In this document: positions 1 through 64,000 of the stretch, one piece after another | Layout: the number at the start of each line of letters is the position of its first letter | Numbering within the stretch: position 1 is the first letter of the stretch | Assembly (NCBI RefSeq): GCF_031128465.2 | Contig: NZ_CP155618.1 | Coordinates: 1,745,501-1,809,500 of the forward strand | DNA: 64,000 bases | Direction: 5' to 3' | From: Mariniflexile litorale | GTDB lineage: Bacteria > Bacteroidota > Bacteroidia > Flavobacteriales > Flavobacteriaceae | Notes under the pieces: model-generated | What the model saw: the letters and a program-made list of their open reading frames with translations, nothing else | Databases searched by the model: none | Told to the model about the DNA's origin: nothing | Program-made: the position numbers and the translations under genes

Positions 1-314
1 TTACGAAATAGTTTAGCCTCAAATTTTGCAAAATCAAAAACCGTCATTTGTTCAGCTTCTTTATTTGCTCTAGTTTCAATAGCTTGAAGTTTTAAGCGTG
101 TTTCATTATTTGAGCCTCTTAAATTTTTGTTGTCTGGATTAGTCCAAATAGTATCAAATTGTTTTTCGGTCAAATCAATATCCAAGGCGTACCATTTTTC
201 AATCTGCGTTTGCTTTCCGTAAACTCTTAATTTAACTGGATATTTTTGAGTCTCTTTTTTTCGTCGAATATCTAAACGTATGGAAATTTTGTAACCCTTT
301 ATTTTTTCGCTCAT
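1..314 (-). CDS. Tyrosine-type site-specific integrase, N-terminal part (runs off left edge)
   Basis: The ATG lies at 312-314 and the frame stays open to the window edge (104 codons). The protein starts MSEKIKGYKISIRLDIRR and continues with KKETQKYPVKLRVYG and EKWYALDIDLTEKQFDTIW. This is the style of the N-terminal arm-binding domain of Bacteroidetes tyrosine recombinases. The catalytic R-H-R-Y domain would be outside the window, so the class rests on the N-terminus and on context. The gene reads away from a truncated tRNA-Ala 3' end 160 bp off, the usual place for the integrase of an integrative element or genomic island. The element body is therefore to the left. Arm-domain resemblance is from memory of the family; catalytic residues cannot be checked here. 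Confidence 0.75.
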   Translation of the reverse strand, partial: MSEKIKGYKISIRLDIRRKKETQKYPVKLRVYGKQTQIEKWYALDIDLTEKQFDTIWTNPDNKNLRGSNNETRLKLQAIETRANKEAEQMTVFDFAKFEAKLFR

Positions 315-340
315 TTGATTTAATTTCTGTAAATATAATC

Positions 341-361
341 ATTTGCAGAATATTTGCAGAA
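341..361. repeat. Two direct copies of ATTTGCAGAA, 11-bp period
   Basis: ATTTGCAGAA occurs at 341-350 and again at 352-361, between the integrase start and the tRNA remnant. The position would suit integrase or excisionase arm-type sites or an operator of the integrase promoter. That role is inferred from position only. Confidence 0.35.
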
Positions 362-476
362 AAAATATATTAATAAACATATAACAGCGATTAACAAACA
401 AATAGTATATTTGCTTTAAATACTTGGTTTTATTAATGTTTAGGTAAAAAAAAGGTAATTAACAAATAGCGTAATA

Positions 477-523
477 CTTGACTGGCAGTCAAGAGGTCGT
501 GGGTTCGAATCCCATCTTCTCCA
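477..523 (+). tRNA. 3' part of tRNA-Ala(GGC): probable attR of an integrated element
   Basis: The sequence folds as the 3' half of a tRNA. The anticodon stem is CTTGA (477-481) with TCAAG (489-493), the loop is CTGGCAG and the anticodon is GGC at 484-486. A short variable loop follows, then T arm GTGGG-TTCGAAT-CCCAT (499-515), acceptor strand CTTCTCC (516-522) and discriminator A523. U70 in the acceptor strand fits the alanine G3:U70 identity pair. No D arm or 5' acceptor strand precedes it, because upstream sequence is AT-rich and unrelated. It is therefore not a functional tRNA here, but the duplicated 3' end left when an element integrates into a tRNA gene. The intact copy should be at the other, left end of the element. 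Confidence 0.82.
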
Positions 524-528
524 CTTAA

Positions 529-565
529 AAACGCATCTGTTTATAATAGCAGATGCGTTTTTTTA
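529..565 (+). terminator. Rho-independent terminator behind the tRNA-Ala remnant
   Basis: The stem is AACGCATCTG (530-539) with CAGATGCGTT (550-559), followed by a T run. It is probably the native terminator of the original tRNA transcription unit, now separated from its promoter by the integrated element. Confidence 0.8.
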
Positions 566-717
566 TTTTACTTCCAGTGTATAATTAAATATGTTTTTCA
601 AAAAAGCTATAAAAAGCAGTTTTTGTTTTTAAAATAATAATCTATACGAAAATCTTACAAAAGCATTTTAATGTCTTATTTTTATTAACTTAGTAATACA
701 ACAATACATGCTTTGTT

Positions 718-3528
718 TTGAAACCTACTAAACTAATTTTTTCAATATTAATATTTTGTGTTTACTTCTATTTAGAATCTCAAGAAAGACCTCCTATAGA
801 AGCCTATAACCCTACAGACTACGGTGCTGAAAATCAAAATTGGGCCATATCACAATCTAAAGATAAATATATTTATGTTGCAAACAACAAGGGGCTTTTA
901 GAGTTTAATGGGGCTAAATGGAGCCTTTACACATCTTATAACCAAACAATTATTAGGTCAGTTAAGGTAATAGATAACTTTATTTACACTGGAAGTTATA
1001 GGGAGTTTGGTTATTGGGAACACAATATATATGGCGCTTTAAAATACACGGCTCTTTCAAAAAAATTAAACATTCTTTTTCTTGATGATGAAGAAATTTG
1101 GAACATTATTACAATTGATGACTGGATTTTGTTTCAATCATTAAACAGAATATACATATACAACAAACAAACACAAGCTTATTCAATTATTGAATCTAAC
1201 ACTACCATTTACAAAATCTTTAAGGTTAACGAAAGCATTTATTTTCAAAAAGTAAAAGATGGGGTTTATGAAATTGAAAATGGCAAATCTAAACTAGTTT
1301 CAAATAATTCAATTTTAAAGGAAAATCTTCTTGTAAACATATTTTATCATAATGATAGTGTTTTGTTTGAAACGGAAGATGCTGGCTTTTACCAGTTAAA
1401 AAACAAGGAGTTAAAAAAATGGGAGATTCCTGCAAACCAAGTGCTTTCAAAAATTAGAATTTACAGTAGCATCCAATTAAAAGACAACAGTTTTTTATTA
1501 GGCAGTGTTTCAAACGGCATTATTCATTTAACACCAGAAGGTCGTATTAATTATCAAATAGACCACACCAACGGGTTAAGAAATAATACAGTACTATCTG
1601 TTTTTGAAGACTTAGAAAACAATATTTGGTTGGGGTTAGAAAACGGTATAAACTGTATTAACATCAAATCACCATTCAGTATTTACAAAGATCAAAAAGG
1701 AAATATAGGTTCTGTAAATACTTCAATAAATTATAATGGTTACTTGTATTTAGGAACTAATCAAGGTTTGTTTTGTAAAGAAGAAGGAAGCAAAGAGTTT
1801 AAGCTTATAAATGGCACTCAAGGAGCTGTTTGGTGTTTAACAACTATTGATGACTTCCTTTTTTGTGGTCACAATTCGGGAACTTTTGTGGTAAATGGTA
1901 ATAAGGCAACATTGGTTTTAGATGTTTTAGGTACTTGGGAAATAAAAAAAATAGATAACAGAAATGATGTGCTTCTACAAGGCAATTACAATGGCTTAAA
2001 TATTATTGAAAAGGTAAATGGAACATGGAAACATAAAAATAAAATTAAGGGTTTTGATATTTCAAGTAGATATTTTGAAATGGTTAGTCCCACTGAAATT
2101 TTTGTTAACCATGAATACAAAGGTGTTTTTAAAGTAAAATTAGATGCTAATTTAACCAAGGCCACCAGTGTTACACAAGAATCTTCGGTACCCAAAGGAT
2201 CTAAATCAAGTCTTATTAAATACGAAAATGATATTTTATATAGCTACAGCGAAGGCGTTTTTAAGTATAATACAAAAGAACAAAAATTCATTAAAGACTC
2301 TATTTATAGTCAATTGTTCAGTAAAGAAAATTATGTTTCGGGAAAACTAGTTACAGACAAAAGGTCTAACAAATTATGGGGATTTTCTAAATACAATATA
2401 AGCTACATAGCACCCAGAAAATTAAGCGATATCCCAAAAGTTAAACAAATTTCATTACCTACTAATTTAAGAAATGATGTTTCTGGTTACGAAAATATAT
2501 CCTATTTTAAAGACAACCTATACCTATACGGAACATCGCAGGGTTATATTTTGATTGACTTAGATAAAATGGTCAATACAACTTTTAAAATAAATATTAA
2601 TTCAATTTCTACTAGTGTTTATAAGAATGGATATAGATTTAATTTAATCAATAGAAATGAAAAAGGAGATTACAAAAACAATGAAAACAATATTGAATTT
2701 GAATTTAGCATCCCCGAATACAAAAAATATATATTAGCAGAATATCAATTCAAATTGGATGGCATTTACAACAACTGGAGTAAATGGTCAACTAGTTCAA
2801 ATGCATTATTTGAAAACTTACCTCATGGCAGTTACACATTCCAAGTAAGAGGAAGATTAGGAAACCAGTTTTCTTCAAATACCGAAACATATTCGTTTAC
2901 AATTGGTAAGCCTTGGTATATATCTAATATAGCAATAGCGGCATATGTGCTTTTTGTTCTACTTTTTTCTTTACTAATGCACAACATTTATAAGCGCTAT
3001 TATAGAAAGCAGCGAGAACAGTTAGTTAAAAAAACACAACAAGAGTTAGAGCTAAAAGAACTTGAAAACAAACAACAGTTGATGCGTTTTAATAATGATA
3101 AATTAAGACAGGATATTGAAAATAAAAATAGAGAGTTAGGCATCTCAACCATGAGCTTAATTAAAAAGAACGAGTTTTTAAACAATATTAAAAAAGAATT
3201 ACAAAAAGCTCAAGATGAGAAAAATTTAAAGCAGGTTATAAAAATTATAGATAGAAATATAAACAATACAGACGATTGGCACGCTTTTGAAGAAGCTTTC
3301 AATAATGCCGATAAAGACTTCTTAAAAAAAATAAAATCAATTCATCCTGCATTAACATCTAACGACCTACGCTTGTGTGCCTATTTAAGACTTAATTTAT
3401 CATCCAAAGAAATAGCGCCGCTACTTAACATATCGGCAAGAAGTGTAGAAGTTAAACGCTATAGATTGCGTAAAAAAATGAATTTAGAGCACGATGATAG
3501 CTTGACAGATTACATTTTAAAAATATAA
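718..3528 (+). CDS. Membrane sensor-regulator: beta-propeller, Y_Y_Y domain, TM, coiled coil, LuxR-type HTH
   Basis: This is a likely regulator of the downstream glucan locus. After a signal or anchor segment (about 1-20), residues about 30-640 are two-component-regulator-propeller blades (for example NNTVLSVFEDLENNIWLG). A Y_Y_Y domain follows (about 665-735, ILAEYQFKLDGIYNNWSKW). One TM helix lies at about 739-760, then a charged coiled coil, then a C-terminal LuxR-like helix-turn-helix (NLSSKEIAPLLNISARSVEV). No histidine kinase or receiver domain is present, unlike hybrid two-component systems with the same sensor. The start is TTG at 718: the in-frame stop at 694 leaves no ATG, and the nearby ATG at 708 is out of frame and hits a stop after seven codons. 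It is co-oriented with susC and 222 bp upstream. The sugar sensed is inferred. Confidence 0.88.
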   Translation: MKPTKLIFSILIFCVYFYLESQERPPIEAYNPTDYGAENQNWAISQSKDKYIYVANNKGLLEFNGAKWSLYTSYNQTIIRSVKVIDNFIYTGSYREFGYWEHNIYGALKYTALSKKLNILFLDDEEIWNIITIDDWILFQSLNRIYIYNKQTQAYSIIESNTTIYKIFKVNESIYFQKVKDGVYEIENGKSKLVSNNSILKENLLVNIFYHNDSVLFETEDAGFYQLKNKELKKWEIPANQVLSKIRIYSSIQLKDNSFLLGSVSNGIIHLTPEGRINYQIDHTNGLRNNTVLSVFEDLENNIWLGLENGINCINIKSPFSIYKDQKGNIGSVNTSINYNGYLYLGTNQGLFCKEEGSKEFKLINGTQGAVWCLTTIDDFLFCGHNSGTFVVNGNKATLVLDVLGTWEIKKIDNRNDVLLQGNYNGLNIIEKVNGTWKHKNKIKGFDISSRYFEMVSPTEIFVNHEYKGVFKVKLDANLTKATSVTQESSVPKGSKSSLIKYENDILYSYSEGVFKYNTKEQKFIKDSIYSQLFSKENYVSGKLVTDKRSNKLWGFSKYNISYIAPRKLSDIPKVKQISLPTNLRNDVSGYENISYFKDNLYLYGTSQGYILIDLDKMVNTTFKININSISTSVYKNGYRFNLINRNEKGDYKNNENNIEFEFSIPEYKKYILAEYQFKLDGIYNNWSKWSTSSNALFENLPHGSYTFQVRGRLGNQFSSNTETYSFTIGKPWYISNIAIAAYVLFVLLFSLLMHNIYKRYYRKQREQLVKKTQQELELKELENKQQLMRFNNDKLRQDIENKNRELGISTMSLIKKNEFLNNIKKELQKAQDEKNLKQVIKIIDRNINNTDDWHAFEEAFNNADKDFLKKIKSIHPALTSNDLRLCAYLRLNLSSKEIAPLLNISARSVEVKRYRLRKKMNLEHDDSLTDYILKI

Positions 3529-3750
3529 CTACACAACAAACGTGTTTTTTACCTATACAACACCACAACATTTCTGCTTTTTAGGCTTGTAAAAACTAAA
3601 CTCTTCAAATTACGTTTTTATCAATAACAAACTTATTTATTAGCATTTTAATAAAAAAGAACCCTTTTTTATAAAGTGTATGTTTTTTGTTGTGGTTTAA
3701 AATTACAATACATCAATTGTTAAAATTAAATTTATAGAAACTAAAACTAA

Positions 3751-6700
3751 ATGTATATGAGACATTATCTCTTTAAAATTTTTGCTTTTCTTTTCATTGC
3801 ATATTCAAGTGCGCAAAATGTAAATGTAAGCGGAACAACACTAGACCACAGCGGTATACCTATACCAGGAGTTAATATCATTGTAAAAAACACAATTAAA
3901 GGAACAACTACCGATTTTGATGGTAATTTTACAATAGCTGATGTAAAATTAGGCTCCATTCTAACTATTAGTTATATAGGGTATGTTACCCAAGAAGTTA
4001 AAGTTAGCAGCACTACCAATTTAACAATAACACTTCAGGAAGATATAGCAAAGCTAGATGAAGTTGTTGTAATTGGTTATGGTACACAAACTAAAAAGGA
4101 AATAACGGGAGCTGTTAGTGTGCTTTCTAGTGAAATTATTGAAGCTTTAAAACCAACACGTATTGAACAAGCCTTACAGGGACAAGTTGCGGGTGTTAAC
4201 ATTACGTCACAATCTGGTACACCGGGTGGTGGATCTACAATTAGTATTAGAGGGGTGTCTACCAATGGTGATAATAAACCGTTAATTTTAGTAGACGGGA
4301 ATGTTATTGAAGATTTAAGCGTTATAAACCCAAATGATATTGAAAGCATAAACATTCTTAAAGATGCTACAGCTGGTATTTATGGTGTTAGAGCCGCAAA
4401 TGGTGTTATACTTATAAAAACCAAAACGGGTCGTAAAGAAATGCCTTTAACCATTGAGTACAATGTTTATGGCGGTTTTCAAGAAACTACTCGAAAAATA
4501 CCGGTTTTAAATGCTACAGAATATGCTTTAATTGTTAATGAAGCCTATGCCGCTGGGGGTAATGTACCTCCTTATTCTAGCATATTGGGTTTAGGTATTG
4601 GTACAGATTGGCAAGATCTGGTTTTTGAAAGTGCGCCTATTACAAATCACAACATCTTGTTTAAAGGTGGTGGCAAAAATGCAACGTATTCATATAGTAG
4701 CTCTTTTTTAACACAAGACGGTATTGTGGGTGGAAACAAATCTAATTTCACACGTTTCACTAATAATGCGAGTTATAATTTAGATTTTTTAGAAAATTTC
4801 AAATTCACTTCTGGTCTTACTTTAATGAGAACCAACAAAAAAAATCTTCCAGAAAACTCAAATTCGTCGGTGCTTTTTAATGCCATTAATATGGCACCAA
4901 CATTTTCTGTATATAATCAGGAAGGTGAATATACGTTGGCAGAAGGATTAGGTGGAGAAGTTATTAACCCTTTAGCTCAAATAGACGACACGTATGACAG
5001 AGGCAAGATTCTGAAATTAAGTGGAAATGCGGGACTATCATATAATTTTCTAGATCATTTTACTGCACAATCAAACATTCAGTTTAATTATTCTGAAGTG
5101 TCATCAAAAGTTTTTAATCCAATAGCTTATTTTGGAAGTGGAAAGAATAGTAACGTTGATAGAAGTAGTGTTTATGAAAGTTTAAATTACTTCAGAGATT
5201 ATACATTTGATGCCTTTATTAAATATGAAAACAAAATTAATGACATCCATAATGTCAATGTACTTTTAGGTACATCGGTATTTAAAACAACAGGTGAATT
5301 TACAGGGGCTACAGGATTTGATATTATAGGAAATAGTGTTGTAAATGCTAATTTAGATCAAGCTACAGATATTGAAAACATTAACAGATTTACTGGCAGA
5401 AATGCTACTTTCGATTCTAGGTTACTATCCTATTTTGGAAGGATACAATATGATTACAATGGTAAATATTTACTATCGGCTGTATTAAGACGAGACGGTT
5501 CTACAAAATTTGGACCTGAAAACAGATTTGGTTTTTTCCCTTCAGGATCTATTGGTTGGGTAGCTTCAGACGAAGAATTCCTTAAAAACAGCAACGTCTT
5601 CAATTTATTAAAAGTAAGAGCCTCTTATGGAATTTTGGGTAACGACAGAATAGGTGATTATAGATATATTTCATTATTAAATGGTGAAGGAACTTATATT
5701 TTTGATAATCAAGAGTTTATTGGTACTGCTGCAGGTGGTATTGCCAATCCTGAAATTAGATGGGAAAAACAAAAAACCTTCGATGTTGGTGTAGATATGC
5801 GTTTTTTTAATAATAAAATGGATGTTACTACCGATTATTTTAAGAAAAGAACGGAAGATTTATTGGTAATTCCAGAAGTTTCAGGATTGTTAGGTACAGG
5901 CGGTGCACCCGTTGTAAATGGAGGTACTGTTGAAAACGAAGGACTTGAATTTGCTATTGGCTATTCAGATCGATTTAACGATAATTTTAAATTCAGCATC
6001 AAATACAATGTCACTTACATTAAAAATGAAGTTTTATATGTAAACACCGATACTGGCTTTCTTGAAGGCGGAGGTTTTGGCATTGGTCAACCTGCACCTT
6101 CTAGAATGGAAGCAGGATTTCCAATAGGATATTTTTATGGTTATGAAACTGCTGGAATTTTTCAAAACCAAGCAGAAATTAACGCATCGGCTGTTGGAGA
6201 CATTACTCCAGAACCTGGAGACATTAAATATGTAGACCAAAATAATGACGGAGCGATTACACTCGATGACAAAACCAATATAGGCAATCCATTACCAGAT
6301 GCCACAATGGGTCTTAATATCTCTTTAGATTATAAGAACTTCGATTTTGCAGCATACGCTTTTGCATCAGTTGGAAATGAAATTGCACGTAATTACGAGC
6401 GTGGTCAACAGCTTACAAATAGAACAAATTCTTATTTAGCACGCTGGACTGGAGAAGGCACAAGTAACTCTTTCCCTAGAGTTTCTAACGGAGCTACTCC
6501 AAATAATTTGTTTTCAGATTTTTATGTTGAAGATGGTTCGTTTGTTCGATTACAAAATGTACAATTAGGCTATACATTTTCAGATAAGGCGTTTGAAAAC
6601 TCTAGAATAAGCAAACTACGACTTTATGTTTCAGCAAGTAACTTATTCACACTTACAAAATACAAAGGTTACGATCCAACAACATCAAGCGGATCGCCTA

Positions 6701-6774
6701 TTGGAGGTGGTATAGACCAAGGGTTTTATCCTAGCGCTAAAACATTTTTATTAGGTATTAACTTAAAATTATAA
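3751..6774 (+). CDS. SusC/RagA-type TonB-dependent outer-membrane glycan importer
   Basis: This 1007-residue protein is the outer-membrane pore of the glucan locus and works with the SusD lipoprotein that follows. A signal peptide (about 1-22, ending SSAQ) leads to a carboxypeptidase-regulatory-like domain (GTTLDHSGIPIPGVNIIV; GTTTDFDGNFTI). A TonB-box-like segment with the SusC hallmark DEVVVIGYGTQ comes next (about 103-113), then a plug (EQALQGQVAGVNI; ISIRGVSTNGDNKPLILVDG) and a long barrel ending in an aromatic-rich C-terminus. Length and order are typical. An alternative ATG two codons downstream is equally possible. The SusD gene starts 9 bp after its stop, so the two are co-transcribed. 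Confidence 0.96.
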   Translation: MYMRHYLFKIFAFLFIAYSSAQNVNVSGTTLDHSGIPIPGVNIIVKNTIKGTTTDFDGNFTIADVKLGSILTISYIGYVTQEVKVSSTTNLTITLQEDIAKLDEVVVIGYGTQTKKEITGAVSVLSSEIIEALKPTRIEQALQGQVAGVNITSQSGTPGGGSTISIRGVSTNGDNKPLILVDGNVIEDLSVINPNDIESINILKDATAGIYGVRAANGVILIKTKTGRKEMPLTIEYNVYGGFQETTRKIPVLNATEYALIVNEAYAAGGNVPPYSSILGLGIGTDWQDLVFESAPITNHNILFKGGGKNATYSYSSSFLTQDGIVGGNKSNFTRFTNNASYNLDFLENFKFTSGLTLMRTNKKNLPENSNSSVLFNAINMAPTFSVYNQEGEYTLAEGLGGEVINPLAQIDDTYDRGKILKLSGNAGLSYNFLDHFTAQSNIQFNYSEVSSKVFNPIAYFGSGKNSNVDRSSVYESLNYFRDYTFDAFIKYENKINDIHNVNVLLGTSVFKTTGEFTGATGFDIIGNSVVNANLDQATDIENINRFTGRNATFDSRLLSYFGRIQYDYNGKYLLSAVLRRDGSTKFGPENRFGFFPSGSIGWVASDEEFLKNSNVFNLLKVRASYGILGNDRIGDYRYISLLNGEGTYIFDNQEFIGTAAGGIANPEIRWEKQKTFDVGVDMRFFNNKMDVTTDYFKKRTEDLLVIPEVSGLLGTGGAPVVNGGTVENEGLEFAIGYSDRFNDNFKFSIKYNVTYIKNEVLYVNTDTGFLEGGGFGIGQPAPSRMEAGFPIGYFYGYETAGIFQNQAEINASAVGDITPEPGDIKYVDQNNDGAITLDDKTNIGNPLPDATMGLNISLDYKNFDFAAYAFASVGNEIARNYERGQQLTNRTNSYLARWTGEGTSNSFPRVSNGATPNNLFSDFYVEDGSFVRLQNVQLGYTFSDKAFENSRISKLRLYVSASNLFTLTKYKGYDPTTSSGSPIGGGIDQGFYPSAKTFLLGINLKL

Positions 6775-6783
6775 TTAAGTATT

Positions 6784-8265
6784 ATGAAAAATTTAAAAAC
6801 TATAAAGATTCTTGTTTCATTCGCTTTTATAGCAATGTTTTCATGTGCTGACGATTTTATTGATGTGGCTTCACAAGACGAGAATTCAGAAGATTTCTTT
6901 AATTCGGAAGCAGATTATCAAAACGCATTAATTGCTGCATACGATTATTTACAAGCAACGGCACAACAATTTCAAGTTGCCGAAATAGCATCAGACAATA
7001 CACTTGCGGGAGGTGAAAGTGCTACGGACTCACCCGGTATACAAGAAATTGATGATATGATTCACACACCAGTAAATGCCCAACTTAGAAATATTTGGAC
7101 ATGGATGTACACGGGGGTTAATCGTACCAACTACATCATGGAGTTTCAAAATAAAACCGACTTTGTTAACAAAACAAGTGTTTTAGCTCAAACCAGATTT
7201 TTAAGAGCTTTCTATTACTTTGAATTGGTGAAATGGTTTGGAGATGTGCCTTTAGTGGTAGACAAGCGTATTCAATTTGGTGATCAATTTGGAATTGAAA
7301 GAACCCCTAAAGCGCAAGTATATGCTCAAATAGAACAAGATTTAATTTTTGCGGTAGACAATTTGCCTTACACACAAAGCCAAACAGGAAGAATTACAAA
7401 AGGTGCAGCCGAAGCATTGTTAGGCAAGGCATATTTGTATCAAGAAAAATTTACGGAAGCAGCTACTGTTCTTGAAAACTTAATAGACAAAGGTCCTTAT
7501 GATTTATTGCCTTCAAACATTGCTCCATTAATGTGGGAGAACGAATATGAAAATAGTATAGAATCTGTTTTCGAAATTCAATATTCTGATGTTGACGGTG
7601 GTTCATACGATTGTTTTCAATGTTTAGAAGGTAATTATGCTGTTGGTTTTAATGGTGTAAGAGGCTATGTAGGTCCGGTTTTCGATTTCGGATATAGTTT
7701 TAATGTACCAACTCAAGATGTTGTAGATGCTTTTGAGCCTGGAGATATTAGATTAGACTATTCTATTTTAGATATTAAAAAATGGATTGAAGAAAACCCA
7801 ACAGCCAGTTATAATGAAGATGCTGGATATGAGCAAACAGGCTATTTTAATAGAAAGTACATAGCACGATTGGGAGATGCCAACCGTCCCGATGCAGCAC
7901 TTACAAATCCTAACAACTTTCGTGCAATACGTTTTGCAGATGTATTGTTAATGGCAGCCGAGGCACTAAACAGAGGTTCTATTAGCGATGCTAGAGCTCA
8001 AATCTATTTAAACAGAGTTCGAAATAGAGCCATGTTAGGCAATGTTACAACTACAGGAACCAACTTAACAAACGATATTTACAAAGAACGTCGTGTTGAA
8101 TTAGTGGGTGAAGGACACCGTTTTTTCGATTTGGTTAGAACAGGAAGAGCTGCTCAAGCTATCCCTGGTTTTCAAACAGGAAAACATGAGCTTTTTCCAA
8201 TTCCTATCCAAGAAATAGAATTATCTGGTAACGTTTGGGTACAAAACCCAGGATATCAAAACTAA
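6784..8265 (+). CDS. SusD/RagB-type surface glycan-binding lipoprotein
   Basis: This 493-residue protein is the lid partner of SusC and captures oligosaccharides at the cell surface. The signal peptide ends in FIAMFSC, with lipid-acceptor Cys21. Typical SusD features are visible: the N-terminal NSEADYQNALIAAYDYL helix, a TPR-like region (ARFLRAFYYFELVKWFGDVPLV), and the C-terminal IRFADVLLMAAEALNRG and ERRVELVGEGHRFFDLVRTG motifs. The last is a SusD/RagB signature. It is flanked 9 bp upstream by susC and 11 bp downstream by the next lipoprotein gene, so it sits inside one operon. Confidence 0.96.
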   Translation: MKNLKTIKILVSFAFIAMFSCADDFIDVASQDENSEDFFNSEADYQNALIAAYDYLQATAQQFQVAEIASDNTLAGGESATDSPGIQEIDDMIHTPVNAQLRNIWTWMYTGVNRTNYIMEFQNKTDFVNKTSVLAQTRFLRAFYYFELVKWFGDVPLVVDKRIQFGDQFGIERTPKAQVYAQIEQDLIFAVDNLPYTQSQTGRITKGAAEALLGKAYLYQEKFTEAATVLENLIDKGPYDLLPSNIAPLMWENEYENSIESVFEIQYSDVDGGSYDCFQCLEGNYAVGFNGVRGYVGPVFDFGYSFNVPTQDVVDAFEPGDIRLDYSILDIKKWIEENPTASYNEDAGYEQTGYFNRKYIARLGDANRPDAALTNPNNFRAIRFADVLLMAAEALNRGSISDARAQIYLNRVRNRAMLGNVTTTGTNLTNDIYKERRVELVGEGHRFFDLVRTGRAAQAIPGFQTGKHELFPIPIQEIELSGNVWVQNPGYQN

Positions 8266-8276
8266 AAAAATAAGAT

Positions 8277-10418
8277 ATGAAAACATTAAAGTATATATTT
8301 AGTTTAAGCTTGATTGTAATCGTCTTTTTTAATTGTACTGAAGATGATAACGATTTGAGTTTTGTAGATAATGTGGTGGCACCATCAAACGTTTCAGCAT
8401 TGTTCCAAATTACTCAAGATAATACAGGGTTAGTAACTATAACACCAAATGCAGAAAATGCAACTAGTTATACTATAAAATTTGGTGATGGAACAGGGGA
8501 AGAAGTAACTGTTAAACAAGGAGAAAGTACAACCCGCATTTATACCGAAGGTACATATTCTGTTGTTATTGAAGCTATTGGTATTACAGGTTTAAAAACA
8601 GAAGTAACCAAAGAACTCCCCGTTTATTTTAGAGCACCAGAAAATTTAGAAGTAAAAGCAGAAATAGATAGCTCAAACCCTTTTGTGCTAAACGTATCTG
8701 CTACTGCAGATTACGCAGCTTCTTTTCTTGTTTATTTTGATACTTCTAATACTGATGAAGAACCAACTATTTTAGCATTAGATGAAACAGTAAGTTTTGA
8801 GTATCTAAGTGTTGGCGATTATACCATAAAAGTGGTAGCATTAAGCGGAGGTACCGAAGTTACAGAAGCTACCCAAGTAATAACCATTGAAAAACCAACT
8901 CAATTACCTATTGATTTTGAAATTTTTGATGCGACTGTTTTTCAAGGATTTGGAGGCGCTTCTAACGAGGTTATAGACAATCCGGATACAAACGGAAACA
9001 GTTCTTCTAAAGTTGGTAAAATAGTAAAAGGAGGTCCAGAAAATTGGGCAGGAAACGTAATTACATTATCTGCACCAATCGATTTTTCTACTAAAAAATT
9101 CATTACAATGAATGTTTGGTCTCCAAGAGCCGGCGGTAAGGTTGTATTAAAATTAGAAAACCTAACAGAAGCTAGCACTAATATGGAAGTTGAAGCTACA
9201 ACAGTAGGAAATAGCACTTGGGAAGAAGTAACATTTGATTTCAGTGAAATTGATACAAGCAAAAGCTATCAAAAACTTGTATTATTTTTTGATATTGGAA
9301 CTATTGGAACTGGTAGTGCAGACTGGACATTCTATATTGATAACATTAAGCAAACTACAGGACCAGTATCCAATTACGCACCATTAATTTTTGATGATTT
9401 TGATGGTAATAGTAATATTACAACTTGGGCACAAGATGCTTCAGTATTAACATTAAATACTGCCAATGTTTTTAATAAAGGAATTAATACCTCTCTTAAA
9501 GTTTTGAAATATGATGATAATGGAGGTCAATATGCTAACATTCGTTTTGATGCAGCTGGAAATTTTGATTTATCTACTTCAAGTACCTTTACACTAAAAC
9601 TTTATGTACCATCCTCAGGTTTAACAGGAAGCCAAACAAATAAAATTCAATTAAAACTACAAAATGGTACAGCGGCAGAGCCTTGGGCTATGCAATCTGC
9701 TATTGAGAAAAATATAGTTTTAGATCAATGGCAAGAAATCACTTTTGATTTCGCTAATGATGGGATATTAGGTTCAGCCAATCCTTTGGCAAGAACAGAT
9801 TTTAATAGAGTCGTTTTACAGTTAAATGGAGAGAATAATACGGATCATGTAATTGGCTATTTTGATGATTTTGCCTATGGTTCAACACCACCTGCAGATA
9901 CTGCCCCTTTTGCAACAGATGATTTTGAGGGCAATGGTACTATCACTACATGGGCTCAGGATGGCTCAGTTGTAGACACTGCTTTTCCAATAGGTGTTTT
10001 AAAAACAGGGATGAATTACTCCAACACTGTTTTAAAATACGATGATAATGGAAGTGGTGATTATGCCAACATTCGTTTTGATGTGACTCCTAATTTTAAT
10101 TTGAATCAGAAAAGCAAATTTACGTTAAAGCTTTATGTACCAACTTCAGGTTTAACAGGAAGTCAAACTAATAAAATTCAATTAAAACTCCAAGATGGTA
10201 CTGCTGCAGAACCATGGGTATTACAAACAGTTATTGAAAAAACTATTGTATTAGATCAATGGCAAGAAATAACATTTGATTTTGCTTCAGATGTTGTATT
10301 AGGACAACAAAACCCACTTGATAGGACAGATTTTAGTAGAATTGTTATTCAGTTAAACGGTGAAGGTAATTCTGATAAAGTAATTGGGTATATCGATGAT
10401 TTTAAATATCATAATTAA
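8277..10418 (+). CDS. Surface glycan-binding-type lipoprotein with PKD-like and tandem beta-sandwich domains
   Basis: This 713-residue lipoprotein (FFNCTEDD after the signal) sits where SusE-like proteins or other surface glycan-binding proteins sit in utilisation loci. It has two PKD/Ig-like domains (about 35-205). A first carbohydrate-binding-like beta-sandwich follows (about 215-360, with YIDNI near its end). Two near-identical copies of a second beta-sandwich come last, at about 369-534 and 544-713. Shared strings in these two include LTGSQTNKIQLKLQ, GTAAEPW, VLDQWQEITFDFA and the terminal IGY(F/I)DDF. There is no catalytic signature, so binding of beta-glucan is inferred from context. 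It starts 11 bp after susD and ends 3 bp before the next gene. Confidence 0.82.
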   Translation: MKTLKYIFSLSLIVIVFFNCTEDDNDLSFVDNVVAPSNVSALFQITQDNTGLVTITPNAENATSYTIKFGDGTGEEVTVKQGESTTRIYTEGTYSVVIEAIGITGLKTEVTKELPVYFRAPENLEVKAEIDSSNPFVLNVSATADYAASFLVYFDTSNTDEEPTILALDETVSFEYLSVGDYTIKVVALSGGTEVTEATQVITIEKPTQLPIDFEIFDATVFQGFGGASNEVIDNPDTNGNSSSKVGKIVKGGPENWAGNVITLSAPIDFSTKKFITMNVWSPRAGGKVVLKLENLTEASTNMEVEATTVGNSTWEEVTFDFSEIDTSKSYQKLVLFFDIGTIGTGSADWTFYIDNIKQTTGPVSNYAPLIFDDFDGNSNITTWAQDASVLTLNTANVFNKGINTSLKVLKYDDNGGQYANIRFDAAGNFDLSTSSTFTLKLYVPSSGLTGSQTNKIQLKLQNGTAAEPWAMQSAIEKNIVLDQWQEITFDFANDGILGSANPLARTDFNRVVLQLNGENNTDHVIGYFDDFAYGSTPPADTAPFATDDFEGNGTITTWAQDGSVVDTAFPIGVLKTGMNYSNTVLKYDDNGSGDYANIRFDVTPNFNLNQKSKFTLKLYVPTSGLTGSQTNKIQLKLQDGTAAEPWVLQTVIEKTIVLDQWQEITFDFASDVVLGQQNPLDRTDFSRIVIQLNGEGNSDKVIGYIDDFKYHN
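9381..10415 (+). repeat. Intragenic tandem duplication of a ~500-bp domain-coding segment
   Basis: The segment from 9381 to about 9878 and the segment from 9906 to 10415 encode two copies of the same domain. Long stretches are also nearly identical in DNA, for example around the codons for SGLTGSQTNKIQLKL and LDQWQEITFDF. This indicates a fairly recent duplication within the lipoprotein gene. Confidence 0.85.
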
Positions 10419-10421
10419 AAA

Positions 10422-11333
10422 ATGAAAGAAATGAAAAATATAAAATATATAATAGGAATATTCCTTTCAATATCAATGCTATTCACTAGCTGTCAAGATG
10501 ATGACAACGAACTTGGAGACCTTATAGCACCTTCAAATATTGAAATAATAGTTACTTATATTGATGATGGTGCAGAATCACCCGCTCCAGGATTAGGAAG
10601 TGGCGAAATTAAAGTTTCAGCAAAAGCCGATAAAGCTACCGCATATCAATTTGTAATACAGGGGCAAACAAAGCTTCAAAAATCAGGTAGCGTATCTCAT
10701 ACATTTACAACGCTTGGTACAAACACCTATGCAGTTACTGTAATTGCTTTTGGAACCGGTGGTGTTTCATCTACCAAAACCATTGAGGTTGAAGTGCAAG
10801 CTTTATACGAGCCGCCAGCAGATTTATTAACCATGCTTACATCTAACAGTTCTAGATCTTGGAGAATTGCTTATGAAACGCCTAATTATTTTGGTTTAGG
10901 ACCTGTTGGAACTACCAGATTAGGAGAGTACTTCCCGAACGGAGGAACACCCGATAAATCAACTTCTGGAATGTATGACGACCGTTATATTTTTAATAGC
11001 GATGGAACCTTTACTCACGATACTGGTGATGATGGAGCTGTTTTTGGTCGCAACGGGCTTATTAATGAAATTGGTGGTCCTGGCGATGGTACAGCAGATG
11101 GTGATGATATATTAAAATACTCTTACGCAGATTATTCAGAATCGTGGACTTTAACAGCTCCTGGTGGTGTTGAAACGTTAAGTTTAAGTGGTTTAGGATT
11201 TATAGGTTATTATATAGGTGGCAGTACACCACATTCATATAAAATATTTGCTAGAACCGACAATTCCATGTCATTAATTGCCACCGACGGGAATAATCAA
11301 TTCGATTGGAATTTTATTTTAATAGCAGATTAA
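10422..11333 (+). CDS. Glucan-locus lipoprotein, PKD-like N-domain plus unrecognised C-domain
   Basis: The signal peptide ends LFTSC (Cys24). Residues about 35-125 form a PKD-like module (GEIKVSAKADKATAYQF; HTFTTLGTNTYAVTVIAF) that closely resembles modules in the preceding lipoprotein and in the following GH16 enzyme. Residues about 135-303 hold a domain I cannot place. It is Gly/Asp/aromatic-rich (SRSWRIAYETPNYFG; DDRYIFNSDGTFTHDTG; ends NQFDWNFILIAD), with a lipocalin-like pattern of short strands. There is no catalytic motif. Its place between a binding lipoprotein and laminarinase suggests surface glycan binding, by inference. It lies 3 bp after the upstream gene and 65 bp before the GH16 gene. 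Confidence 0.75.
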   Translation: MKEMKNIKYIIGIFLSISMLFTSCQDDDNELGDLIAPSNIEIIVTYIDDGAESPAPGLGSGEIKVSAKADKATAYQFVIQGQTKLQKSGSVSHTFTTLGTNTYAVTVIAFGTGGVSSTKTIEVEVQALYEPPADLLTMLTSNSSRSWRIAYETPNYFGLGPVGTTRLGEYFPNGGTPDKSTSGMYDDRYIFNSDGTFTHDTGDDGAVFGRNGLINEIGGPGDGTADGDDILKYSYADYSESWTLTAPGGVETLSLSGLGFIGYYIGGSTPHSYKIFARTDNSMSLIATDGNNQFDWNFILIAD

Positions 11334-11398
11334 TACAAAATCATATTTGGATACGGATAGAAAACCGCTATCCAGTATGAATAGTTAAAAACGAAAAA

Positions 11399-12499
11399 AT
11401 GTTTAAAAAGATGCTTTACATAATCAATTTAGGGTTGATGCTTTTATTATCCTGCTCTGGAGGTAATGATGATTCTTCAACAATCGAAGAACCAAAAGAA
11501 ATAATTCCAAAAAACCTGGTATTAACCATTGATCTTTCTGGTAAGGATGCTAGCAATCCGAACGGAGATGGCTCTGGTTTAATTACATGCACAGCTTTGG
11601 CAACAAATGCAGTTTCTTTTGGTTTTAAAATAGGTAGCAATGCCGAAGTAACAAGTGCTAATGGTTTCTTTAATTACACGTTTACAACCGAAGGAACCAA
11701 CGATTATATTATAACCGTATTTGCATATTCAAGTACAGGTAATGCTATCAGCGATTTTAAAAAGGCAACTGTTTTTGTTGCCAAAAAAGACCCACAATTA
11801 ATTTGGTCGGATGAATTCAACACAGATGGAGCTCCTGATACTTCAAAATGGGGTTATGATATAGGAACTGGGGATAATGGTTGGGGCAATGGTGAAAAAC
11901 AATATTATACCAATAGAACTGATAATGTCAAAGTTGAAAATGGGGTGCTAAAAATAACAGCGAAAAAGGAAAACTATCAAGGTTCAGAATATACTTCAGC
12001 AAGATTATTAACAAAAGGAAAATTCGAGTTTACTTATGGTCGTGTTGAAGTAAGAGCAAAACTACCAAGTGGTTCTGGTACATGGCCAGCTATTTGGATG
12101 TTGGGAGCCAATATAGATAATGTAGGTTGGCCTGCTTGTGGAGAAATAGACATCATGGAGCATTGGGGGTACAACCCTGCCATAATTTCTAGTGCTACAC
12201 ATACACCTTCTTGTTCTGGTGGTTGTGCAAATACAAAAGTAGGTGAAACAACAATAAATGATTATGCAACAGCATTCCACATATATAGTCTAGAATGGAT
12301 AGAAAACGAATTAAACTTCATTATAGACGGAAACATAAAATACACCTATAAACCAACAGAAAAAAACAGCAGCACTTGGCCATATACAGCTCCACAATTT
12401 TTAATTTTAAATGTCGCCATGGGTGGTAGTTGGTTTTCTATTGATCCAAATTTCATAGAATCTGTAATGGAGATAGATTACATAAAAGTATATCAATAA
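11399..12499 (+). CDS. GH16 endo-beta-1,3-glucanase (laminarinase-type) lipoprotein
   Basis: This enzyme hydrolyses internal beta-1,3 (or mixed-linkage) glucan bonds at the cell surface. The signal peptide ends LLLSC (Cys19). A PKD-like module (about 37-128) is followed by the GH16 domain (about 133-366). That domain starts LIWSDEFNTDGAPDTSKW and carries the catalytic signature E249-I-D251-I-M-E254 in CGEIDIMEHWG. The bulged ExDxxE form is typical of laminarinases and lichenases rather than kappa-carrageenases. AIWMLG and the final MEIDYIKVYQ are also classic GH16. The GH3 gene follows 2 bp later. Laminarin as substrate is inferred from the GH16 plus GH3 plus SusCD combination; lichenan activity is possible. 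Confidence 0.93.
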   Translation: MFKKMLYIINLGLMLLLSCSGGNDDSSTIEEPKEIIPKNLVLTIDLSGKDASNPNGDGSGLITCTALATNAVSFGFKIGSNAEVTSANGFFNYTFTTEGTNDYIITVFAYSSTGNAISDFKKATVFVAKKDPQLIWSDEFNTDGAPDTSKWGYDIGTGDNGWGNGEKQYYTNRTDNVKVENGVLKITAKKENYQGSEYTSARLLTKGKFEFTYGRVEVRAKLPSGSGTWPAIWMLGANIDNVGWPACGEIDIMEHWGYNPAIISSATHTPSCSGGCANTKVGETTINDYATAFHIYSLEWIENELNFIIDGNIKYTYKPTEKNSSTWPYTAPQFLILNVAMGGSWFSIDPNFIESVMEIDYIKVYQ

Positions 12500-12501
12500 T
12501 T

Positions 12502-14790
12502 ATGAAAAATAACAGTTTATATAGTTTGCTTATTGCCTTTATTTTAGTTGCTTCTTGTAAAGAGCAGAACAATAATTCAGAGGACAATATCAATAATTCT
12601 AATCAAACAATTGAAAATAAAGTTACCCAATTGCTTTCTAAAATGACTTTAGAAGAAAAAATAGGGCAAATGAATCAATACAATGGTTTTTGGAACGTTA
12701 CAGGTCCAAAACCATCCGATGGTGATGCAGCAAAAAAATATGAACATCTAAAAAAAGGCTATGTTGGTTCCATGCTGAATGTTAGAGGCGTTAAGGAAGT
12801 AAGAGCCGTTCAAAAAATAGCTGTAGAAGAAACCAGATTGGGCATTCCTTTAATAATTGGTTTTGATGTGATACACGGTTATAAAACGTTAAGTCCAATA
12901 CCTTTAGCCGAAGCTGCAAGTTGGGACTTGGCAGCTATTAAAAAATCGGCACGAGTTGCCGCAAAAGAATCTGCAGCAGCAGGGATCAATTGGACCTTTG
13001 CTCCTATGGTCGATATTTCAAGAGATGCGCGTTGGGGTCGTGTTATGGAAGGTGCCGGCGAAGACCCTTTTTTAGGTTCCAAAATTGCCATAGCAAGAGT
13101 TCAAGGGTTTCAAGGAGACGATTTATCTTCTCATCAAACCATTGCAGCTTGTGCAAAGCATTGGGCGGGTTACGGTTTTGCCGAAGCAGGTAGAGATTAT
13201 AACACCGTTGATGTTGGAACTTCAACACTTAACAATATCATTTTTCCACCTTTTAAAGCGGCTATGGATGCTGGGGTAAGAACATTTATGAACTCTTTTA
13301 ACGAACTAAACGGAATTCCTGCAACAGGTAATGTGTATTTACAACGCGATATTTTAAAAGGAAAATGGGGTTTTGATGGTTTTGTAGTATCCGATTGGGG
13401 TTCTATCAACGAAATGATTGCTCATGGATATGCTAAAGATAAGAAACATGCTGCTGAACTTTCTGCTATAGCAGGTTCTGATATGGATATGGAATCCTAT
13501 GCTTACGTTGATGAATTAGCAAATTTGGTTAGAGAAGGAAAAGTAAAAGAATCATTAATTGATGATGCTGTAACACGCATTTTAAAAGTGAAATTTGAAT
13601 TGGGGCTTTTTGATGATCCTTATAAATATTGCAACGAAGATTACGAAAAAGAAGTCACTGGAAGCAAAGAAATTCATGATGCAGTATTAGATGTAGCTAA
13701 AAAATCTATCGTGTTGCTTAAAAACGCGAACCAAGTACTTCCTCTTAAAAAAGAAGGACAACATATTGCTTTAATAGGTGTTTTGGCTGCCGATAAAACA
13801 AGTTCGTTAGGAAGCTGGCGTATTGCTGCTGATGACAATACAGCTGTATCTGTTTTAGAAGGATTGCAAAAATATACAGGCAACAAAATAACTTATGCAA
13901 AAGGTGCCGATGTAGTAATAGGGAAAACCGAATTCGCCATAGAGTTACAAATTAATACTGAAGATAAAAGTGGTTTTTCTGAAGCTATAGCAACAGCTAA
14001 AAAATCAGATGTTGTTGTAATGGTTTTGGGCGAACACGGGTTTCAAAGCGGGGAAGCTAGAAGTAGAACCGATTTAAACTTACCAGGGGTTCAACAAGAA
14101 CTTTTGGAAGCCATATATAAAGTGAACAAAAATATTGTCTTGGTTTTAAACAACGGAAGGCCTTTAACTATTACTTGGGCAGATGAACACGTCCCAGCCA
14201 TAGTTGAAGCGTGGCAATTAGGCACGCAAAGTGGAAATGCCATTGCTGAGGTTTTATATGGCGATTACAACCCAAGTGGAAAGTTACCTATGTCATTCCC
14301 AAGAAATGTGGGTCAAGTACCCATTTATTACAATTACAAAAATACAGGTAGACCTATTATCCCTGCACCAAATGAAGTGTTTTGGTCTCATTATATAGAT
14401 GAAAGTAACGATCCACTATACCCTTTTGGACATGGTTTAAGCTACACTACTTTTTATTATAGCAATTTAGTGGTGAATAAAATTTCAAATGAAGCAGTTG
14501 AAGTTTCCGTTGAAATAAAAAACACAGGAACTTTATTAGGAAAAGAAGTAGCTCAATTATATATTCAAGATGTATTTGCAAGTGTAACAAGACCTGTAAA
14601 AGAATTAAAAGGATTTGAAATGATTGAATTAAAACCAAATGAACAAAAAACCATCAAGTTTAAGTTAACAAATAAAGAATTAGGATTCTTTAATAATGAA
14701 GGTGAATTTGTTTTAGAACCTGGTGAATTTAAAGTATATGTTGGTGGCAGTTCTAAAACTGTTTTAGAATCTAAATTTAATTTAGAATAG
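12502..14790 (+). CDS. bglX: GH3 beta-glucosidase (BglX-type) lipoprotein
   Basis: This 762-residue exo-acting enzyme releases glucose from beta-gluco-oligosaccharides and completes the pathway started by GH16. The signal peptide ends VASC (Cys19). The (beta/alpha)8 domain begins LLSKMTLEEKIGQMNQ. It contains KHWAGYG and the nucleophile Asp298 in GFVVSDWGS. The alpha/beta sandwich domain carries GEHGFQSGEARSRTDL, the region that supplies the acid/base glutamate in this family. A fibronectin-III-like C-terminal domain ends the protein (GKEVAQLYIQD; RPVKELKGFEMIEL). It is the last gene of the operon and starts 2 bp after GH16. No obvious terminator follows. Confidence 0.94.
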   Translation: MKNNSLYSLLIAFILVASCKEQNNNSEDNINNSNQTIENKVTQLLSKMTLEEKIGQMNQYNGFWNVTGPKPSDGDAAKKYEHLKKGYVGSMLNVRGVKEVRAVQKIAVEETRLGIPLIIGFDVIHGYKTLSPIPLAEAASWDLAAIKKSARVAAKESAAAGINWTFAPMVDISRDARWGRVMEGAGEDPFLGSKIAIARVQGFQGDDLSSHQTIAACAKHWAGYGFAEAGRDYNTVDVGTSTLNNIIFPPFKAAMDAGVRTFMNSFNELNGIPATGNVYLQRDILKGKWGFDGFVVSDWGSINEMIAHGYAKDKKHAAELSAIAGSDMDMESYAYVDELANLVREGKVKESLIDDAVTRILKVKFELGLFDDPYKYCNEDYEKEVTGSKEIHDAVLDVAKKSIVLLKNANQVLPLKKEGQHIALIGVLAADKTSSLGSWRIAADDNTAVSVLEGLQKYTGNKITYAKGADVVIGKTEFAIELQINTEDKSGFSEAIATAKKSDVVVMVLGEHGFQSGEARSRTDLNLPGVQQELLEAIYKVNKNIVLVLNNGRPLTITWADEHVPAIVEAWQLGTQSGNAIAEVLYGDYNPSGKLPMSFPRNVGQVPIYYNYKNTGRPIIPAPNEVFWSHYIDESNDPLYPFGHGLSYTTFYYSNLVVNKISNEAVEVSVEIKNTGTLLGKEVAQLYIQDVFASVTRPVKELKGFEMIELKPNEQKTIKFKLTNKELGFFNNEGEFVLEPGEFKVYVGGSSKTVLESKFNLE

Positions 14791-14993
14791 ATGTACAAAT
14801 TTTGTTGGAAGTCCATCTTTGTTGATGTTTTTTAAATTTTGGTCAAACGTATTTTTGAGAGTTATAGAAATAAAATTTTCATTTATTTTGCATTCAGATT
14901 CTGCGTTAAGAAAACATACGAACAGGGATTAAGTTGCTTTTTAATGGTTGTTGCGTTTGCAGCCTAAACGGTTCCTTTTAACTTTGGTCTATT

Positions 14994-15555
14994 TCAGTAA
15001 AGTTTTAGTGCATTTTCTCCATTTTTACAAGCATCAACAGCATTTAAAATAAGATTAATTAAAACTTGCTCAATAAGATGCATATCTATATCTAACTCTA
15101 ATTTTGGAGACGTAATATTAAATTCTACATGTATGTTTTTAGCTTTTATGGATGGCTCCATAAGACGTTGTATATTATTAAATAGGTCCTCAATTTTAAC
15201 GCGCTGTAGGTTAAGTTGAGTTACTTTGCTTAAACTGCGATACGTTTTAGCAAATTTTAAAAGCCCTTCACTTCGGTTTTTAATGGTTTTTACACCAGCA
15301 TTTAAGTCTTCTAATTCTAATCTTGTTTTTTCTGGATGCTCAATAGCAAGTTGTAGATTTTTTTGTAGTGTATCTGCCAAAGATGAAATCGGTGTAATAG
15401 AATTCATTATTTCATGTGTCATCACACTTAATAGTTTTTTCCAAGATTCTGATTCATTTTTGTTTAAAGTATCATCAATATTCTGAATGACTATTAACTT
15501 AAAAGCATCTTCTTCAACTTGAAAAACCGTATCGGAAATCTTACCAGTTTTAACA
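14994..15555 (-). pseudogene. Remnant of a NtrY-type sensor histidine kinase
   Basis: The minus-strand frame holds the dimerisation/H-box region (LLSVMTHEIMNSITPISSLA, phospho-acceptor His in THE) and the N-box (HLIEQVLINLILNAVDACKNG). It then stops at 14994, before the G-boxes of the ATPase domain. Upstream, the frame is open without a start codon to about 15555 and still reads like the family (AFKLIVIQNIDDTLNKNESE), after which homology ends. Both the sensor part and the catalytic ATP-binding part are missing, so it cannot be an active kinase. It abuts an oppositely oriented TolC fragment. A short GTG-started product from 15425 is formally possible but would be inactive. Confidence 0.85.
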
Positions 15556-15999
15556 GAACAGACGTCTTTTGATTCCCAGAATATCAGTTATAAAGATCAA
15601 TTAGATACTAATTTAAACACAGTAATTGGTGTGGCTGTTAGTGTATCCCTTTTCAATGGTTTTAGAGCTAAGAATAATGTGGCTTTAGAGAAAATTAAAG
15701 TAGAGGAATCTGTATTGGAATTAGAGCGTACTTATCAAGACATTAAGAATACTATTGCTCAGGTACATTTTGATATGGAATCGGCTTATAATAAGCATCA
15801 AAGTTTCTTAAAGCAAGTTGAAGTTTATAAAGAATCTTATCGTATAAATGAAATAAGGTTTAATAATGGAGTGTCTAATTTCCTTAATTATATTTCAAGC
15901 AAAAATAATTTGGAGAATGCAAAAGTTAACTTGACGAATGCTAAATATGAATATCTTTTACGTGTGAAGGTTTTAGATTATTATAGAGGAAAGTTTTAA
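15550..15999 (+). pseudogene. Remnant of a TolC-family outer-membrane efflux protein (C-terminal part)
   Basis: Only the last third of a TolC-like protein remains: VAVSVSLFNGFRAKNNVAL, then a long helix pair (ELERTYQDIKNTIAQVHFDM; FLKQVEVYKESYRINEIRF), the NGVSNFLNYISSKNNLENA repeat and the end RVKVLDYYRGKF. Homology begins near 15550 (LTEQTSFDSQNISYKDQL) right after an in-frame stop, with no signal peptide or first half. A GTG at 15631 could start a short product, but it would lack half the barrel and the coiled coil. The fragment meets the kinase remnant head to head at about 15550, showing a rearrangement or deletion. Confidence 0.85.
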
Positions 16000-16177
16000 T
16001 TATAAAGTAATACTTGTTTTTCTAATACATTGGGTTTTAAAAAGGAGGAAAATAGTATTCTTGTTTCCCAACGGGCTATTTCAAGTCAGTTCTTCTTTTT
16101 TATTTCTGAAAATTGATTAACAATTAATATTTGAAATATTAAACAGTTAGAGACTAAATAAACAGAAACGAATCTTA

Positions 16178-16185
16178 TATCTTTG
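16178..16185 (+). promoter_or_regulatory. Perfect -7 element TATCTTTG upstream of the small lipoprotein gene
   Basis: TATCTTTG matches the Bacteroidetes TAnnTTTG -7 consensus and lies 23 bp before the ATG at 16209. No clear -33 TTTG is seen. Confidence 0.45.
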
Positions 16186-16208
16186 CTTTTTATACGATAC
16201 ATTTAGTT

Positions 16209-16727
16209 ATGAATTTTAAGTATTTAAGTATTATATGCTTTTTGGTTATCATCTTTTCCTGTAAAAAAAACCAGGAAATGAGGGAACTAACTACAGTCAA
16301 AACAAATGATAGTCTGGAAATTAAAGAAAAGGATATTTCAAAAATTAAATACACTGATTATATTCTAGACACTAGAACTGAAAATTTAATGATAAGTTGG
16401 GAGGCTTACAAGCAACTGAGTGAGGTTATTAATAACGTAAAAAAGGCCGATTTAAGTTTCTTTCAAAACAACAATAAAGAAGTTAAAGAATTATTAGTCA
16501 ACTTAAAACAAAACATCCCGAACGATGTAGATAGTTCGTCTATTTTATCAAGAATTTCTGCTTTGGAAACCAAAATTTTAAAACTAGAAAGTTTAGTTAA
16601 TTTATCTACCACAAGCAAAAAAGAACTACTTGTAAACATACAAGACTTGTTGATCGCGTTTTCTAATTTAAATTTGCAAATGAACAAGAAAATAGAAAAC
16701 GATAATATTATTATTGAAAAACCATAA
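16209..16727 (+). CDS. Small lipoprotein of unknown function with helical/coiled-coil body
   Basis: The protein has 172 residues. The signal peptide ends VIIFSC (Cys18), so it is probably lipid-anchored. The body is almost entirely helical and charged (WEAYKQLSEVINNVKKADLS; SALETKILKLESLVNLSTT; LLIAFSNLNLQMNKKIEN), suggesting a coiled coil. I recognise no domain. It has its own promoter-like element and is convergent with dgt, with a dispersed repeat between them, so it is probably monocistronic. It looks intact despite the pseudogene cluster just upstream. Confidence 0.7.
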   Translation: MNFKYLSIICFLVIIFSCKKNQEMRELTTVKTNDSLEIKEKDISKIKYTDYILDTRTENLMISWEAYKQLSEVINNVKKADLSFFQNNNKEVKELLVNLKQNIPNDVDSSSILSRISALETKILKLESLVNLSTTSKKELLVNIQDLLIAFSNLNLQMNKKIENDNIIIEKP

Positions 16728-16845
16728 AAGGGTTCTTTGGAGCCCGATTAAAAACAGCAATAATAGAGATGAGCAAATATAATTCGAGGTAAATTATATG
16801 CGTATTTTAATTGTTATGCTAAGTGCTTTTTGTTTTTTCAAATTC

Positions 16846-16928
16846 TGCGTTAGCGATTGTAGTGGAAAGCCCGGAGTGAGGTACGAACGAGGACTTGCAA
16901 CGTAAAGCGCGACCCTTCGGGTAACGCC
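16846..16928 (+). repeat. Dispersed intergenic repeat, copy 1
   Basis: This 83-bp GC-richer block runs from TGCGTTAGCGATTGTAGTGG to CCCTTCGGGTAACGCC, in AT-rich intergenic DNA between two convergent genes. Its reverse complement recurs at 56435-56518, with about four positions in five identical. The internal CCCTTCGGG is hairpin-capable. It is non-coding. Confidence 0.85.
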
Positions 16929-16936
16929 CAAAACAT

Positions 16937-18277
16937 TTAAAAACTAATCCCTTTTATTTTTTTATACTCCAATATGGCTTTGCTATCTGATAGTAACGAG
17001 ATGTGATAACACACACTTGAAAGTCTGTTGTATAAACTGGTATCGTTTGCTTTTATAGTTTTTGGCAAGCCTTTTAAAATAAGTTTGTCGTAGTTGGATG
17101 CAACGCCTTCAAAGGTATTATTAACAGCGTTGGTATAGGTGTTTAACAGCGTGTTGATAACACCATAACCTGCAATTTCTTTATCAATCACTTCGGTAGA
17201 TTGGTAAATATTTTCGACACTTATTTTAATGATATCCTTTATTTGTGCATCGTATTTGCTTTTATCTAACAAGGCACAGTCGAAATCACCATTTAAAATG
17301 GCTTCTTCATGGTTCATAAAAATATCGACCGTTTCGTTAATAAGACTTCCTATAGCTAAGGCACGCAAATAACCAATACGGTCTTCTCTGGAGGAAAGCG
17401 CATAATAATTTTCGGGCTTGATGTTGTGGCGTATTATTTTAGACAGGTACTCTAAAGCAAATTCTTCTTGAATAAGCCCTAGGTTGATGCCATCTTCAAA
17501 ATCGATGATGGTGTAACAAATATCATCGGCGGCTTCTACTAGAAAAGCGAGCGGATGGCGTGCGTAACTTAGGTGTTTGTCGCTACGTTTTAATAAACCT
17601 AATTCGTTCGCAACATCTTCATATGCTTTTTTTTCACTTTGGAAAAACCCATATTTTTTATCGGCTATATGGGTGGTTGGTTTTTTAGGTAAGGATTCTT
17701 TTGGGTATTTGGTAAATGCACCTAGGGTAGCATAGCTAAGGCGTAAACCACCACTTCTGCCCACTCTGCTTTCGGTTAGAATTTTAAAACCGTTTGCATT
17801 GCCTTCAAAATCGCATAAATCTTGGTATTCTTTTTCTGTTAGTTGGCTTTTATATTGGTTTCCTGCACCCGATTTAAAAAATTCGCCAATGGCTTTTTCT
17901 CCAGAATGACCAAAAGGCGGGTTTCCAATATCGTGCGCTAAAGCTGCGGAGGCTACAATAGCCCCAAAATCGTTGGTTTGATAGCCATGTACATTTTGCA
18001 AGTGCGGATGCTTTTCCAATAGTTTTTTTCCAACCAAACGCCCCAAAGAGCGCCCCACAACACTTACTTCTAAACTGTGTGTTAAGCGGGTGTGTACAAA
18101 ATCGGTTTCCGATAAAGGAATCACCTGGGTTTTATCTTGTAAACTTCTAAATTCAGACGAAAAAATAACGCGATCATAATCGACTTCAAAACCTAAACGG
18201 GTTTCGTCTTGTTCTTTTCGTATGCGTTTATTGGTGTCGCCAAAGCGTTTTAATGATAATAATTGTTCCCAGTTCAT
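16937..18277 (-). CDS. dgt: Deoxyguanosinetriphosphate triphosphohydrolase (dGTPase-type HD hydrolase)
   Basis: The enzyme cleaves dGTP (or other dNTPs) to the nucleoside plus triphosphate. The HD-domain metal ligands are visible as RLTHSLEV (His67) and AALAHDIGNPPFGHSGE (His115-Asp116). The N-terminal DYDRVIFSSEFRSLQDKTQV motif is typical of the family, as is the downstream HPLAFLVEAADDICYTIIDFEDG. At 446 residues it has family length and looks intact. It is monocistronic, convergent with the small lipoprotein gene and divergent from the phosphate block. The 11-bp repeats in the divergent region (18337-18391) are phased with the rightward gene, so regulation of dgt by them is only a possibility. 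Confidence 0.93.
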   Translation of the reverse strand: MNWEQLLSLKRFGDTNKRIRKEQDETRLGFEVDYDRVIFSSEFRSLQDKTQVIPLSETDFVHTRLTHSLEVSVVGRSLGRLVGKKLLEKHPHLQNVHGYQTNDFGAIVASAALAHDIGNPPFGHSGEKAIGEFFKSGAGNQYKSQLTEKEYQDLCDFEGNANGFKILTESRVGRSGGLRLSYATLGAFTKYPKESLPKKPTTHIADKKYGFFQSEKKAYEDVANELGLLKRSDKHLSYARHPLAFLVEAADDICYTIIDFEDGINLGLIQEEFALEYLSKIIRHNIKPENYYALSSREDRIGYLRALAIGSLINETVDIFMNHEEAILNGDFDCALLDKSKYDAQIKDIIKISVENIYQSTEVIDKEIAGYGVINTLLNTYTNAVNNTFEGVASNYDKLILKGLPKTIKANDTSLYNRLSSVCYHISLLSDSKAILEYKKIKGISF

Positions 18278-18336
18278 TGTTAAATTTTATGCTTGGGCAA
18301 GATAACTAAATTCAGCAAAACTAAAATTGAAAATCT

Positions 18337-18416
18337 GGTAACATTATGGTAACATTAAAATGATTGTTCTTTAATGTTTAAGTAACATACAATTTAAGTG
18401 GATTCGTTTTTTTTGC
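18337..18416 (+). promoter_or_regulatory. PHO-box-like 11-bp repeats and -7 element, promoter of the 18438 gene
   Basis: In-phase 11-mers are GGTAACATTAT (18337), GGTAACATTAA (18348), AATGATTGTTC (18359), TTTAATGTTTA (18370) and AGTAACATACA (18381). TTTGC at 18412 begins 31 bp after the start of the last unit. The ATG is 22 bp beyond. The spacing equals that at four other promoters in this block. Confidence 0.72.
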
Positions 18417-18437
18417 ATTGTTATTTATAATCGCAGC

Positions 18438-18824
18438 ATGAAACATTTAATTTATATTGCCCTATTCCTTTTTACCGCTTTATCCTTTGGGCAAAACACG
18501 GGCTTGATCGTTGGTAAAGTTTTAGATAATGAATTGAATGATGCACCATTAGTACTTGCTAACGTGTTGGTAAAAGGAACTTCTATTAATTTAAATACGG
18601 ATTTAACAGGTGTATTTGTTATAGAAAACCTAGAAGCTGGCGATTATACCTTAGTCTGTAGTTTTGCTGGTTATGAAACCAAAGAAATTAACGTACATGT
18701 AGATGCTTTACAAGCTACTGAAATAAAATTATCTTTAGCAGCAAGCACCATATCCTTAAGTGAGTTAGCTTTACTTACTAGCGTAGCACAAGAAGATACT
18801 AAATCGACTGCTGTTATAAATTAA
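18438..18824 (+). CDS. Secreted stand-alone carboxypeptidase-regulatory-like domain protein
   Basis: The protein has 128 residues. After a signal peptide (LFTALSFGQ) it holds one CarboxypepD_reg-like domain (GLIVGKVLDNELNDAPLV; LAGDYTL-type strand; FAGYETKEI) and a short tail. It is clearly paralogous to the N-terminus of the TonB receptor encoded 268 bp downstream, which shares QNTG, ENLEAG-YTLV-SF-GYET and ASxxSLSE. It stops where the receptor would enter its plug. It has its own signal peptide, a stop with no decayed barrel behind it, and its own conserved promoter. I therefore read it as a genuine small protein, perhaps a periplasmic accessory of the receptor, rather than a truncated gene. 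Function is unknown. Confidence 0.78.
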   Translation: MKHLIYIALFLFTALSFGQNTGLIVGKVLDNELNDAPLVLANVLVKGTSINLNTDLTGVFVIENLEAGDYTLVCSFAGYETKEINVHVDALQATEIKLSLAASTISLSELALLTSVAQEDTKSTAVIN

Positions 18825-18990
18825 CACAACTTTTATTATTTAAAAGTAAAATCTTCATAGTTGTTTCTATTCAAAAAAAGAATGGGTTTTTCACTTATTA
18901 ATATAAACTGAATCCACACATTTTATATACATTATATTTCTGTTCATTAAAAAAAGCAATGTTAAATTAATGTTTAGAAATCAACGATTC

Positions 18991-19070
18991 GGTAACATTA
19001 ACATAACGCTTTTGTTACCGTTGTTTAACCTACCCGTAACATCCTATTCATTTTGTGTTTCGTTCTTTGC
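18991..19070 (+). promoter_or_regulatory. Five consecutive PHO-box-like 11-mers plus -7 element, promoter of the TonB receptor gene
   Basis: The block splits without gaps into GGTAACATTAA (18991), CATAACGCTTT (19002), TGTTACCGTTG (19013), TTTAACCTACC (19024) and CGTAACATCCT (19035). All have TAAC (once TTAC) at positions 3-6. TTTGC begins at 19066, 31 bp from the start of the last unit. The ATG follows 22 bp after TTTGC. Confidence 0.78.
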
Positions 19071-19091
19071 ACCAGATAAAAACTAAAAAAA

Positions 19092-21863
19092 ATGAAAAAA
19101 TTAACCCTATTGTTTCTGCTATTTACAGCAACAATGTCATACAGCCAAAATACAGGTTCTGTGGTTGGTAAATTAACCGACAAAGAATACGATAATGAAC
19201 CATTGGCTTTTGCGAATGTATTAATAAAAGGTACTACAAAAGGAACTACATCGGATATTGATGGTTTATATAGTATTGAAAATTTAGAAGCAGGTGCTTA
19301 TACCCTTGTATTTAGTTTCGTTGGTTATGAAACCCAGGAAATCCAGGTAAATGTTGTTGCGAACAAGGTAACAACCGTAAATGTGCCTATGGGTGCAAGT
19401 GCTGCATCCTTATCGGAAATTGTTATCACAACCACAACAAAAAGAGAAAGTGAAACGGCGTTATTATTAGAACAAAAGAAAGCTGTAAGTTTTAAAGCAT
19501 CAATTGGAGCCGATGAACTTTCAAGAAAAGGTGTTAGCGATGTCGCTACTGCTGTAACCAAAGTAAGTGGTATTTCTAAACAAGAAGGTTCTGGTAATAT
19601 TTTTGTTAGAGGCTTAGGCGATCGTTATAACATTACAACGTTAAACGGCTTACCATTGCCTTCTAACAATCCTTCAAATAAAAATATTGTTTTAGACATT
19701 TTTACTACCGACATTGTTGAATATGTTGGAATAAGCAAAACATTCGAATCTCAAAATTATGCCGATTTTGGCGGTGCAAATATTGATATTGTATCTAAAA
19801 AATTCTCTGGAGCGCCATTTGTTACGGTAGGTGTTGGTTTAGGTGCTAATACAAATGTTTTAAAAGTGGATGACTTTTATTTGCAAGATGGTCCATCGTA
19901 TTTAGGGTTTGATTTTGGAAGCGCACCAAGTAATCCGTTGCTACCTTATAATTATGAAACAAGCTGGGACAGACAAACAAGTAAAAACACCTTTAACAAT
20001 AGTTATTCATTATCTGCTGGAAAAAAATTCAATTTAGGTGATGAAAGTCGTTTAGGCACCTTTATTACAGCTACTTTTGATGCTGATAATAAATATATTG
20101 AAGGGATAAACAGAGGTAACATCAATACCCAAGGTACTATTAATTCTGATTTCTACAAAAAATCATACCAACATAACACCAATACAACGATAATGGGTTC
20201 TGCAGATTACAAAGTTAATAATAACAATTCTGTATTATTTACATCGTTATTCTTAAACTCAAGCTCACAAGATTATAGTGAATATGAAGGCACTAATGTG
20301 AATTTTGATGGAGGAGCTTCTGGATCAGGTAATCTATCCGGATTTATTAAGCGTGGCACATTCAATAAAACACAGTTATTCATAAACCAATTATTAGGCA
20401 AACACAACATTAATGAGCAATGGGAAGCCAATTGGGCCGTTGGTTACAGTATTTTAAATAATGTAATTCCAGACCGTATGCAAAATACTTTTGTTCCTGC
20501 TCGTGATGGCTCGCCCAATTATACGTTCTTTACCGATTCTAGTATATATAATCATCGTTATTTTCAAGATTTACAGGAAAATGAATGGTCCGCAAATCTT
20601 TCAGTGTCTTATAATTTTAATGAAATAGAGGAAGCTGAGTATAGAGGGAAGTTAACCTTAGGGTATTCTGGAAAGCTAAAAGATATTTCTTTTGATTCGC
20701 AACAATACTCGTTTTTTCCAAATTTACTTAACTTCCCCCTTGAAGATATTCATAATATGGATTCTATCCTAAATGCTTCAAACTTTGATTTGACAGATGG
20801 AGATAGATCAAGCAAGCTCTCTCAATTTTATAATGGCAATTTAAATATACATGCTGTTTATGGGAATCTGGAATATCAAATATCTGATGAATTATCTGTT
20901 ATCTTAGGAGCTCGATTTGAACAGATAGACCAAAGTATATATTATGTTACTTCACTTGAACCAAGTGGTGATACGTCTAATTATACTCCTGTTAATTTTT
21001 TACCTAGTTTGACTGCAAAGTATAAATTAAATGATAAGCAAAATTTAAAATTTGCAGCAAGTAAAACTTATACTTTGCCACAATTTAAGGAAAAAGTCAA
21101 ATTATTTTTTGAAGAAGTAACCCAAGGCTATGAAGGAAATCCGAATTTATATGCATCAACCAATTATAATGTAGACTTAGGTTGGGAAATTTTCCCTAGT
21201 AATAGCGAACTAGTTTCGGTAACTGCTTTTGGTAAATTAATTCAAAACCCAATTAACGAAATGTTTACCAATTCTTCTTCTGGAAACATTACTTATGCTA
21301 ATACAGGTGAAAAAGCAACTGTAGTAGGTGCTGAAATTGAATTAAGAAAAAATGTTTTTGAAATCGAAAATGAAAACGATTTAAAACATAAATTATCATT
21401 TGGAATAAATGGCTCATACATTTATCACAATCAAGATTTAGATAAAGATAAAGTTTTGGAAGAAAATGGTTTTGGTGCAAACTTTACATTTGATGAGGTG
21501 AAGCTGTCTGGAGCATCCGATTTTTTAGCAAATGCCGACATTACTTTTTTAAAGGAATTTGCTAAACATAAAGATATATCTGCAACCTTATCTTATGCTT
21601 ATTTTTCAGACAAATTAGCTGTTATTGGAACTTCTGGCTTAGGTAATATGGTTGATAAGTCTATAAACAGATTAGATTTCATTATTAAATCTAACTTAAC
21701 AAAGAATCTAAAACTAGGAGTATCTTATAAAAACATATTAAACCCAATCTATGAAAGGATGTTGGAACAAAGTGAAGTGTCTGGGAGCACAACACCCGAT
21801 ATTTTAGTTAGTTCATACAAAATAGGTTCTGATTTAAAACTTTCGTTAGAATATAAGTTTTAA
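19092..21863 (+). CDS. TonB-dependent receptor of the phosphate-type locus
   Basis: This is a 923-residue outer-membrane receptor. It has a signal peptide (TMSYSQ), a carboxypeptidase-regulatory-like domain (about 22-100), a plug (VSGISKQEGSGNIFVRGLGD; DRYNITTLNGLPLPS; FTTDIVEYVGISKTF) and a barrel ending SYKIGSDLKLSLEYKF. It lacks the SusC-type GYGTQ box, and the next gene is not SusD. It is followed by a lipoprotein gene with the same promoter type, a porin and a PiT permease. Uptake of phosphate or a phosphorylated compound is therefore inferred from context; the ligand cannot be read from the sequence. A 42-bp palindromic terminator follows the gene. Confidence 0.9.
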   Translation: MKKLTLLFLLFTATMSYSQNTGSVVGKLTDKEYDNEPLAFANVLIKGTTKGTTSDIDGLYSIENLEAGAYTLVFSFVGYETQEIQVNVVANKVTTVNVPMGASAASLSEIVITTTTKRESETALLLEQKKAVSFKASIGADELSRKGVSDVATAVTKVSGISKQEGSGNIFVRGLGDRYNITTLNGLPLPSNNPSNKNIVLDIFTTDIVEYVGISKTFESQNYADFGGANIDIVSKKFSGAPFVTVGVGLGANTNVLKVDDFYLQDGPSYLGFDFGSAPSNPLLPYNYETSWDRQTSKNTFNNSYSLSAGKKFNLGDESRLGTFITATFDADNKYIEGINRGNINTQGTINSDFYKKSYQHNTNTTIMGSADYKVNNNNSVLFTSLFLNSSSQDYSEYEGTNVNFDGGASGSGNLSGFIKRGTFNKTQLFINQLLGKHNINEQWEANWAVGYSILNNVIPDRMQNTFVPARDGSPNYTFFTDSSIYNHRYFQDLQENEWSANLSVSYNFNEIEEAEYRGKLTLGYSGKLKDISFDSQQYSFFPNLLNFPLEDIHNMDSILNASNFDLTDGDRSSKLSQFYNGNLNIHAVYGNLEYQISDELSVILGARFEQIDQSIYYVTSLEPSGDTSNYTPVNFLPSLTAKYKLNDKQNLKFAASKTYTLPQFKEKVKLFFEEVTQGYEGNPNLYASTNYNVDLGWEIFPSNSELVSVTAFGKLIQNPINEMFTNSSSGNITYANTGEKATVVGAEIELRKNVFEIENENDLKHKLSFGINGSYIYHNQDLDKDKVLEENGFGANFTFDEVKLSGASDFLANADITFLKEFAKHKDISATLSYAYFSDKLAVIGTSGLGNMVDKSINRLDFIIKSNLTKNLKLGVSYKNILNPIYERMLEQSEVSGSTTPDILVSSYKIGSDLKLSLEYKF

Positions 21864-21884
21864 AAAAAATACGATTTTTAAATT

Positions 21885-21926
21885 AGCAAAAAGGTGATTG
21901 AATATATATTCAATCACCTTTTTGCT
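21885..21926. terminator. Perfect 42-bp palindrome, terminator after the TonB receptor gene
   Basis: The arm at 21885-21905 (AGCAAAAAGGTGATTGAATA plus T) is exactly complementary to 21906-21926, with no loop bases. The T5 within the descending arm and the position 22 bp after the stop suggest a terminator that works on either strand. Confidence 0.75.
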
Positions 21927-21981
21927 TTATACACTTTTATGTAAAATTTATGTTAACTCAAATCACCTTTTTATAAAAATA

Positions 21982-22039
21982 CTTAACAACAAGGTAATAA
22001 AGGCTTAACCTATTAAAAACAGTTTGGTGCTTTCTTTGC
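21982..22039 (+). promoter_or_regulatory. PHO-box-like repeats and -7 element, promoter of the 22070 lipoprotein gene
   Basis: In-phase 11-mers are CTTAACAACAA (21982), GGTAATAAAGG (21993) and CTTAACCTATT (22004). TTTGC begins at 22035, again exactly 31 bp from the start of the last unit. The ATG is at 22070. Confidence 0.7.
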
Positions 22040-22069
22040 CACATAAAATAAAACAAAAAATATTCAAAA

Positions 22070-23182
22070 ATGAAAAAATCAATTTTAGCAATAGCAGCAA
22101 TTGTTACCCTTGCTTTTACAAGTTGTAGTGACGATAATGGATCATCAGATAAAAGTACTTTCGAGTTGAAAGTAGATGATTTAAAAGGAAACATTAATGA
22201 TGGTACTATTACTTTAGATCCATCTCAAACCTATACTTTAACTGGTGGTTTAGTTGTAAAATCTGGCGCTACTTTAACAATTCCTGCTGGAACTACTATA
22301 AAATCAGATCCTACAGTTGGAGTAGATCCAAACACTCTATATATTGCTGTTGAAAGAGGAGCAACAATTAATATTAACGGAACTGCGGCAAACCCTGTAA
22401 TTATGACTTCAGGGCAAGCATCACCTGAGCAAAGTGATTGGGGAGGTCTAATTATATGTGGTGATGGAAAAGTAAATACAGGAGATAATGGAACATCTGA
22501 AGTTGGAGGCTTACTATATGGTGGTAATAACAATGCAGATTCGTCAGGTAAGATTAACTATTTAATAATTAAATACACTGGTTCTAATTTCTCTTCAAGC
22601 AAAGAATATAACGGTGTTTCGTTTTTTGGAGTAGGTAGCGGAACTCAAGTTTCTAATATTTACACTTTTGAAAGTGGAGACGATGGTATTGAGTTTTTTG
22701 GTGGTGCTGTAAATGCGTCTAATTTAATAATCATAAATTCTTATGATGATTCTTTAGATTTCGCTGATGGATATGTTGGTTCTATTAACAATATATATAT
22801 TTCAGGGGTTACTAAAGCAGGTATTGAAGGATCAAATAATGAGCAAAATGGTGCCATAACTCCAATGACAGATGCTAAATTATCAAATGTTTCAATTGTA
22901 AAAGGAAGTGATGCCAAATTTGGAGCTACTGAGCAAGCTATTAACTTTAAAGATGGTGGTGGAAAACAACTATATACTAATTTATTTGTTTCAGGTATCG
23001 AGACATTTGCTAAAGTAGATGCTGGAACTGCTGCAGCTGCAAGAATTGCCGCTGGAGACTTTAAAGTAAATGGTAAAAACTTTGTAAGTGCAAGCAACTT
23101 AACTACTGATTATGTTTCAGCTGAAACAGGTGCTGGTTCTGGAGCTACGCTACCTACTTGGGCAGCATGGATTAACAACTAA
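22070..23182 (+). CDS. Lipoprotein of unknown function, beta-helix-like, in phosphate-type locus
   Basis: The protein has 370 residues. The signal ends LAFTSC, giving a lipid anchor. The body has the regular short-strand, Gly/Asn/Thr-rich character of a right-handed beta-helix (TLTIPAGTTIKSDPTVG; NINGTAANPVIMTSGQ; SNIYTFESGDDGIEFFGGAV; NLIIINSYDDSLDFADG). There is no lyase or phosphatase active-site motif that I recognise. It follows the TonB receptor with its own matching promoter, so a surface binding or accessory role in the same uptake process is inferred. Good terminators before and after make it monocistronic. Confidence 0.75.
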   Translation: MKKSILAIAAIVTLAFTSCSDDNGSSDKSTFELKVDDLKGNINDGTITLDPSQTYTLTGGLVVKSGATLTIPAGTTIKSDPTVGVDPNTLYIAVERGATININGTAANPVIMTSGQASPEQSDWGGLIICGDGKVNTGDNGTSEVGGLLYGGNNNADSSGKINYLIIKYTGSNFSSSKEYNGVSFFGVGSGTQVSNIYTFESGDDGIEFFGGAVNASNLIIINSYDDSLDFADGYVGSINNIYISGVTKAGIEGSNNEQNGAITPMTDAKLSNVSIVKGSDAKFGATEQAINFKDGGGKQLYTNLFVSGIETFAKVDAGTAAAARIAAGDFKVNGKNFVSASNLTTDYVSAETGAGSGATLPTWAAWINN

Positions 23183-23209
23183 TAAGAAACAATTAGTTTT
23201 ATATAATTG

Positions 23210-23240
23210 AAAAGCATCCCATTTGGGATGCTTTTTGTTT
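23210..23240 (+). terminator. Rho-independent terminator after the 22070 lipoprotein gene
   Basis: The stem is AAAAGCATCCCA (23210-23221) with TGGGATGCTTTT (23224-23235), followed by T-rich sequence. Confidence 0.85.
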
Positions 23241-23264
23241 TTAGTTTATTTAAAAAAATGTTAC

Positions 23265-23600
23265 TTATTGAATTTCAGATTCTTTTAAACTCGCTATAGC
23301 ATTGTTGCTATAATCTACTTCTTTTATGGTTTCATTAGTGTAATAAAACCATTTGCCGACTTTTTTACCATTATCATAATTTCCTGAAACTGTTTTTTTG
23401 CCTGCTGTATCAAAACTTAACCACTCACCCTGTAATTTACCATCTGTTGTGTAAGTTCCAGTTTGACTTACAACATCATTGTCATGATAATAAACCACTT
23501 CAATTAAATTAGTGTCTTTGTTAAGTTTTAAATCTCTCTTTTGTTGTCCAAAAGAAACCACAGTAATTAAAAAGGCAAAAACTAAAATACATTTCTTCAT
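23265..23600 (-). CDS. Small secreted MORN-repeat-like protein
   Basis: The protein has 111 residues, with start chosen at MKKCILVFAFLITVVSFGQ because it gives a clean signal peptide. A start 24 codons further upstream would place charged residues first. The mature part has MORN-like or YwqK-like repeats (GTYTTDGKLQGEWLSFDT; GNYDNGKKVGKWFYY). Such proteins are common in Flavobacteriia with no settled function. It is inserted on the opposite strand inside the phosphate-type block. Its upstream region carries four in-phase GTTAnC-like 11-mers and a perfect TATATTTG -7 element at 23628-23635, so co-regulation is plausible. Confidence 0.78.
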   Translation of the reverse strand: MKKCILVFAFLITVVSFGQQKRDLKLNKDTNLIEVVYYHDNDVVSQTGTYTTDGKLQGEWLSFDTAGKKTVSGNYDNGKKVGKWFYYTNETIKEVDYSNNAIASLKESEIQ

Positions 23601-23627
23601 AATTATGGGGGTTTTAACATTATATAT

Positions 23628-23681
23628 CAAATATACAAATTTGTTAACTTTAAAACAACGTCTTGTTAACATTAAGATAAC
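23628..23681 (-). promoter_or_regulatory. Candidate promoter of the MORN-like gene with 11-bp-phased GTTAAC units
   Basis: Read on the minus strand, consecutive 11-mers are GTTATCTTAAT (from 23681), GTTAACAAGAC (23670), GTTGTTTTAAA (23659) and GTTAACAAATT (23648). TATATTTG at 23635-23628 is a perfect -7 element. Its distance to the repeats does not match the 31-bp rule of the other promoters. A weaker TTTG at 23639 does match, so the arrangement is tentative. Confidence 0.45.
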
Positions 23682-23699
23682 ATTGTCATGATAACTGTT

Positions 23700-23908
23700 T
23701 GTTTTTTAGAATATTACCAATGTTAAATTTAACATTGGTAATATTAATAATTACTTAATATTAATATTACAATTAGCTAAACTAAAAGATTGATATTCGC
23801 AATGTCTTAAGACATAACAATTAGTTTTTCATATAATCTATTAGTTTTTGTCGACTACATTATCATGATTTCTAATGAGCTGCCTTTGGCCGAGGCAGCT
23901 TTTTTTTG
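23700..23908 (+). ncRNA. Possible small RNA ending at an orphan terminator
   Basis: This segment holds no reasonable ORF. It begins after forward-oriented repeats GTTAACATTAA (23665) and GATAACATTGT (23676). It contains a perfect 36-bp palindrome (23710-23745, AATATTACCAATGTTAAA and its complement) and ends in a strong forward terminator. No plus-strand gene lies upstream to use that terminator, because the preceding gene has its own at 23210. A transcript is inferred, not shown. Confidence 0.3.
23878..23908 (+). terminator. Strong forward terminator without an obvious gene
   Basis: The stem is AGCTGCCT (23878-23885) with AGGCAGCT (23893-23900), followed by eight T. On the minus strand there is no T tract, so it is directional. 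It lies just before the porin promoter repeats. Confidence 0.8.
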
Positions 23909-23915
23909 TTTTAAA

Positions 23916-23962
23916 CTTAATTATTAGGAAACATTTAGTTAACATTGGTTTTAGTTATTTGC
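23916..23962 (+). promoter_or_regulatory. PHO-box-like repeats and -7 element, promoter of the porin gene
   Basis: In-phase 11-mers are CTTAATTATTA (23916), GGAAACATTTA (23927) and GTTAACATTGG (23938). TTTGC begins at 23958, which is 31 bp from the 23927 unit and 20 bp (one unit less) from the 23938 unit. The ATG is 25 bp further on. Confidence 0.65.
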
Positions 23963-23986
23963 AGCGACAAAAACTAAGAAATAATA

Positions 23987-25195
23987 ATGAAAATTAAATT
24001 TTCAATAGTTGCGATATTAATTTATGCAACTACTTCACTGAACGCACAAGAAATTAACGGCTCTAAATTTGGAAAAGGTTTATTAAACATTGTGGGACAA
24101 GATAGTTCTTGGACTATGAAAGTTGGTTTAAGAATGCAGTTTTTGTCTCTAGCCAGTTGGGATGCAGAAGATGGCCGCCTAATGAATCCGAATTCTGATT
24201 TTTCTGTTAGAAGAGCTCGTTTAAAATTTGAAGGGTTTGCTTATAGTCCAAAACTTGAATATAAATTAGAATTAGGCTTATCCAATGATGATTTATCGGG
24301 AGGATCAGTTTACACAGGCAATGCACCTAGGCACATACTTGATGCAGTCGTAAAATGGAATTTTTATAAGGATTTTGTATTATGGGCTGGACAAACTAAA
24401 TTACCGGGAAATAGAGAACGCGTTATTTCTTCTGGAAATATGCAATTTGTAGACCGTTCTTTACTTAACAGTCGATTTACTATTGATCGCGATATGGGTA
24501 TTCAATTACATCATCATTTTAATTTAAGTAAAACTTTTGTTGTTAAGGAAATAGTAGCTATATCACAAGGTGAAGGAAGGAATATAACTAAAGGAAATCT
24601 GGGAGGACATCAATACACAACCAGATTAGAACTATTTCCTTTTGGTGAATTTACTGATGGAGGTGATTATTCTGGTAGTGATTTAAAAAGAGAAAAAACA
24701 CCAAAATTAGCATTAGCAGTTACTTATGATTTTAATAACAATGCTGTTAAAACACGAAGTAATCAAGGGGCTTACATGGTTATTGATAATGAGGAAAGCT
24801 TTTTTGAAACAAACATCAATACCCTTTATATAGATGCCATGTTTAAGTATCTCGGCTTTTCTTTTATGGGAGAGTATGCCCAAAGAGATGCCAAAGACCC
24901 CTATGCTAAAAACAGTGATGGTTCTCTAACAGGGGCAGAAGTACAAGTAGGCAATGGTTTAAACATGCAAGCAGGATACCTTTTTAAATCTAATTGGGAA
25001 ATTTCAGGACGTTATACAAATATTGAACTCAACAAAACCGTCACAGGTAAAGATGCCGAAAATCAATACACCTTAGGTGTTTCAAAATATATTGTTGGAC
25101 ATAAATTAAAAGTACAATCGGACATCAGCTATCTAGATATTGCTAACAGCAATAACCAATTGTTGTATCGATTACAGTTTGATATTCATTTCTAA
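23987..25195 (+). CDS. OprO/OprP-type phosphate-selective porin
   Basis: This is a 402-residue outer-membrane barrel protein. A signal peptide (TTSLNAQ) is followed by the family's N-terminal pattern SWTMKVGLRMQFLSLASW and FSVRRARLKFEGFAYSPKLE. The INDxL-like strand segment YKLELGLSNDD and LWAGQTKLPGNRERVISSGN, both typical of the OprO/P superfamily, come next. The C-terminus ends in an aromatic strand (LLYRLQFDIHF). Phosphate or polyphosphate selectivity is the family's best-known role and fits the PiT permease gene 74 bp downstream. Both have separate, matching promoters. Confidence 0.88.
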   Translation: MKIKFSIVAILIYATTSLNAQEINGSKFGKGLLNIVGQDSSWTMKVGLRMQFLSLASWDAEDGRLMNPNSDFSVRRARLKFEGFAYSPKLEYKLELGLSNDDLSGGSVYTGNAPRHILDAVVKWNFYKDFVLWAGQTKLPGNRERVISSGNMQFVDRSLLNSRFTIDRDMGIQLHHHFNLSKTFVVKEIVAISQGEGRNITKGNLGGHQYTTRLELFPFGEFTDGGDYSGSDLKREKTPKLALAVTYDFNNNAVKTRSNQGAYMVIDNEESFFETNINTLYIDAMFKYLGFSFMGEYAQRDAKDPYAKNSDGSLTGAEVQVGNGLNMQAGYLFKSNWEISGRYTNIELNKTVTGKDAENQYTLGVSKYIVGHKLKVQSDISYLDIANSNNQLLYRLQFDIHF

Positions 25196-25200
25196 TAAAA

Positions 25201-25247
25201 CATAACAATTACGTAACTTAGCATTATAAAATACAAAGGATATTTGC
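25201..25247 (+). promoter_or_regulatory. PHO-box-like repeats and -7 element, promoter of the PiT permease gene
   Basis: Adjacent 11-mers are CATAACAATTA (25201) and CGTAACTTAGC (25212). TTTGC begins at 25243, exactly 31 bp from the second unit. The ATG is 23 bp further on. The site starts 5 bp after the porin stop codon. Confidence 0.68.
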
Positions 25248-25269
25248 AAACTTATTTTTATTTATAACT

Positions 25270-27579
25270 ATGGATAATATATACTTATTAATGATAATTG
25301 CCCTAGCGGTATTAGCCATTGCCGATTTAGTTGTTGGCGTTAGCAATGACGCTGTTAATTTCTTGAATTCGGCCATTGGTTCTAAAGGCGTTTCATTTAA
25401 AACTATTATGATAGTCGCCAGTGTTGGTGTTGCGGTTGGAGCTGTATTTTCAAGTGGGATGATGGAAGTTGCCAGAAAAGGTATTTTCAATCCTCATGAA
25501 TTCATGTTTAATGAAATCATGATTATTTTCATGGCCGTTATGATAACAGATATACTGCTATTAGACTTTTTTAATACAGTAGGTATGCCAACATCTACAA
25601 CGGTTTCTATTGTTTTCGAATTATTAGGTGCTTCAGTAGCTATGGCACTTATTAAAATTGGACATAATGAGGGTACATTTACTGATGTTGTTAATTATAT
25701 AAATACCTCTAAGGCTTCTGAAATTATTTTTGGCATATTACTCTCTGTAGTCGTCGCTTTCTCAGTTGGGGCAGCGGTTCAATGGGTAGCCAGACTTTTA
25801 TTATCCTATAATTTTGAGAAAAAAGCTAACTGGGTAGGTGCTCTTTTTGGCGGAATGGCTATTACATCTATCACCTATTTTATTTTCATGAAAGGAATTG
25901 GTGGAACCGCATTTGCAAAACAAAGCTTTGCTATTACTGGAGGAGCGACCATTAAAGAATTTTTAGAAACACAAGTGGCGTTAATTATTTTATGCAGCCT
26001 TATTGTATGGTCCTTAATTTCTTTTGCTTTAATAAATTATGCTAAAGTTAATATTTATAAACTTATTATCATCATAGGTACCTTTGCGCTGGCTTTAGCT
26101 TTTGCAGGAAACGATTTAGTTAATTTTATTGGTGTGCCTATTGCTGGATGGCAGTCTTACAACGCTTGGGCCGGATCGGGTATTGCTCCCGAGGCTTTTA
26201 GCATGGGCTTTCTTGCCGATAAAGTACCAACACCCACCATTTTATTAGTAATTGCTGGGTTTATTATGGTTGCCACCTTATGGTTTTCTAAAAAAGCAAA
26301 ATCGGTTACAGAAACTGAAATCAACTTATCTAGAGAAGGCGACGGGAAAGAACGCTTTCAACCTAATTTTTTATCGCGGGGTTTTGTTAGATTGGCGTTA
26401 GGTATTTCACAGATGTCATCCTATATACTACCAAATACTTGGCAAGCTAAAATTGATAAACAGTTTGAAAAACCTGTAATTAATTTAGCAAAATCTAAAA
26501 CACACGAATTACCAGCATTCGATATGGTACGTGCAGCCGTAAATTTAATGGTAGCCGCTATTCTTATATCATTAGCAACCTCTATGAAACTTCCATTGTC
26601 AACAACCTATGTAACATTTATGGTTGCTATGGGGTCGTCTTTAGCAGATAGAGCGTGGGGTGCAGAAAGTGCTGTTTATAGAGTTGCAGGTGTTTTAAAT
26701 GTTATTGGGGGTTGGTTTTTTACTGCCATTATAGCTTTTGTAGCTGCAGCAGTTATAGCCTACTTGTTAAACTGGAACGTAGACGTTATGGTTCCTGTAT
26801 TGTTATTGGTAGCTGCTTTATTGTTAGTTAGAAATTATATATCTCACCGAGAAAAAACGAAAGAAGCAAAAGCTGAAGACAGTTTAACAAAAGCTGAAAG
26901 CAGCTCTATTCAAGGTGTTATACATGAAAGTGCTAAAAATATTGCCAATGTTGTAAAACGTGGAAATAAAATTTACACCAATGCGATTAATGGATTGGCT
27001 AAGCAAGATTTAGCATTATTGAAAAAGAATAAAAAACAGATTGTAAAATTATCTAGTGAGGTAGATGAATTACGTGATAATATTTTCTATTTCATCAAAA
27101 ATTTAGATGAATCGAGTCTTGGTGCTAGTAATTTTTACATTCACATTTTAGGATACCTTCAAGATATGACTCAGTCTTTAGAGTACATTACTAAGGTTAG
27201 TCATAAACACGTTCAAAACAATCATAAAAAACTAAAATTTAACCAAATAAAAGAGTTGAAAGAAGTTGATGAACGCTTTGAAACGTTCTTTAACAATACT
27301 CAAAAAGCGTTTAATTCTAGCTCTTTTGAAGAAATTGGCCTTATTTTAGGGAGAAAACAGGAAATTTTAGGATTAGTAACCTCTAAAATCCAAAAACAAG
27401 TTGAACGTACTCGTACTGAAGAATCGAGTCCTAAAAACACTACATTATACTTTAGTTTATTACTAGAAACTAAAGATTTATTAAATGCCACTATGAATCT
27501 GTTAGAAGAATACCATAATGCACATGATGCTTCGGTAAAACCTGCCACTTTATTACAAAACCCAACAGAATCTAAATAA
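25270..27579 (+). CDS. PiT-family inorganic phosphate permease with C-terminal PhoU-like domain
   Basis: This 769-residue inner-membrane Na+ or H+/phosphate symporter of the PHO4 family carries the two inverted signature repeats: VVGVSNDAVNFLNSAIGSK near the N-terminus and ALAFAGNDLVNFIGVPIAGW in the middle. There are about ten to twelve hydrophobic segments over residues 1-530. After the last segment come about 220 soluble helical residues resembling PhoU/DUF47 (LDESSLGASNFYIHILGYLQ; YLQDMTQSLEYITKVSHKHV). A PiT-PhoU-like fusion is common in Bacteroidetes. Own promoter with the block's 11-bp repeats suggests phosphate-starvation control. A terminator follows 21 bp after the stop. Confidence 0.93.
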   Translation: MDNIYLLMIIALAVLAIADLVVGVSNDAVNFLNSAIGSKGVSFKTIMIVASVGVAVGAVFSSGMMEVARKGIFNPHEFMFNEIMIIFMAVMITDILLLDFFNTVGMPTSTTVSIVFELLGASVAMALIKIGHNEGTFTDVVNYINTSKASEIIFGILLSVVVAFSVGAAVQWVARLLLSYNFEKKANWVGALFGGMAITSITYFIFMKGIGGTAFAKQSFAITGGATIKEFLETQVALIILCSLIVWSLISFALINYAKVNIYKLIIIIGTFALALAFAGNDLVNFIGVPIAGWQSYNAWAGSGIAPEAFSMGFLADKVPTPTILLVIAGFIMVATLWFSKKAKSVTETEINLSREGDGKERFQPNFLSRGFVRLALGISQMSSYILPNTWQAKIDKQFEKPVINLAKSKTHELPAFDMVRAAVNLMVAAILISLATSMKLPLSTTYVTFMVAMGSSLADRAWGAESAVYRVAGVLNVIGGWFFTAIIAFVAAAVIAYLLNWNVDVMVPVLLLVAALLLVRNYISHREKTKEAKAEDSLTKAESSSIQGVIHESAKNIANVVKRGNKIYTNAINGLAKQDLALLKKNKKQIVKLSSEVDELRDNIFYFIKNLDESSLGASNFYIHILGYLQDMTQSLEYITKVSHKHVQNNHKKLKFNQIKELKEVDERFETFFNNTQKAFNSSSFEEIGLILGRKQEILGLVTSKIQKQVERTRTEESSPKNTTLYFSLLLETKDLLNATMNLLEEYHNAHDASVKPATLLQNPTESK

Positions 27580-27600
27580 ATATACTTTTCCAAACCAAAT

Positions 27601-27640
27601 AAACAAAGCCATCTTAACTAAGGTGGCTTTGTTTATTTAA
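27601..27640 (+). terminator. Terminator after the PiT permease gene
   Basis: The stem is AAACAAAGCCATCTTA (27601-27616) with TAAGGTGGCTTTGTTT (27619-27634), with one mismatch. It overlaps the upstream edge of the ppnP promoter region. Confidence 0.8.
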
Positions 27641-27646
27641 ATTATT

Positions 27647-27654
27647 TACTTTTG
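27647..27654 (+). promoter_or_regulatory. -7 element TACTTTTG of ppnP
   Basis: This is a perfect TAnnTTTG match 21 bp before the chosen ATG at 27676. It supports that start over an upstream in-frame TTG or GTG-type start. Confidence 0.5.
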
Positions 27655-27675
27655 TATAAATTTAAAAAACATAAA

Positions 27676-27957
27676 ATGATTTCAGCAAACGAGTATTTTG
27701 ATAGTAATGTAAAATCTTTAGGCTACACAACAGCAACAGGAAGTTCTACCTTAGGTGTTATGAACCCTGGAGAGTATGAATTTGGAACTTCTAAACATGA
27801 AATTATGCGTGTTATTGAAGGTGAAATGACAGTTAAGTTACCTGAAACTACTGAATGGGTTACCTATAAAGCTGGGGAAGCTTATGAAATAGATGCTAAC
27901 AAAAAATTTCAAGTTAAAGTATCGGTACAAACTTCTTATTTGTGCCAGTATAAATAA
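27676..27957 (+). CDS. ppnP: Pyrimidine/purine nucleoside phosphorylase, PpnP (YaiE/DUF1255) family
   Basis: This 93-residue cupin-fold enzyme splits nucleosides with phosphate to a base and ribose-1-phosphate. Diagnostic strings are KSLGYTTATGSSTLGVMNPG, GEYEFGTSKHEIMRVIEG and TYKAGEAYEIDANKKFQVKV. ATG 27676 gives the usual N-terminus MISANEYF, and eight extra upstream codons would add an atypical basic leader. It is monocistronic between two terminators. It lies next to the phosphate block but does not carry its promoter repeats. Confidence 0.9.
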   Translation: MISANEYFDSNVKSLGYTTATGSSTLGVMNPGEYEFGTSKHEIMRVIEGEMTVKLPETTEWVTYKAGEAYEIDANKKFQVKVSVQTSYLCQYK

Positions 27958-27976
27958 TTTGATTTAAAAATTTCAT

Positions 27977-28007
27977 AAAAAAAGCACCTCAATCGAGGTG
28001 CTTTTTT
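27977..28007. terminator. Bidirectional terminator between ppnP and nrdA
   Basis: AAAAAAAGCACCTC (27977-27990), loop AATC, then GAGGTGCTTTTTT. A/T tracts on both sides serve the two convergent genes. Confidence 0.85.
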
Positions 28008-28069
28008 ACAACACTTAACTTGAAATTGCTTTCAAATATTTATTCTTAAATAGAATGGGGGCAAATTTA

Positions 28070-30553
28070 TTAAGACCCACACATTAAGCAATCATCTCCT
28101 TCTGCAGCTTTAGCTTGAGCTATTAAAGCTTTCATTTCATCGGCACTCATCGGCTCAATTTCCGGAGTTTGTTTTTGGCTTGCAAATTTAATGGCCGTTT
28201 TTTCTGCTATATTCTTTTTTTGTGCTGCTTGTGTAGCATCTTGATTTATTACTTCTACCTCTTCTGCTAAGGGTTCTTCGTTTTTAGTGGTTTTTAAAGT
28301 AAACTTAATGGCATCTACAGCACTCTTAGTACGTAAATAGTACATACCTGTTTTTAAACCACTTTTCCAAGCATAAAAGTGCATAGAGGTTAGTTTTGCC
28401 ATAGTGGCACCTTCCATAAACAGGTTAAGCGATTGTGACTGATCAATAAAGTAACCTCTTTGGCGACTCATGTCAATAATATCTTTCATACTTAACTCCC
28501 AAACTGTTTTATAAAGTTCTTTAATGTCTTGCGGAATAATATCAATACCTTGAACCGAGCCATTAGCTCTCATGATATCTTGCTTTAAAGCATCGTTCCA
28601 TAAACCTAACTCTACTAAATCTTCCAATAAATGTTTGTTTACTACAATAAATTCACCCGATAATACACGACGTGTGTAAATGTTAGAAGTATAAGGTTCA
28701 AAACACTCGTTATTTCCTAAAATTTGAGATGTTGAAGCTGTAGGCATCGGAGCAACCAAAAGTGAATTACGCACCCCATGTTTTAATACTTGTTTACGGA
28801 GTTTCTCCCATTCCCACATACCGCTTAATTCTTCATCTTTCAAATTCCAAAGATTGTATTGGAATTGACCTTTACTTATAGGAGATCCTTCATACGATTC
28901 GTACGGACCATCGGCCTTAGCTTCTTCCATACTGGCAGTAACGGCTGCAAAATAAAGCGTTTCAAAAATATCTTGATTTAACTTTTTAGCTTCATCACTT
29001 GTAAAAGGCATACGTAACAAAATAAACGTATCTGCCAATCCTTGCACACCAAGACCTATAGGTCTGTGACGCATATTCGAGTTTTTGGCTTCTATTACAG
29101 GATAGTAATTTCTATCGATAACTCTGTTTAAATTTTTTGTAACACGTTTTGTAATACGGAAAAGCTCTTTATGGTCGAACTCGCCATTTTTAACAAACAT
29201 TGGTAGCGCAATGGATGCTAAATTACAAACAGCAACCTCATCTGGAGATGTATACTCCATAATTTCTGTACATAAATTTGAAGAACGGATGGTTCCTAAA
29301 TTTTGTTGATTCGATTTACGGTTTGCTGCATCTTTATACAACATGTAAGGTGTACCTGTTTCAATTTGAGATTCTAATATTTTCTCCCACAGTTCACGAG
29401 CGTTGATGGTTTTACGTCCTTTTCCTTCTGCTTCATATTTTAAATATAATGCCTCAAAAGCCTCACTATGCACTTCATCTAAACCAGGACATTCGTTAGG
29501 ACACATTAAGGTCCACTTTCCATCTTCTTGAACACGTTGCATAAACAAATCGGAAATCCACATAGCATAAAATAAATCACGTGCACGCATTTCTTCTTTA
29601 CCATGGTTTTTCTTCAAGTCTAAGAAATCCATAATATCGGCATGCCATGTTTCAATATACATTGCAAAACTTCCTTTACGTTTTCCGCCACCTTGATCTA
29701 CATAACGTGCCGTATCGTTAAATACTTTTAACATAGGAACAATACCGTTTGATGTACCATTAGTACCCGATATATAACTTCCTGTAGCACGAATGTTGTG
29801 TATAGCCAAACCAATACCTCCTGCCGATTGCGAAATTTTGGCGGTTTGTTTTAATGTATCGTAAATACCATCAATACTATCGTCTTTCATAGTTAATAAG
29901 AAACAAGAAGACATTTGTGGCTTGGGTGTACCTGCATTAAAAAGTGTTGGTGTAGCGTGTGTAAAATATTTTTTAGACATGAGTTCGTAAGTTTCAATAA
30001 CCGACTCTAAATCGTCTAAATGAATTCCTACTGCCACACGCATTAGCATATGTTGTGGACGTTCGGCTATTTTACCATTTAATTTTAATAAATACGAACG
30101 TTCTAAAGTTTTAAACCCAAAATAATCATAGCCAAAATCACGGTTATATATAATGGTAGAATCTAAAACATCTTTATTTTTCATGATAACCTCGTAAACA
30201 TCATCGGCTAAAAGCGATGCATCTTTACCAGTTCTGGGATTTACGTAAGTGTACAGGTCGTGCATCACCTCACTAAATGTTTTTTTAGTGTTTTTATGTA
30301 AGTTAGACACAGAAATTCTTGCTGCTAGCCTTGCATAATCTGGATGAGCCGTTGTCATGGTTGCAGCAATTTCAGCAGCTAAGTTATCAAGTTCACTAGT
30401 AGTAACCCCATCATATAAACCTTCAATAACACGCATAGTTACTTTTAAAGGGTCTACTAATTCGTTTAACCCGTAACACAACTTACGCACTCTTGCGGTT
30501 ATTTTGTCGAACATAATTTGTTCTTTTCTGCCGTCTCTTTTTACTACATACAT
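28070..30553 (-). CDS. nrdA: Ribonucleoside-diphosphate reductase, large (alpha) subunit, class Ia
   Basis: The protein reduces ribonucleotides to deoxyribonucleotides with the NrdB radical subunit. The N-terminus is an ATP-cone ([21 protein letters not shown]) for allosteric control. The reductase core has [16 protein letters not shown] with a catalytic cysteine, [22 protein letters not shown] and the finger-loop region. The C-terminus ends DDCLMCGS, the CxxC shuttle that takes electrons from thioredoxin or glutaredoxin. ATG 30553 gives the standard start MYVVKRDG; eleven upstream codons in frame look non-coding. It lies 219 bp after nrdB in the same direction, with a hairpin in the gap. Confidence 0.95.
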
Positions 30554-30581
30554 ATTTTTACACTTTTTTAAGTTTTTCTGA

Positions 30582-30608
30582 TACACCTTCAGAAAAACGG
30601 TTAATAGA
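30582..30608 (-). promoter_or_regulatory. Stem-loop in the nrdA leader
   Basis: GTTTTTCTGA (30582-30591) and TCAGAAAAAC (30599-30608) are perfect 10-bp arms around a 7-nt loop, 28 bp upstream of the nrdA ATG. It could attenuate, process or stabilise the nrdB-nrdA message. A T-rich stretch follows it on the minus strand (AAAAAAG rather than T), so it is unlikely to be a simple terminator. Confidence 0.35.
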
Positions 30609-30772
30609 TTATTCCAAATACTATCTAATTGTAATTAGTTTAATATTTAGTTGTTCAGATGGATTAATAAAACTGGTAATTTCTCATTTTACTGAAACTG
30701 CTTCAGCGAAAGGGCATGAGAACAACACCTTTATAAATTATAGAAAACTTTTCTCTTAATTGATTTTAATGA

Positions 30773-31753
30773 TTAAAAATCGGCATCAAAAGTAAATTTA
30801 TCTTTATCTTCTTCTTTATTAAGAACACCAGCTTTTTGGTATTCAGACACACGTTTTTCAAAGAAATTTGTTTTTCCTTGTAAAGAAATCATGTCCATAA
30901 AATCGAATGGATTGGCTGTATTATATTCTTTATCGCAACCCAACTCAAATAATAATCTGTCGGTTACAAACTCTAAATATTGCGACATTAGTTTCGCATT
31001 CATGCCTATTAAACTCGCTGGTAATGATTCTGTTATAAATTCACGCTCAATATCTAAAGCATCAATTAATATTTCTCTAATTCTATCTTTAGGCACTTTG
31101 TTTATCAAATGCTTGTTATGTAAGTGCACCGCAAAATCACAATGTACACCTTCATCACGAGAAATTAACTCGTTTGAGAATGTTAAACCAGGCATTAAAC
31201 CTCTTTTCTTTAACCAGAAAATAGAACAAAACGCCCCAGAAAAGAAAATACCTTCTACGGCAGCAAATGCAATTAAACGTTCTGCAAAACTTGGAGAATC
31301 GATCCATTTTAATGCCCAATCTGCTTTTTTCTTAATTGCAGGGAAATTTTCAAGTGCATTAAATAATAAATCTTTTTCTTTTTCGTCTTTTACGTAGGTA
31401 TCAATTAAAAGTGAATAGGTTTCACTATGAATATTTTCCATCATGATTTGAAATCCGTAGAAGAATTTCGCTTCACTATATTGTACTTCGCTTACAAAAT
31501 TTTCTGCTAAATTTTCATTTACAATACCATCACTAGCTGCAAAAAAAGCTAAAATGTGTTTTATAAAATAACGTTCATCGTCATTTAACTTATTTTTCCA
31601 GTCTGTAAGGTCTTGATGTAAGTCAATTTCTTCTGCAGTCCAAAAACTTGCCTCCGATTTTTTATACCATTCCCAAATATCATGATGTTCAATTGGAAAA
31701 ATAACAAAACGATTTTTGTTTTCTTGTAGAATGGGTTCTATTGATTGAGACAT
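30773..31753 (-). CDS. nrdB: Ribonucleoside-diphosphate reductase, small (beta) subunit
   Basis: This 326-residue di-iron/tyrosyl-radical subunit is the partner of NrdA. Metal-ligand motifs are seen in order: [16 protein letters not shown]-type N-terminal region ([18 protein letters not shown]), [17 protein letters not shown] with Glu and His ligands, and [17 protein letters not shown]. Length and the acidic C-terminus ([10 protein letters not shown]) used for docking to NrdA are normal. It is upstream of nrdA on the same strand, the order common in Bacteroidetes. The upstream 286 bp to the next gene hold no other feature that I can support. Confidence 0.95.
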
Positions 31754-32039
31754 TTCTTTTAGTTTTATTTTTTAAAATTAGACAAAAATCGATACCGATT
31801 TAGGGAGTAACAAAGATTGAAAAATGCTATTTAAAATGAAAGGTTTAGTTATAAACATTGTCAACAAGTTTTTAACAATTAAAGAATAACGAAACAAAAT
31901 AAAGTGAACAAATTAAAAGTAATAAATAACTGATTTACAGATTTTTATATTTTTTAGATTTTTAAAAAGTTTGCAGTAAAAAACAAGTTTTTTAATTTTA
32001 AACCCCTAATTTTAAAGGTGTTTTAGAGGTTTATTTTAG

Positions 32040-32606
32040 TTACGACAACTTGTTGGCAATCTTTTCTAATTCCAAATACCAATCTTCGCCAAATTTTCTT
32101 ATCAAGGCTTCTCTTACAAATTTATAAACAGGAATTTGCAGTTCTTTTCCTAGAGTGCACGCATCATCACAAATTTCCCATTTGTGGTAGTTTACGGCGG
32201 AAAATTCGGTGTAATCTTGTATTCTTACCGGATATAAATGGCAAGAAACGGGTTTTTTCCAAGAAATTTCACCCTGATTATAGGCCTCTTCAATAGCGCA
32301 CAATGCTACTTTTTTTTCATCAAAAATAACATAGGCACAATCGGCACCATTAATTAAAGGCGTTTCTAAATCGCCATCCTCGGAGGTTACATAAACACCT
32401 TGAGATTCAATTGCTCTAATACTTTCTTTTCGCAAAAAAGGCTTTACTTTAGGGTATATTGATTTTAATATTTCAGCTTCTTCAGCTTCTAGAGGCGCTC
32501 CGGCATCACCATCTATACAGCAAGCTCCTTTACATGCAGAAAGGTTGCACATAAAATCCTTTTTTATAATATCTTCTGAAACGATGGTTTTCCCTAATTG
32601 AAACAT
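32040..32606 (-). CDS. DUF3109 family cysteine-cluster protein
   Basis: This 188-residue protein starts MFQLGKTIVSEDIIKKDFMC and has the family's Cys pattern: CNLSACKGACCIDGDAGAPL, then DCAYVIF, ALCAIEEAYNQG, SCHLYPVRI and CDDACTLG. The spaced cysteines resemble YkgJ-type putative metal (Zn or Fe-S) binding proteins. The function is not established. It is conserved as a single gene across Bacteroidetes and reads away from marC, from which it is separated by 204 bp containing a 30-bp palindrome. Confidence 0.88.
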   Translation of the reverse strand: MFQLGKTIVSEDIIKKDFMCNLSACKGACCIDGDAGAPLEAEEAEILKSIYPKVKPFLRKESIRAIESQGVYVTSEDGDLETPLINGADCAYVIFDEKKVALCAIEEAYNQGEISWKKPVSCHLYPVRIQDYTEFSAVNYHKWEICDDACTLGKELQIPVYKFVREALIRKFGEDWYLELEKIANKLS

Positions 32607-32685
32607 ATGCTGTAAAATTATTTAGTAGGGGGCAAAAATAACTAAACTTTAGCGTTTAATACTATAGTTATTGACTTCAATCTGC

Positions 32686-32727
32686 TAATTTTGCGACAAA
32701 TTTAGAATTTGATCAAATTCTAAATTT
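32686..32727 (+). promoter_or_regulatory. -7 element followed by a perfect 30-bp palindrome upstream of marC
   Basis: TAATTTTG at 32686-32693 is a perfect -7 match. Five bases later AAATTTAGAATTTGA (32698-32712) meets its exact complement TCAAATTCTAAATTT (32713-32727). The palindrome would sit at the start of the transcript, either as an operator or a 5' hairpin. Confidence 0.5.
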
Positions 32728-32810
32728 TTGATTGCTATTTTTACGGGAATAACTATTTTAACGAAAACCTTGAATGAGGGTTTAAGTAATTTAATTTAAA
32801 AAGCAAATCC

Positions 32811-33398
32811 ATGAAACTTAATTTTAAAGAAATATTTACTGCTTTTATGGTATTGTTTGCGGTTGTAGACATTGTTGGTAATATTCCAATAATAATTGAT
32901 TTACGAAAAAAAGTAGGTCATATTAATAGTAGAAGAGCCGCTATTATATCAGGAGTTATCATGATTGCATTTCTTTTTTTAGGAAACAGTATTTTAACCC
33001 TTATTGGTATTGATGTGAATTCGTTTGCAGTTGCAGGAGCATTTATTCTGTTTTTCATTGCTTTAGAAATGGTATTAGGTATTACACTTTACAAACATGA
33101 AGAATATACGGCTGACGCAGCTTCGGTATTTCCATTAGCATTTCCACTTATTGCTGGCCCTGGAAGCTTAACTACACTATTATCGTTAAGAGCTGAATTT
33201 AAAATCGAGAATATTATAGTCGCTATCATATTAAACGTTATTGTTATTTTTATTGTTTTAAAAACATCAAAAACCATCGAACGTTTTTTAGGGCAAAATG
33301 GTATTAGTATTGTTAGAAAAGTATTTGGCGTTATATTATTAGCGATTGCGGTTAAACTGTTTGCTCATAATATTAAAGCATTGTTTGAAATAATATAA
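32811..33398 (+). CDS. MarC family integral membrane protein
   Basis: This 195-residue protein has six hydrophobic segments. It starts NFKEIFTAFMVLFAVVDIVGNIPI and contains the MarC signature FPLAFPLIAGPGSLTTLLSL. GNIP near the N-terminus and IAVKLFAHNIKALFE at the end are also typical. Despite the name, MarC proteins have no proven role in antibiotic resistance and the transported substrate is unknown. A small two-TM protein gene follows 12 bp later, so they form an operon. Confidence 0.9.
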   Translation: MKLNFKEIFTAFMVLFAVVDIVGNIPIIIDLRKKVGHINSRRAAIISGVIMIAFLFLGNSILTLIGIDVNSFAVAGAFILFFIALEMVLGITLYKHEEYTADAASVFPLAFPLIAGPGSLTTLLSLRAEFKIENIIVAIILNVIVIFIVLKTSKTIERFLGQNGISIVRKVFGVILLAIAVKLFAHNIKALFEII

Positions 33399-33410
33399 CC
33401 TATATAACAA

Positions 33411-33614
33411 ATGAAAATTTTGACCATTATAATTAGTGTGCTTGCTTTAGTGCTTATTGTCTTTAATTTTACTCAAGTAAATTTTGAAGCACCTTTTAAA
33501 GGAGAAAGTATGATTGCTTTAATAACTATTTTAGCAGCACTTTGTGCCATTGTTATGATGCTTATTTTAAGAGTTTCTAAACGTATTGAAGAAAAAGTAA
33601 AAGAACGCCGCTAA
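33411..33614 (+). CDS. Small two-TM membrane protein of unknown function
   Basis: The protein has 67 residues: TM helix 1 at about 3-22 (ILTIIISVLALVLIVFNF), a short loop (VNFEAPFKGES), TM helix 2 at about 34-54, then a basic tail SKRIEEKVKERR. It resembles small LapA-like or DUF-type inner-membrane proteins, but I cannot assign a family. It is coupled to marC by a 12-bp gap and co-oriented. Confidence 0.75.
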   Translation: MKILTIIISVLALVLIVFNFTQVNFEAPFKGESMIALITILAALCAIVMMLILRVSKRIEEKVKERR

Positions 33615-33743
33615 TATTAGTATTTTGTCTATTATTATTAATACCAATTGTTTACACTTCGCTTGGGTTTTGGGTCATACAAACGGCAACTGTTTTCCTT
33701 GCCCTCAATGGATATTTTTTTTAGTAAACTACTAAAAAAAAAG

Positions 33744-33751
33744 TATATTTG
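33744..33751 (+). promoter_or_regulatory. -7 element TATATTTG of the 33778 lipoprotein gene
   Basis: Perfect TAnnTTTG match 26 bp before the ATG. No obvious -33 motif is visible. Confidence 0.5.
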
Positions 33752-33777
33752 GCTTCGAATTTAAAAACCCAAAACAA

Positions 33778-35004
33778 ATGAAAAAAACAATTAGCTTAAC
33801 TTTATTATGTTTTATATTAGTTTTAAACATTTCTTGCGAAAGCGATGATAACGGAGATGGCGACAAACCTAAAATAACAGGATCTCTAAGTGTTGAAGAA
33901 GGAAAAAATCAATTAGAAGACAATAGCATTGAATTGTTAAATAAAATAGATGCTTTTAAAAATAATGATGCCTTAAACGAAATTATTGAATTAGCAGAGT
34001 TTTTAAATGGTTCTAATGATTCTAAAATAGTTAACTTTAAAAAAACAGCATTTAGTACAATAAACAATATATCTTCTATAGAAGCGTCTAATAAAAGTAT
34101 TACAACATTTAATGCAAAACAATCTATAGCAATTATTTCTGAAACTCCGCTTGCTGATGATTTTCAAGCAGAAAAAGGGATATACTTATGGAATTCAGAT
34201 ACTGAAAAGTTCGATAAAACAGGTTCAAGTGATGACGTTATTTATAACATAAATTACAATGGTAAAGTTGCTGTATTTAGTTTTACAGATTTTACTACTA
34301 AACTTGCTGGAAGTGAAGGCTCTAAAGAAGAAATACCGACTTTAATTAAAGCAAATCTTAAAATAGATAACACGACAGTGTTTACTCAAGCTTTTTCTGC
34401 TTCTTTTAAAGATAATCAACTAATTCCTAGCACTATCAATAACACAACCACTATTGGTGGATTTGCATTTGTAACAGATTATTCTAATTCAAGTAACAAA
34501 ACCATCACTCAATCTTTTGATTTTAAAATTGATGGTGATGTTATTATAGGTTACAGTTACACTGCAAAAGGAAAATTTAATAATGAAGATGGCAACATTG
34601 AAGATATAATTGATAGTGTAACATTATCATTTCAATTTTTAGATGCTAATTTATATATAACTGCTAACGATAATAATTTTAATTCGGATAGCGAATTATC
34701 TATAGATCAAGAAGTAGCCTTATTAAATAGTAATGTTAATTCAGAATTAAGTATTAATAAAAAATCTATAGCTAAAAGTATATTCTATAAAGACGAAAGC
34801 ACTTATACCGACTATGTTTTTAACTCAAGTACGCAGAATTTTGAGCTAGTAGAAGTCTCTGAAGATGTTGTTAACATTAAATTTTTATTTGATGATGGCA
34901 CTTCTAATGATTTTAACACTTATATAGAAGGTTCTTTTACAGAATTAGAAAGCAGATTCGATGCCGTTTTTGAAGCTTATGAAAAGCTTTTTGAAGATAT
35001 GTAG
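33778..35004 (+). CDS. Lipoprotein of unknown function
   Basis: The protein has 408 residues, with a lipobox ending LNISC followed by an Asp/Gly-rich linker (ESDDNGDGDKP), typical of surface-exposed Bacteroidetes lipoproteins. The mature part begins with helices (NQLEDNSIELLNKIDAFKNN; NEIIELAEFLNG) and continues with alternating strands. Ser and Asn are abundant. No known domain or active site is recognised. It has its own -7 element and a terminator shared with the convergent DUF4249 gene, so it is monocistronic. Confidence 0.72.
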   Translation: MKKTISLTLLCFILVLNISCESDDNGDGDKPKITGSLSVEEGKNQLEDNSIELLNKIDAFKNNDALNEIIELAEFLNGSNDSKIVNFKKTAFSTINNISSIEASNKSITTFNAKQSIAIISETPLADDFQAEKGIYLWNSDTEKFDKTGSSDDVIYNINYNGKVAVFSFTDFTTKLAGSEGSKEEIPTLIKANLKIDNTTVFTQAFSASFKDNQLIPSTINNTTTIGGFAFVTDYSNSSNKTITQSFDFKIDGDVIIGYSYTAKGKFNNEDGNIEDIIDSVTLSFQFLDANLYITANDNNFNSDSELSIDQEVALLNSNVNSELSINKKSIAKSIFYKDESTYTDYVFNSSTQNFELVEVSEDVVNIKFLFDDGTSNDFNTYIEGSFTELESRFDAVFEAYEKLFEDM

Positions 35005-35043
35005 AAATACATTAGAAAACGAACGTATTAAATAATAAACAGC

Positions 35044-35084
35044 AAAAAAGGGCTACCAATAAGAAATTATGGTAGCCTTTAGTT
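35044..35084. terminator. Bidirectional terminator between the convergent lipoprotein and DUF4249 genes
   Basis: The arms are GGCTACCA (35051-35058) and TGGTAGCC (35070-35077), with A/T tracts outside both. Confidence 0.75.
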
Positions 35085-35924
35085 TTGGGGTATAATGAAT
35101 TTTTTAAACACAACATTCTCTCCTGACCAGTAGCCAAAAGCACCATTACTAACATTGCTAATAATTTCATTAGAAAAAGAAGAGTTCCCTATGAATGTAG
35201 ATTCATCCCCTTTAATTGATTTCCAAAAATCAAATTGTTCTTTTGTAATAGCTATAAGTTGTAACTCAATCACTTCATTAACTTTAAGTTTATTTTCTCT
35301 TTCTCCATCTTTTTTTATTTCTACATAGGTAACTATAAGCGGAAATGTATCTGTAGAAAAATTTTCTGTGTTAAATATAAAAGGTTTCGCAAATGAAAAC
35401 TTAGCTTCCTTTTCGTTTTTAATTAATACTTTGAAATACCTAACAGACTTAACATTATTATTAATCGTTAATTTAATATCTCTATGATCTGGTTGATTAA
35501 CTCCATCCTTAATTGATTTTAAAAAATCAATTTCCAATACTTCCAGTTTTTCTGGCAAGGTCGTTTTAGATGTAAACACTTTGTCTCTAATTGTTATAGA
35601 TAAATCATATTGCTTGCCTAGTTCTCCTTTAATAATATTACTTCTATAAAACAAAAAAGGAAATTTAGAGTCTTCTCTTTTTAAGGTTAATATTTCAGTA
35701 ACCTCTCCGTTAGAAAGCTCAACTTTAGCTTTAGTTTCAATAGATTTAGCAACCTCTAAAGAGTCAATAATACCATCAAAGGGCAAACTATTTGTCAAGT
35801 ATATTTCTGCAAATCTATTTTCCATAATTGCTCCTTCAACAGTAAGCTGATCTGAAAATGAAGCATCAATTTCGTTATCTATGCAACTTGACAGAATTAT
35901 TAGCAAAAAAATAAATTTTTTCAT
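35079..35924 (-). CDS. DUF4249 family outer-membrane lipoprotein
   Basis: The protein has 281 residues. The signal ends IILSSC, giving a lipid anchor. It shows the family start DQLTVEGAIMENRFAEIYLT and the conserved GKQYDLSITIRDKVFTSKTTLP segment, ending in IISNVSNGAFGYWSG. DUF4249 proteins are almost always encoded next to a TonB-dependent receptor, as here (11 bp after it). They are thought to act with it at the outer membrane, but the ligand is unknown. Translation is probably coupled to the receptor gene. Confidence 0.88.
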   Translation of the reverse strand: MKKFIFLLIILSSCIDNEIDASFSDQLTVEGAIMENRFAEIYLTNSLPFDGIIDSLEVAKSIETKAKVELSNGEVTEILTLKREDSKFPFLFYRSNIIKGELGKQYDLSITIRDKVFTSKTTLPEKLEVLEIDFLKSIKDGVNQPDHRDIKLTINNNVKSVRYFKVLIKNEKEAKFSFAKPFIFNTENFSTDTFPLIVTYVEIKKDGERENKLKVNEVIELQLIAITKEQFDFWKSIKGDESTFIGNSSFSNEIISNVSNGAFGYWSGENVVFKKFIIPQN

Positions 35925-35935
35925 ATCAATTTAAT

Positions 35936-38203
35936 TTAAAAAGAAAACAGCCAGTTTAGCGTAGGTAAAAGCGGGAAAAAATTATCCCTTTTTTCTATGA
36001 TTTCTATGAATGAGTCATCTGCATTACCATCCGTAGCGAAATATATTTGAAACGGATTATTATTATTGTAAGCATTATATAAGGTTAAATTTAATTTTGA
36101 ATTCCACTTCCCTTTCTGTTTGAAAGAATATGTACAAGATAAATCCAAACGGTGGTAATTAGGGAAACGTGAGGCATTTTTAGATTCAAAATTAACGATA
36201 GGACGTTCGCCTACAATTCTAATATCTTTAGGTCTGGTATAATTTTGACCGCTAGTAAATAAGAATATAGTTCCTAACTCAATCCTATCATTTAATTTAT
36301 AGCTTACAATAGTGTTGAAGTTTATGGGTCTGTCAAAATTTGTTGAGAAATAATTCCCCTGATTTATCGCATCAAATTGAGCAATGGTTTTAGATAGCGT
36401 TAGTGCGGCTTGCGCTGTAAGTTTGTTTATTTTTTTATTAATGCTTAATTCTAAGCCATAAGAGTTAAACTTTCCTGCTACTATATCTTCATAGATATTG
36501 TTAGAAAATAAATTATTAATTGACCCATTCGAAAATTCAGTATAGTTAGAAACATTTTTAAAAAATAGTGCACTGTTAAATTGTGTTCCATTTTCCTCAA
36601 AAATATAACTCAAACTTAATTGATTTGAAACTTGAGGCTTTACATCTTTATTACTTATCACAAAAAAATCTGCAGGCAAACTAAATGAACTAAAAGAGGC
36701 TTGGTGAATAAATTGGTTTAATTTTTGGTAACTAAATTTGAAAGCTTGATTATCTTTAAATTGATACTTAACACTTAATCTAGGCTCTAAGCAGTAAAAC
36801 TTATCATTAGTTACCAAAGCATTAGATTCTGTTATATATGTTGTAAAACGTAATCCTGATTTAACTTTTAATTTATCATAAATCTGAAATTCCAGATCTC
36901 CAAACAGACTAACATCATCAAATTTATAAGTTTCTTGATTTAAAATTTCTAAAGGGGAATTGTTTATGCTAGCTTGAACACGTTTAGGGAGTATTTTATT
37001 TTTATTATAAGATGCCCCAATCTTAAATAGATAATTGGTTTTATCCCATAAAAAATGATGATTTAAATTCAATACATTATAGGTACTATTTGCATCATAA
37101 TCAAAAATAAAATCATCGCTTCCAAATGAAAACTTATAGAAACTATTACTAAGTGTTGTTTGAGAACTAAAACTATTAGAAAATTGGTGTGTGTAAGTGG
37201 TTCCTAATAAAAAATTACCCCACTTCAACTTTCTGTTTCTCCCTTTAGTTTTGTCTTTATAATTATCTTCTGTTAAATACAGAGAGGTTTCTAATTTATC
37301 CCTTGATGTTAAACTTAAAGAATGTTTTACAAAGAAATCGTGTAACGAGTAGTTACTATCTTTCCCAAGAACAGAGTCATCTTTCCCAAAAATAGGTTTG
37401 AAAAGTTCTAGATATGTTCTTCTGCCCGATATTAACAAACTATTACTATTATCAATTTTTATATTACCTGTTAACTTTGTAGATAATAAACCTAAGCTTC
37501 CATTAAAATAAGTACTATCAGGCGCTTTTAGTGTTTTTATATCTGTAATAGAAGATAATCGACCGCCATAACTAGCATCAAAACCAGCTTTAGAAAATTC
37601 TAAAGAATGAACAAAATCAGAATTTATAGCCGAAAATAAGCCTCCTAAATGAGATGTGTTATGCAAATAGATATTATCTAGTAAGGTTAAATTCATACTG
37701 CCATTGCCACCCCTTACTAAGAGCCCCGATTGACCCTCAGTGGCCTGCTGAACCCCAGGAGTATATTGAATTAGTTTAATAACATCTTTTTCTCCTAAAA
37801 TAAAAGGTAGGCGCTCTATATCTTTTTGTGAAAAATAAATTTGACCTGGAACTACTTTTTTTAATTGACTGCTTGAAAAAGTTCTTATTGTTACTTCTTT
37901 TAATAAACTAATTTCAGGTTCCAAATAAATAACATCACCTATATCATTAACAGTTATATGCAATGGACTATAGCCAATTTTAGATAAAATTAGGATAGAA
38001 CTATTTGCAATATTGTCTAAATAAAAAAAACCATCCTCATTTGTATAAGTTCCTTTATCTGTGCCCTGTATTCGAATAGAAACATCCAAAACAGGTGTAT
38101 TTTTTTCAAAATCAAATACTTTGGAAGTAATAGAATTTTGAGATGTTGCTTTACCTAAAAAAATAAAAACGAATGAAACAATTAAGCATTTTGTACGGTA
38201 CAT
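35936..38203 (-). CDS. TonB-dependent receptor paired with DUF4249
   Basis: This 755-residue receptor has a signal peptide (GKATSQ), a carboxypeptidase-regulatory-like domain (ITSKVFDFEKNTPVLDVSIR; GTYTNEDGFFYLDN) and a plug (GVQQATEGQSGLLVRGGNG; LTLLDNIYLHNTSHLGGLFS; SKAGFDASYGGRLSSITDI). The barrel ends LLPTLNWLFSF. The GLLVRGG plug motif is characteristic of the receptor type found with DUF4249. It is first in a two-gene operon. The substrate is not predictable. Confidence 0.92.
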   Translation of the reverse strand: MYRTKCLIVSFVFIFLGKATSQNSITSKVFDFEKNTPVLDVSIRIQGTDKGTYTNEDGFFYLDNIANSSILILSKIGYSPLHITVNDIGDVIYLEPEISLLKEVTIRTFSSSQLKKVVPGQIYFSQKDIERLPFILGEKDVIKLIQYTPGVQQATEGQSGLLVRGGNGSMNLTLLDNIYLHNTSHLGGLFSAINSDFVHSLEFSKAGFDASYGGRLSSITDIKTLKAPDSTYFNGSLGLLSTKLTGNIKIDNSNSLLISGRRTYLELFKPIFGKDDSVLGKDSNYSLHDFFVKHSLSLTSRDKLETSLYLTEDNYKDKTKGRNRKLKWGNFLLGTTYTHQFSNSFSSQTTLSNSFYKFSFGSDDFIFDYDANSTYNVLNLNHHFLWDKTNYLFKIGASYNKNKILPKRVQASINNSPLEILNQETYKFDDVSLFGDLEFQIYDKLKVKSGLRFTTYITESNALVTNDKFYCLEPRLSVKYQFKDNQAFKFSYQKLNQFIHQASFSSFSLPADFFVISNKDVKPQVSNQLSLSYIFEENGTQFNSALFFKNVSNYTEFSNGSINNLFSNNIYEDIVAGKFNSYGLELSINKKINKLTAQAALTLSKTIAQFDAINQGNYFSTNFDRPINFNTIVSYKLNDRIELGTIFLFTSGQNYTRPKDIRIVGERPIVNFESKNASRFPNYHRLDLSCTYSFKQKGKWNSKLNLTLYNAYNNNNPFQIYFATDGNADDSFIEIIEKRDNFFPLLPTLNWLFSF

Positions 38204-38526
38204 CTTCTATTTTAGGTAATGATTTAAGGACTAAAAATTTTTAATAAAGCGAACAAATTTAAATACTATTTTTGACATAAATAATCTTTTGCGTGAGAGA
38301 TTATATCTGATTTTTAAGCTTCAAAATATCCTGTTTATAAAACGCTTTATTTAATAGCGTACTAGTTAATGTTTTAGGGAATAGTACGAAGTTGCTGGAA
38401 CATGGAAAATCAGTCTCATTAAGTGTCCTCTTTGCAAGGGATAGATGATTTTTTTTGCAAAATGTTAATAAAAAACATGTTGAAGTGTATGATGAGATTA
38501 GATAAAAACGGATATATAACTACTTT
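38204..38526. other. Intergenic region with no supported feature
   Basis: This 323-bp AT-rich gap lies between the receptor start and the S41 protease stop. I see no ORF with family resemblance, no strong hairpin and no copy of the dispersed repeats. It presumably holds the receptor promoter on the minus strand. Confidence 0.5.
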
Positions 38527-40116
38527 TTATCCTTTTTTACTCAACTCAATAACCTCTTCAATCATAATATCTCGTTGATTGATTACTTCTTCAAAAGCAC
38601 CAGAGCCATAAAGTTGATCTGCTAACGTTGCTTTTAAATATTGTTTTACCTCATCATGATAGGCTACGAATGTTAATTGAGATTCAGTTCTTTTATTTAA
38701 ATACTCTTGAAAATCATAAACCATTTTTTCTGGAATTTCAAAGGTATCAATAAACACTTGTCTTGAAATACCATCATAAAGTTTTCTGTCTTTTTCTAAA
38801 GTTTCAAAAACAAAATAGCTGATAAAACCACGTCGCTGTAAAAAAGTGAGTGTCTCGTTTTGCATACTATTGTCTATAGGCACAAACATATCTGGTATGA
38901 TGCCACCACCACCATATACAATTTTTCCTTTAGGTGTTTTATATTTTAAGGAATCTGCCACTTGAATTTTATCTGGATCCAATAGCTCACCGCTCTCCAT
39001 TCTACTAAAATACTCATCGTAATAATCTTTATTTCCTTTACTATATGGACGTTGAATGGAACGACCTGTTGGTGTATAATACCTTGACACTGTTAAACGT
39101 ACCGCACTGCCGTCGCCTAGATCCATTTCGCGTTGCACCAAGCCTTTGCCGTAAGAACGTCGCCCAATGATGGTGCCTTTATCATTATCTTGTAAAGCAC
39201 CCGCCACAATTTCACTTGCAGAAGCTGAATTTTCATTTATTAATACGTACAGTTTACCTTTTTCAAAATCGCCTTTATCAGTAGCGAAGCTTTTTTCGAT
39301 ATTACCACGTTTATTTTTTGTAAACAAAATTAGTTTATCATCTTCGAGAAACTCGTCTGCAATTTGTTCCGCAATACCTAAAAATCCACCAGGGTTATCA
39401 CGTAAATCAAGCGCAATTTCGGTTGCTCCTAAACCCAAGAGTTTATCTAAACCTTTTTTAAATTCTTTATAAGTACTTTCAGCAAAACGATTGACTTTTA
39501 TATAGCCTAATTTATTGGTAAGCATGTAAGCTGCATCGACACTTTTTATGGGAATGTTTGAACGTTTTACGGTAAAATTTAACAGCTTTGGTTCGCCTTT
39601 TCTAAAGATTTTTAAGTTGACTTTACTATTTAATGTTCCTTTAAGTTTTTTTACCAATTCGCCGTCATTTAACTTATTACCATAAAGGGTATCTCCATCG
39701 GCCATAACAATCCGGTCGCCCCCTTTTATGCCTGCTTTGTCGCTTGGCCCTCCTTCAATGGCTCTAATAACTGCTATGGTATCTTTATATGGATAAAAAC
39801 TAATACCAATACCTATAAAATCACCTTTCATGTTTTCGGCAACACTTTGCATTTCTTCTTTAGGAATATACACCGAATGGGGGTCTAGATTTTCTAAAAT
39901 ACCGTTTACTGTAACATCTACAATGCTATCGGTATTAACATCATCTACATAATCATATTCAATGTAATCTATAAGCCTATTAAGCTTATCTTTTTTGCTA
40001 TTTTTTGAAAATAATTTATCAGGTGCATCACTAAAATTTAACTTACCTCCAATAATAATACCTACAGCAATGGCTGTACCAATTATTAAGGGTAAATATT
40101 TATTTTTATATGGCAT
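38527..40116 (-). CDS. S41 carboxy-terminal processing peptidase (CtpA/Tsp-like)
   Basis: This 529-residue periplasmic serine protease is anchored by one N-terminal TM segment (about 9-24). A PDZ domain lies at about 90-170 (GIGISFYPYKDTIAVIRAIE; GGDRIVMADGD). The S41 catalytic domain contains LDLRDNPGGFLG, Ser299 in NENSASASEIVAG and Lys324 in RRSYGKGLVQ, the expected Ser-Lys dyad with the same 25-residue spacing as E. coli Tsp. The C-terminal region is family-typical. Its ATG overlaps the stop of the deaminase gene (TAATG), so translation is coupled. Confidence 0.93.
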   Translation of the reverse strand: MPYKNKYLPLIIGTAIAVGIIIGGKLNFSDAPDKLFSKNSKKDKLNRLIDYIEYDYVDDVNTDSIVDVTVNGILENLDPHSVYIPKEEMQSVAENMKGDFIGIGISFYPYKDTIAVIRAIEGGPSDKAGIKGGDRIVMADGDTLYGNKLNDGELVKKLKGTLNSKVNLKIFRKGEPKLLNFTVKRSNIPIKSVDAAYMLTNKLGYIKVNRFAESTYKEFKKGLDKLLGLGATEIALDLRDNPGGFLGIAEQIADEFLEDDKLILFTKNKRGNIEKSFATDKGDFEKGKLYVLINENSASASEIVAGALQDNDKGTIIGRRSYGKGLVQREMDLGDGSAVRLTVSRYYTPTGRSIQRPYSKGNKDYYDEYFSRMESGELLDPDKIQVADSLKYKTPKGKIVYGGGGIIPDMFVPIDNSMQNETLTFLQRRGFISYFVFETLEKDRKLYDGISRQVFIDTFEIPEKMVYDFQEYLNKRTESQLTFVAYHDEVKQYLKATLADQLYGSGAFEEVINQRDIMIEEVIELSKKG

Positions 40117-40547
40117 TAGGCTTGTAAATCTTCAATTTGTTTTAGCTCAATTCCTGCTTTTTTTAAGAATTCTAATCCAGAATTGTCTTTATAGGCTTGA
40201 TGATATACTACTTTTACAATACCAGCTTGATGTATGAGTTTGCTACATTCTTTACAGGGTGACATCGTAATATAAAGTGTTGCGCCTTTGCAGGATTGTG
40301 TTGATGCTGCTACTTTTAAAATAGCATTTGCTTCGGCATGTAATACATACCATTTGGTATAACCTTCATCGTCTTCACAAAAATTTTCAAAGCCCGATGG
40401 TGTTCCGTTATATCCATCTGATATGATCATTCTATCTTTTACAATAAGAGCTCCTACCTGTCTGCGTTTACAATACGATAGTTTTCCCCATTCTTGTGCA
40501 ATTCTTAAGTAAGCTTTATCGTATTTAAGCTGTTTTTTTTCTGGCAT
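40116..40547 (-). CDS. dCMP deaminase / ComEB-type cytidine-deoxycytidylate deaminase
   Basis: This 143-residue zinc enzyme turns dCMP into dUMP for thymidylate synthesis. The zinc and catalytic motif HAEANAILK supplies His and Glu, and TMSPCKECSKLI supplies the two Cys ligands. An N-terminal YLRIAQEWGKLSYCKRRQVG and DGYNGTPSGFENFCEDD complete the dCMP-deaminase pattern. Length is normal. It overlaps the S41 protease gene by the TAATG junction, an arrangement seen in other Flavobacteriaceae from memory. Confidence 0.92.
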   Translation of the reverse strand: MPEKKQLKYDKAYLRIAQEWGKLSYCKRRQVGALIVKDRMIISDGYNGTPSGFENFCEDDEGYTKWYVLHAEANAILKVAASTQSCKGATLYITMSPCKECSKLIHQAGIVKVVYHQAYKDNSGLEFLKKAGIELKQIEDLQA

Positions 40548-40689
40548 TAATTTTATAATTGTAGCGCTAATATTATTAACGCCAAATACTATAACGAAGA
40601 TACTTGGTTCGTATTTTAATTACAACGTAAGTTAGTTAAAATTTTAGAAAGTTTTTAAAACAGCAACAGGTTTTATTTAGTCATGTTTT

Positions 40690-40757
40690 TGCGTTAGGGG
40701 TACTAGTGAACAGCCTAAAACGACCCCAATCATTCGGCCGGGAATGCTTAAATTTTA
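40690..40757 (+). repeat. Possible divergent copy of the dispersed intergenic repeat
   Basis: The block starts TGCGTTAGGGGTACTAGTG and continues AACAGCC. About 20 of its first 27 bases match copy 1 at 16846, after which the sequences differ. Like the other copies it is GC-richer than its surroundings and sits in an intergenic gap. Confidence 0.4.
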
Positions 40758-40759
40758 AA

Positions 40760-41350
40760 CTAAGCTAAAAAACCACTATGAAGTATCATGGGAATGACGA
40801 GGCCAACAACGATGGCAGAAGTTACCATAATCCAATCGCGTTTGTTAAACCTGAATATGGTTTGCATGATATAGCCTAATAATAAAACCGCAAATACAAT
40901 AATTATTTGAGCGATCTCGATACCTAAAGCAAATTCGAGTAATAGCACTGGTTTACTTTCGTAATCGTTTAATAGCATTTTAAACTCACGCGCAAAACCT
41001 AGACCGTGTATTAAACCAAAGAATAGAGTTGACAAAAATAAAACGCCTACCTTTTCTTTTTGAGCACCTTTACCCGAGGTAAATACGTTAAAGAGTGCTA
41101 CAATTAGTATGGTTATTGGTATAAGAAACTCTATCATGGTCGCCTTAACACTAATAATATTATAGACTGCTAAAACAAGTGATAGTGTATGGCCCAAAGT
41201 AAACATGGTAACTAACAACAACACACGTTTCCAATCTTTAAACATATACGGCACGGTTAAAACTACAAGAAATAATACGTGGTCGTAGGCTTTTATATCG
41301 AGTACGTGGTTGATGCCATATTGAACGTTGAACCAAAAATTTTCGAACAT
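40760..41350 (-). CDS. HupE/UreJ family membrane protein
   Basis: The protein has 196 residues with about six TM helices. It starts FNVQYGINHVLDIKAYDHVL, with the histidine/aspartate pair typical of HupE/UreJ-type putative Ni/Co transporters. FTLGHTLSLVLA and FGLIHGLGFAREF follow, with further conserved histidines. In Bacteroidetes these proteins are common without hydrogenase or urease neighbours, and their substrate is unproven. It is separated from the deaminase gene by a 212-bp gap containing a possible dispersed-repeat copy. Confidence 0.87.
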   Translation of the reverse strand: MFENFWFNVQYGINHVLDIKAYDHVLFLVVLTVPYMFKDWKRVLLLVTMFTLGHTLSLVLAVYNIISVKATMIEFLIPITILIVALFNVFTSGKGAQKEKVGVLFLSTLFFGLIHGLGFAREFKMLLNDYESKPVLLLEFALGIEIAQIIIVFAVLLLGYIMQTIFRFNKRDWIMVTSAIVVGLVIPMILHSGFLA

Positions 41351-41723
41351 AATATTATTAGTATTTAGGGAAAATCAAATATACAATTATTTAGATTTGT
41401 TTAACGATAGGTTTTTTATGTAATTGTAAAAAACATCTCTTTTATTAATTTCTTTAAGGTTGCCAGAATGTTTATTTAAAAGAATTCACAGGAGAAGAAA
41501 ATCTTTCTAGAATATTTGAAGAGTAAATTTTAGCATGTTATTAATAGGTGTTTTTACTGTTTTTTCATATTATTTATTACTGTTAACACAAAGAAGTGCT
41601 TCTTTATTATTTGAGTTAGTTACTATTTTAATCAGTTCTTATTTTATTAAAACTATCCTAAATAGGTAGTAATAACGGTTTAAAATTATAATTTAGTCAA
41701 ATCTATAAATAGAAAAAATTTAT
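41351..41723. other. Intergenic region with possible coding remnants
   Basis: This 373-bp gap precedes a pseudogene. A short open stretch ending TAA near 41525 reads VYLKEFTGEENLSRIFEE and looks like a protein C-terminus, but I cannot identify its source. A 44-codon hydrophobic ORF follows and is listed separately. Together with the downstream pseudogenes this suggests a decaying locus. Confidence 0.3.
41535..41669 (+). CDS. Possible 44-residue hydrophobic mini-protein
   Basis: ATG 41535 to TAG 41667-41669 encodes two hydrophobic stretches (LLIGVFTVFSYYLLLL; LLFELVTILISSYFI) split by TQRSAS. It is too short to judge and may be chance or a remnant in a decayed region. Confidence 0.22.
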   Translation: MLLIGVFTVFSYYLLLLTQRSASLLFELVTILISSYFIKTILNR

Positions 41724-42143
41724 ATGAAACACATTTTAACTTTATCAATTATCTTTTTTATTTTACTAGCACCAAACGGTTTAGCACAATCACTTAATTA
41801 TAGTGAGCCCCTGCCTGTAGATGAAACAATCAAAAAAGGAGTACTGCCTAATGGCATGACCTATTACATAAAAAGTACAGATGTCGTTAAAGATGCCGCT
41901 AGTTATTATATCATTCAAAATGTGGGTTCCATCTTAGAAAATGATAACCAACAAGGTTTAGCGCATTTTCTAGAGCATATGGCATTTAATGGTACCGAGA
42001 ATTTTCCTGGAAAAGGGATATTAAACACACTTCAAAAACAGGGTGCTGTATTTGTGAAAGGTATTAATGCCTATACAGGATTTGATGAAACTGTTTACAA
42101 CTTAAACAACATCCCAACAAAAGATGGTTTGCAACGACAGTAA
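41724..42143 (+). pseudogene. Truncated M16 (insulinase-like) zinc peptidase
   Basis: A good signal peptide (LAPNGLAQ) and N-terminal M16 domain are present, including the inverted zinc motif HFLEH in GLAHFLEHMAFNGTENFPG and the strand GINAYTGFDETVYNLNN. The frame then ends after only 139 residues (KDGLQRQ and stop), while family members of this type have several hundred to about 950 residues. At 42124-42131 (ATGGTTTG) the sequence switches into the tail of a DsbD-like gene in another frame. The truncation is thus a deletion junction, not a natural end. The third zinc ligand and the substrate-binding half are lost, so the product is inactive if made. Confidence 0.88.
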
Positions 42144-42189
42144 ATGTTTACCGCCTACCGAAGTAGATTTAGTATTCAACATCAAATAA
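42124..42189 (+). pseudogene. Tail fragment of a lost DsbD N-terminal-domain-like gene
   Basis: Read in the frame of 42124, the sequence gives MVCNDSKCLPPTEVDLVFNI, one Lys and a stop. It is near-identical to MVCDDSRCLPPTEVDLVFIL in the adjacent dsbD (DNA from 42587). Only the last 21 codons of this second copy survive, joined to the M16 remnant. The intact dsbD begins at 42203, 13 bp later. Confidence 0.85.
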
Positions 42190-42202
42190 ACAATATCATA
42201 AA

Positions 42203-44154
42203 ATGAGGCAGTTTCTTTTCCTATTAAGTGTTTTAATCCTATCACTAACAGGTCACTCCCAAATTCTTGAACCTGTAAAATGGACGACAAGTGTTGAAAA
42301 ACTATCAGATACCGAGTACGAATTAACATCTAAGGCAACTATAGAATCTGGATGGCATTTATATTCACAAAATGTCCCAGAAAATGGACCCATTGCCACT
42401 ACCTTTACTTATGATGATAGCGAAGGAGGTTTCAATATCGTTGGAAACACTTCAGAAGAAGAAGGCCATACTATTGATGATCCAGTTTTTGGAATGAAGA
42501 TTAAATTCTTCGAAAAGTCGGCGATTTTCAAACAAAAAGTGATTGTAGAGAGTGATATTAAAAGCATCAATGCTTTTGTAGAGTTTATGGTTTGCGATGA
42601 TAGTAGGTGCCTACCACCAACCGAAGTCGATTTGGTATTCATACTTTCTGATGAAGCAGTCGTAAATTCAAATGAAACTATTTTAGATAATGCAGATTCA
42701 ATAACGAATGATGAGTCTCACAAAGGACTTTGGTCTATCTTTTTCATAGCATTCTTGTCAGGATTTGCAGCCTTGTTAACACCTTGTGTGTTTCCTATGA
42801 TTCCTATGACGGTGAGTTTCTTTACCAAACAGAGCAAAACCAAAGCAGCAGGAATAAGAAACGCTATTATTTACGGAATTTGTATCATTGTTATTTATGT
42901 ATTATTAGGAACTGCTGTCACTGGTATATTTGGTGCCGATGCATTAAACGCACTGGCAACCAACGTATGGTTTAATATTATATTCTTTTTACTGTTAGTC
43001 ATTTTTGCGGTATCCTTTTTAGGTGCATTTGAGATTATGCTACCAAATTCTTGGGCAAATAAAGTAGATTCACAAGCTGATAGAGGCGGATTGATAGGCA
43101 TCTTTTTTATGGCACTAGCATTGGCTATAGTTTCATTTTCATGTACCGGTCCTATCGTTGGAACCTTGTTGGTTGAAGCTGCCTCTAAAGGAGGTTTAGC
43201 TCCTATAATTGGCATGCTAGGCTTTTCACTCGCTATCGCTTTACCTTTTGCTTTATTTGCTGCATTCCCAGGTTGGTTAAATTCATTACCAAAGTCTGGT
43301 GGTTGGTTAAACACCGTGAAAGTCGTACTTGGGTTTTAGAATTAGCCTTAGCTTTTAAATTCTTATCACAAGCCGATTTAGTACTTCAAGCACACTTGTT
43401 AGAGCGTGAAGTATTTTTAGCCATTTGGATAGCCATTTTTGGAGCATTAGCATTTTATTTATTCGGAAAAATACAATTACCACACGATTCGCCCTTAACC
43501 CATATTTCTGTTGGAAGACTCAGTTTAGGGCTTGTTGTTTTATCATTTACTATTTATATGATACCAGGACTTTGGGGAGCACCTTTAAATTTAATAAGTG
43601 CCTTCCCACCACCGTTAGAATATAGCGAATCGCCATACGGGGTTGGTTTTTCAAAAATGGGTACAGCCTCCGTTTTAGATTCTCATGAAGGTTTACCAGA
43701 TGGCGCGCATTTATTAGCACCACACGACATTTTAGCCTTTAATGATTATGATAAAGGGCTCGCATATGCAAAAGAAGTCGGCAAACCTGTTATGATAGAT
43801 TTTACAGGTTGGGCCTGTGTAAACTGTAGAAAAATGGAGCAAAACGTGTGGACTAAACCAGAAGTACTTAATATTCTTAAAAAAGATATCGTATTAATAT
43901 CATTGTATGTTGATGACAAACGTCCCTTAGAAGCTCATGAAGTTATCGAATCCAAATTAAAGCCAGGGAAAAAGTTGAAATATATTGGACAAAAATGGAG
44001 CGAGTTACAAACTATTAGGTACAAAGCTAACTCACAACCGTTTTATGTATTAATGGATCATAATGAAGAAAACTTGATTACTCCAGTAGGTTACACGCCC
44101 GATGTAGACACCTATGTTGAATGGTTGCAAAAAGGAATTTTAAAGTTTAAATAA
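42203..44154 (+). pseudogene. dsbD: Thiol:disulfide interchange protein DsbD, single frameshift
   Basis: The membrane protein carries electrons from cytoplasmic thioredoxin to periplasmic thiols. The first frame (42203-43339) has a signal peptide, the N-terminal domain (FMVCDDSRCLPPTEVD) and most of the transmembrane domain (LTPCVFPMIPMTVSFF; SFSCTGPIVG). It stops at TAG 43337-43339 in VKVVLGF. The other frame continues without loss of homology: [18 protein letters not shown], further TM segments and a C-terminal thioredoxin domain with [14 protein letters not shown]. One missing T in the run GGGTTTT (43331-43337) explains it; GGGTTTTT would read GFLELALAF. Total about 650 residues. It may be a real mutation or an assembly error. 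Confidence 0.88.
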
Positions 44155-44228
44155 TGTATAAATCGAACATATAACACTTACAATTCAATTTCATAATCTA
44201 ATTATTAATAAGAAAAAACAAAACAGAT

Positions 44229-45782
44229 ATGTTTAATGTCAAATCACTTATATGTATTATAATATTTTATGTGGTTACCCACCATGTTAACTCACAAAAC
44301 AATAAAACTTTAATTTCAATAAATAAAAGTGAAAATGCACCTGTTATAAGTAAACATATTTACGGTCATTTTGCAGAACATTTAGGACGTTGTATTTATG
44401 AAGGTTTTTTTGTTGGAGATACATCTAAAATACCAAATATAAATGGTGTTCGAAAAGATATAATTGAAGCTCTTAGGGAGCTTAAAATACCAAATTTACG
44501 TTGGCCTGGTGGTTGCTTTGCCGATACGTATCACTGGAAAGATGGTATTGGCCCCAGAGAAAATAGGCCAACTATAGTAAATAAATGGTGGGGAGGTGTC
44601 ACCGAAGACAATAGTTTTGGTACACACGATTTTTTAAACATGTGTGAAATACTTGAAACCGAACCATATCTTTCTGGAAATGTTGGAAGTGGTACCGTGC
44701 AAGAACTTGCAGATTGGGTTCAATATACCAATTTTGGAGGAAAAAGCCCGATGAGCGATTTGCGAAAAGCAAATGGCAGAGAAGAACCTTGGAAAGTAAC
44801 CTATTGGGGAATAGGAAATGAAGCTTGGGGATGTGGTGGTAATATGACCGCAGATTATTATGCAAATGAATATCGAAAATATGCAACATTTATTTCAGAT
44901 TGGGAAAATACGGGTGATATAAAACGTATTGCTTCTGGAGCAAATAGTAACGATTATAAATGGACAGAAACCCTAATGAAAAATATTCCTGGAAGAATGT
45001 TAGGAGGGTTAGCATTACACCATTATTCTGTGATAGATTGGGAAAAGAAAGGGGATGCTGTTAGTTTTACAGAAAAACAGTATTTTCAAACTATGACAGA
45101 AGCCTTAAAAATGGAAGAATTAGTTACAAAACATGCTGCAATCATGGATACCTACGATCCCAATAAGAAAATTGATTTGGTTGTAGATGAATGGGGAGGT
45201 TGGTACGAAGTTGAAAAAGGCACGAATCCAGGTTTTTTATATCAGCAAAACACCATGCGAGATGCAGTATTAGCAGGAACCACTCTTAACATTTTTAATA
45301 ATCATGCAGATCGAGTTCGTATGGCAAATTTGGCACAATGTGTAAATGTTTTACAAGCTGTTATATTAACAGATAAAGCTAAAATGATTTTAACACCAAC
45401 TTATCATATCATGAAAATGTATAATGTACATCAAGATGCGCAATTATTACCAATTTCATTCACCTCTCCATTATATACGCTTAATAATGAAACGCTACCA
45501 GCCTTGTCGGTTTCTGCATCCAAAGATAAACAAGGCGTTAAACATATTTCTTTTGTAAATATTGATGCAAATAAAGAGCACACAATAAAAATGGATTGTA
45601 GTATCCTTAATATAAAGAAAATTTCTGGAACGATATTAACATCCAAACATATTCAAGACCATAACTCTTTTGATGAGCCTAATAAAATTGAGCCTAAAAT
45701 TTTTAATACATTCACATTTAAAAAAGATGAATTAGAGTTAACGATTCCGCCTTTTTCTGTAGTAGTGATAGAAGCGAAATAA
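44229..45782 (+). CDS. GH51 alpha-L-arabinofuranosidase
   Basis: This 517-residue secreted enzyme removes terminal alpha-L-arabinofuranose from arabinan or arabinoxylan side chains. After a signal peptide (HHVNSQ), the GH51 domain opens with [20 protein letters not shown] and [20 protein letters not shown]. The acid/base Glu lies in [13 protein letters not shown] and the nucleophile Glu in [11 protein letters not shown]. The C-terminal beta domain ends [20 protein letters not shown]. Neither a SusCD pair nor a regulator is adjacent, so it is an isolated enzyme followed 214 bp later by an aldose epimerase. Confidence 0.93.
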
Positions 45783-45996
45783 TCGTAAATACATCAAAAT
45801 ACTGATAAAAATTATTATTAAATTAAAAAGAAACAAATTAAACTCAGTAACATATCCCTTTTCTATTTTAAAATTTAAATTGATATAAGTTCTATTTTTT
45901 TAATACTTTTAAGCATCAAAACTTATAAGTGTTATAATCACACCCATTTATTTAAGATGCGTTAAAAAAATCACCAATTAAAATTAATAACTAATT

Positions 45997-47175
45997 ATGA
46001 ATAGATTAAAAAAAAGTTTCTATGTTCTTTCCTTATTAAGCATCACTTTTTTAAGTGTACAATGTAAAAATGAAAAGAAAAAAGAGGTTGAAGTAATTCC
46101 TGAAAAAGTAAATCTAGTATCCATTTCTAAAGAGTCCTTTGGAACCACTTCTGATAGTATTGAAGTAGAAAAATATACTTTGAAAAATGAAAAAGGAATG
46201 GAAGTAAGTATTATTACTTTCGGAGGAATTATTACTTCTTGGACTGCACCAGACAAAAGCAATAATTATAAAGATATTGTGTTAGGTTATAATACTCTAA
46301 AGCCCTACGAAACTAACCCAACCTTTTTTGGAGCTTTAATTGGCAGATATGGAAATAGGATTGCTAAAGGCAAATTTACTGTAGATGGTAAAGAATATAC
46401 TCTGGCGACTAATGATGGTTCTAATCATTTACATGGCGGCGTAAAAGGGTTTGACAAAGTGGTTTGGTCTGCAACAGAAGCACAAACTGATAGTACAGCA
46501 TCTATAATACTTACCTATTTAAGTAAAGATATGGAAGAAGGCTACCCAGGAGATTTAAATACAAAGGTGATTTATACACTTACCAATGATAACGAACTTA
46601 AGGTGGATTATGAAGCAACTACTAATAAAGCCACAATCGTTAACCTTACGCAACATTCTTATTTTAATTTAACAGGCGATTTTTCAAGAACTATCTTAGA
46701 TCATGAATTAATGATAAATGCAGATAAGTTAGTTCCTGTTGATGCTACATTAATTCCAACAGGAGAACTTACAGATGTAACTAATACGCCTTTTGACTTT
46801 AGAAATTCTAAACCAATAGGACAAGATATAAATGCTGAAAATACGCAATTAAAAAGAGGTTTAGGATATGACCATTGTTGGGTTTTAAATAATCAAAATG
46901 AAGGAGTTCGATTAGTCGCTACTGCTTATGATAAAGATAGTGGTAGAGTTCTTGAGGTACTTTCTGATGAACCAGGGATCCAATTATATACTGGAAACTT
47001 TTTAGATGGTACGTTGCCAAGTAAAAATGGAGGGACTTATGCTTATAGAACAGGTTTTTGTTTAGAAACGCAACATTATCCAGACTCACCAAATCAAAAA
47101 GATTTTCCTTCTACAGTATTAAATCCAGGCGAAACATATAAATCTAAAACAAGCTTTAAGTTTTCGGTTAAATAA
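45997..47175 (+). CDS. galM: Aldose 1-epimerase (mutarotase) lipoprotein
   Basis: This 392-residue enzyme interconverts alpha and beta anomers of aldoses. The signal ends LSVQC, so it is a predicted lipoprotein with an N-terminal charged linker. Family motifs are GRYGNRIAKGKFTVDGKEY, NDGSNHLHGGVKGFDKVVW, LTQHSYFNLTGD (catalytic His) and GFCLETQHYPDSPNQKDFPS (catalytic Glu). It follows the GH51 gene in the same direction and may serve arabinose or galactose use. The 214-bp gap allows a separate promoter. Confidence 0.93.
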   Translation: MNRLKKSFYVLSLLSITFLSVQCKNEKKKEVEVIPEKVNLVSISKESFGTTSDSIEVEKYTLKNEKGMEVSIITFGGIITSWTAPDKSNNYKDIVLGYNTLKPYETNPTFFGALIGRYGNRIAKGKFTVDGKEYTLATNDGSNHLHGGVKGFDKVVWSATEAQTDSTASIILTYLSKDMEEGYPGDLNTKVIYTLTNDNELKVDYEATTNKATIVNLTQHSYFNLTGDFSRTILDHELMINADKLVPVDATLIPTGELTDVTNTPFDFRNSKPIGQDINAENTQLKRGLGYDHCWVLNNQNEGVRLVATAYDKDSGRVLEVLSDEPGIQLYTGNFLDGTLPSKNGGTYAYRTGFCLETQHYPDSPNQKDFPSTVLNPGETYKSKTSFKFSVK

Positions 47176-47196
47176 TATTTTAAAAATATAAAATGA

Positions 47197-47235
47197 AACA
47201 AAGCCAGTGAAACAAATTTACTGGCTTTGTTATTT
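47197..47235. terminator. Terminator between galM and the convergent hydrolase gene
   Basis: The stem is AACAAAGCCAGT (47197-47208) with ACTGGCTTTGTT (47220-47231), serving convergent genes. Confidence 0.8.
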
Positions 47236-48073
47236 AATCTAAAAAGGCAATAATCTTCTTTACTACTTCATTTAAATGGTTAGGTAAGTTCATTTTTTCC
47301 CATGGATGATTAGCTCTAAACACATGGTTAGCACCATAAATAATTTGCAATTCACTTTTTGGGTTCCAAGCATGAAGATTATTCGCTTCATCTACTAAAA
47401 CACTGGTATCATTGTTACCATGAATTATAAGATGTGGGATGTTTAAGTTTGAAACAGCACGTTTAATAGTTAGTCGTTTTTCATTAGCTTTAAAATCTTC
47501 ATAAAACTGATAAAAATGTGGCATTTGTTGCTTAGTTCTACCATTTATAACATAGGTAACACCAGTTTGTTTCCATGCTTCTAAATCGCAAAGTCCATCC
47601 ATTCTACTACCAAAATCGGAGACACTTGCTAAACTAATTAAATTTTTAATTCTACTATCCTCTTCTGCTTTAATGGATGCAATACCACCGCCTCTACTAT
47701 GACCAATTAATGAAGTATCATTCGTATTGGCTATTTTCTGTATGTCTGAATTATTAAAAACCCAATCTATAACGGTTGTTAAATCGTCTAATTCTTTAGT
47801 GTAATTATTATTACTGAATGTTTCTAAATCAGGAAAATCTATAGGCTGTTGAACAGTTCCACCATTATGCGAAAAGTTAAACTTTATAAAACAAAATCCG
47901 GCGTCAGCAAATTGATTTGCCATCAAACTCCATGCTCCCCAATCTTTAAAACCCTTGTAACCATGGCAAAATATAATAACGGGCAGGTTCGTTTTATTTT
48001 CAATATAGCTAACATCAATTACAATAGGTTTTTGATGTTTTCCGTTTATTACTAAATGTTGTTTTACAGTCAT
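47234..48073 (-). CDS. Alpha/beta-hydrolase, dienelactone hydrolase/peptidase-like
   Basis: The protein has 279 residues with no signal peptide. The nucleophile elbow is SLIGHSRGGGIAS. The oxyanion region is PVIIFCHGYKGFKDWGAW. A C-terminal His lies in IYGANHVFRANHPWE and an Asp precedes it in IHGNNDTSVLVDEA, giving a complete Ser-Asp-His triad. The substrate is unknown; esterase or peptidase activity is equally likely. It starts one base after the AddB-like gene stops, so it is the last gene of that operon. Confidence 0.85.
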   Translation of the reverse strand: MTVKQHLVINGKHQKPIVIDVSYIENKTNLPVIIFCHGYKGFKDWGAWSLMANQFADAGFCFIKFNFSHNGGTVQQPIDFPDLETFSNNNYTKELDDLTTVIDWVFNNSDIQKIANTNDTSLIGHSRGGGIASIKAEEDSRIKNLISLASVSDFGSRMDGLCDLEAWKQTGVTYVINGRTKQQMPHFYQFYEDFKANEKRLTIKRAVSNLNIPHLIIHGNNDTSVLVDEANNLHAWNPKSELQIIYGANHVFRANHPWEKMNLPNHLNEVVKKIIAFLD

Positions 48074-48074
48074 T

Positions 48075-50840
48075 TTAAACTTCTTTTTCAGTGAAAGGAA
48101 TGTTCGGGTCGCATATTTCTAAAATAAGCTGATTTAATTCAAATTTAAAGTTCTCTAAAGTTTCGTTCGTTATCAAAAAATCTTTTTTTGCGCCGTTTCC
48201 AGATTTATCTTTTTTAGCAAATTTCAAAAAACCAGCACTTAAATTTTTAAAGGAAATAATCCCAGCTTCAACAGGCAGGTTAATGTCTCCCATACGATGC
48301 ATCATATAAGCATAAGCTAGTATTTGAAAAGATTTACTGTATTTTTTATAATCGGTTGTGAGCTCCTCCCAGTTAACAATTTCGACTTGATTTTGCTCTA
48401 CACGTCCCGTTTTATAATCGATAATTCTGGTAATGCCATTATATTCATCAACCCGATCTACTTTTCCAACCAATTTCACAGGGAAATTAAGTTCAGGAAT
48501 ATCGACCACAACCTCATTATTAGCTTCAATAGCCACTATTTTAATTTGGTTCCCCGCTTTTAAATCTTGAATTTCTAAATCCAAAAAATTGGACACATAA
48601 CGTTTTGCTATTTCAAAAACAATCAGGTTTTTTCCTTTGGTTATATCACCTTCTTTGTATTCATTTTTAAAGTGAAAAGTGACTTTTTCTTCAATTTTAG
48701 ATTTTAAATTTTTAATAATATCTACTGTTATAAACATACCAACTAAGGGTTTGTAAAAATCTTCTAGGGTATTATGAACTACGGTTCCTAAGGTGTTTGC
48801 GGCAACGGTTTCTTCAACATCATCGTGCTCTTTTATTTTTAATATTTTCTGATGATAAAAATCGATTGGATTTCTGATGTAGGAGGTTAAAGATGAGGGT
48901 GAAAAACCTTTCTTGGATACATTAATAATATTATTTAGTAAGCTTTCATTTTTTTCAATAGTTTGTAATGATGCTTCAATAACAGGTACTTGCGGCGCTA
49001 CAATTTGATGGTTAATGTTGTGAATCCCTTCTAATTCCAGTTGGGTGATAAAGCGACTTTTTTCACCACCAGTTAGCACATCTGCCTCGGTATTGTATAA
49101 AATGTAAATATTTTTGGCACGTTGTAAAAGTCTGTAAAAGTGATACGTATAAACTGCATCTTTTTCTTTATAAGTAGGAAGTTTGTTTTCTAATTTTACA
49201 TCAAAAGGAATAAACGAATTATTACTTTTACCTGAAGGCAGTACGCCTTCATTTACAGAAGAAATAATAACGGTTTCAAAATCTAAAACACGTGATTCTA
49301 ACATTCCCATAATTTGTAAGCCTTGTAAAGGTTCCCCTTGGAAATCTAAGGTTTCAGAACTTAATAATTCTTTATAGATGCTAAACAGAGTTGAAACATC
49401 TTTTATGTGCTGGTATTTGGTGTTTAAGCGTGATAACTCATTAAACAATTCATTAAAGCGGAACAAATACTCTAATGAGAGCAAATTAGCAGCCTTATTG
49501 TCGTCTAAATGATTTTTTATACATAGTATAAGTTGAAAACAATTTTGTAGTGCTAAATCGATTGTTTTACCCCAATTTGAAAATAGGAGGTCGATTATAA
49601 CAACCGAGTAAGGCGCTATTTCTTTCAGTCTATCGGCTGTTAAATAAATAATATTATTTGCGTCTACAGTCTCAATTATTTTAGAGGCATAGTCTACTTG
49701 GTCAATATTGAAAAGTGGCCTTATAAATTGATGAGACATGACATTAATAACATCTTTGTAGTAAAAGCTGTTTGAGGGTGTTTTGTGAATATAAAACAAC
49801 GTTTCAAACAACCAAGCTAGTGGTATAGACTTTAACGGAAAGCCCATCGTTATATTTAATGCATCAATATTTTCAGGGAGGGCATTAAGTACAGGAATTA
49901 GTAAATTCTCATCCCCTAAAACAACAGCGGTATTTTGTAAATTTAAGTTTTCATTTTGTAAACGCTTTAACAAGGAGCCAATATGTTTTGCTTGCCCTAT
50001 ATTTTTAGGAATGCCAAAGGTTGAAATGTTCTTCTGTGTTGAATAATTATTCGTTATCCAATTAAATAGATTGTTTTTAAAGTATGGCCACTTTTGGTGA
50101 TGCTGTCTTGTAAATAAACCAGCGTCATGGTTTGCGCTATTAAAAAAAGCAGTGTCAATATCCCAATAAATTTTTGCCAAATTGTTTTTTAACAATTCTT
50201 GAATAATAGTTTCTTCGCAGGTATTAAGCGCATTAAAACCTAAAAAAACATGTTGCTTTTCAGAATTGTTTTGAATGTATAGTTCTAAATTTTCAACAGC
50301 TTCTCTATAAATTAAACCTTGGTACCCTATTTTTTTATTAAGAAGTTGTTTGCTAAAATGGGTGTAATAGGTGTGTAATTTATTCCAAAAAGACAAATAG
50401 TTTTTGATAAACGCTGTTTGGTTTTTTTCAAGCGACCAATGATGGTTTTCAATTTCTTTAATGGCAATTAAATAATTGAAAATATTTTCTTGAGGAATAA
50501 GGTAACGGTCAATTTCATTAAAATCTTGAAGTAGAATTTGTGCCCATTTAGAGAATACTTCAAAAGTATCTGTTTCTTCTTTTTTTGTTATTTGGCAATA
50601 GGTACTATAAAACTCGAAAAGTAATTCTGTATTTGAAATGGTTTGAAGTTGTGATAATTCTTCAACAAATTCTTCAATACTAATAATGGTAGGTGAAAAA
50701 ATAGTTTGATTGCTAACTTTATAAAGTTGATGTTTTAAAAAGAGACCAGCCCTTTTACTGGGTAAAATAAACGTTAGCTCAGAAAGATTTGAGTTGTTAT
50801 TTTGTAAATCTTTTAGAACATCAAAAATAAAAGTTGTCAT
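48075..50840 (-). CDS. AddB-like PD-(D/E)XK nuclease/inactive-helicase subunit
   Basis: This 921-residue protein matches the Bacteroidetes AddB-type partner of the UvrD/AddA-like helicase encoded nearby. The N-terminal LTFILPSKRAGLFLKHQL resembles a degenerate helicase start, and no intact Walker A is visible. The C-terminal nuclease domain has the motif pair VGKVDRVDEY and GITRIIDYKTGRV, giving the Asp and Asp-x-Lys metal ligands, and QILAYAYMMHRMG. Its likely role is processing double-strand breaks for recombination. Iron-sulphur cysteines of classical AddB are not evident. The OmpA gene separates it from its presumed partner. Confidence 0.85.
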   Translation of the reverse strand: MTTFIFDVLKDLQNNNSNLSELTFILPSKRAGLFLKHQLYKVSNQTIFSPTIISIEEFVEELSQLQTISNTELLFEFYSTYCQITKKEETDTFEVFSKWAQILLQDFNEIDRYLIPQENIFNYLIAIKEIENHHWSLEKNQTAFIKNYLSFWNKLHTYYTHFSKQLLNKKIGYQGLIYREAVENLELYIQNNSEKQHVFLGFNALNTCEETIIQELLKNNLAKIYWDIDTAFFNSANHDAGLFTRQHHQKWPYFKNNLFNWITNNYSTQKNISTFGIPKNIGQAKHIGSLLKRLQNENLNLQNTAVVLGDENLLIPVLNALPENIDALNITMGFPLKSIPLAWLFETLFYIHKTPSNSFYYKDVINVMSHQFIRPLFNIDQVDYASKIIETVDANNIIYLTADRLKEIAPYSVVIIDLLFSNWGKTIDLALQNCFQLILCIKNHLDDNKAANLLSLEYLFRFNELFNELSRLNTKYQHIKDVSTLFSIYKELLSSETLDFQGEPLQGLQIMGMLESRVLDFETVIISSVNEGVLPSGKSNNSFIPFDVKLENKLPTYKEKDAVYTYHFYRLLQRAKNIYILYNTEADVLTGGEKSRFITQLELEGIHNINHQIVAPQVPVIEASLQTIEKNESLLNNIINVSKKGFSPSSLTSYIRNPIDFYHQKILKIKEHDDVEETVAANTLGTVVHNTLEDFYKPLVGMFITVDIIKNLKSKIEEKVTFHFKNEYKEGDITKGKNLIVFEIAKRYVSNFLDLEIQDLKAGNQIKIVAIEANNEVVVDIPELNFPVKLVGKVDRVDEYNGITRIIDYKTGRVEQNQVEIVNWEELTTDYKKYSKSFQILAYAYMMHRMGDINLPVEAGIISFKNLSAGFLKFAKKDKSGNGAKKDFLITNETLENFKFELNQLILEICDPNIPFTEKEV

Positions 50841-50853
50841 TGTATAAAAATAA

Positions 50854-50881
50854 AAAACGCTTCGGATATCCGAAGCGTTTT
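50854..50881 (-). terminator. Perfect 28-bp palindromic terminator after the OmpA gene
   Basis: AAAACGCTTCGGAT (50854-50867) and ATCCGAAGCGTTTT (50868-50881), A/T-flanked, lie between the OmpA stop and the AddB-like start. Confidence 0.8.
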
Positions 50882-50911
50882 AAACTTATTTATTTTTTAA
50901 CTAAAACTTAA

Positions 50912-52267
50912 TTATTTAGCTAAGTTAATTTCAACACGTCTGTTATTAGCACGACCTGCAGAAGTAGTGTTTTTATCAATTGGTTTAGTTTCACCGTAAC
51001 CTTTAGATGAAAGTCTAAATTCATCAATACCATTTTTCACTAAATATTCTTTTACAGAAAGTGCTCTTGCATCAGATAAATCTTGATTTAATTTATCGCT
51101 ACCAACACTATCAGTATGACCTTCTACAGTAAATTTAGAGTTCGGATATTCATTAAGTATTTTAATGATATCAGCTAATACAGCGCTAGATTGAGATTTA
51201 ATTGAAGACTTACCAGTATCAAATAAAATTGTTTTAGCATAAGCATTTAAAGTTTTTTGAACTTCTGCTGAAACTTCAGGACAACCATTGTTAGCAACAG
51301 TACCTTTTACAGAAGGACATTTATCATCTTTATCTAATACACCATCACCGTCAGTATCTGGCCAAGGACAACCTTGGTTTGCAGCAGGACCAGCTGTAGT
51401 AGGACATTTATCGTCAGCATCAGTTACACCGTCACCGTCAGCATCTGGACAACCAGATAAAGCTTTTAAACCAGCAACAGTAGGACATCTGTCATCTTTA
51501 TCAGCAACACCGTCACCGTCAGAATCAGGACAACCGTTTAATTCAGCAGTACCAGCTTCATTAGGACAAGAATCTTTGCTATCTTCAATACCATCACCGT
51601 CAGTATCAGGACATCCGTTAAATGCAGCAACACCAGCTACGTCTGGACAAGCATCATCTTTGTCAAAAATACCATCACCATCAGTATCAGTACCACCAAA
51701 TTTAATTGAAATACCAGCTGTATGTTGGAAATGAGTGTTTAAGTAATCTTCAAAAGCATGTTTATAAGAAGATTGTAGTGTTAAACCGATATTCTCGCTA
51801 AACCAAATGTTTAAACCTACAGTTCCGTTTACAGTTCCAGCCCCGATTTCGTCAACCCAAGTGTAACCCCCTCCAACACCTACGAAAGGATCAAGAGTTT
51901 TCTCTTCTAGGAAATTATATTTAATAGTACCGTCAACACCATAGTAAGATAAATCACTTACTGAAGCATCACCAAAGTTTTCAATTTTATTTAAAGACCC
52001 AGCTACTCCAAAAGAGAAACCATCACCTACATATTTAGATACAGAAATAGTAGATAAAGAAGGTAAAATATTCCAGTGATCAGTCACATTAAAGTATTCA
52101 TCAAAAATTTCTCCAAGAGGAGCATCCTCACCAGTAGGATAGAAATCAACTGCGTTTGCACCAATGGTAATTTGCCATGGGTTGTTTTTGTCTTGCGCAT
52201 TAGCGTTGCTATAACCAAGTATAAGCAACATAGCGAACAATAATCTGCTAAGATTTTTCATATTCAA
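50912..52267 (-). CDS. OmpA-family outer-membrane protein with thrombospondin type 3 repeats
   Basis: This 451-residue protein links the outer membrane to peptidoglycan. The signal peptide ends SNANAQ. An eight-stranded-barrel-like N-terminal domain runs to about residue 195. Five Ca-binding thrombospondin type 3 repeats follow (pattern DxDGDGxxDxxDxCP, about 197-330). The C-terminal OmpA domain has [35 protein letters not shown] and the peptidoglycan-binding RANNRRVEI. Codon use with few rare codons and the strong terminator suggest high expression. It lies between the two recombination-helicase genes and is probably transcribed separately. Confidence 0.95.
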
Positions 52268-52503
52268 AAGTTTAATTTTTAAGTGTTAATTGTAAACAAA
52301 AGTAAGTTGTTAAATTTTATTAACAAAGACAAATATATAAAAAAAATGAAGATTTTACTTATTTGTTCATGGTTCAGAATGATTTTATTTAATTTTTAGT
52401 CTTTTTAAACAATTATGTACAGATATATTCTTAATTTTAAATAATGTTGTAAATGGCTACTAAAATTTTTGTTTTTACATCTTGAATTAATATTTAAATA
52501 AAA

Positions 52504-55500
52504 CTATACTTCTTTTACTGATATATTATTGTTGTTTAAATATACAAGAATTCTTTTTTTCACAACTATTCTCATCTCTTGCAATACATCTTGATACGAT
52601 TGTAATTGCTGCATGTGCTTTTTGTCTTCAATCCCTGTTTTATAATCAATAATTACCGCTTCGTTTTCAATATTTAGAACCACTCTATCTGGTCTTAAAA
52701 TTACACCATCTTTAGTAATAATGTCGCGTTCGTTATAAATAATATTGTTAGAATTAAAATAAGTTTCAAGTTTTGGATGAGTCACTATTTGAACTACTAA
52801 AGTTTTTAACTTTTGAGCTTGTTCTATATTAATTATTGATGTATTTGTATAGTCGTTAATTACAAAATCAATGTCGTCTTTAGTTTTAATTTTAGACATG
52901 ATGTTATGAATAAGATTCCCTTTTTCTATAGCTTCTTCTTGGGTGGTATCCCAAAGCATCCCCGATTTTGTAACCACTTTTATGTTGTGTGATTCTTTGG
53001 AAGTGGAAATAAATTCTGTTTGAAAGGTTGTGTTTTTTGAAGAGACTTTTAGTTCTGAAGTTTTTTCAGCATTTCCGAATGTGTAAGTTGCTTGAGAATC
53101 ATTCCAAACACCTAAATATTCTAGATAATTAATAAATAATCCTGAATATTTTTTATTGTTAACTTCGCCTTTTGCTGAAATATCTTTGGTAGAAATAACA
53201 TATAATTGCTCAACGGCACGGGTTAGTGCTACATATAATAGATTAATATTATCCAGTTCCTGTTCAGATTTATGATTGTTAAAAATCTCTAATCCCACTT
53301 CACTAAAATGCTCAAAATCTTTATTAAAATTTAGTAAGGTATGCGAGAAACCATTATAAACTTCTTTATTTATAGGAAACCACTCTTTAGGTTCTAATTC
53401 TCTATAAATATCTAAATCGGCATATGGAAAAATAACCACAGGAAATTCTAAACCTTTAGATTTGTGAATAGTCATAATTTGAACCGCATTTTGTCCTTTA
53501 GGAGATACAATACTTAAGCTTTCTTTTTTCTTGTAGAAATAATCTAAAAACCCAGAAATATCCGATCCTTTTTTTTGTGAAAAATCTAAAACAACATCTA
53601 AATAAAACTGAATGTATGCATTGGAAATTTTAACTAAACCGAAACTTCTAACAATAGTTTCGGCTAAATCGTAAAGCGGAAGTTGTAATAAATCTTGGTT
53701 ACTTATAAAAACATTGTAAGCTTCAAAACTTTTGAAAAGTTGCGAAGGCGTAAGGGCTAAATGATAACTAAAAAAGTCATGTTTGTTTTCAATAGTAAAT
53801 TGAGTTGCTAAAAAATCTAAAACAGCAATTTTTAGTTCGTTGTTTTTAGGTTGATTTAAAAGCCCCATAAGATTATTTATAAAAGCAACTTCAGGCGCAT
53901 TGTTTATTAACAAAGTTTCAGAAGATACTATGGGAATATGGTGTTGGCTTAAATAATTCGCAATAGCCACACCCTCTTTCTTTTTTCGGACTAAAACACA
54001 AATATCCTCAAGCTTAAAGTTGTTTTTTTGACAATCTTGAATTGTTTTTAAAACACGCTCCGTAAAAATTTTGTCTCTATCATCCTCTTTTTCAATGTCT
54101 AAAAATGATAACTCTACGTACCCATCGTTGATTTTACTTATGTTTTGATGTGCGTTTTCATAAAGGTTTTTATAAGCCTCATTACTAAAAACTTGAGAAG
54201 CTAAATAATTGAAAAAAGCATTATTGAACGTAACAACTTCTTTAAAGCTACGAAAATTTGTGGGCAGGTTTTTTAATTCTTTTTCTATATGAAACGGATT
54301 ATCGTCATGGAATAGTCCAATAAATTGTTCTGCTTTTCCGCCACGCCAACGGTAAATAGCTTGTTTGGCATCGCCAACCAACATAGTAGTTCCTTTGTCT
54401 GTCGCCAGTGAATTATCTAGCAGCGGAATTAAGTTTTGCCATTGCATTCTTGATGTATCTTGAAACTCATCAATAAAATAGTGTTTAAATTTTTCGCCCA
54501 TTCGTTCGTAAATAAACGGTGTGGGTTGGTTGCTTATTTCTTTGCTTATTATGGTGTTAAATTCTGAAATAAGCATTTTGTTTTGATCGGCTTTTAATGT
54601 TTTCAATTCGTTATTAATAGCATTTAAAACCGATAATGGCGTAATATTTCTATAAAAAGCGTTTAAAAATTTAAGATGAAAAACGGCTTGCTTGATGGCT
54701 TTATAGTATGTTTCAATTTGTGGTAAAATAGCATCTATAGTGCTTGCTAAACTGGGATTTAAAGATTTTGTGTAAATACCCGTTCCTGCCTCTATGTTTT
54801 CTTCAAGTTTGTTATCATACAACCTTTCTAAGCTTAATTCAGATGCTTTTTTAAAATGATTAGGAAGTGTGCTTCTTGTAAAGTCTTTAAACTCTAGTCC
54901 AGATTCTTCAATTAAAGTTAATACGCTTTGTGCGGCTTCCACAATAGCAGTTTCGGTTGTTTTTATTTCAGTTTTTAACTGAGTTTTTAAAGCTACAAAA
55001 TCAGTTAAGGTTTTGTCTTTTAAGGTTGCGATAAAAGGAATGTCATTTTCGTTAACCAAAAGTTTCGCAATTTTGTTAAAATCGAAAGAGACATCCCAAC
55101 TTTTGTCACCATCGGCCTTTTCAATAGCAAAATCCACCAACACATTTGTGAGCAATTTGTCTGTACCCGCTTTTGAAATTAAGCTATCAACAGCTTCATT
55201 TAACAAAGCTTCTTGGTCCAATTCCACTTCAAAATTTAGAGGTAATTTTAAATCAAAAGCAAAGGTTCTTATCAGTCTATGCGTAAAACCATCTATAGTC
55301 GATATATCAAAAGCCGCATAATTATGTAAAATGGTGTCTAATAATTTTTTAGATTTTAGGTGAATTTCCTTTGGTAACATGTCCAATTCATCACAAACAA
55401 CCTCAAACATACCATCGGGTTTTTCCAAAATCTCAGAAGAAGAAAACGTTTTAAGTTCCTCTATTATGCGTTCTTTCATTTCAGCCACTGCCTTATTGGT

Positions 55501-55659
55501 AAAGGTAATGGCTAAAATGCGTTTGTATTGGTCTGGGTTATTCGATTTAAATAAAATTTTCAAATACTCTTTAACCAAAGTAAAAGTTTTACCACTACCA
55601 GCAGAGGCATTGTATATTGTAAAAGGATGGTTTTGTGGCATGGATTTTAAATTTTGCAT
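52504..55659 (-). CDS. AddA/UvrD-like helicase-nuclease (exodeoxyribonuclease V beta-type)
   Basis: This 1051-residue superfamily-I helicase has a C-terminal nuclease domain. Motif I/Walker A is YNASAGSGKTFTLVKEYL, motif II is YFIDEFQDTSRMQW, motif III is LVGDAKQAIYRWRGG, motif V is IMTIHKSKGLEFPVVIF and motif VI is LLYVALTRAVEQLYV. At the end, LRPDRVV and AVIIDYKTG supply the PD-(D/E)XK nuclease ligands. It is the presumed partner of the AddB-like protein for double-strand-break resection. It is divergent from the superoxide dismutase gene (110 bp). Confidence 0.92.
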   Translation of the reverse strand: MQNLKSMPQNHPFTIYNASAGSGKTFTLVKEYLKILFKSNNPDQYKRILAITFTNKAVAEMKERIIEELKTFSSSEILEKPDGMFEVVCDELDMLPKEIHLKSKKLLDTILHNYAAFDISTIDGFTHRLIRTFAFDLKLPLNFEVELDQEALLNEAVDSLISKAGTDKLLTNVLVDFAIEKADGDKSWDVSFDFNKIAKLLVNENDIPFIATLKDKTLTDFVALKTQLKTEIKTTETAIVEAAQSVLTLIEESGLEFKDFTRSTLPNHFKKASELSLERLYDNKLEENIEAGTGIYTKSLNPSLASTIDAILPQIETYYKAIKQAVFHLKFLNAFYRNITPLSVLNAINNELKTLKADQNKMLISEFNTIISKEISNQPTPFIYERMGEKFKHYFIDEFQDTSRMQWQNLIPLLDNSLATDKGTTMLVGDAKQAIYRWRGGKAEQFIGLFHDDNPFHIEKELKNLPTNFRSFKEVVTFNNAFFNYLASQVFSNEAYKNLYENAHQNISKINDGYVELSFLDIEKEDDRDKIFTERVLKTIQDCQKNNFKLEDICVLVRKKKEGVAIANYLSQHHIPIVSSETLLINNAPEVAFINNLMGLLNQPKNNELKIAVLDFLATQFTIENKHDFFSYHLALTPSQLFKSFEAYNVFISNQDLLQLPLYDLAETIVRSFGLVKISNAYIQFYLDVVLDFSQKKGSDISGFLDYFYKKKESLSIVSPKGQNAVQIMTIHKSKGLEFPVVIFPYADLDIYRELEPKEWFPINKEVYNGFSHTLLNFNKDFEHFSEVGLEIFNNHKSEQELDNINLLYVALTRAVEQLYVISTKDISAKGEVNNKKYSGLFINYLEYLGVWNDSQATYTFGNAEKTSELKVSSKNTTFQTEFISTSKESHNIKVVTKSGMLWDTTQEEAIEKGNLIHNIMSKIKTKDDIDFVINDYTNTSIINIEQAQKLKTLVVQIVTHPKLETYFNSNNIIYNERDIITKDGVILRPDRVVLNIENEAVIIDYKTGIEDKKHMQQLQSYQDVLQEMRIVVKKRILVYLNNNNISVKEV

Positions 55660-55723
55660 ACAAGATAAAAACTATCAATCATTTGATAACAATTAATTAT
55701 TTTTAATTGATGCGTTTTATCCG

Positions 55724-55731
55724 TAAATTTG
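55724..55731 (+). promoter_or_regulatory. -7 element TAAATTTG of the superoxide dismutase gene
   Basis: Perfect TAnnTTTG match 38 bp before the ATG at 55770. TTG at 55707 is a possible but closely spaced -33 element. Confidence 0.45.
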
Positions 55732-55769
55732 AAAAAGAAAATAAATATTAATAATAAAAACAAAAAATT

Positions 55770-56378
55770 ATGGCTTTCGAATTACCAGAATTAGGATATG
55801 CTTATGATGCTTTAGAGCCTCATATAGATGCTCGTACGATGGAGATACACCACACAAAACATCATCAAGGATATACAACCAATTTAAATAATGCTATTTC
55901 AGGAACTGAATTAGAAGGAAAATCTATAGAAGATATTCTTGCTAACCTTGATATGAATAACGCAGCAGTAAGAAATAATGGTGGTGGTTTTTACAACCAC
56001 TCGTTGTTTTGGAATGTTATGAACCCAGAAGGAAAAGGTTATTTGTCTGGAGACTTAAAAGACGCTATCGAAGCGGCCTATGGTTCTGTAGACGCTTTTA
56101 AAGACGCCTTTTCTAAAGCAGCAGCGACTCGTTTTGGTTCAGGATGGGCTTGGTTATGCGTGCATAAAGGAGGTAAAGTAGAAGTTTGTTCATCTCCAAA
56201 TCAAGATAACCCATTAATGCCAGGAGTTGGTTGCGGTGGAACACCAATTTTAGGAATTGATGTTTGGGAACATGCTTATTACTTAAATTACCAAAACCGT
56301 CGTCCAGATTATATTAATGCGTTTTTTAGCGTTATTAATTGGAATGAAGTTGAAAAACGTTACGCAGAAGCGAAATAA
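55770..56378 (+). CDS. Superoxide dismutase, Fe/Mn family
   Basis: This 202-residue enzyme turns superoxide into peroxide and oxygen. It has no signal peptide and is therefore cytoplasmic. Metal ligands are in order: His in [12 protein letters not shown], His in [13 protein letters not shown], then Asp and His in [20 protein letters not shown], the classic DxWEHAYY signature. [11 protein letters not shown] and QDNPLMPG lean towards a manganese or cambialistic enzyme, but metal choice cannot be settled from motifs. It is monocistronic with a terminator-like hairpin behind. Confidence 0.95.
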
Positions 56379-56399
56379 GACATTTTCACATATTAGAAT

Positions 56400-56433
56400 T
56401 AAAGCAAGCTCTACTGGGGTTTGCTTTTTTTTT
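56400..56433 (+). terminator. Terminator after the superoxide dismutase gene
   Basis: AAAGCAA and TTTGCTTT form the stem, followed by a run of T (56424-56433), 22 bp after the stop. Confidence 0.65.
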
Positions 56434-56434
56434 A

Positions 56435-56518
56435 GGCGTTACCCAAAAGGGTCGGGCTGTACGTTACAAGTCCTCGCTCGTGCCTCGCTGTGGGCTTTTC
56501 ACTGCCATCCCTAACGCA
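56435..56518 (-). repeat. Dispersed intergenic repeat, copy 2 (inverted relative to copy 1)
   Basis: The 84-bp reverse complement starts TGCGTTAGGGATGGCAGTG and ends CCCTTTTGGGTAACGCC. It aligns end to end with 16846-16928 with one 1-bp gap. It directly follows the superoxide dismutase terminator. Confidence 0.85.
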
Positions 56519-56601
56519 ACTTTGAAACAGTAGAATAAATAGAAATTATACTTAAGGAAGTCTTAAATCGAGATTCAATTTTTACGAGAATTTATAAAAT
56601 G

Positions 56602-56671
56602 AAAAAGGTGAACGAGAGTTCACCTTTTTGCCCCAAATCTACCATGAACTTAACCTACTTATGTTATGGTG
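56602..56671 (+). repeat. Structured intergenic repeat, left copy
   Basis: A perfect 12-bp hairpin (AAAAAGGTGAAC, GAGA, GTTCACCTTTTT) is followed by a 42-bp block from GCCCCAAATCTACC to TTATGGTG. That block can itself pair ACCAT with ATGGT. The block recurs exactly after the right hairpin at 58215-58288. Confidence 0.85.
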
Positions 56672-56787
56672 GAACAAATGTAAAGTGGCTTGAGCGTTGT
56701 GAAAAATATTTTAGTTAAACTGCTTATATATTGGCTTAAGCGATTTTTAATAATCCTCACAGTATTTTTTGGGCTCAAGAATAAAAC

Positions 56788-57183
56788 TTGGGGACAATTA
56801 TATATATTTTTTTAAATTTACAATCAAAAGAGCTTTTGCATTTAAATTTAGCCCAATATTTACTACCCGAAGGAATCTTAGAATATTTTGATGTAGTTTC
56901 CAGTAAATCTGAATCTGATAAAATTCACTTTTACTTAGAAGAAAAAAATATCCTACCTGTCGAATACGAACAGCTCCCTGCTAAATCTAAGGGATTCATA
57001 CCTGAAATTACTGTAGAAGATTTCCCTTTGCGAGGGAAAACGGTTTTACTTCATATCAAACGGCGTCGTTGGACACTTTTAGAGAGTCATCAGATCATAA
57101 AAAGGGATTGGAATTTAGTAGCGCAGGGAACTCGAATGACCTCAGAGTTTGCTGCTTTTTTAAAAGATATCTCTAGATACTAA
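56788..57183 (+). CDS. Insertion-sequence transposase, N-terminal reading frame (orfA)
   Basis: This frame encodes the N-terminal region of ISAon1-type transposases: LLHLNLAQYLLPEGILEYFD, IPEITVEDFPLRGKTVLLHI and RRRWTLLESHQIIKRDWNLV. It is probably the zinc-ribbon/DNA-binding part, although Cys pairs are not visible. No ATG exists before residue 116. The first possible start is TTG 56788, inside the left inverted repeat, so the true start is uncertain. It ends TAA 57183 and overlaps orfB, which is in the +1 frame. Confidence 0.8.
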   Translation: MGTIIYIFLNLQSKELLHLNLAQYLLPEGILEYFDVVSSKSESDKIHFYLEEKNILPVEYEQLPAKSKGFIPEITVEDFPLRGKTVLLHIKRRRWTLLESHQIIKRDWNLVAQGTRMTSEFAAFLKDISRY

Positions 57184-58156
57184 CGCGGTAAGTGCCAGTA
57201 GATTTGGGGAGTATTACAAAACCAATGGTAAGCGTCTTCAGTTTATTTACAAAAACCATCTTAGCGATTTTAATGAGTGGAAACAGAAAACCCATGCAAG
57301 CGAATGGTTGTTTTTTGGAAAAAACTTAGGCAAATATTTAAGTTTAGATGAAACCTCTCTTTCAAACGGAGAACTCTATACCATCTTAACCAATAAAGAT
57401 GCTCATGGTAAAAAAGGAGCTATTGTAGCCTTAGTTAAAGGAACCAAGGCAGAAGATGTGATAAAAGTAATCAAAATGATAGACGGCTCAAGACGTAATA
57501 TGGTTAAAGAGGTTACAGTGGACATGGCTGCAAACATGAACTTAATCATCAAAAAGTGTTTCCCTAAAGCAGAAATTGTAACCGATAGGTTCCATGTGCA
57601 AAAGTTAGCCACGGAAGCTGTTCAAGAAGAACGTATTCGATTGCGTTGGGAGGTTCTTGAACAAGAAAACAGGCTTATCGGGAAGTCAAAAAAGAAAGAC
57701 ATGGTTTACTCGCCAGAAATACTTAGCAATGGGGATACCAAAAGACAGCTTTTGGCTAGGAGTAGATATTTATTGTTTAAACACAAAACCAAATGGACTC
57801 CATCACAAATTACAAGGGCTGAACTATTATTCAAACGGTATCCATCAATAGAAAAATGCTATAACTTAGCACAACAACTTAGCAACATTTACCAAACCAA
57901 TACCAATAAAGATGTTGCAAGATTAAAACTGGCACATTGGTATGAAAATGTTCAGAAATCTGGATTTAAATCATTTAATACAATATCTAAATCATTACAA
58001 ATACACCATAATTCTATCTTGAACTATTTTAATAATAGAAGCACTAATGCTTCGGCGGAATCATTCAACGCCAAAATAAAAGAGTTTAGATCGCAATTCA
58101 GAGGCGTAAGAGATGTGAAATTTTTCCTGTTCAGACTAACTAAATTATACGCATAA
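57164..58156 (+). CDS. Insertion-sequence transposase, DDE catalytic reading frame (orfB)
   Basis: The open frame begins after a stop at 57161-57163. It carries the DDE residues: Asp in LSLDETSLSNGELY, Asp in VTVDMAANMNLIIKKCFPKA and Glu in STNASAESFNAKIKEFRSQF, the standard ISL3-type end. DRFHVQKLATEAVQ is also typical. A TTG at 57308 could start a shortened product, but homology runs from the orfA overlap (ASRFGEYYKTNGKRLQFIY). Production as a fusion with orfA by +1 (or -2) frameshifting is likely, or one indel has split it. Confidence 0.85.
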   Translation, partial: KISLDTNAVSASRFGEYYKTNGKRLQFIYKNHLSDFNEWKQKTHASEWLFFGKNLGKYLSLDETSLSNGELYTILTNKDAHGKKGAIVALVKGTKAEDVIKVIKMIDGSRRNMVKEVTVDMAANMNLIIKKCFPKAEIVTDRFHVQKLATEAVQEERIRLRWEVLEQENRLIGKSKKKDMVYSPEILSNGDTKRQLLARSRYLLFKHKTKWTPSQITRAELLFKRYPSIEKCYNLAQQLSNIYQTNTNKDVARLKLAHWYENVQKSGFKSFNTISKSLQIHHNSILNYFNNRSTNASAESFNAKIKEFRSQFRGVRDVKFFLFRLTKLYA

Positions 58157-58214
58157 ATAACTTAGTCCCCAAAAAATGAGCTTGATCCATTTTTTGTAGG
58201 AAACCAAAATGCAT

Positions 58215-58288
58215 AAAAAAAGGCGAACAGAAGTTCACCTTTTTTTGCCCCAAATCTACCATGAACTTAACCTACTTATGTTATGGTG
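58215..58288 (+). repeat. Structured intergenic repeat, right copy
   Basis: The hairpin AAAAAAAGGCGAAC, AGAA, GTTCACCTTTTTTT (58215-58246) is followed by the same 42-bp block as at 56630-56671, ending TTATGGTG. The stem bases differ from the left copy by a compensable G/U-type change (GGCGAAC versus GGTGAAC). It lies outside the insertion sequence. Confidence 0.85.
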
Positions 58289-58389
58289 AGACCAATTTAT
58301 GCGTATTTTAGATAATCTTATTATTTTTTAGATGAACAGCGTCTTTTTCAGATTAAATGTATTTTTTAATAATAATAGATGTCTATAAA

Positions 58390-60288
58390 TTAATAGGCGC
58401 GTTCTTTATTGCCTTCATAAAAATTAATAAAAGCACGGTTTACAACCCTGTTGCCACCAACGGTTGGATAGTTTCCTGTAAAATACCAGTCTCCTAAATG
58501 TTCTGGACATGCTTTATGCAAATTTTCAACCGATTGGAAAATAATTTTCACTTCGGCTTTAATGCTTTCATCACTTAATAATTCCGCTATTTTATCAGAT
58601 AATTGCTCGTCGGTAAAAGGATCGTAAATTTCTTTTACAAAATTTTGTACATGCTTATCGTCTAAATCGGTTTGCTCGATACATTTTAAGTAAACGTCCT
58701 TAACGATATGGAATGTATCAGCTTCTTTTAACAATGCTAAAGCAGCTCTAAAAGCGACTAAACTTTCAAGATTCGCCATATCAATACCGTAACAATCTGG
58801 ATAACGAATTTGTGGTGCCGAAGACACCACAATAATTTTTTTAGGATTTAAACGATCAAGCATTTTTAAAATACTCATCTTTAACGTCGTACCTCTTACA
58901 ATACTATCGTCAATAATTACTAAATTATCAGTTGGTTTAATAACACCGTAAGTAACGTCGTAAACGTGTGCTACCAAATCATCTCTACTACTATCTTCAG
59001 TAATAAATGTTCTAAGTTTTACATCTTTAATGGCTATTTTTTCCACACGAATACGCTCAGAAAGCACATCGGTAACTTTTTCAGCAGAAAGCGAACGTTG
59101 TCCTTTTAGAATAGCGGCAGTTTTCTTTTTATTCAATGCCGCTTCAGCAGTTTCTATCATGCCAAAAAAGGATGTTTCTGCTGTATTTGGAATATAAGAA
59201 AACACGGTGTTTTTCGTGTCATTATCAATAGCCTCTAAAACTTTTGGCATTAACAATTTACCAAGCATTTTGCGTTCTTGATAAATTTCCGCATCACTAC
59301 CTCTAGAAAAGTAAACACGCTCAAACGAACAGGCTTTACGTTCTATAGGTTCTAATATTTTTTTAATAACTACTTTACCAGATTTTTTAGTAATAATGGC
59401 GTGTCCTGGATCTAGTTCTTTTACATCTTCAAATTTTACATTGAATACCGTTTGAATAACAGGCCGCTCCGATGCTATTACAACAATTTCATCGTCTTTG
59501 TAATAGTAGGTTGGTCTAATACCAGCGGGATCTCTTAATACAAACGAATCGCCATGACCAATTAAACCGGCCATAGCATAGCCACCATCCCAATCTTTAG
59601 CTGCTTTTCTTAAAACTTTAGCGACATTTAATCGTTCGGCTATTAATGGAGATGCTTCCATTTTGCTAAAACCTTCCTTTTTTACATCTTTGTAAATTTT
59701 GCTTACCGCATCATCTAAAAAGTGACCAATTTTTTCCATAATGGTAATGGTATCGGTGTATTCTTTTGGATGCTGTCCAAGCCTAATAAGGTTAGCAAAT
59801 AATTCTTTAACATTGGTCATGTTAAAGTTTCCTGCCATAATTAAATTACGGTGCATCCAGTTATTTTGTCTTAAAAATGGATGCACACTTTCTACACTAT
59901 TTTTTCCAAAAGTACCATAACGTACATGGCCTAAAAATACCTCGCCTATGTAAGGGATGTGTTTTTTTTGTAAAGCGACATCGTCAGTATATTCAGGATG
60001 GGCTTCAAACTCTTTATTAACTCGGTCGTTTATTTGAGCAAAGATGTCTTGAATGGGCTGTTGTGCAATAGAGCGTACGCGACTTATGTAGCGTTCTCCT
60101 GGTTTTGTGTCTAATTTAATACTTGCAAAACCTGCACCGTCTTGCCCACGGTTGTGCTGTTTTTCCATCATGAGGTACATTTTGTTTACCCCATAAAAAG
60201 CAGTTCCATATTTTTCTTTATAAAATTCTAACGGTTTTAAAAGTCTTAAAACAGCTATACCACATTCGTGTTTTATTGAATCACTCAT
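58390..60288 (-). CDS. purF: Amidophosphoribosyltransferase
   Basis: The enzyme makes phosphoribosylamine from PRPP and glutamine, the first step of purine synthesis. The N-terminal class-II glutaminase has its nucleophile at Cys9 (IKHECGIAVLRLL), with HNRGQDGAGFA and GHVRYGTFG following. The phosphoribosyltransferase domain has the PRPP loop NLVIIDDSIVRGTTLKMSIL. At 632 residues it is the long Bacteroidetes form, and Cys9 shows that no or only a short propeptide is removed. It is upstream-convergent to the insertion sequence and monocistronic; purN lies 1.8 kb away. Confidence 0.94.
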   Translation of the reverse strand: MSDSIKHECGIAVLRLLKPLEFYKEKYGTAFYGVNKMYLMMEKQHNRGQDGAGFASIKLDTKPGERYISRVRSIAQQPIQDIFAQINDRVNKEFEAHPEYTDDVALQKKHIPYIGEVFLGHVRYGTFGKNSVESVHPFLRQNNWMHRNLIMAGNFNMTNVKELFANLIRLGQHPKEYTDTITIMEKIGHFLDDAVSKIYKDVKKEGFSKMEASPLIAERLNVAKVLRKAAKDWDGGYAMAGLIGHGDSFVLRDPAGIRPTYYYKDDEIVVIASERPVIQTVFNVKFEDVKELDPGHAIITKKSGKVVIKKILEPIERKACSFERVYFSRGSDAEIYQERKMLGKLLMPKVLEAIDNDTKNTVFSYIPNTAETSFFGMIETAEAALNKKKTAAILKGQRSLSAEKVTDVLSERIRVEKIAIKDVKLRTFITEDSSRDDLVAHVYDVTYGVIKPTDNLVIIDDSIVRGTTLKMSILKMLDRLNPKKIIVVSSAPQIRYPDCYGIDMANLESLVAFRAALALLKEADTFHIVKDVYLKCIEQTDLDDKHVQNFVKEIYDPFTDEQLSDKIAELLSDESIKAEVKIIFQSVENLHKACPEHLGDWYFTGNYPTVGGNRVVNRAFINFYEGNKERAY

Positions 60289-60339
60289 TTTTAAAGATTT
60301 TCGCTTAAGCGGAAATGTTAAATTATTATTTAAATTAAA

Positions 60340-60363
60340 AACGCGCTCTATTTAGAGCGCGTT
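60340..60363 (-). terminator. Terminator between the PfkB-type kinase gene and purF
   Basis: AACGCGCTCTA (60340-60350) pairs with TAGAGCGCGTT (60353-60363). A T run follows on the minus strand, right after the kinase stop. Confidence 0.82.
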
Positions 60364-60366
60364 GGT

Positions 60367-61293
60367 TTATGTTAATGTTATATCAAATTGTGTCAATTGT
60401 TTAAATTGCAATAATCGTTTATGTACCTCTTCGCTTTTTAAATTTTCCATGCGTTCGGTTCCGAATTTTTCAACACAAAAGGATGCTAAAGTGGATCCAA
60501 AAATTACCGCTTTTTTCATGTTTTCAAAAGAGGTGTCGCCCGTTTTGGCAATATATCCAGCAAATCCGCCCGCAAAGGTATCACCTGCTCCTGTGGGATC
60601 AAACACTTCTTCCAAGGGTAATGCTGGAGCATAAAAAATAGCTTCATCATGAAATAATAAAGCGCCATGTTCTCCTTTTTTAATCACGACATATTTAGGC
60701 CCCATAGTATGAATTTTTCTTGCAGCTACTACCAAAGAGTATTCTCCAGTAAGTTGTCTGGCTTCTTCATCGTTTATAGTAATAACATCGACGCGTTTCA
60801 TAACGTTGTGTAAATCTTCAAGTGCAATATCCATCCAAAAATTCATAGTATCTAAAATAACCAATTTCGGTTTTTTAACCATTTGGTCTAATACACTAGA
60901 TTGGACGGTAGGATGTAGATTTCCTAACATGACTATTTCTGCATCACGATAATTTTCAGGAACTACGGGGCTAAAATCGGCAAGCGTATTTAGCTCGGTA
61001 ATCAAAGTATCTCTAGTATTCATATCGTTGTGGTAACGCCCACTCCAAAAGAATGTTTTACCTTCTTTAACTATTTCAATACCAGAAATATCGATATTTT
61101 TATTTGATAAAATGTCTAAATATTTTTGAGGAAAATCGTCACCGACAACAGAAACTGCAGCAGCATCCATATTAAAATGCGAAGCAGCCAAACCAATGTA
61201 TGTTGCAGCACCACCAAGAATTTTATCGGTTTTACCGAAAGGCGTTTCAATAGCATCAAAAGCCACGGTGCCAACAATTACTAATTTACTCAT
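60367..61293 (-). CDS. PfkB-family sugar/nucleoside kinase
   Basis: This 308-residue ATP-dependent kinase of the ribokinase superfamily has an N-terminal glycine motif GTVAFDAIETPFGKTDKILG-GAATYIGLAA and the C-terminal signature DPTGAGDTFAGGFAGYIA, with the catalytic Asp in GAGD. The substrate cannot be assigned. The ribokinase/adenosine-kinase pattern and the gene's place between purF and purN hint at a nucleoside or ribose, by inference. The gene is complete. Confidence 0.88.
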   Translation of the reverse strand: MSKLVIVGTVAFDAIETPFGKTDKILGGAATYIGLAASHFNMDAAAVSVVGDDFPQKYLDILSNKNIDISGIEIVKEGKTFFWSGRYHNDMNTRDTLITELNTLADFSPVVPENYRDAEIVMLGNLHPTVQSSVLDQMVKKPKLVILDTMNFWMDIALEDLHNVMKRVDVITINDEEARQLTGEYSLVVAARKIHTMGPKYVVIKKGEHGALLFHDEAIFYAPALPLEEVFDPTGAGDTFAGGFAGYIAKTGDTSFENMKKAVIFGSTLASFCVEKFGTERMENLKSEEVHKRLLQFKQLTQFDITLT

Positions 61294-61393
61294 AAAAGTG
61301 TGTGATAATTTTGTGCAAATATAAGGCTTTTAAATACTAAGGCAAGAATATTTTTGTGAATAGTATCGTTTTAAATAGCAATAAAAAAAGCTG

Positions 61394-62035
61394 TTATTTT
61401 CGTCCAAAATCGGCAGGAATTTCTCCCCAAGCTTTGGTTTCCCACTTTACAATAACTGTTGTATAAGTGTTGGTTTTTAACCAATTTACAGCTCTATCAA
61501 TCAATTCAAATAGTGCTTTGTTTTTTTGGTTGGGTTCTAACTTGGTGTTACATCTTTTCTTTTGTACCCAGCTCATAGCAGTTCTACTATCAGTATATAA
61601 AATACGGTCGCTATTGTTTTTTTTTAGTAGTGCTAAGCCGTGAACTAATGCTAAAAATTCACCTATGTTATTAGTACCTTCTTCAAAAGGCCCTTGAATA
61701 AATAGTTGTTTTTTAGTTTTTGTGTCAACTCCGCGGTATTCCATAATACCTGGGTTGCCACTAGAAGCTGCATCAACCGAAATAGAATTATAATTAGGTT
61801 GCCCAATTTTTTTTAGTTGAATGGAAGATAATTCACTTTTAAAACTAGACTTTTTACCTATATAGTTAAAGTAATTGTTTTTTAACGCTTCTTTTGCGGT
61901 TTCTAAAGTTTCAAATGACTTGTATTGGGCACCTTCAAAATTGGTTATTTGCACTTTACAATCTTTCCAAGTTTCAAAAACACCAGTTTTGTGTCCTTTC
62001 CAAACAGTATAATATTTTTTCTTCTTTTTACTCAT
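61394..62035 (-). CDS. Ribonuclease H with N-terminal viroplasmin (hybrid-binding) domain
   Basis: This 213-residue enzyme cuts RNA in RNA-DNA hybrids. Residues about 7-50 form a viroplasmin/hybrid-binding domain (YYTVWKGHKTGVFETW; CKVQITNFEGAQYKSFETLE). The RNase HI-like domain holds the carboxylates: Asp in SVDAASSGNPG, Glu in NNIGEFLALVHG, Asp in ILYTDSRTAMSW, and a last Asp in EIPADFGRK. The combination is common in Bacteroidetes. It lies 48 bp downstream of purN on the same strand. Confidence 0.92.
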   Translation of the reverse strand: MSKKKKKYYTVWKGHKTGVFETWKDCKVQITNFEGAQYKSFETLETAKEALKNNYFNYIGKKSSFKSELSSIQLKKIGQPNYNSISVDAASSGNPGIMEYRGVDTKTKKQLFIQGPFEEGTNNIGEFLALVHGLALLKKNNSDRILYTDSRTAMSWVQKKRCNTKLEPNQKNKALFELIDRAVNWLKTNTYTTVIVKWETKAWGEIPADFGRK

Positions 62036-62083
62036 TTTTTTACTTCCTTGAAGAAGGAAATCTCATGAATTTTTGTTGTTATT

Positions 62084-62650
62084 TTATTCAGATAACAATT
62101 TATCTACCACTTTTGGAAAATGTTCCATCTCCAATTCATGTATTTTAGCAGCAACATTTTCGGCTGTATCGCTATCGTTCACATCACATTTTGCTTGAAA
62201 AATAATAGCGCCCTCATCATAGTGTTCGTTTACATAATGTATTGTAATACCTGTCTCAGTTTCCTTATTAGCTACTACAGCCTCATGAACATGGATGCCA
62301 TACATGCCCTTACCTCCATATTTAGGCAATAAAGCAGGATGTACATTAATAACCTTATTGGGAAATTCATTTAAAATAAATTCAGGAAACTTCCATAAAA
62401 AACCAGCTAAAACAATTAAATCGGGTTTCGAAGCTTTTAAAACATTAAGAACATCATCCGTTTTTGTAAAGGCTATTTTGTTGAAAGATAGGGCACTAAC
62501 GGCAAGTGTTTTACAGCGATCTAAAACTTTGGCATGAGGATTGTTAGTAAGCACTTGAATAACAGATGCATTTTCTCTGTTGTGAAAAAACTTGATTAAA
62601 TTTTCAGCATTAGTTCCAGATCCGGAAGCAAAAATTACTATACGTTTCAT
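62084..62650 (-). CDS. purN: Phosphoribosylglycinamide formyltransferase
   Basis: This 188-residue enzyme transfers the formyl group from 10-formyl-THF to GAR in purine synthesis. It has the GAR-binding loop IFASGSGTNAENL. The catalytic Asn and His are in VINVHPALLPKYGGKGMYG and the catalytic Asp in VNEHYDEGAIIFQ. Family length is normal. It is divergent from acpP (182 bp) and precedes the RNase H gene in a likely operon. Confidence 0.94.
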   Translation of the reverse strand: MKRIVIFASGSGTNAENLIKFFHNRENASVIQVLTNNPHAKVLDRCKTLAVSALSFNKIAFTKTDDVLNVLKASKPDLIVLAGFLWKFPEFILNEFPNKVINVHPALLPKYGGKGMYGIHVHEAVVANKETETGITIHYVNEHYDEGAIIFQAKCDVNDSDTAENVAAKIHELEMEHFPKVVDKLLSE

Positions 62651-62793
62651 TTACAGACAAGATGTTTAATTATTCGAACAAAAAAAAGAATAATTATTAA
62701 CAATTAAGAGTTAAATTTGAAATACTTAAAAGTAATTTTAGTAAATTACCAATACATTTTTAACAGAATAGCAAATTATAAAATAAAGTTTTT

Positions 62794-62801
62794 TATTTTT
62801 G
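62794..62801 (+). promoter_or_regulatory. -7 element TATTTTTG of acpP-fabF
   Basis: Perfect TAnnTTTG match 31 bp before the acpP ATG. A clear -33 motif is not visible. Confidence 0.45.
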
Positions 62802-62832
62802 CGACTTAATTAAAACTTAAAATTAAAAGATT

Positions 62833-63066
62833 ATGTCAGACATTGCATCAAGAGTAAAAGCGATTATCGTAGACAAATTAGGAGTTGATGAGAACGAAGT
62901 TGTAACTGAAGCAAGCTTCACAAACGATTTAGGAGCGGACTCTTTAGACACTGTAGAATTAATAATGGAGTTCGAAAAAGAGTTCGATATTCAAATTCCA
63001 GATGATCAAGCTGAAAATATAGCAACAGTTGGTCAAGCTATCTCTTATATAGAAGCTGCTAAATAA
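62833..63066 (+). CDS. acpP: Acyl carrier protein
   Basis: This 77-residue acidic carrier shuttles fatty-acid intermediates on a phosphopantetheine arm. The attachment serine is in [20 protein letters not shown]. The four-helix pattern, [18 protein letters not shown] and the length are standard. It is followed 11 bp later by fabF, the universal bacterial order. Confidence 0.97.
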
Positions 63067-63077
63067 GCAAAACATTT

Positions 63078-64000
63078 ATGGAATTAAAGCGAGTTGTAGT
63101 CACGGGTTTAGGGGCTTTAACACCTATTGGCAATACCAAAGACGAATATTGGGAAGGCCTAATAAGTGGTAAAAGCGGTGCTGCGCCTATAACATATTAC
63201 GATACAGAAAAGTTTAAAACGAAATTTGCTTGCGAATTGAAAAACTTTACTGCTACCGATTTTATAGACAGAAAGCTAGTTAATAGAATGGATAAATTTA
63301 CACAATATGCTATGGTGGCAGCCGATGAGGCTATTGCTGATGCTAATTTGGATTTAGACACCATTAACAAATTGCGAGTAGGTGTTATATGGGGAGCAGG
63401 TATTGGAGGTTTAGAAACCTTTCAAGAAGAAGTTTTAAACTTTGCTAAAGGTGATGGGACACCAAGATTTAATCCGTTCTTTATTCCTAAAATGATTGCA
63501 GACATTGCACCTGGAAACATCTCCATCAAGTATGGATTTATGGGGCCAAATTACACAACAGTTTCTGCTTGTGCATCTTCTGCAAACGCTATGTTTGATG
63601 CATTAAACTCAATTCGTTTAGGGCATTGTGACGTTATAGTTACAGGAGGTAGTGAAGCAGCAGTTACTATTGCTGGAATGGGTGGTTTTAATGCAATGCA
63701 TGCCCTTTCAACTAGAAACGAAAGTCCAGAAACGGCATCAAGACCATTTGATGCTACCAGAGATGGTTTTGTACTTGGCGAAGGTGCTGGTGCACTTATT
63801 TTAGAAGAATATGAGTATGCAAAAGCAAGAGGAGCAAAAATTTATGCTGAATTTGTTGGAGGAGGTTTATCGTCCGATGCTTACCACATGACAGCACCTC
63901 ATCCAGAAGGAAGAGGGGTTGTTGCCGTAATGAAAAATTGCTTAGAAAATGCAGGCTTAAAACCAGAAGATGTAGACCATATTAATACGCATGGTACTTC
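63078..64000 (+). CDS. fabF: Beta-ketoacyl-ACP synthase II, N-terminal 307 codons (runs off right edge)
   Basis: The enzyme elongates fatty-acyl-ACP with malonyl-ACP. ATG 63078 starts MELKRVVVTGLGALTPIGNT, the standard FabF N-terminus. The active-site cysteine is in TTVSACASSANAMFDALNSI. The first catalytic histidine is in VDHINTHGTS at the very edge of the window. RPFDATRDGFVLGEGAG is also typical. The second histidine and Lys lie outside. It lies 11 bp after acpP in the same operon. Confidence 0.97.
   Translation, partial: MELKRVVVTGLGALTPIGNTKDEYWEGLISGKSGAAPITYYDTEKFKTKFACELKNFTATDFIDRKLVNRMDKFTQYAMVAADEAIADANLDLDTINKLRVGVIWGAGIGGLETFQEEVLNFAKGDGTPRFNPFFIPKMIADIAPGNISIKYGFMGPNYTTVSACASSANAMFDALNSIRLGHCDVIVTGGSEAAVTIAGMGGFNAMHALSTRNESPETASRPFDATRDGFVLGEGAGALILEEYEYAKARGAKIYAEFVGGGLSSDAYHMTAPHPEGRGVVAVMKNCLENAGLKPEDVDHINTHGT

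Follow-up and report, generated by a model that had tools for sequence, protein, structure and literature searches.

Five neighbouring genes of Mariniflexile litorale share a switch made of 11-bp repeats at an exact distance from the transcription start signal and, judging by sequence comparison, the same switch precedes related genes in other flavobacteria. The window, that is the whole stretch of DNA analysed, is 64,000 nucleotides long. The repeats, their register, their conservation and their linkage to phoBR point to a PHO box, a putative operator for the phosphate-response regulator PhoB set over the -33 region, a reading to which we assign a probability of roughly 0.88.

Five promoters carry 11-bp repeats in register with TTTGC

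The first-pass annotation had paired a repeat-unit start with a TTTGC element 31 bp downstream at five promoters, and all five pairs of coordinates were found in the sequence as given; with the core at unit positions 3-6, this spacing is equivalent to a TAAC core 29 bp before TTTG. The TAAC is exact at four of them (18381/18412, 19035/19066, 22004/22035 and 25212/25243), while at the porin promoter (23927/23958) the letters at -29 are AAAC and the TAAC stands one unit downstream, at -18 of TTTG.

The first array (18337..18391; all window features are on the + strand) has exact TAAC at -73, -62 and -29 of TTTG and TAAT at -40, and its TTTGC, a putative -7 element (18412..18416; TTTG starts 26 bp before the ATG at 18438), precedes the gene of a 128-aa protein with a CarboxypepD_reg domain (18438..18824). 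The run at 18991..19045, described earlier as gap-free, indeed consists of five units, GGTAACATTAA CATAACGCTTT TGTTACCGTTG TTTAACCTACC CGTAACATCCT, with exact TAAC at -73, -62, -40 and -29 and TTAC at -51, and it is followed by the TTTGC element (19066..19070) of a 923-aa TonB-dependent receptor (19092..21863). Three 11-bp units (21982..22014; TAAC -51, TAAT -40, TAAC -29) and a TTTGC (22035..22039) stand before a 370-aa lipoprotein with no Pfam match (22070..23182), three units (23916..23948; TAAT -40, AAAC -29, TAAC -18) and a TTTGC (23958..23962) before a 402-aa OprO/P-type porin (PF07396; 23987..25195), and two units (25201..25222; -40 and -29, both exact TAAC) and a TTTGC (25243..25247) before a 769-aa PiT phosphate transporter (PF01384; 25270..27579). 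Four more 11-bp units (23643..23686) lie between divergent genes, with 15/16 grid matches and, by inspection of the sequence, no TTTG in register.

As regards the features of a PHO box, tandem 11-bp direct repeats of at least two units are found in the window and in the relatives, the -29/-40 register keeps the repeats at a constant spacing from TTTG, the promoter element on their downstream side, and an overlap with the upstream -33 element is predicted. The core is TAAC and, as had been pointed out, differs from the E. coli consensus CTGTCAT, which we did not treat as defining the PHO box class because the consensus differs among species (PMC4415409). The proposal that TTTGC belongs to a TAnnTTTG -7 element needs correction, as TTTGC is not part of a full TAnnTTTG, with TA four bases before TTTG. 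At the relatives' sites, which were picked by a match count of 7 or more out of 8 at -29/-40, TTTG is for the most part preceded by TTTC in receptor promoters and by GATA in PiT promoters, with mostly TT and GA, respectively, at -4/-3.

Chance and shift controls

In the whole window TAAC occurs at the set offset from TTTGC five times (five on the + strand, none on the - strand), at the four sites named above and at 33024, inside an ORF; the same offset in 60 dinucleotide shuffles gave a mean of 1.4 occurrences and a maximum of 4. Four-unit grid scores of at least 15/16 were obtained at three starts in two arrays, and at none in 60 shuffles. Scored with a matrix of 74 sites from relatives only, whose letters at -29/-40 are partly due to selection because a site had to have 7 or all 8 matches there to be chosen, the five window promoters reached 22.6-36.0 bits and ranked 1-5 among the 44 genes of the window. 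The 265 background regions, drawn from 20 stretches of 20 kb, all stayed below them, the best one (9.2) belonging to a MauG gene that is also a two-unit pattern match. When the spacing between box and TTTGC in the matrix was altered by 1 bp, the five promoters came down to at most 6.5 bits, and over shifts from -5 to +5 the top score was 15.4 (PiT, +5).

Conservation in other flavobacteria

The recurrence in related Flavobacteriaceae that the first-pass annotation had called for was observed at the receptor and PiT promoters, where the -29/-40 register is kept (29 relatives each): TAAC at -29 or -40 of TTTG was found in 26/29 receptor and 26/29 PiT upstream regions, with 0-2 on the shifted grids in each case. 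Of 120 genomes of the family, the own one among them, 69 have a match to the receptor and 118 a match to PiT at E <= 1e-100. The phoB-divergent regions are in register in 22/22 Flavobacterium genomes, which were taken from 80 of at least 594 GldM loci (shifted grids 0-3), the array beside PhoB is in register in 4/29 family genomes (0-6) and the lipoprotein promoter in 7/23 relatives (0-1). A PhoX match is present in six of the 22 Flavobacterium genomes; of the two inspected, F. subsaxonicum has a weak box before its MauG-PhoX pair and F. fluviatile has none at threshold.

Genome-wide scans in Mariniflexile litorale

The genome scan proposed as a check gave a mixed outcome. The two-unit pattern had 29 matches against 20 for the backward control, a modest excess; 8/29 are placed 20-50 bp upstream of a start on the same strand, including all zero-mismatch matches (4/4), and 20/29 are intragenic as judged by simple ORF calling in 3-kb loci. 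The eight promoter-placed matches belong to the receptor, PiT, moxR, an OMP_b-brl_3 receptor, the 128-aa gene, the lipoprotein, MauG and a CAP-domain lipoprotein. The phoBR promoter, which had been named among those to look for, is not one of them; beside PhoB in this genome the array is out of register (T9SS113 -10.8, PhoB -7.7). The TAACCATGCTA arrays were excluded as another kind of repeat.

Three-unit patterns showed no excess over the backward control in this genome (61 vs 68; 38 vs 55), and these scans were dropped as genome-wide evidence, using only the top matches of the second, which are the window lipoprotein and PlcP with zero mismatches and the receptor with one. The matrix scores of moxR (1.1) and PlcP (5.2) are low, and 2/265 background regions, one of them MauG, score as high. 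The lack of a three-unit excess would suit repeats that are mere chance products of AT-rich sequence, an explanation contradicted by the matrix and gap controls and by a register that holds in different genera while shifted grids come close to zero, and we consider its probability negligible.

PhoB and its gene neighbourhood

PhoB is directly divergent to the receptor in 17/69 genomes; in all 17 the receptor has an array in phase with TTTGC, with exact TAAC at -29 in 15, and is followed by a lipoprotein, and in 11 of them a glycosyltransferase (GT) lies beside PhoR. In one genome (L207) the order is PiT-porin-lipoprotein-receptor on one side and PhoB-PhoR-GT on the other, and in another (L193) PiT is likewise inside the cluster. 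F. anhuiense (L318), which is near F. johnsoniae, has the full F. johnsoniae-type order glycosyltransferase-(OprP)-PhoR-PhoB-receptor-FII. In Mariniflexile litorale GT-PhoR-PhoB stands alone, and receptor, lipoprotein and porin are in the window. In the relatives that were looked at, the gene following the PhoB-linked receptor is 34-48% identical to the window lipoprotein and has the position of FII in F. johnsoniae.

The regulator is present in 115/120 family genomes, and the stretch VGGRTIDVHIRKLREK, which we take to be its recognition-helix region, is invariant in 52/52 aligned PhoB sequences. The own-genome regulator falls below the cut-offs of both NCBIfam PhoB equivalogs, TIGR02154 (219.1 vs 296.2) and NF053854 (213.1 vs 270), though these are the two best of 98 NCBIfam families.

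Published phosphate responses and the identity of the binder

Riemerella anatipestifer belongs to the same order as the flavobacterium described here. Its PhoP yielded the core TTTAACA in DAP-seq and bound the moxR promoter in EMSA (PMC9603813), so the core itself, which the window box shares, is not new. In the phoP mutant moxR changed by -2.03 and, according to the authors, phosphate starvation raises the regulator (PMC9603813). Unlike the present analysis, that paper likened the core to ArcA and reported 583 peaks, and nowhere does its main text use direct repeat, 11-bp or Pho box; the likeness is one of motif, and orthology of the regulators is not assumed.

In F. johnsoniae, phosphate depletion induced the receptor (fold change 8.02), the FII lipoprotein (9.91), PlcP (8.59), a MauG-like gene (9.58) and PhoB (3.06) (PMC8115612, Table 1), where receptor and FII were equated with our genes through their place in the gene order, and PlcP and MauG through nothing more than their Pfam family. 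The boxes of F. anhuiense and the induction reported for F. johnsoniae do not coincide at two genes: a box is present before the OprP porin of the former, and Fjoh_0542, the OprP porin of the latter, was not induced (-1.3); the F. anhuiense glycosyltransferase has no box at threshold, and Fjoh_0541 was induced (5.42) (PMC8115612).

Gene neighbourhood, the invariant PhoB stretch, the F. johnsoniae induction and the Riemerella core all argue for PhoB as the probable binder, which the first-pass annotation had proposed from the PiT and OprO/P genes. Two further Trans_reg_C proteins are encoded in the genome, and another OmpR-family response regulator, or some other factor, could in principle bind the repeats with PhoB merely a neighbour; we hold this to be very unlikely, as the regulator adjoining the arrays is PhoB, in Mariniflexile litorale as well as in the 17 genomes, its occurrence and invariant helix region are as described above, and the Riemerella PhoP core matches (PMC9603813).

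A PhoB-like regulator might also bind in answer to a signal that is not mainly phosphate, in a wider envelope or redox (ArcA-like) response of which the phosphate genes are a part. The resemblance of the Riemerella motif to that of E. coli ArcA, targets that include the aerotolerance (bat) operon (PMC9603813), the cores at -29, -40, -62 and -73 of the own-genome moxR promoter and the rise, not fall, of pstS mRNA in a Riemerella phoPR mutant (PMC5399024) are in keeping with this. However, besides porin O/P and PiT the window holds counterparts of genes that phosphate depletion induces in F. johnsoniae; for several of these the authors describe tight repression when N and Fe are limiting (PMC8115612). 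PhoB is also the NCBIfam family that the regulator matches best, though below cut-off, and such a signal is held to be improbable.

Comparison with known systems and proposed mechanism

The E. coli PHO box, made of two direct repeats, likewise has 11-nt head-to-tail units (PMC4415409), which keep a constant 10 bp from the -10 element (PMC1906773), and differs in its CTGTCAT core and its -10 hexamer, where we find TAAC and TTTGC. The cyanobacterial SphR Pho box, CTTAACCT, a tandem 8-bp repeat with 3-bp linker, shares the 11-bp period, and its core, TTAAC, is very nearly that found here; it comes from another phylum and promoter type, and a fixed TTTGC distance is not mentioned in the part of the paper that deals with it (PMC1906773). 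Pho boxes were predicted in plcP clusters of marine bacteria, including the flavobacterium Dokdonia MED134, the available text giving no consensus and not specifying which of the boxes belong to flavobacteria (PMC4796936). In Bacteroides fragilis PhoB is required for low-phosphate pstC expression and bound the pstC promoter in EMSA; the words consensus, direct repeat and binding site do not occur in the text (PMC3547664). The fixed register and the four-box form appear to be new.

The sigma-A box of F. psychrophilum has TTTG at -8 to -5. Ordinary Bacteroidota promoters use a -33 element. With TTTG so placed, the last TAAC core would fall on roughly -37 to -34 and so cover the -33 element; PhoB would then take the place of this element and bring RNA polymerase to TTTGC. 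Two PhoB DNA-binding domains would sit head to tail on the units with TAAC cores at -40 and -29 of TTTG, with extra cores at -73 and -62 in the receptor and moxR promoters. We infer that PhoB binds the box, contacts the polymerase there and induces the genes at low phosphate.

The PiT C-terminal region (26860..27576) is PhoU-like by fold match only, a low-confidence model with six long helices matching PhoU structures. As a PhoU by sequence it is not supported (Pfam PF01895, 13.9 bits vs a cut-off of 23.5, E 0.07), and hhalign against the PhoU of five relatives gave no support; no PhoU was detected in the Mariniflexile litorale genome. Tentatively, and with odds rather against it, the PhoU-like domain in flavobacteria lacking free PhoU might report transport to PhoR while PhoB controls PiT through the PHO box, a closed sensor-transporter-operator loop replacing the Pst-PhoU pathway; phosphate sensing without free PhoU thereby becomes a directly testable question.

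The published, unexplained Riemerella DAP-seq motif is now tied to a promoter geometry, a way is suggested in which PhoB may engage the unusual promoters of Bacteroidota, and moxR becomes a candidate target in a bacterium other than Riemerella. With TAAC 29 and 40 bp ahead of TTTGC as a positional rule, much of the family's phosphate regulon could become readable from the genome.

Repeats at the five window promoters

The genes of the block code for a 128-aa CarboxypepD_reg protein, a TonB-dependent receptor, a lipoprotein with no match in Pfam, an OprO/P porin and a PiT transporter (starts 18438, 19092, 22070, 23987 and 25270, respectively). The first-pass annotation had claimed that 11-bp units with a TAAC core are phased with a TTTGC element upstream of these genes, and inspection of the sequence bore this out at all five promoters. 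Within the unit that starts 31 bp before TTTGC, the core is an exact TAAC at four of the five, at -29 from the first T of TTTG; the porin promoter has AAAC at this position and a TAAC at -18. At -40, TAAC is found at the receptor and PiT promoters and TAAT at the other three. TAAC at the given offset from TTTGC occurs five times in the window, including one case inside an ORF (33024), whereas 60 shuffles averaged 1.4 cases and never exceeded 4. Four-unit runs scoring 15/16 begin at three positions, which belong to two arrays, versus none in 60 shuffles. One of these two high-scoring arrays, a four-unit array absent from the earlier annotation, spans 23643-23686, where inspection for a TTTG in register revealed none. 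This off-register array has the 15-mer AACATTAAGATAACA in common with an array beside PhoB (L052 6920; L052 is the locus of PhoB in the M. litorale genome).

Conservation of the register in relatives

In 120 family genomes, with presence thresholds of E ≤ 1e-100 for receptor and PiT and 1e-60 for PhoB, matches were obtained in 69, 118 and 115 genomes, respectively, M. litorale included. The register was then scored at the 29 best receptor and the 29 best PiT loci, leaving M. litorale out. The recurrence of the boxes in related Flavobacteriaceae, proposed earlier as a check, was confirmed: TAAC at -29 or -40 of TTTG was present at 26/29 receptor and 26/29 PiT loci, against 0-2 matches per 29 loci for control grids moved by 1 to 10 bp, and at least two exact on-grid cores were counted at 26/29 and 24/29 loci, respectively (0-1 for shifted grids).

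Of the 26 register-selected receptor sites, 24 have an exact core at -73, 22 at -62, 12 at -40 and 25 at -29; near matches to the core occupy -51 in 18 sites and -18 in 22. In the 26 register-selected PiT sites, -40 and -29 each hold an exact core in 25 cases, and no other grid position holds one. Since the core positions differ between receptor and PiT sites, we distinguish two forms of the array, a two-box form and a longer one. The receptor promoters of relatives also share a conserved element, TTTACA, at -19 to -14, which places TTAC on the grid at -18 as a near match in 22/26 receptor sites; PiT promoters lack it (1/26). The distance from TTTG to the start codon ranges from 21 to 61 bp and is 24-30 bp in 48/52 receptor and PiT sites, and C directly follows TTTG in 71/74 sites of relatives. 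Because the sigma-A -7 box TAnnTTTG of F. psychrophilum spans -12 to -5 (PMC9723704), we assigned TTTG to -8 to -5.

Prediction of the window promoters

A matrix of 50 positions, trained on 74 sites all coming from relatives, gave scores of 36.0 for PiT, 34.9 for the receptor, 28.2 for the porin, 23.7 for the lipoprotein and 22.6 for the 128-aa gene. These are ranks 1-5 among 44 scored window genes, the sixth scoring -3.7; among 265 background upstream regions from 20 stretches, the top scores were 9.2, for a MauG gene also matched by the pattern scan described below, and 5.7. With the PiT sites left out of training, the five promoters still scored above all 265 background regions; with training on PiT sites exclusively, four of them did and the lipoprotein failed, 21/265 regions scoring as high. 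Displacing the box by 1 bp left at most 6.5 bits, and no remaining shift between -5 and +5 exceeded 15.4 (PiT, +5).

Pattern scan of the M. litorale genome

The genome, a single contig of 4.52 Mb, was scanned with a two-unit pattern plus TTTGC, permitting one mismatch and using the backward pattern as control. The box pattern gave 29 matches versus 20 in the control; of the 29, nine are intergenic and 20 intragenic. Eight of the nine intergenic matches end 20-50 bp ahead of a same-strand start, namely those of the window receptor, PiT, 128-aa gene and lipoprotein, and those of a moxR gene before bat-type genes (L355, the moxR locus, 2275-11485), an OMP_b-brl_3 receptor, a MauG protein and a CAP-domain lipoprotein. 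Upstream of moxR, exact cores occupy -29, -40, -62 and -73, the same set as at the window receptor, although this promoter scores low with the matrix. A zero-mismatch three-unit box, with TTTGT, lies 157 bp upstream of the start of PlcP (Pfam family PF12850), which is followed by a glycosyltransferase gene.

A second 11-bp tandem family, TAACCATGCTA, occurs on C1 near 28346, 500571, 1070747, 2401713, 2794768, 3532290 and 4318428 (L068-L071, L006, L007, L009), followed by similar sequence at several loci. At the four loci examined for this, its repeats lie outside ORFs, and it looks like an interspersed element.

Linkage to PhoB

Of three Trans_reg_C response regulators in the genome, the best lies in L052, where its neighbours include a histidine kinase gene and a glycosyltransferase gene in convergent orientation; its top two NCBIfam models are PhoB models, each scoring under the curated cut-off. 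An array of the window type sits between this regulator and a divergent 113-aa gene with a T9SS tail; this gene and LuxE-like genes lie beside PhoB (L052 4077-8436). The window receptor, lipoprotein, porin and PiT are about 0.48 Mb away.

By gene positions, the receptor is directly divergent to PhoB in 17/69 genomes. All 17 intergenic regions contain TTTGC with at least two on-grid cores at ≥3/4 letters, 15 of them with exact TAAC at -29; a lipoprotein follows the receptor in 17/17 of these loci, and a glycosyltransferase stands beside PhoR in 11. In L207, one such locus, the order PiT-porin-lipoprotein-receptor / PhoB-PhoR-glycosyltransferase unites the window block and phoBR in one cluster, and in a second, L193, PiT is likewise within the PhoB-receptor cluster. 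PhoB was present in 22/22 Flavobacterium genomes sampled, which are of a single genus and non-independent, and the register was found upstream on its divergent side in 22/22 (shifted grids 0-3), the divergent neighbour being confirmed as the receptor in six loci. In 29 family genomes picked by PhoB similarity, the array was kept beside PhoB and was in register in only four (shifted grids 0-6); their alignment suggests that the T9SS-tail gene uses an ordinary TTGGCA...TAnnTTT promoter there, with the array further upstream. The VGGRTIDVHIRKLREK stretch showed no variation among 52 aligned PhoB sequences.

Expression and binding in relatives

In F. johnsoniae under phosphate depletion, the receptor linked to phoBR had a fold change of 8.02 and FII, the lipoprotein after it, one of 9.91; the values were 3.06 for PhoB, 8.59 for PlcP, 9.58 for a MauG-like protein and 5.42 for a glycosyltransferase, and a non-significant -1.3 for OprP (PMC8115612). 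Gene order in a close relative pairs the receptor and FII with genes of the window; for PlcP and MauG the correspondence is by Pfam family only. F. anhuiense has boxes at the receptor, lipoprotein and OprP, and none at threshold at the glycosyltransferase; for OprP and the glycosyltransferase this disagrees with the F. johnsoniae expression.

In Riemerella, DAP-seq of PhoP gave the core TTTAACA, with EMSA on moxR and others, and moxR changed by -2.03 in a phoP mutant (PMC9603813), a regulation stated again in PMC11834572. The gene moxR, which has four TAAC cores in its promoter in M. litorale, is a direct PhoP target in Riemerella (PMC9603813). In a phoPR mutant, pstS mRNA was 8-fold higher (PMC5399024), a result at odds with a simple activator of phosphate genes. 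PhoB of B. fragilis binds the pstC promoter (PMC3547664), and putative Pho boxes are predicted in plcP clusters of marine bacteria (PMC4796936); the available passages of both papers give no consensus. For comparison, we used the E. coli and cyanobacterial boxes (PMC4415409, PMC1906773). The TAAC-type core is not new, being known from Riemerella and cyanobacteria; among the open-access literature matches listed, none described a Bacteroidota 11-bp PHO box at a fixed distance from TTTGC.

A possible PhoU-like tail of PiT

PhoU was not detected by Pfam in the M. litorale genome, and was present in 7/25 genomes of the same search. The last 239 residues of PiT (26860-27576) are 69-88% identical across 13 aligned relatives, and a single-sequence model of low confidence (mean pLDDT 58) predicts six long helices. 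In the structure search with this model, 6/6 matches at E ≤ 0.001 were PhoU or PhoU-like (best E 1.5e-4), as were 14 of the first 15 by description, the other being a hypothetical protein; TM scores reached 0.76, normalised by target length. Sequence methods gave no support for PhoU identity of the tail. If the modelled fold is true, a PhoU-like domain would be part of the transporter itself, with no separate PhoU detected in the genome, which would bear on the mechanism.
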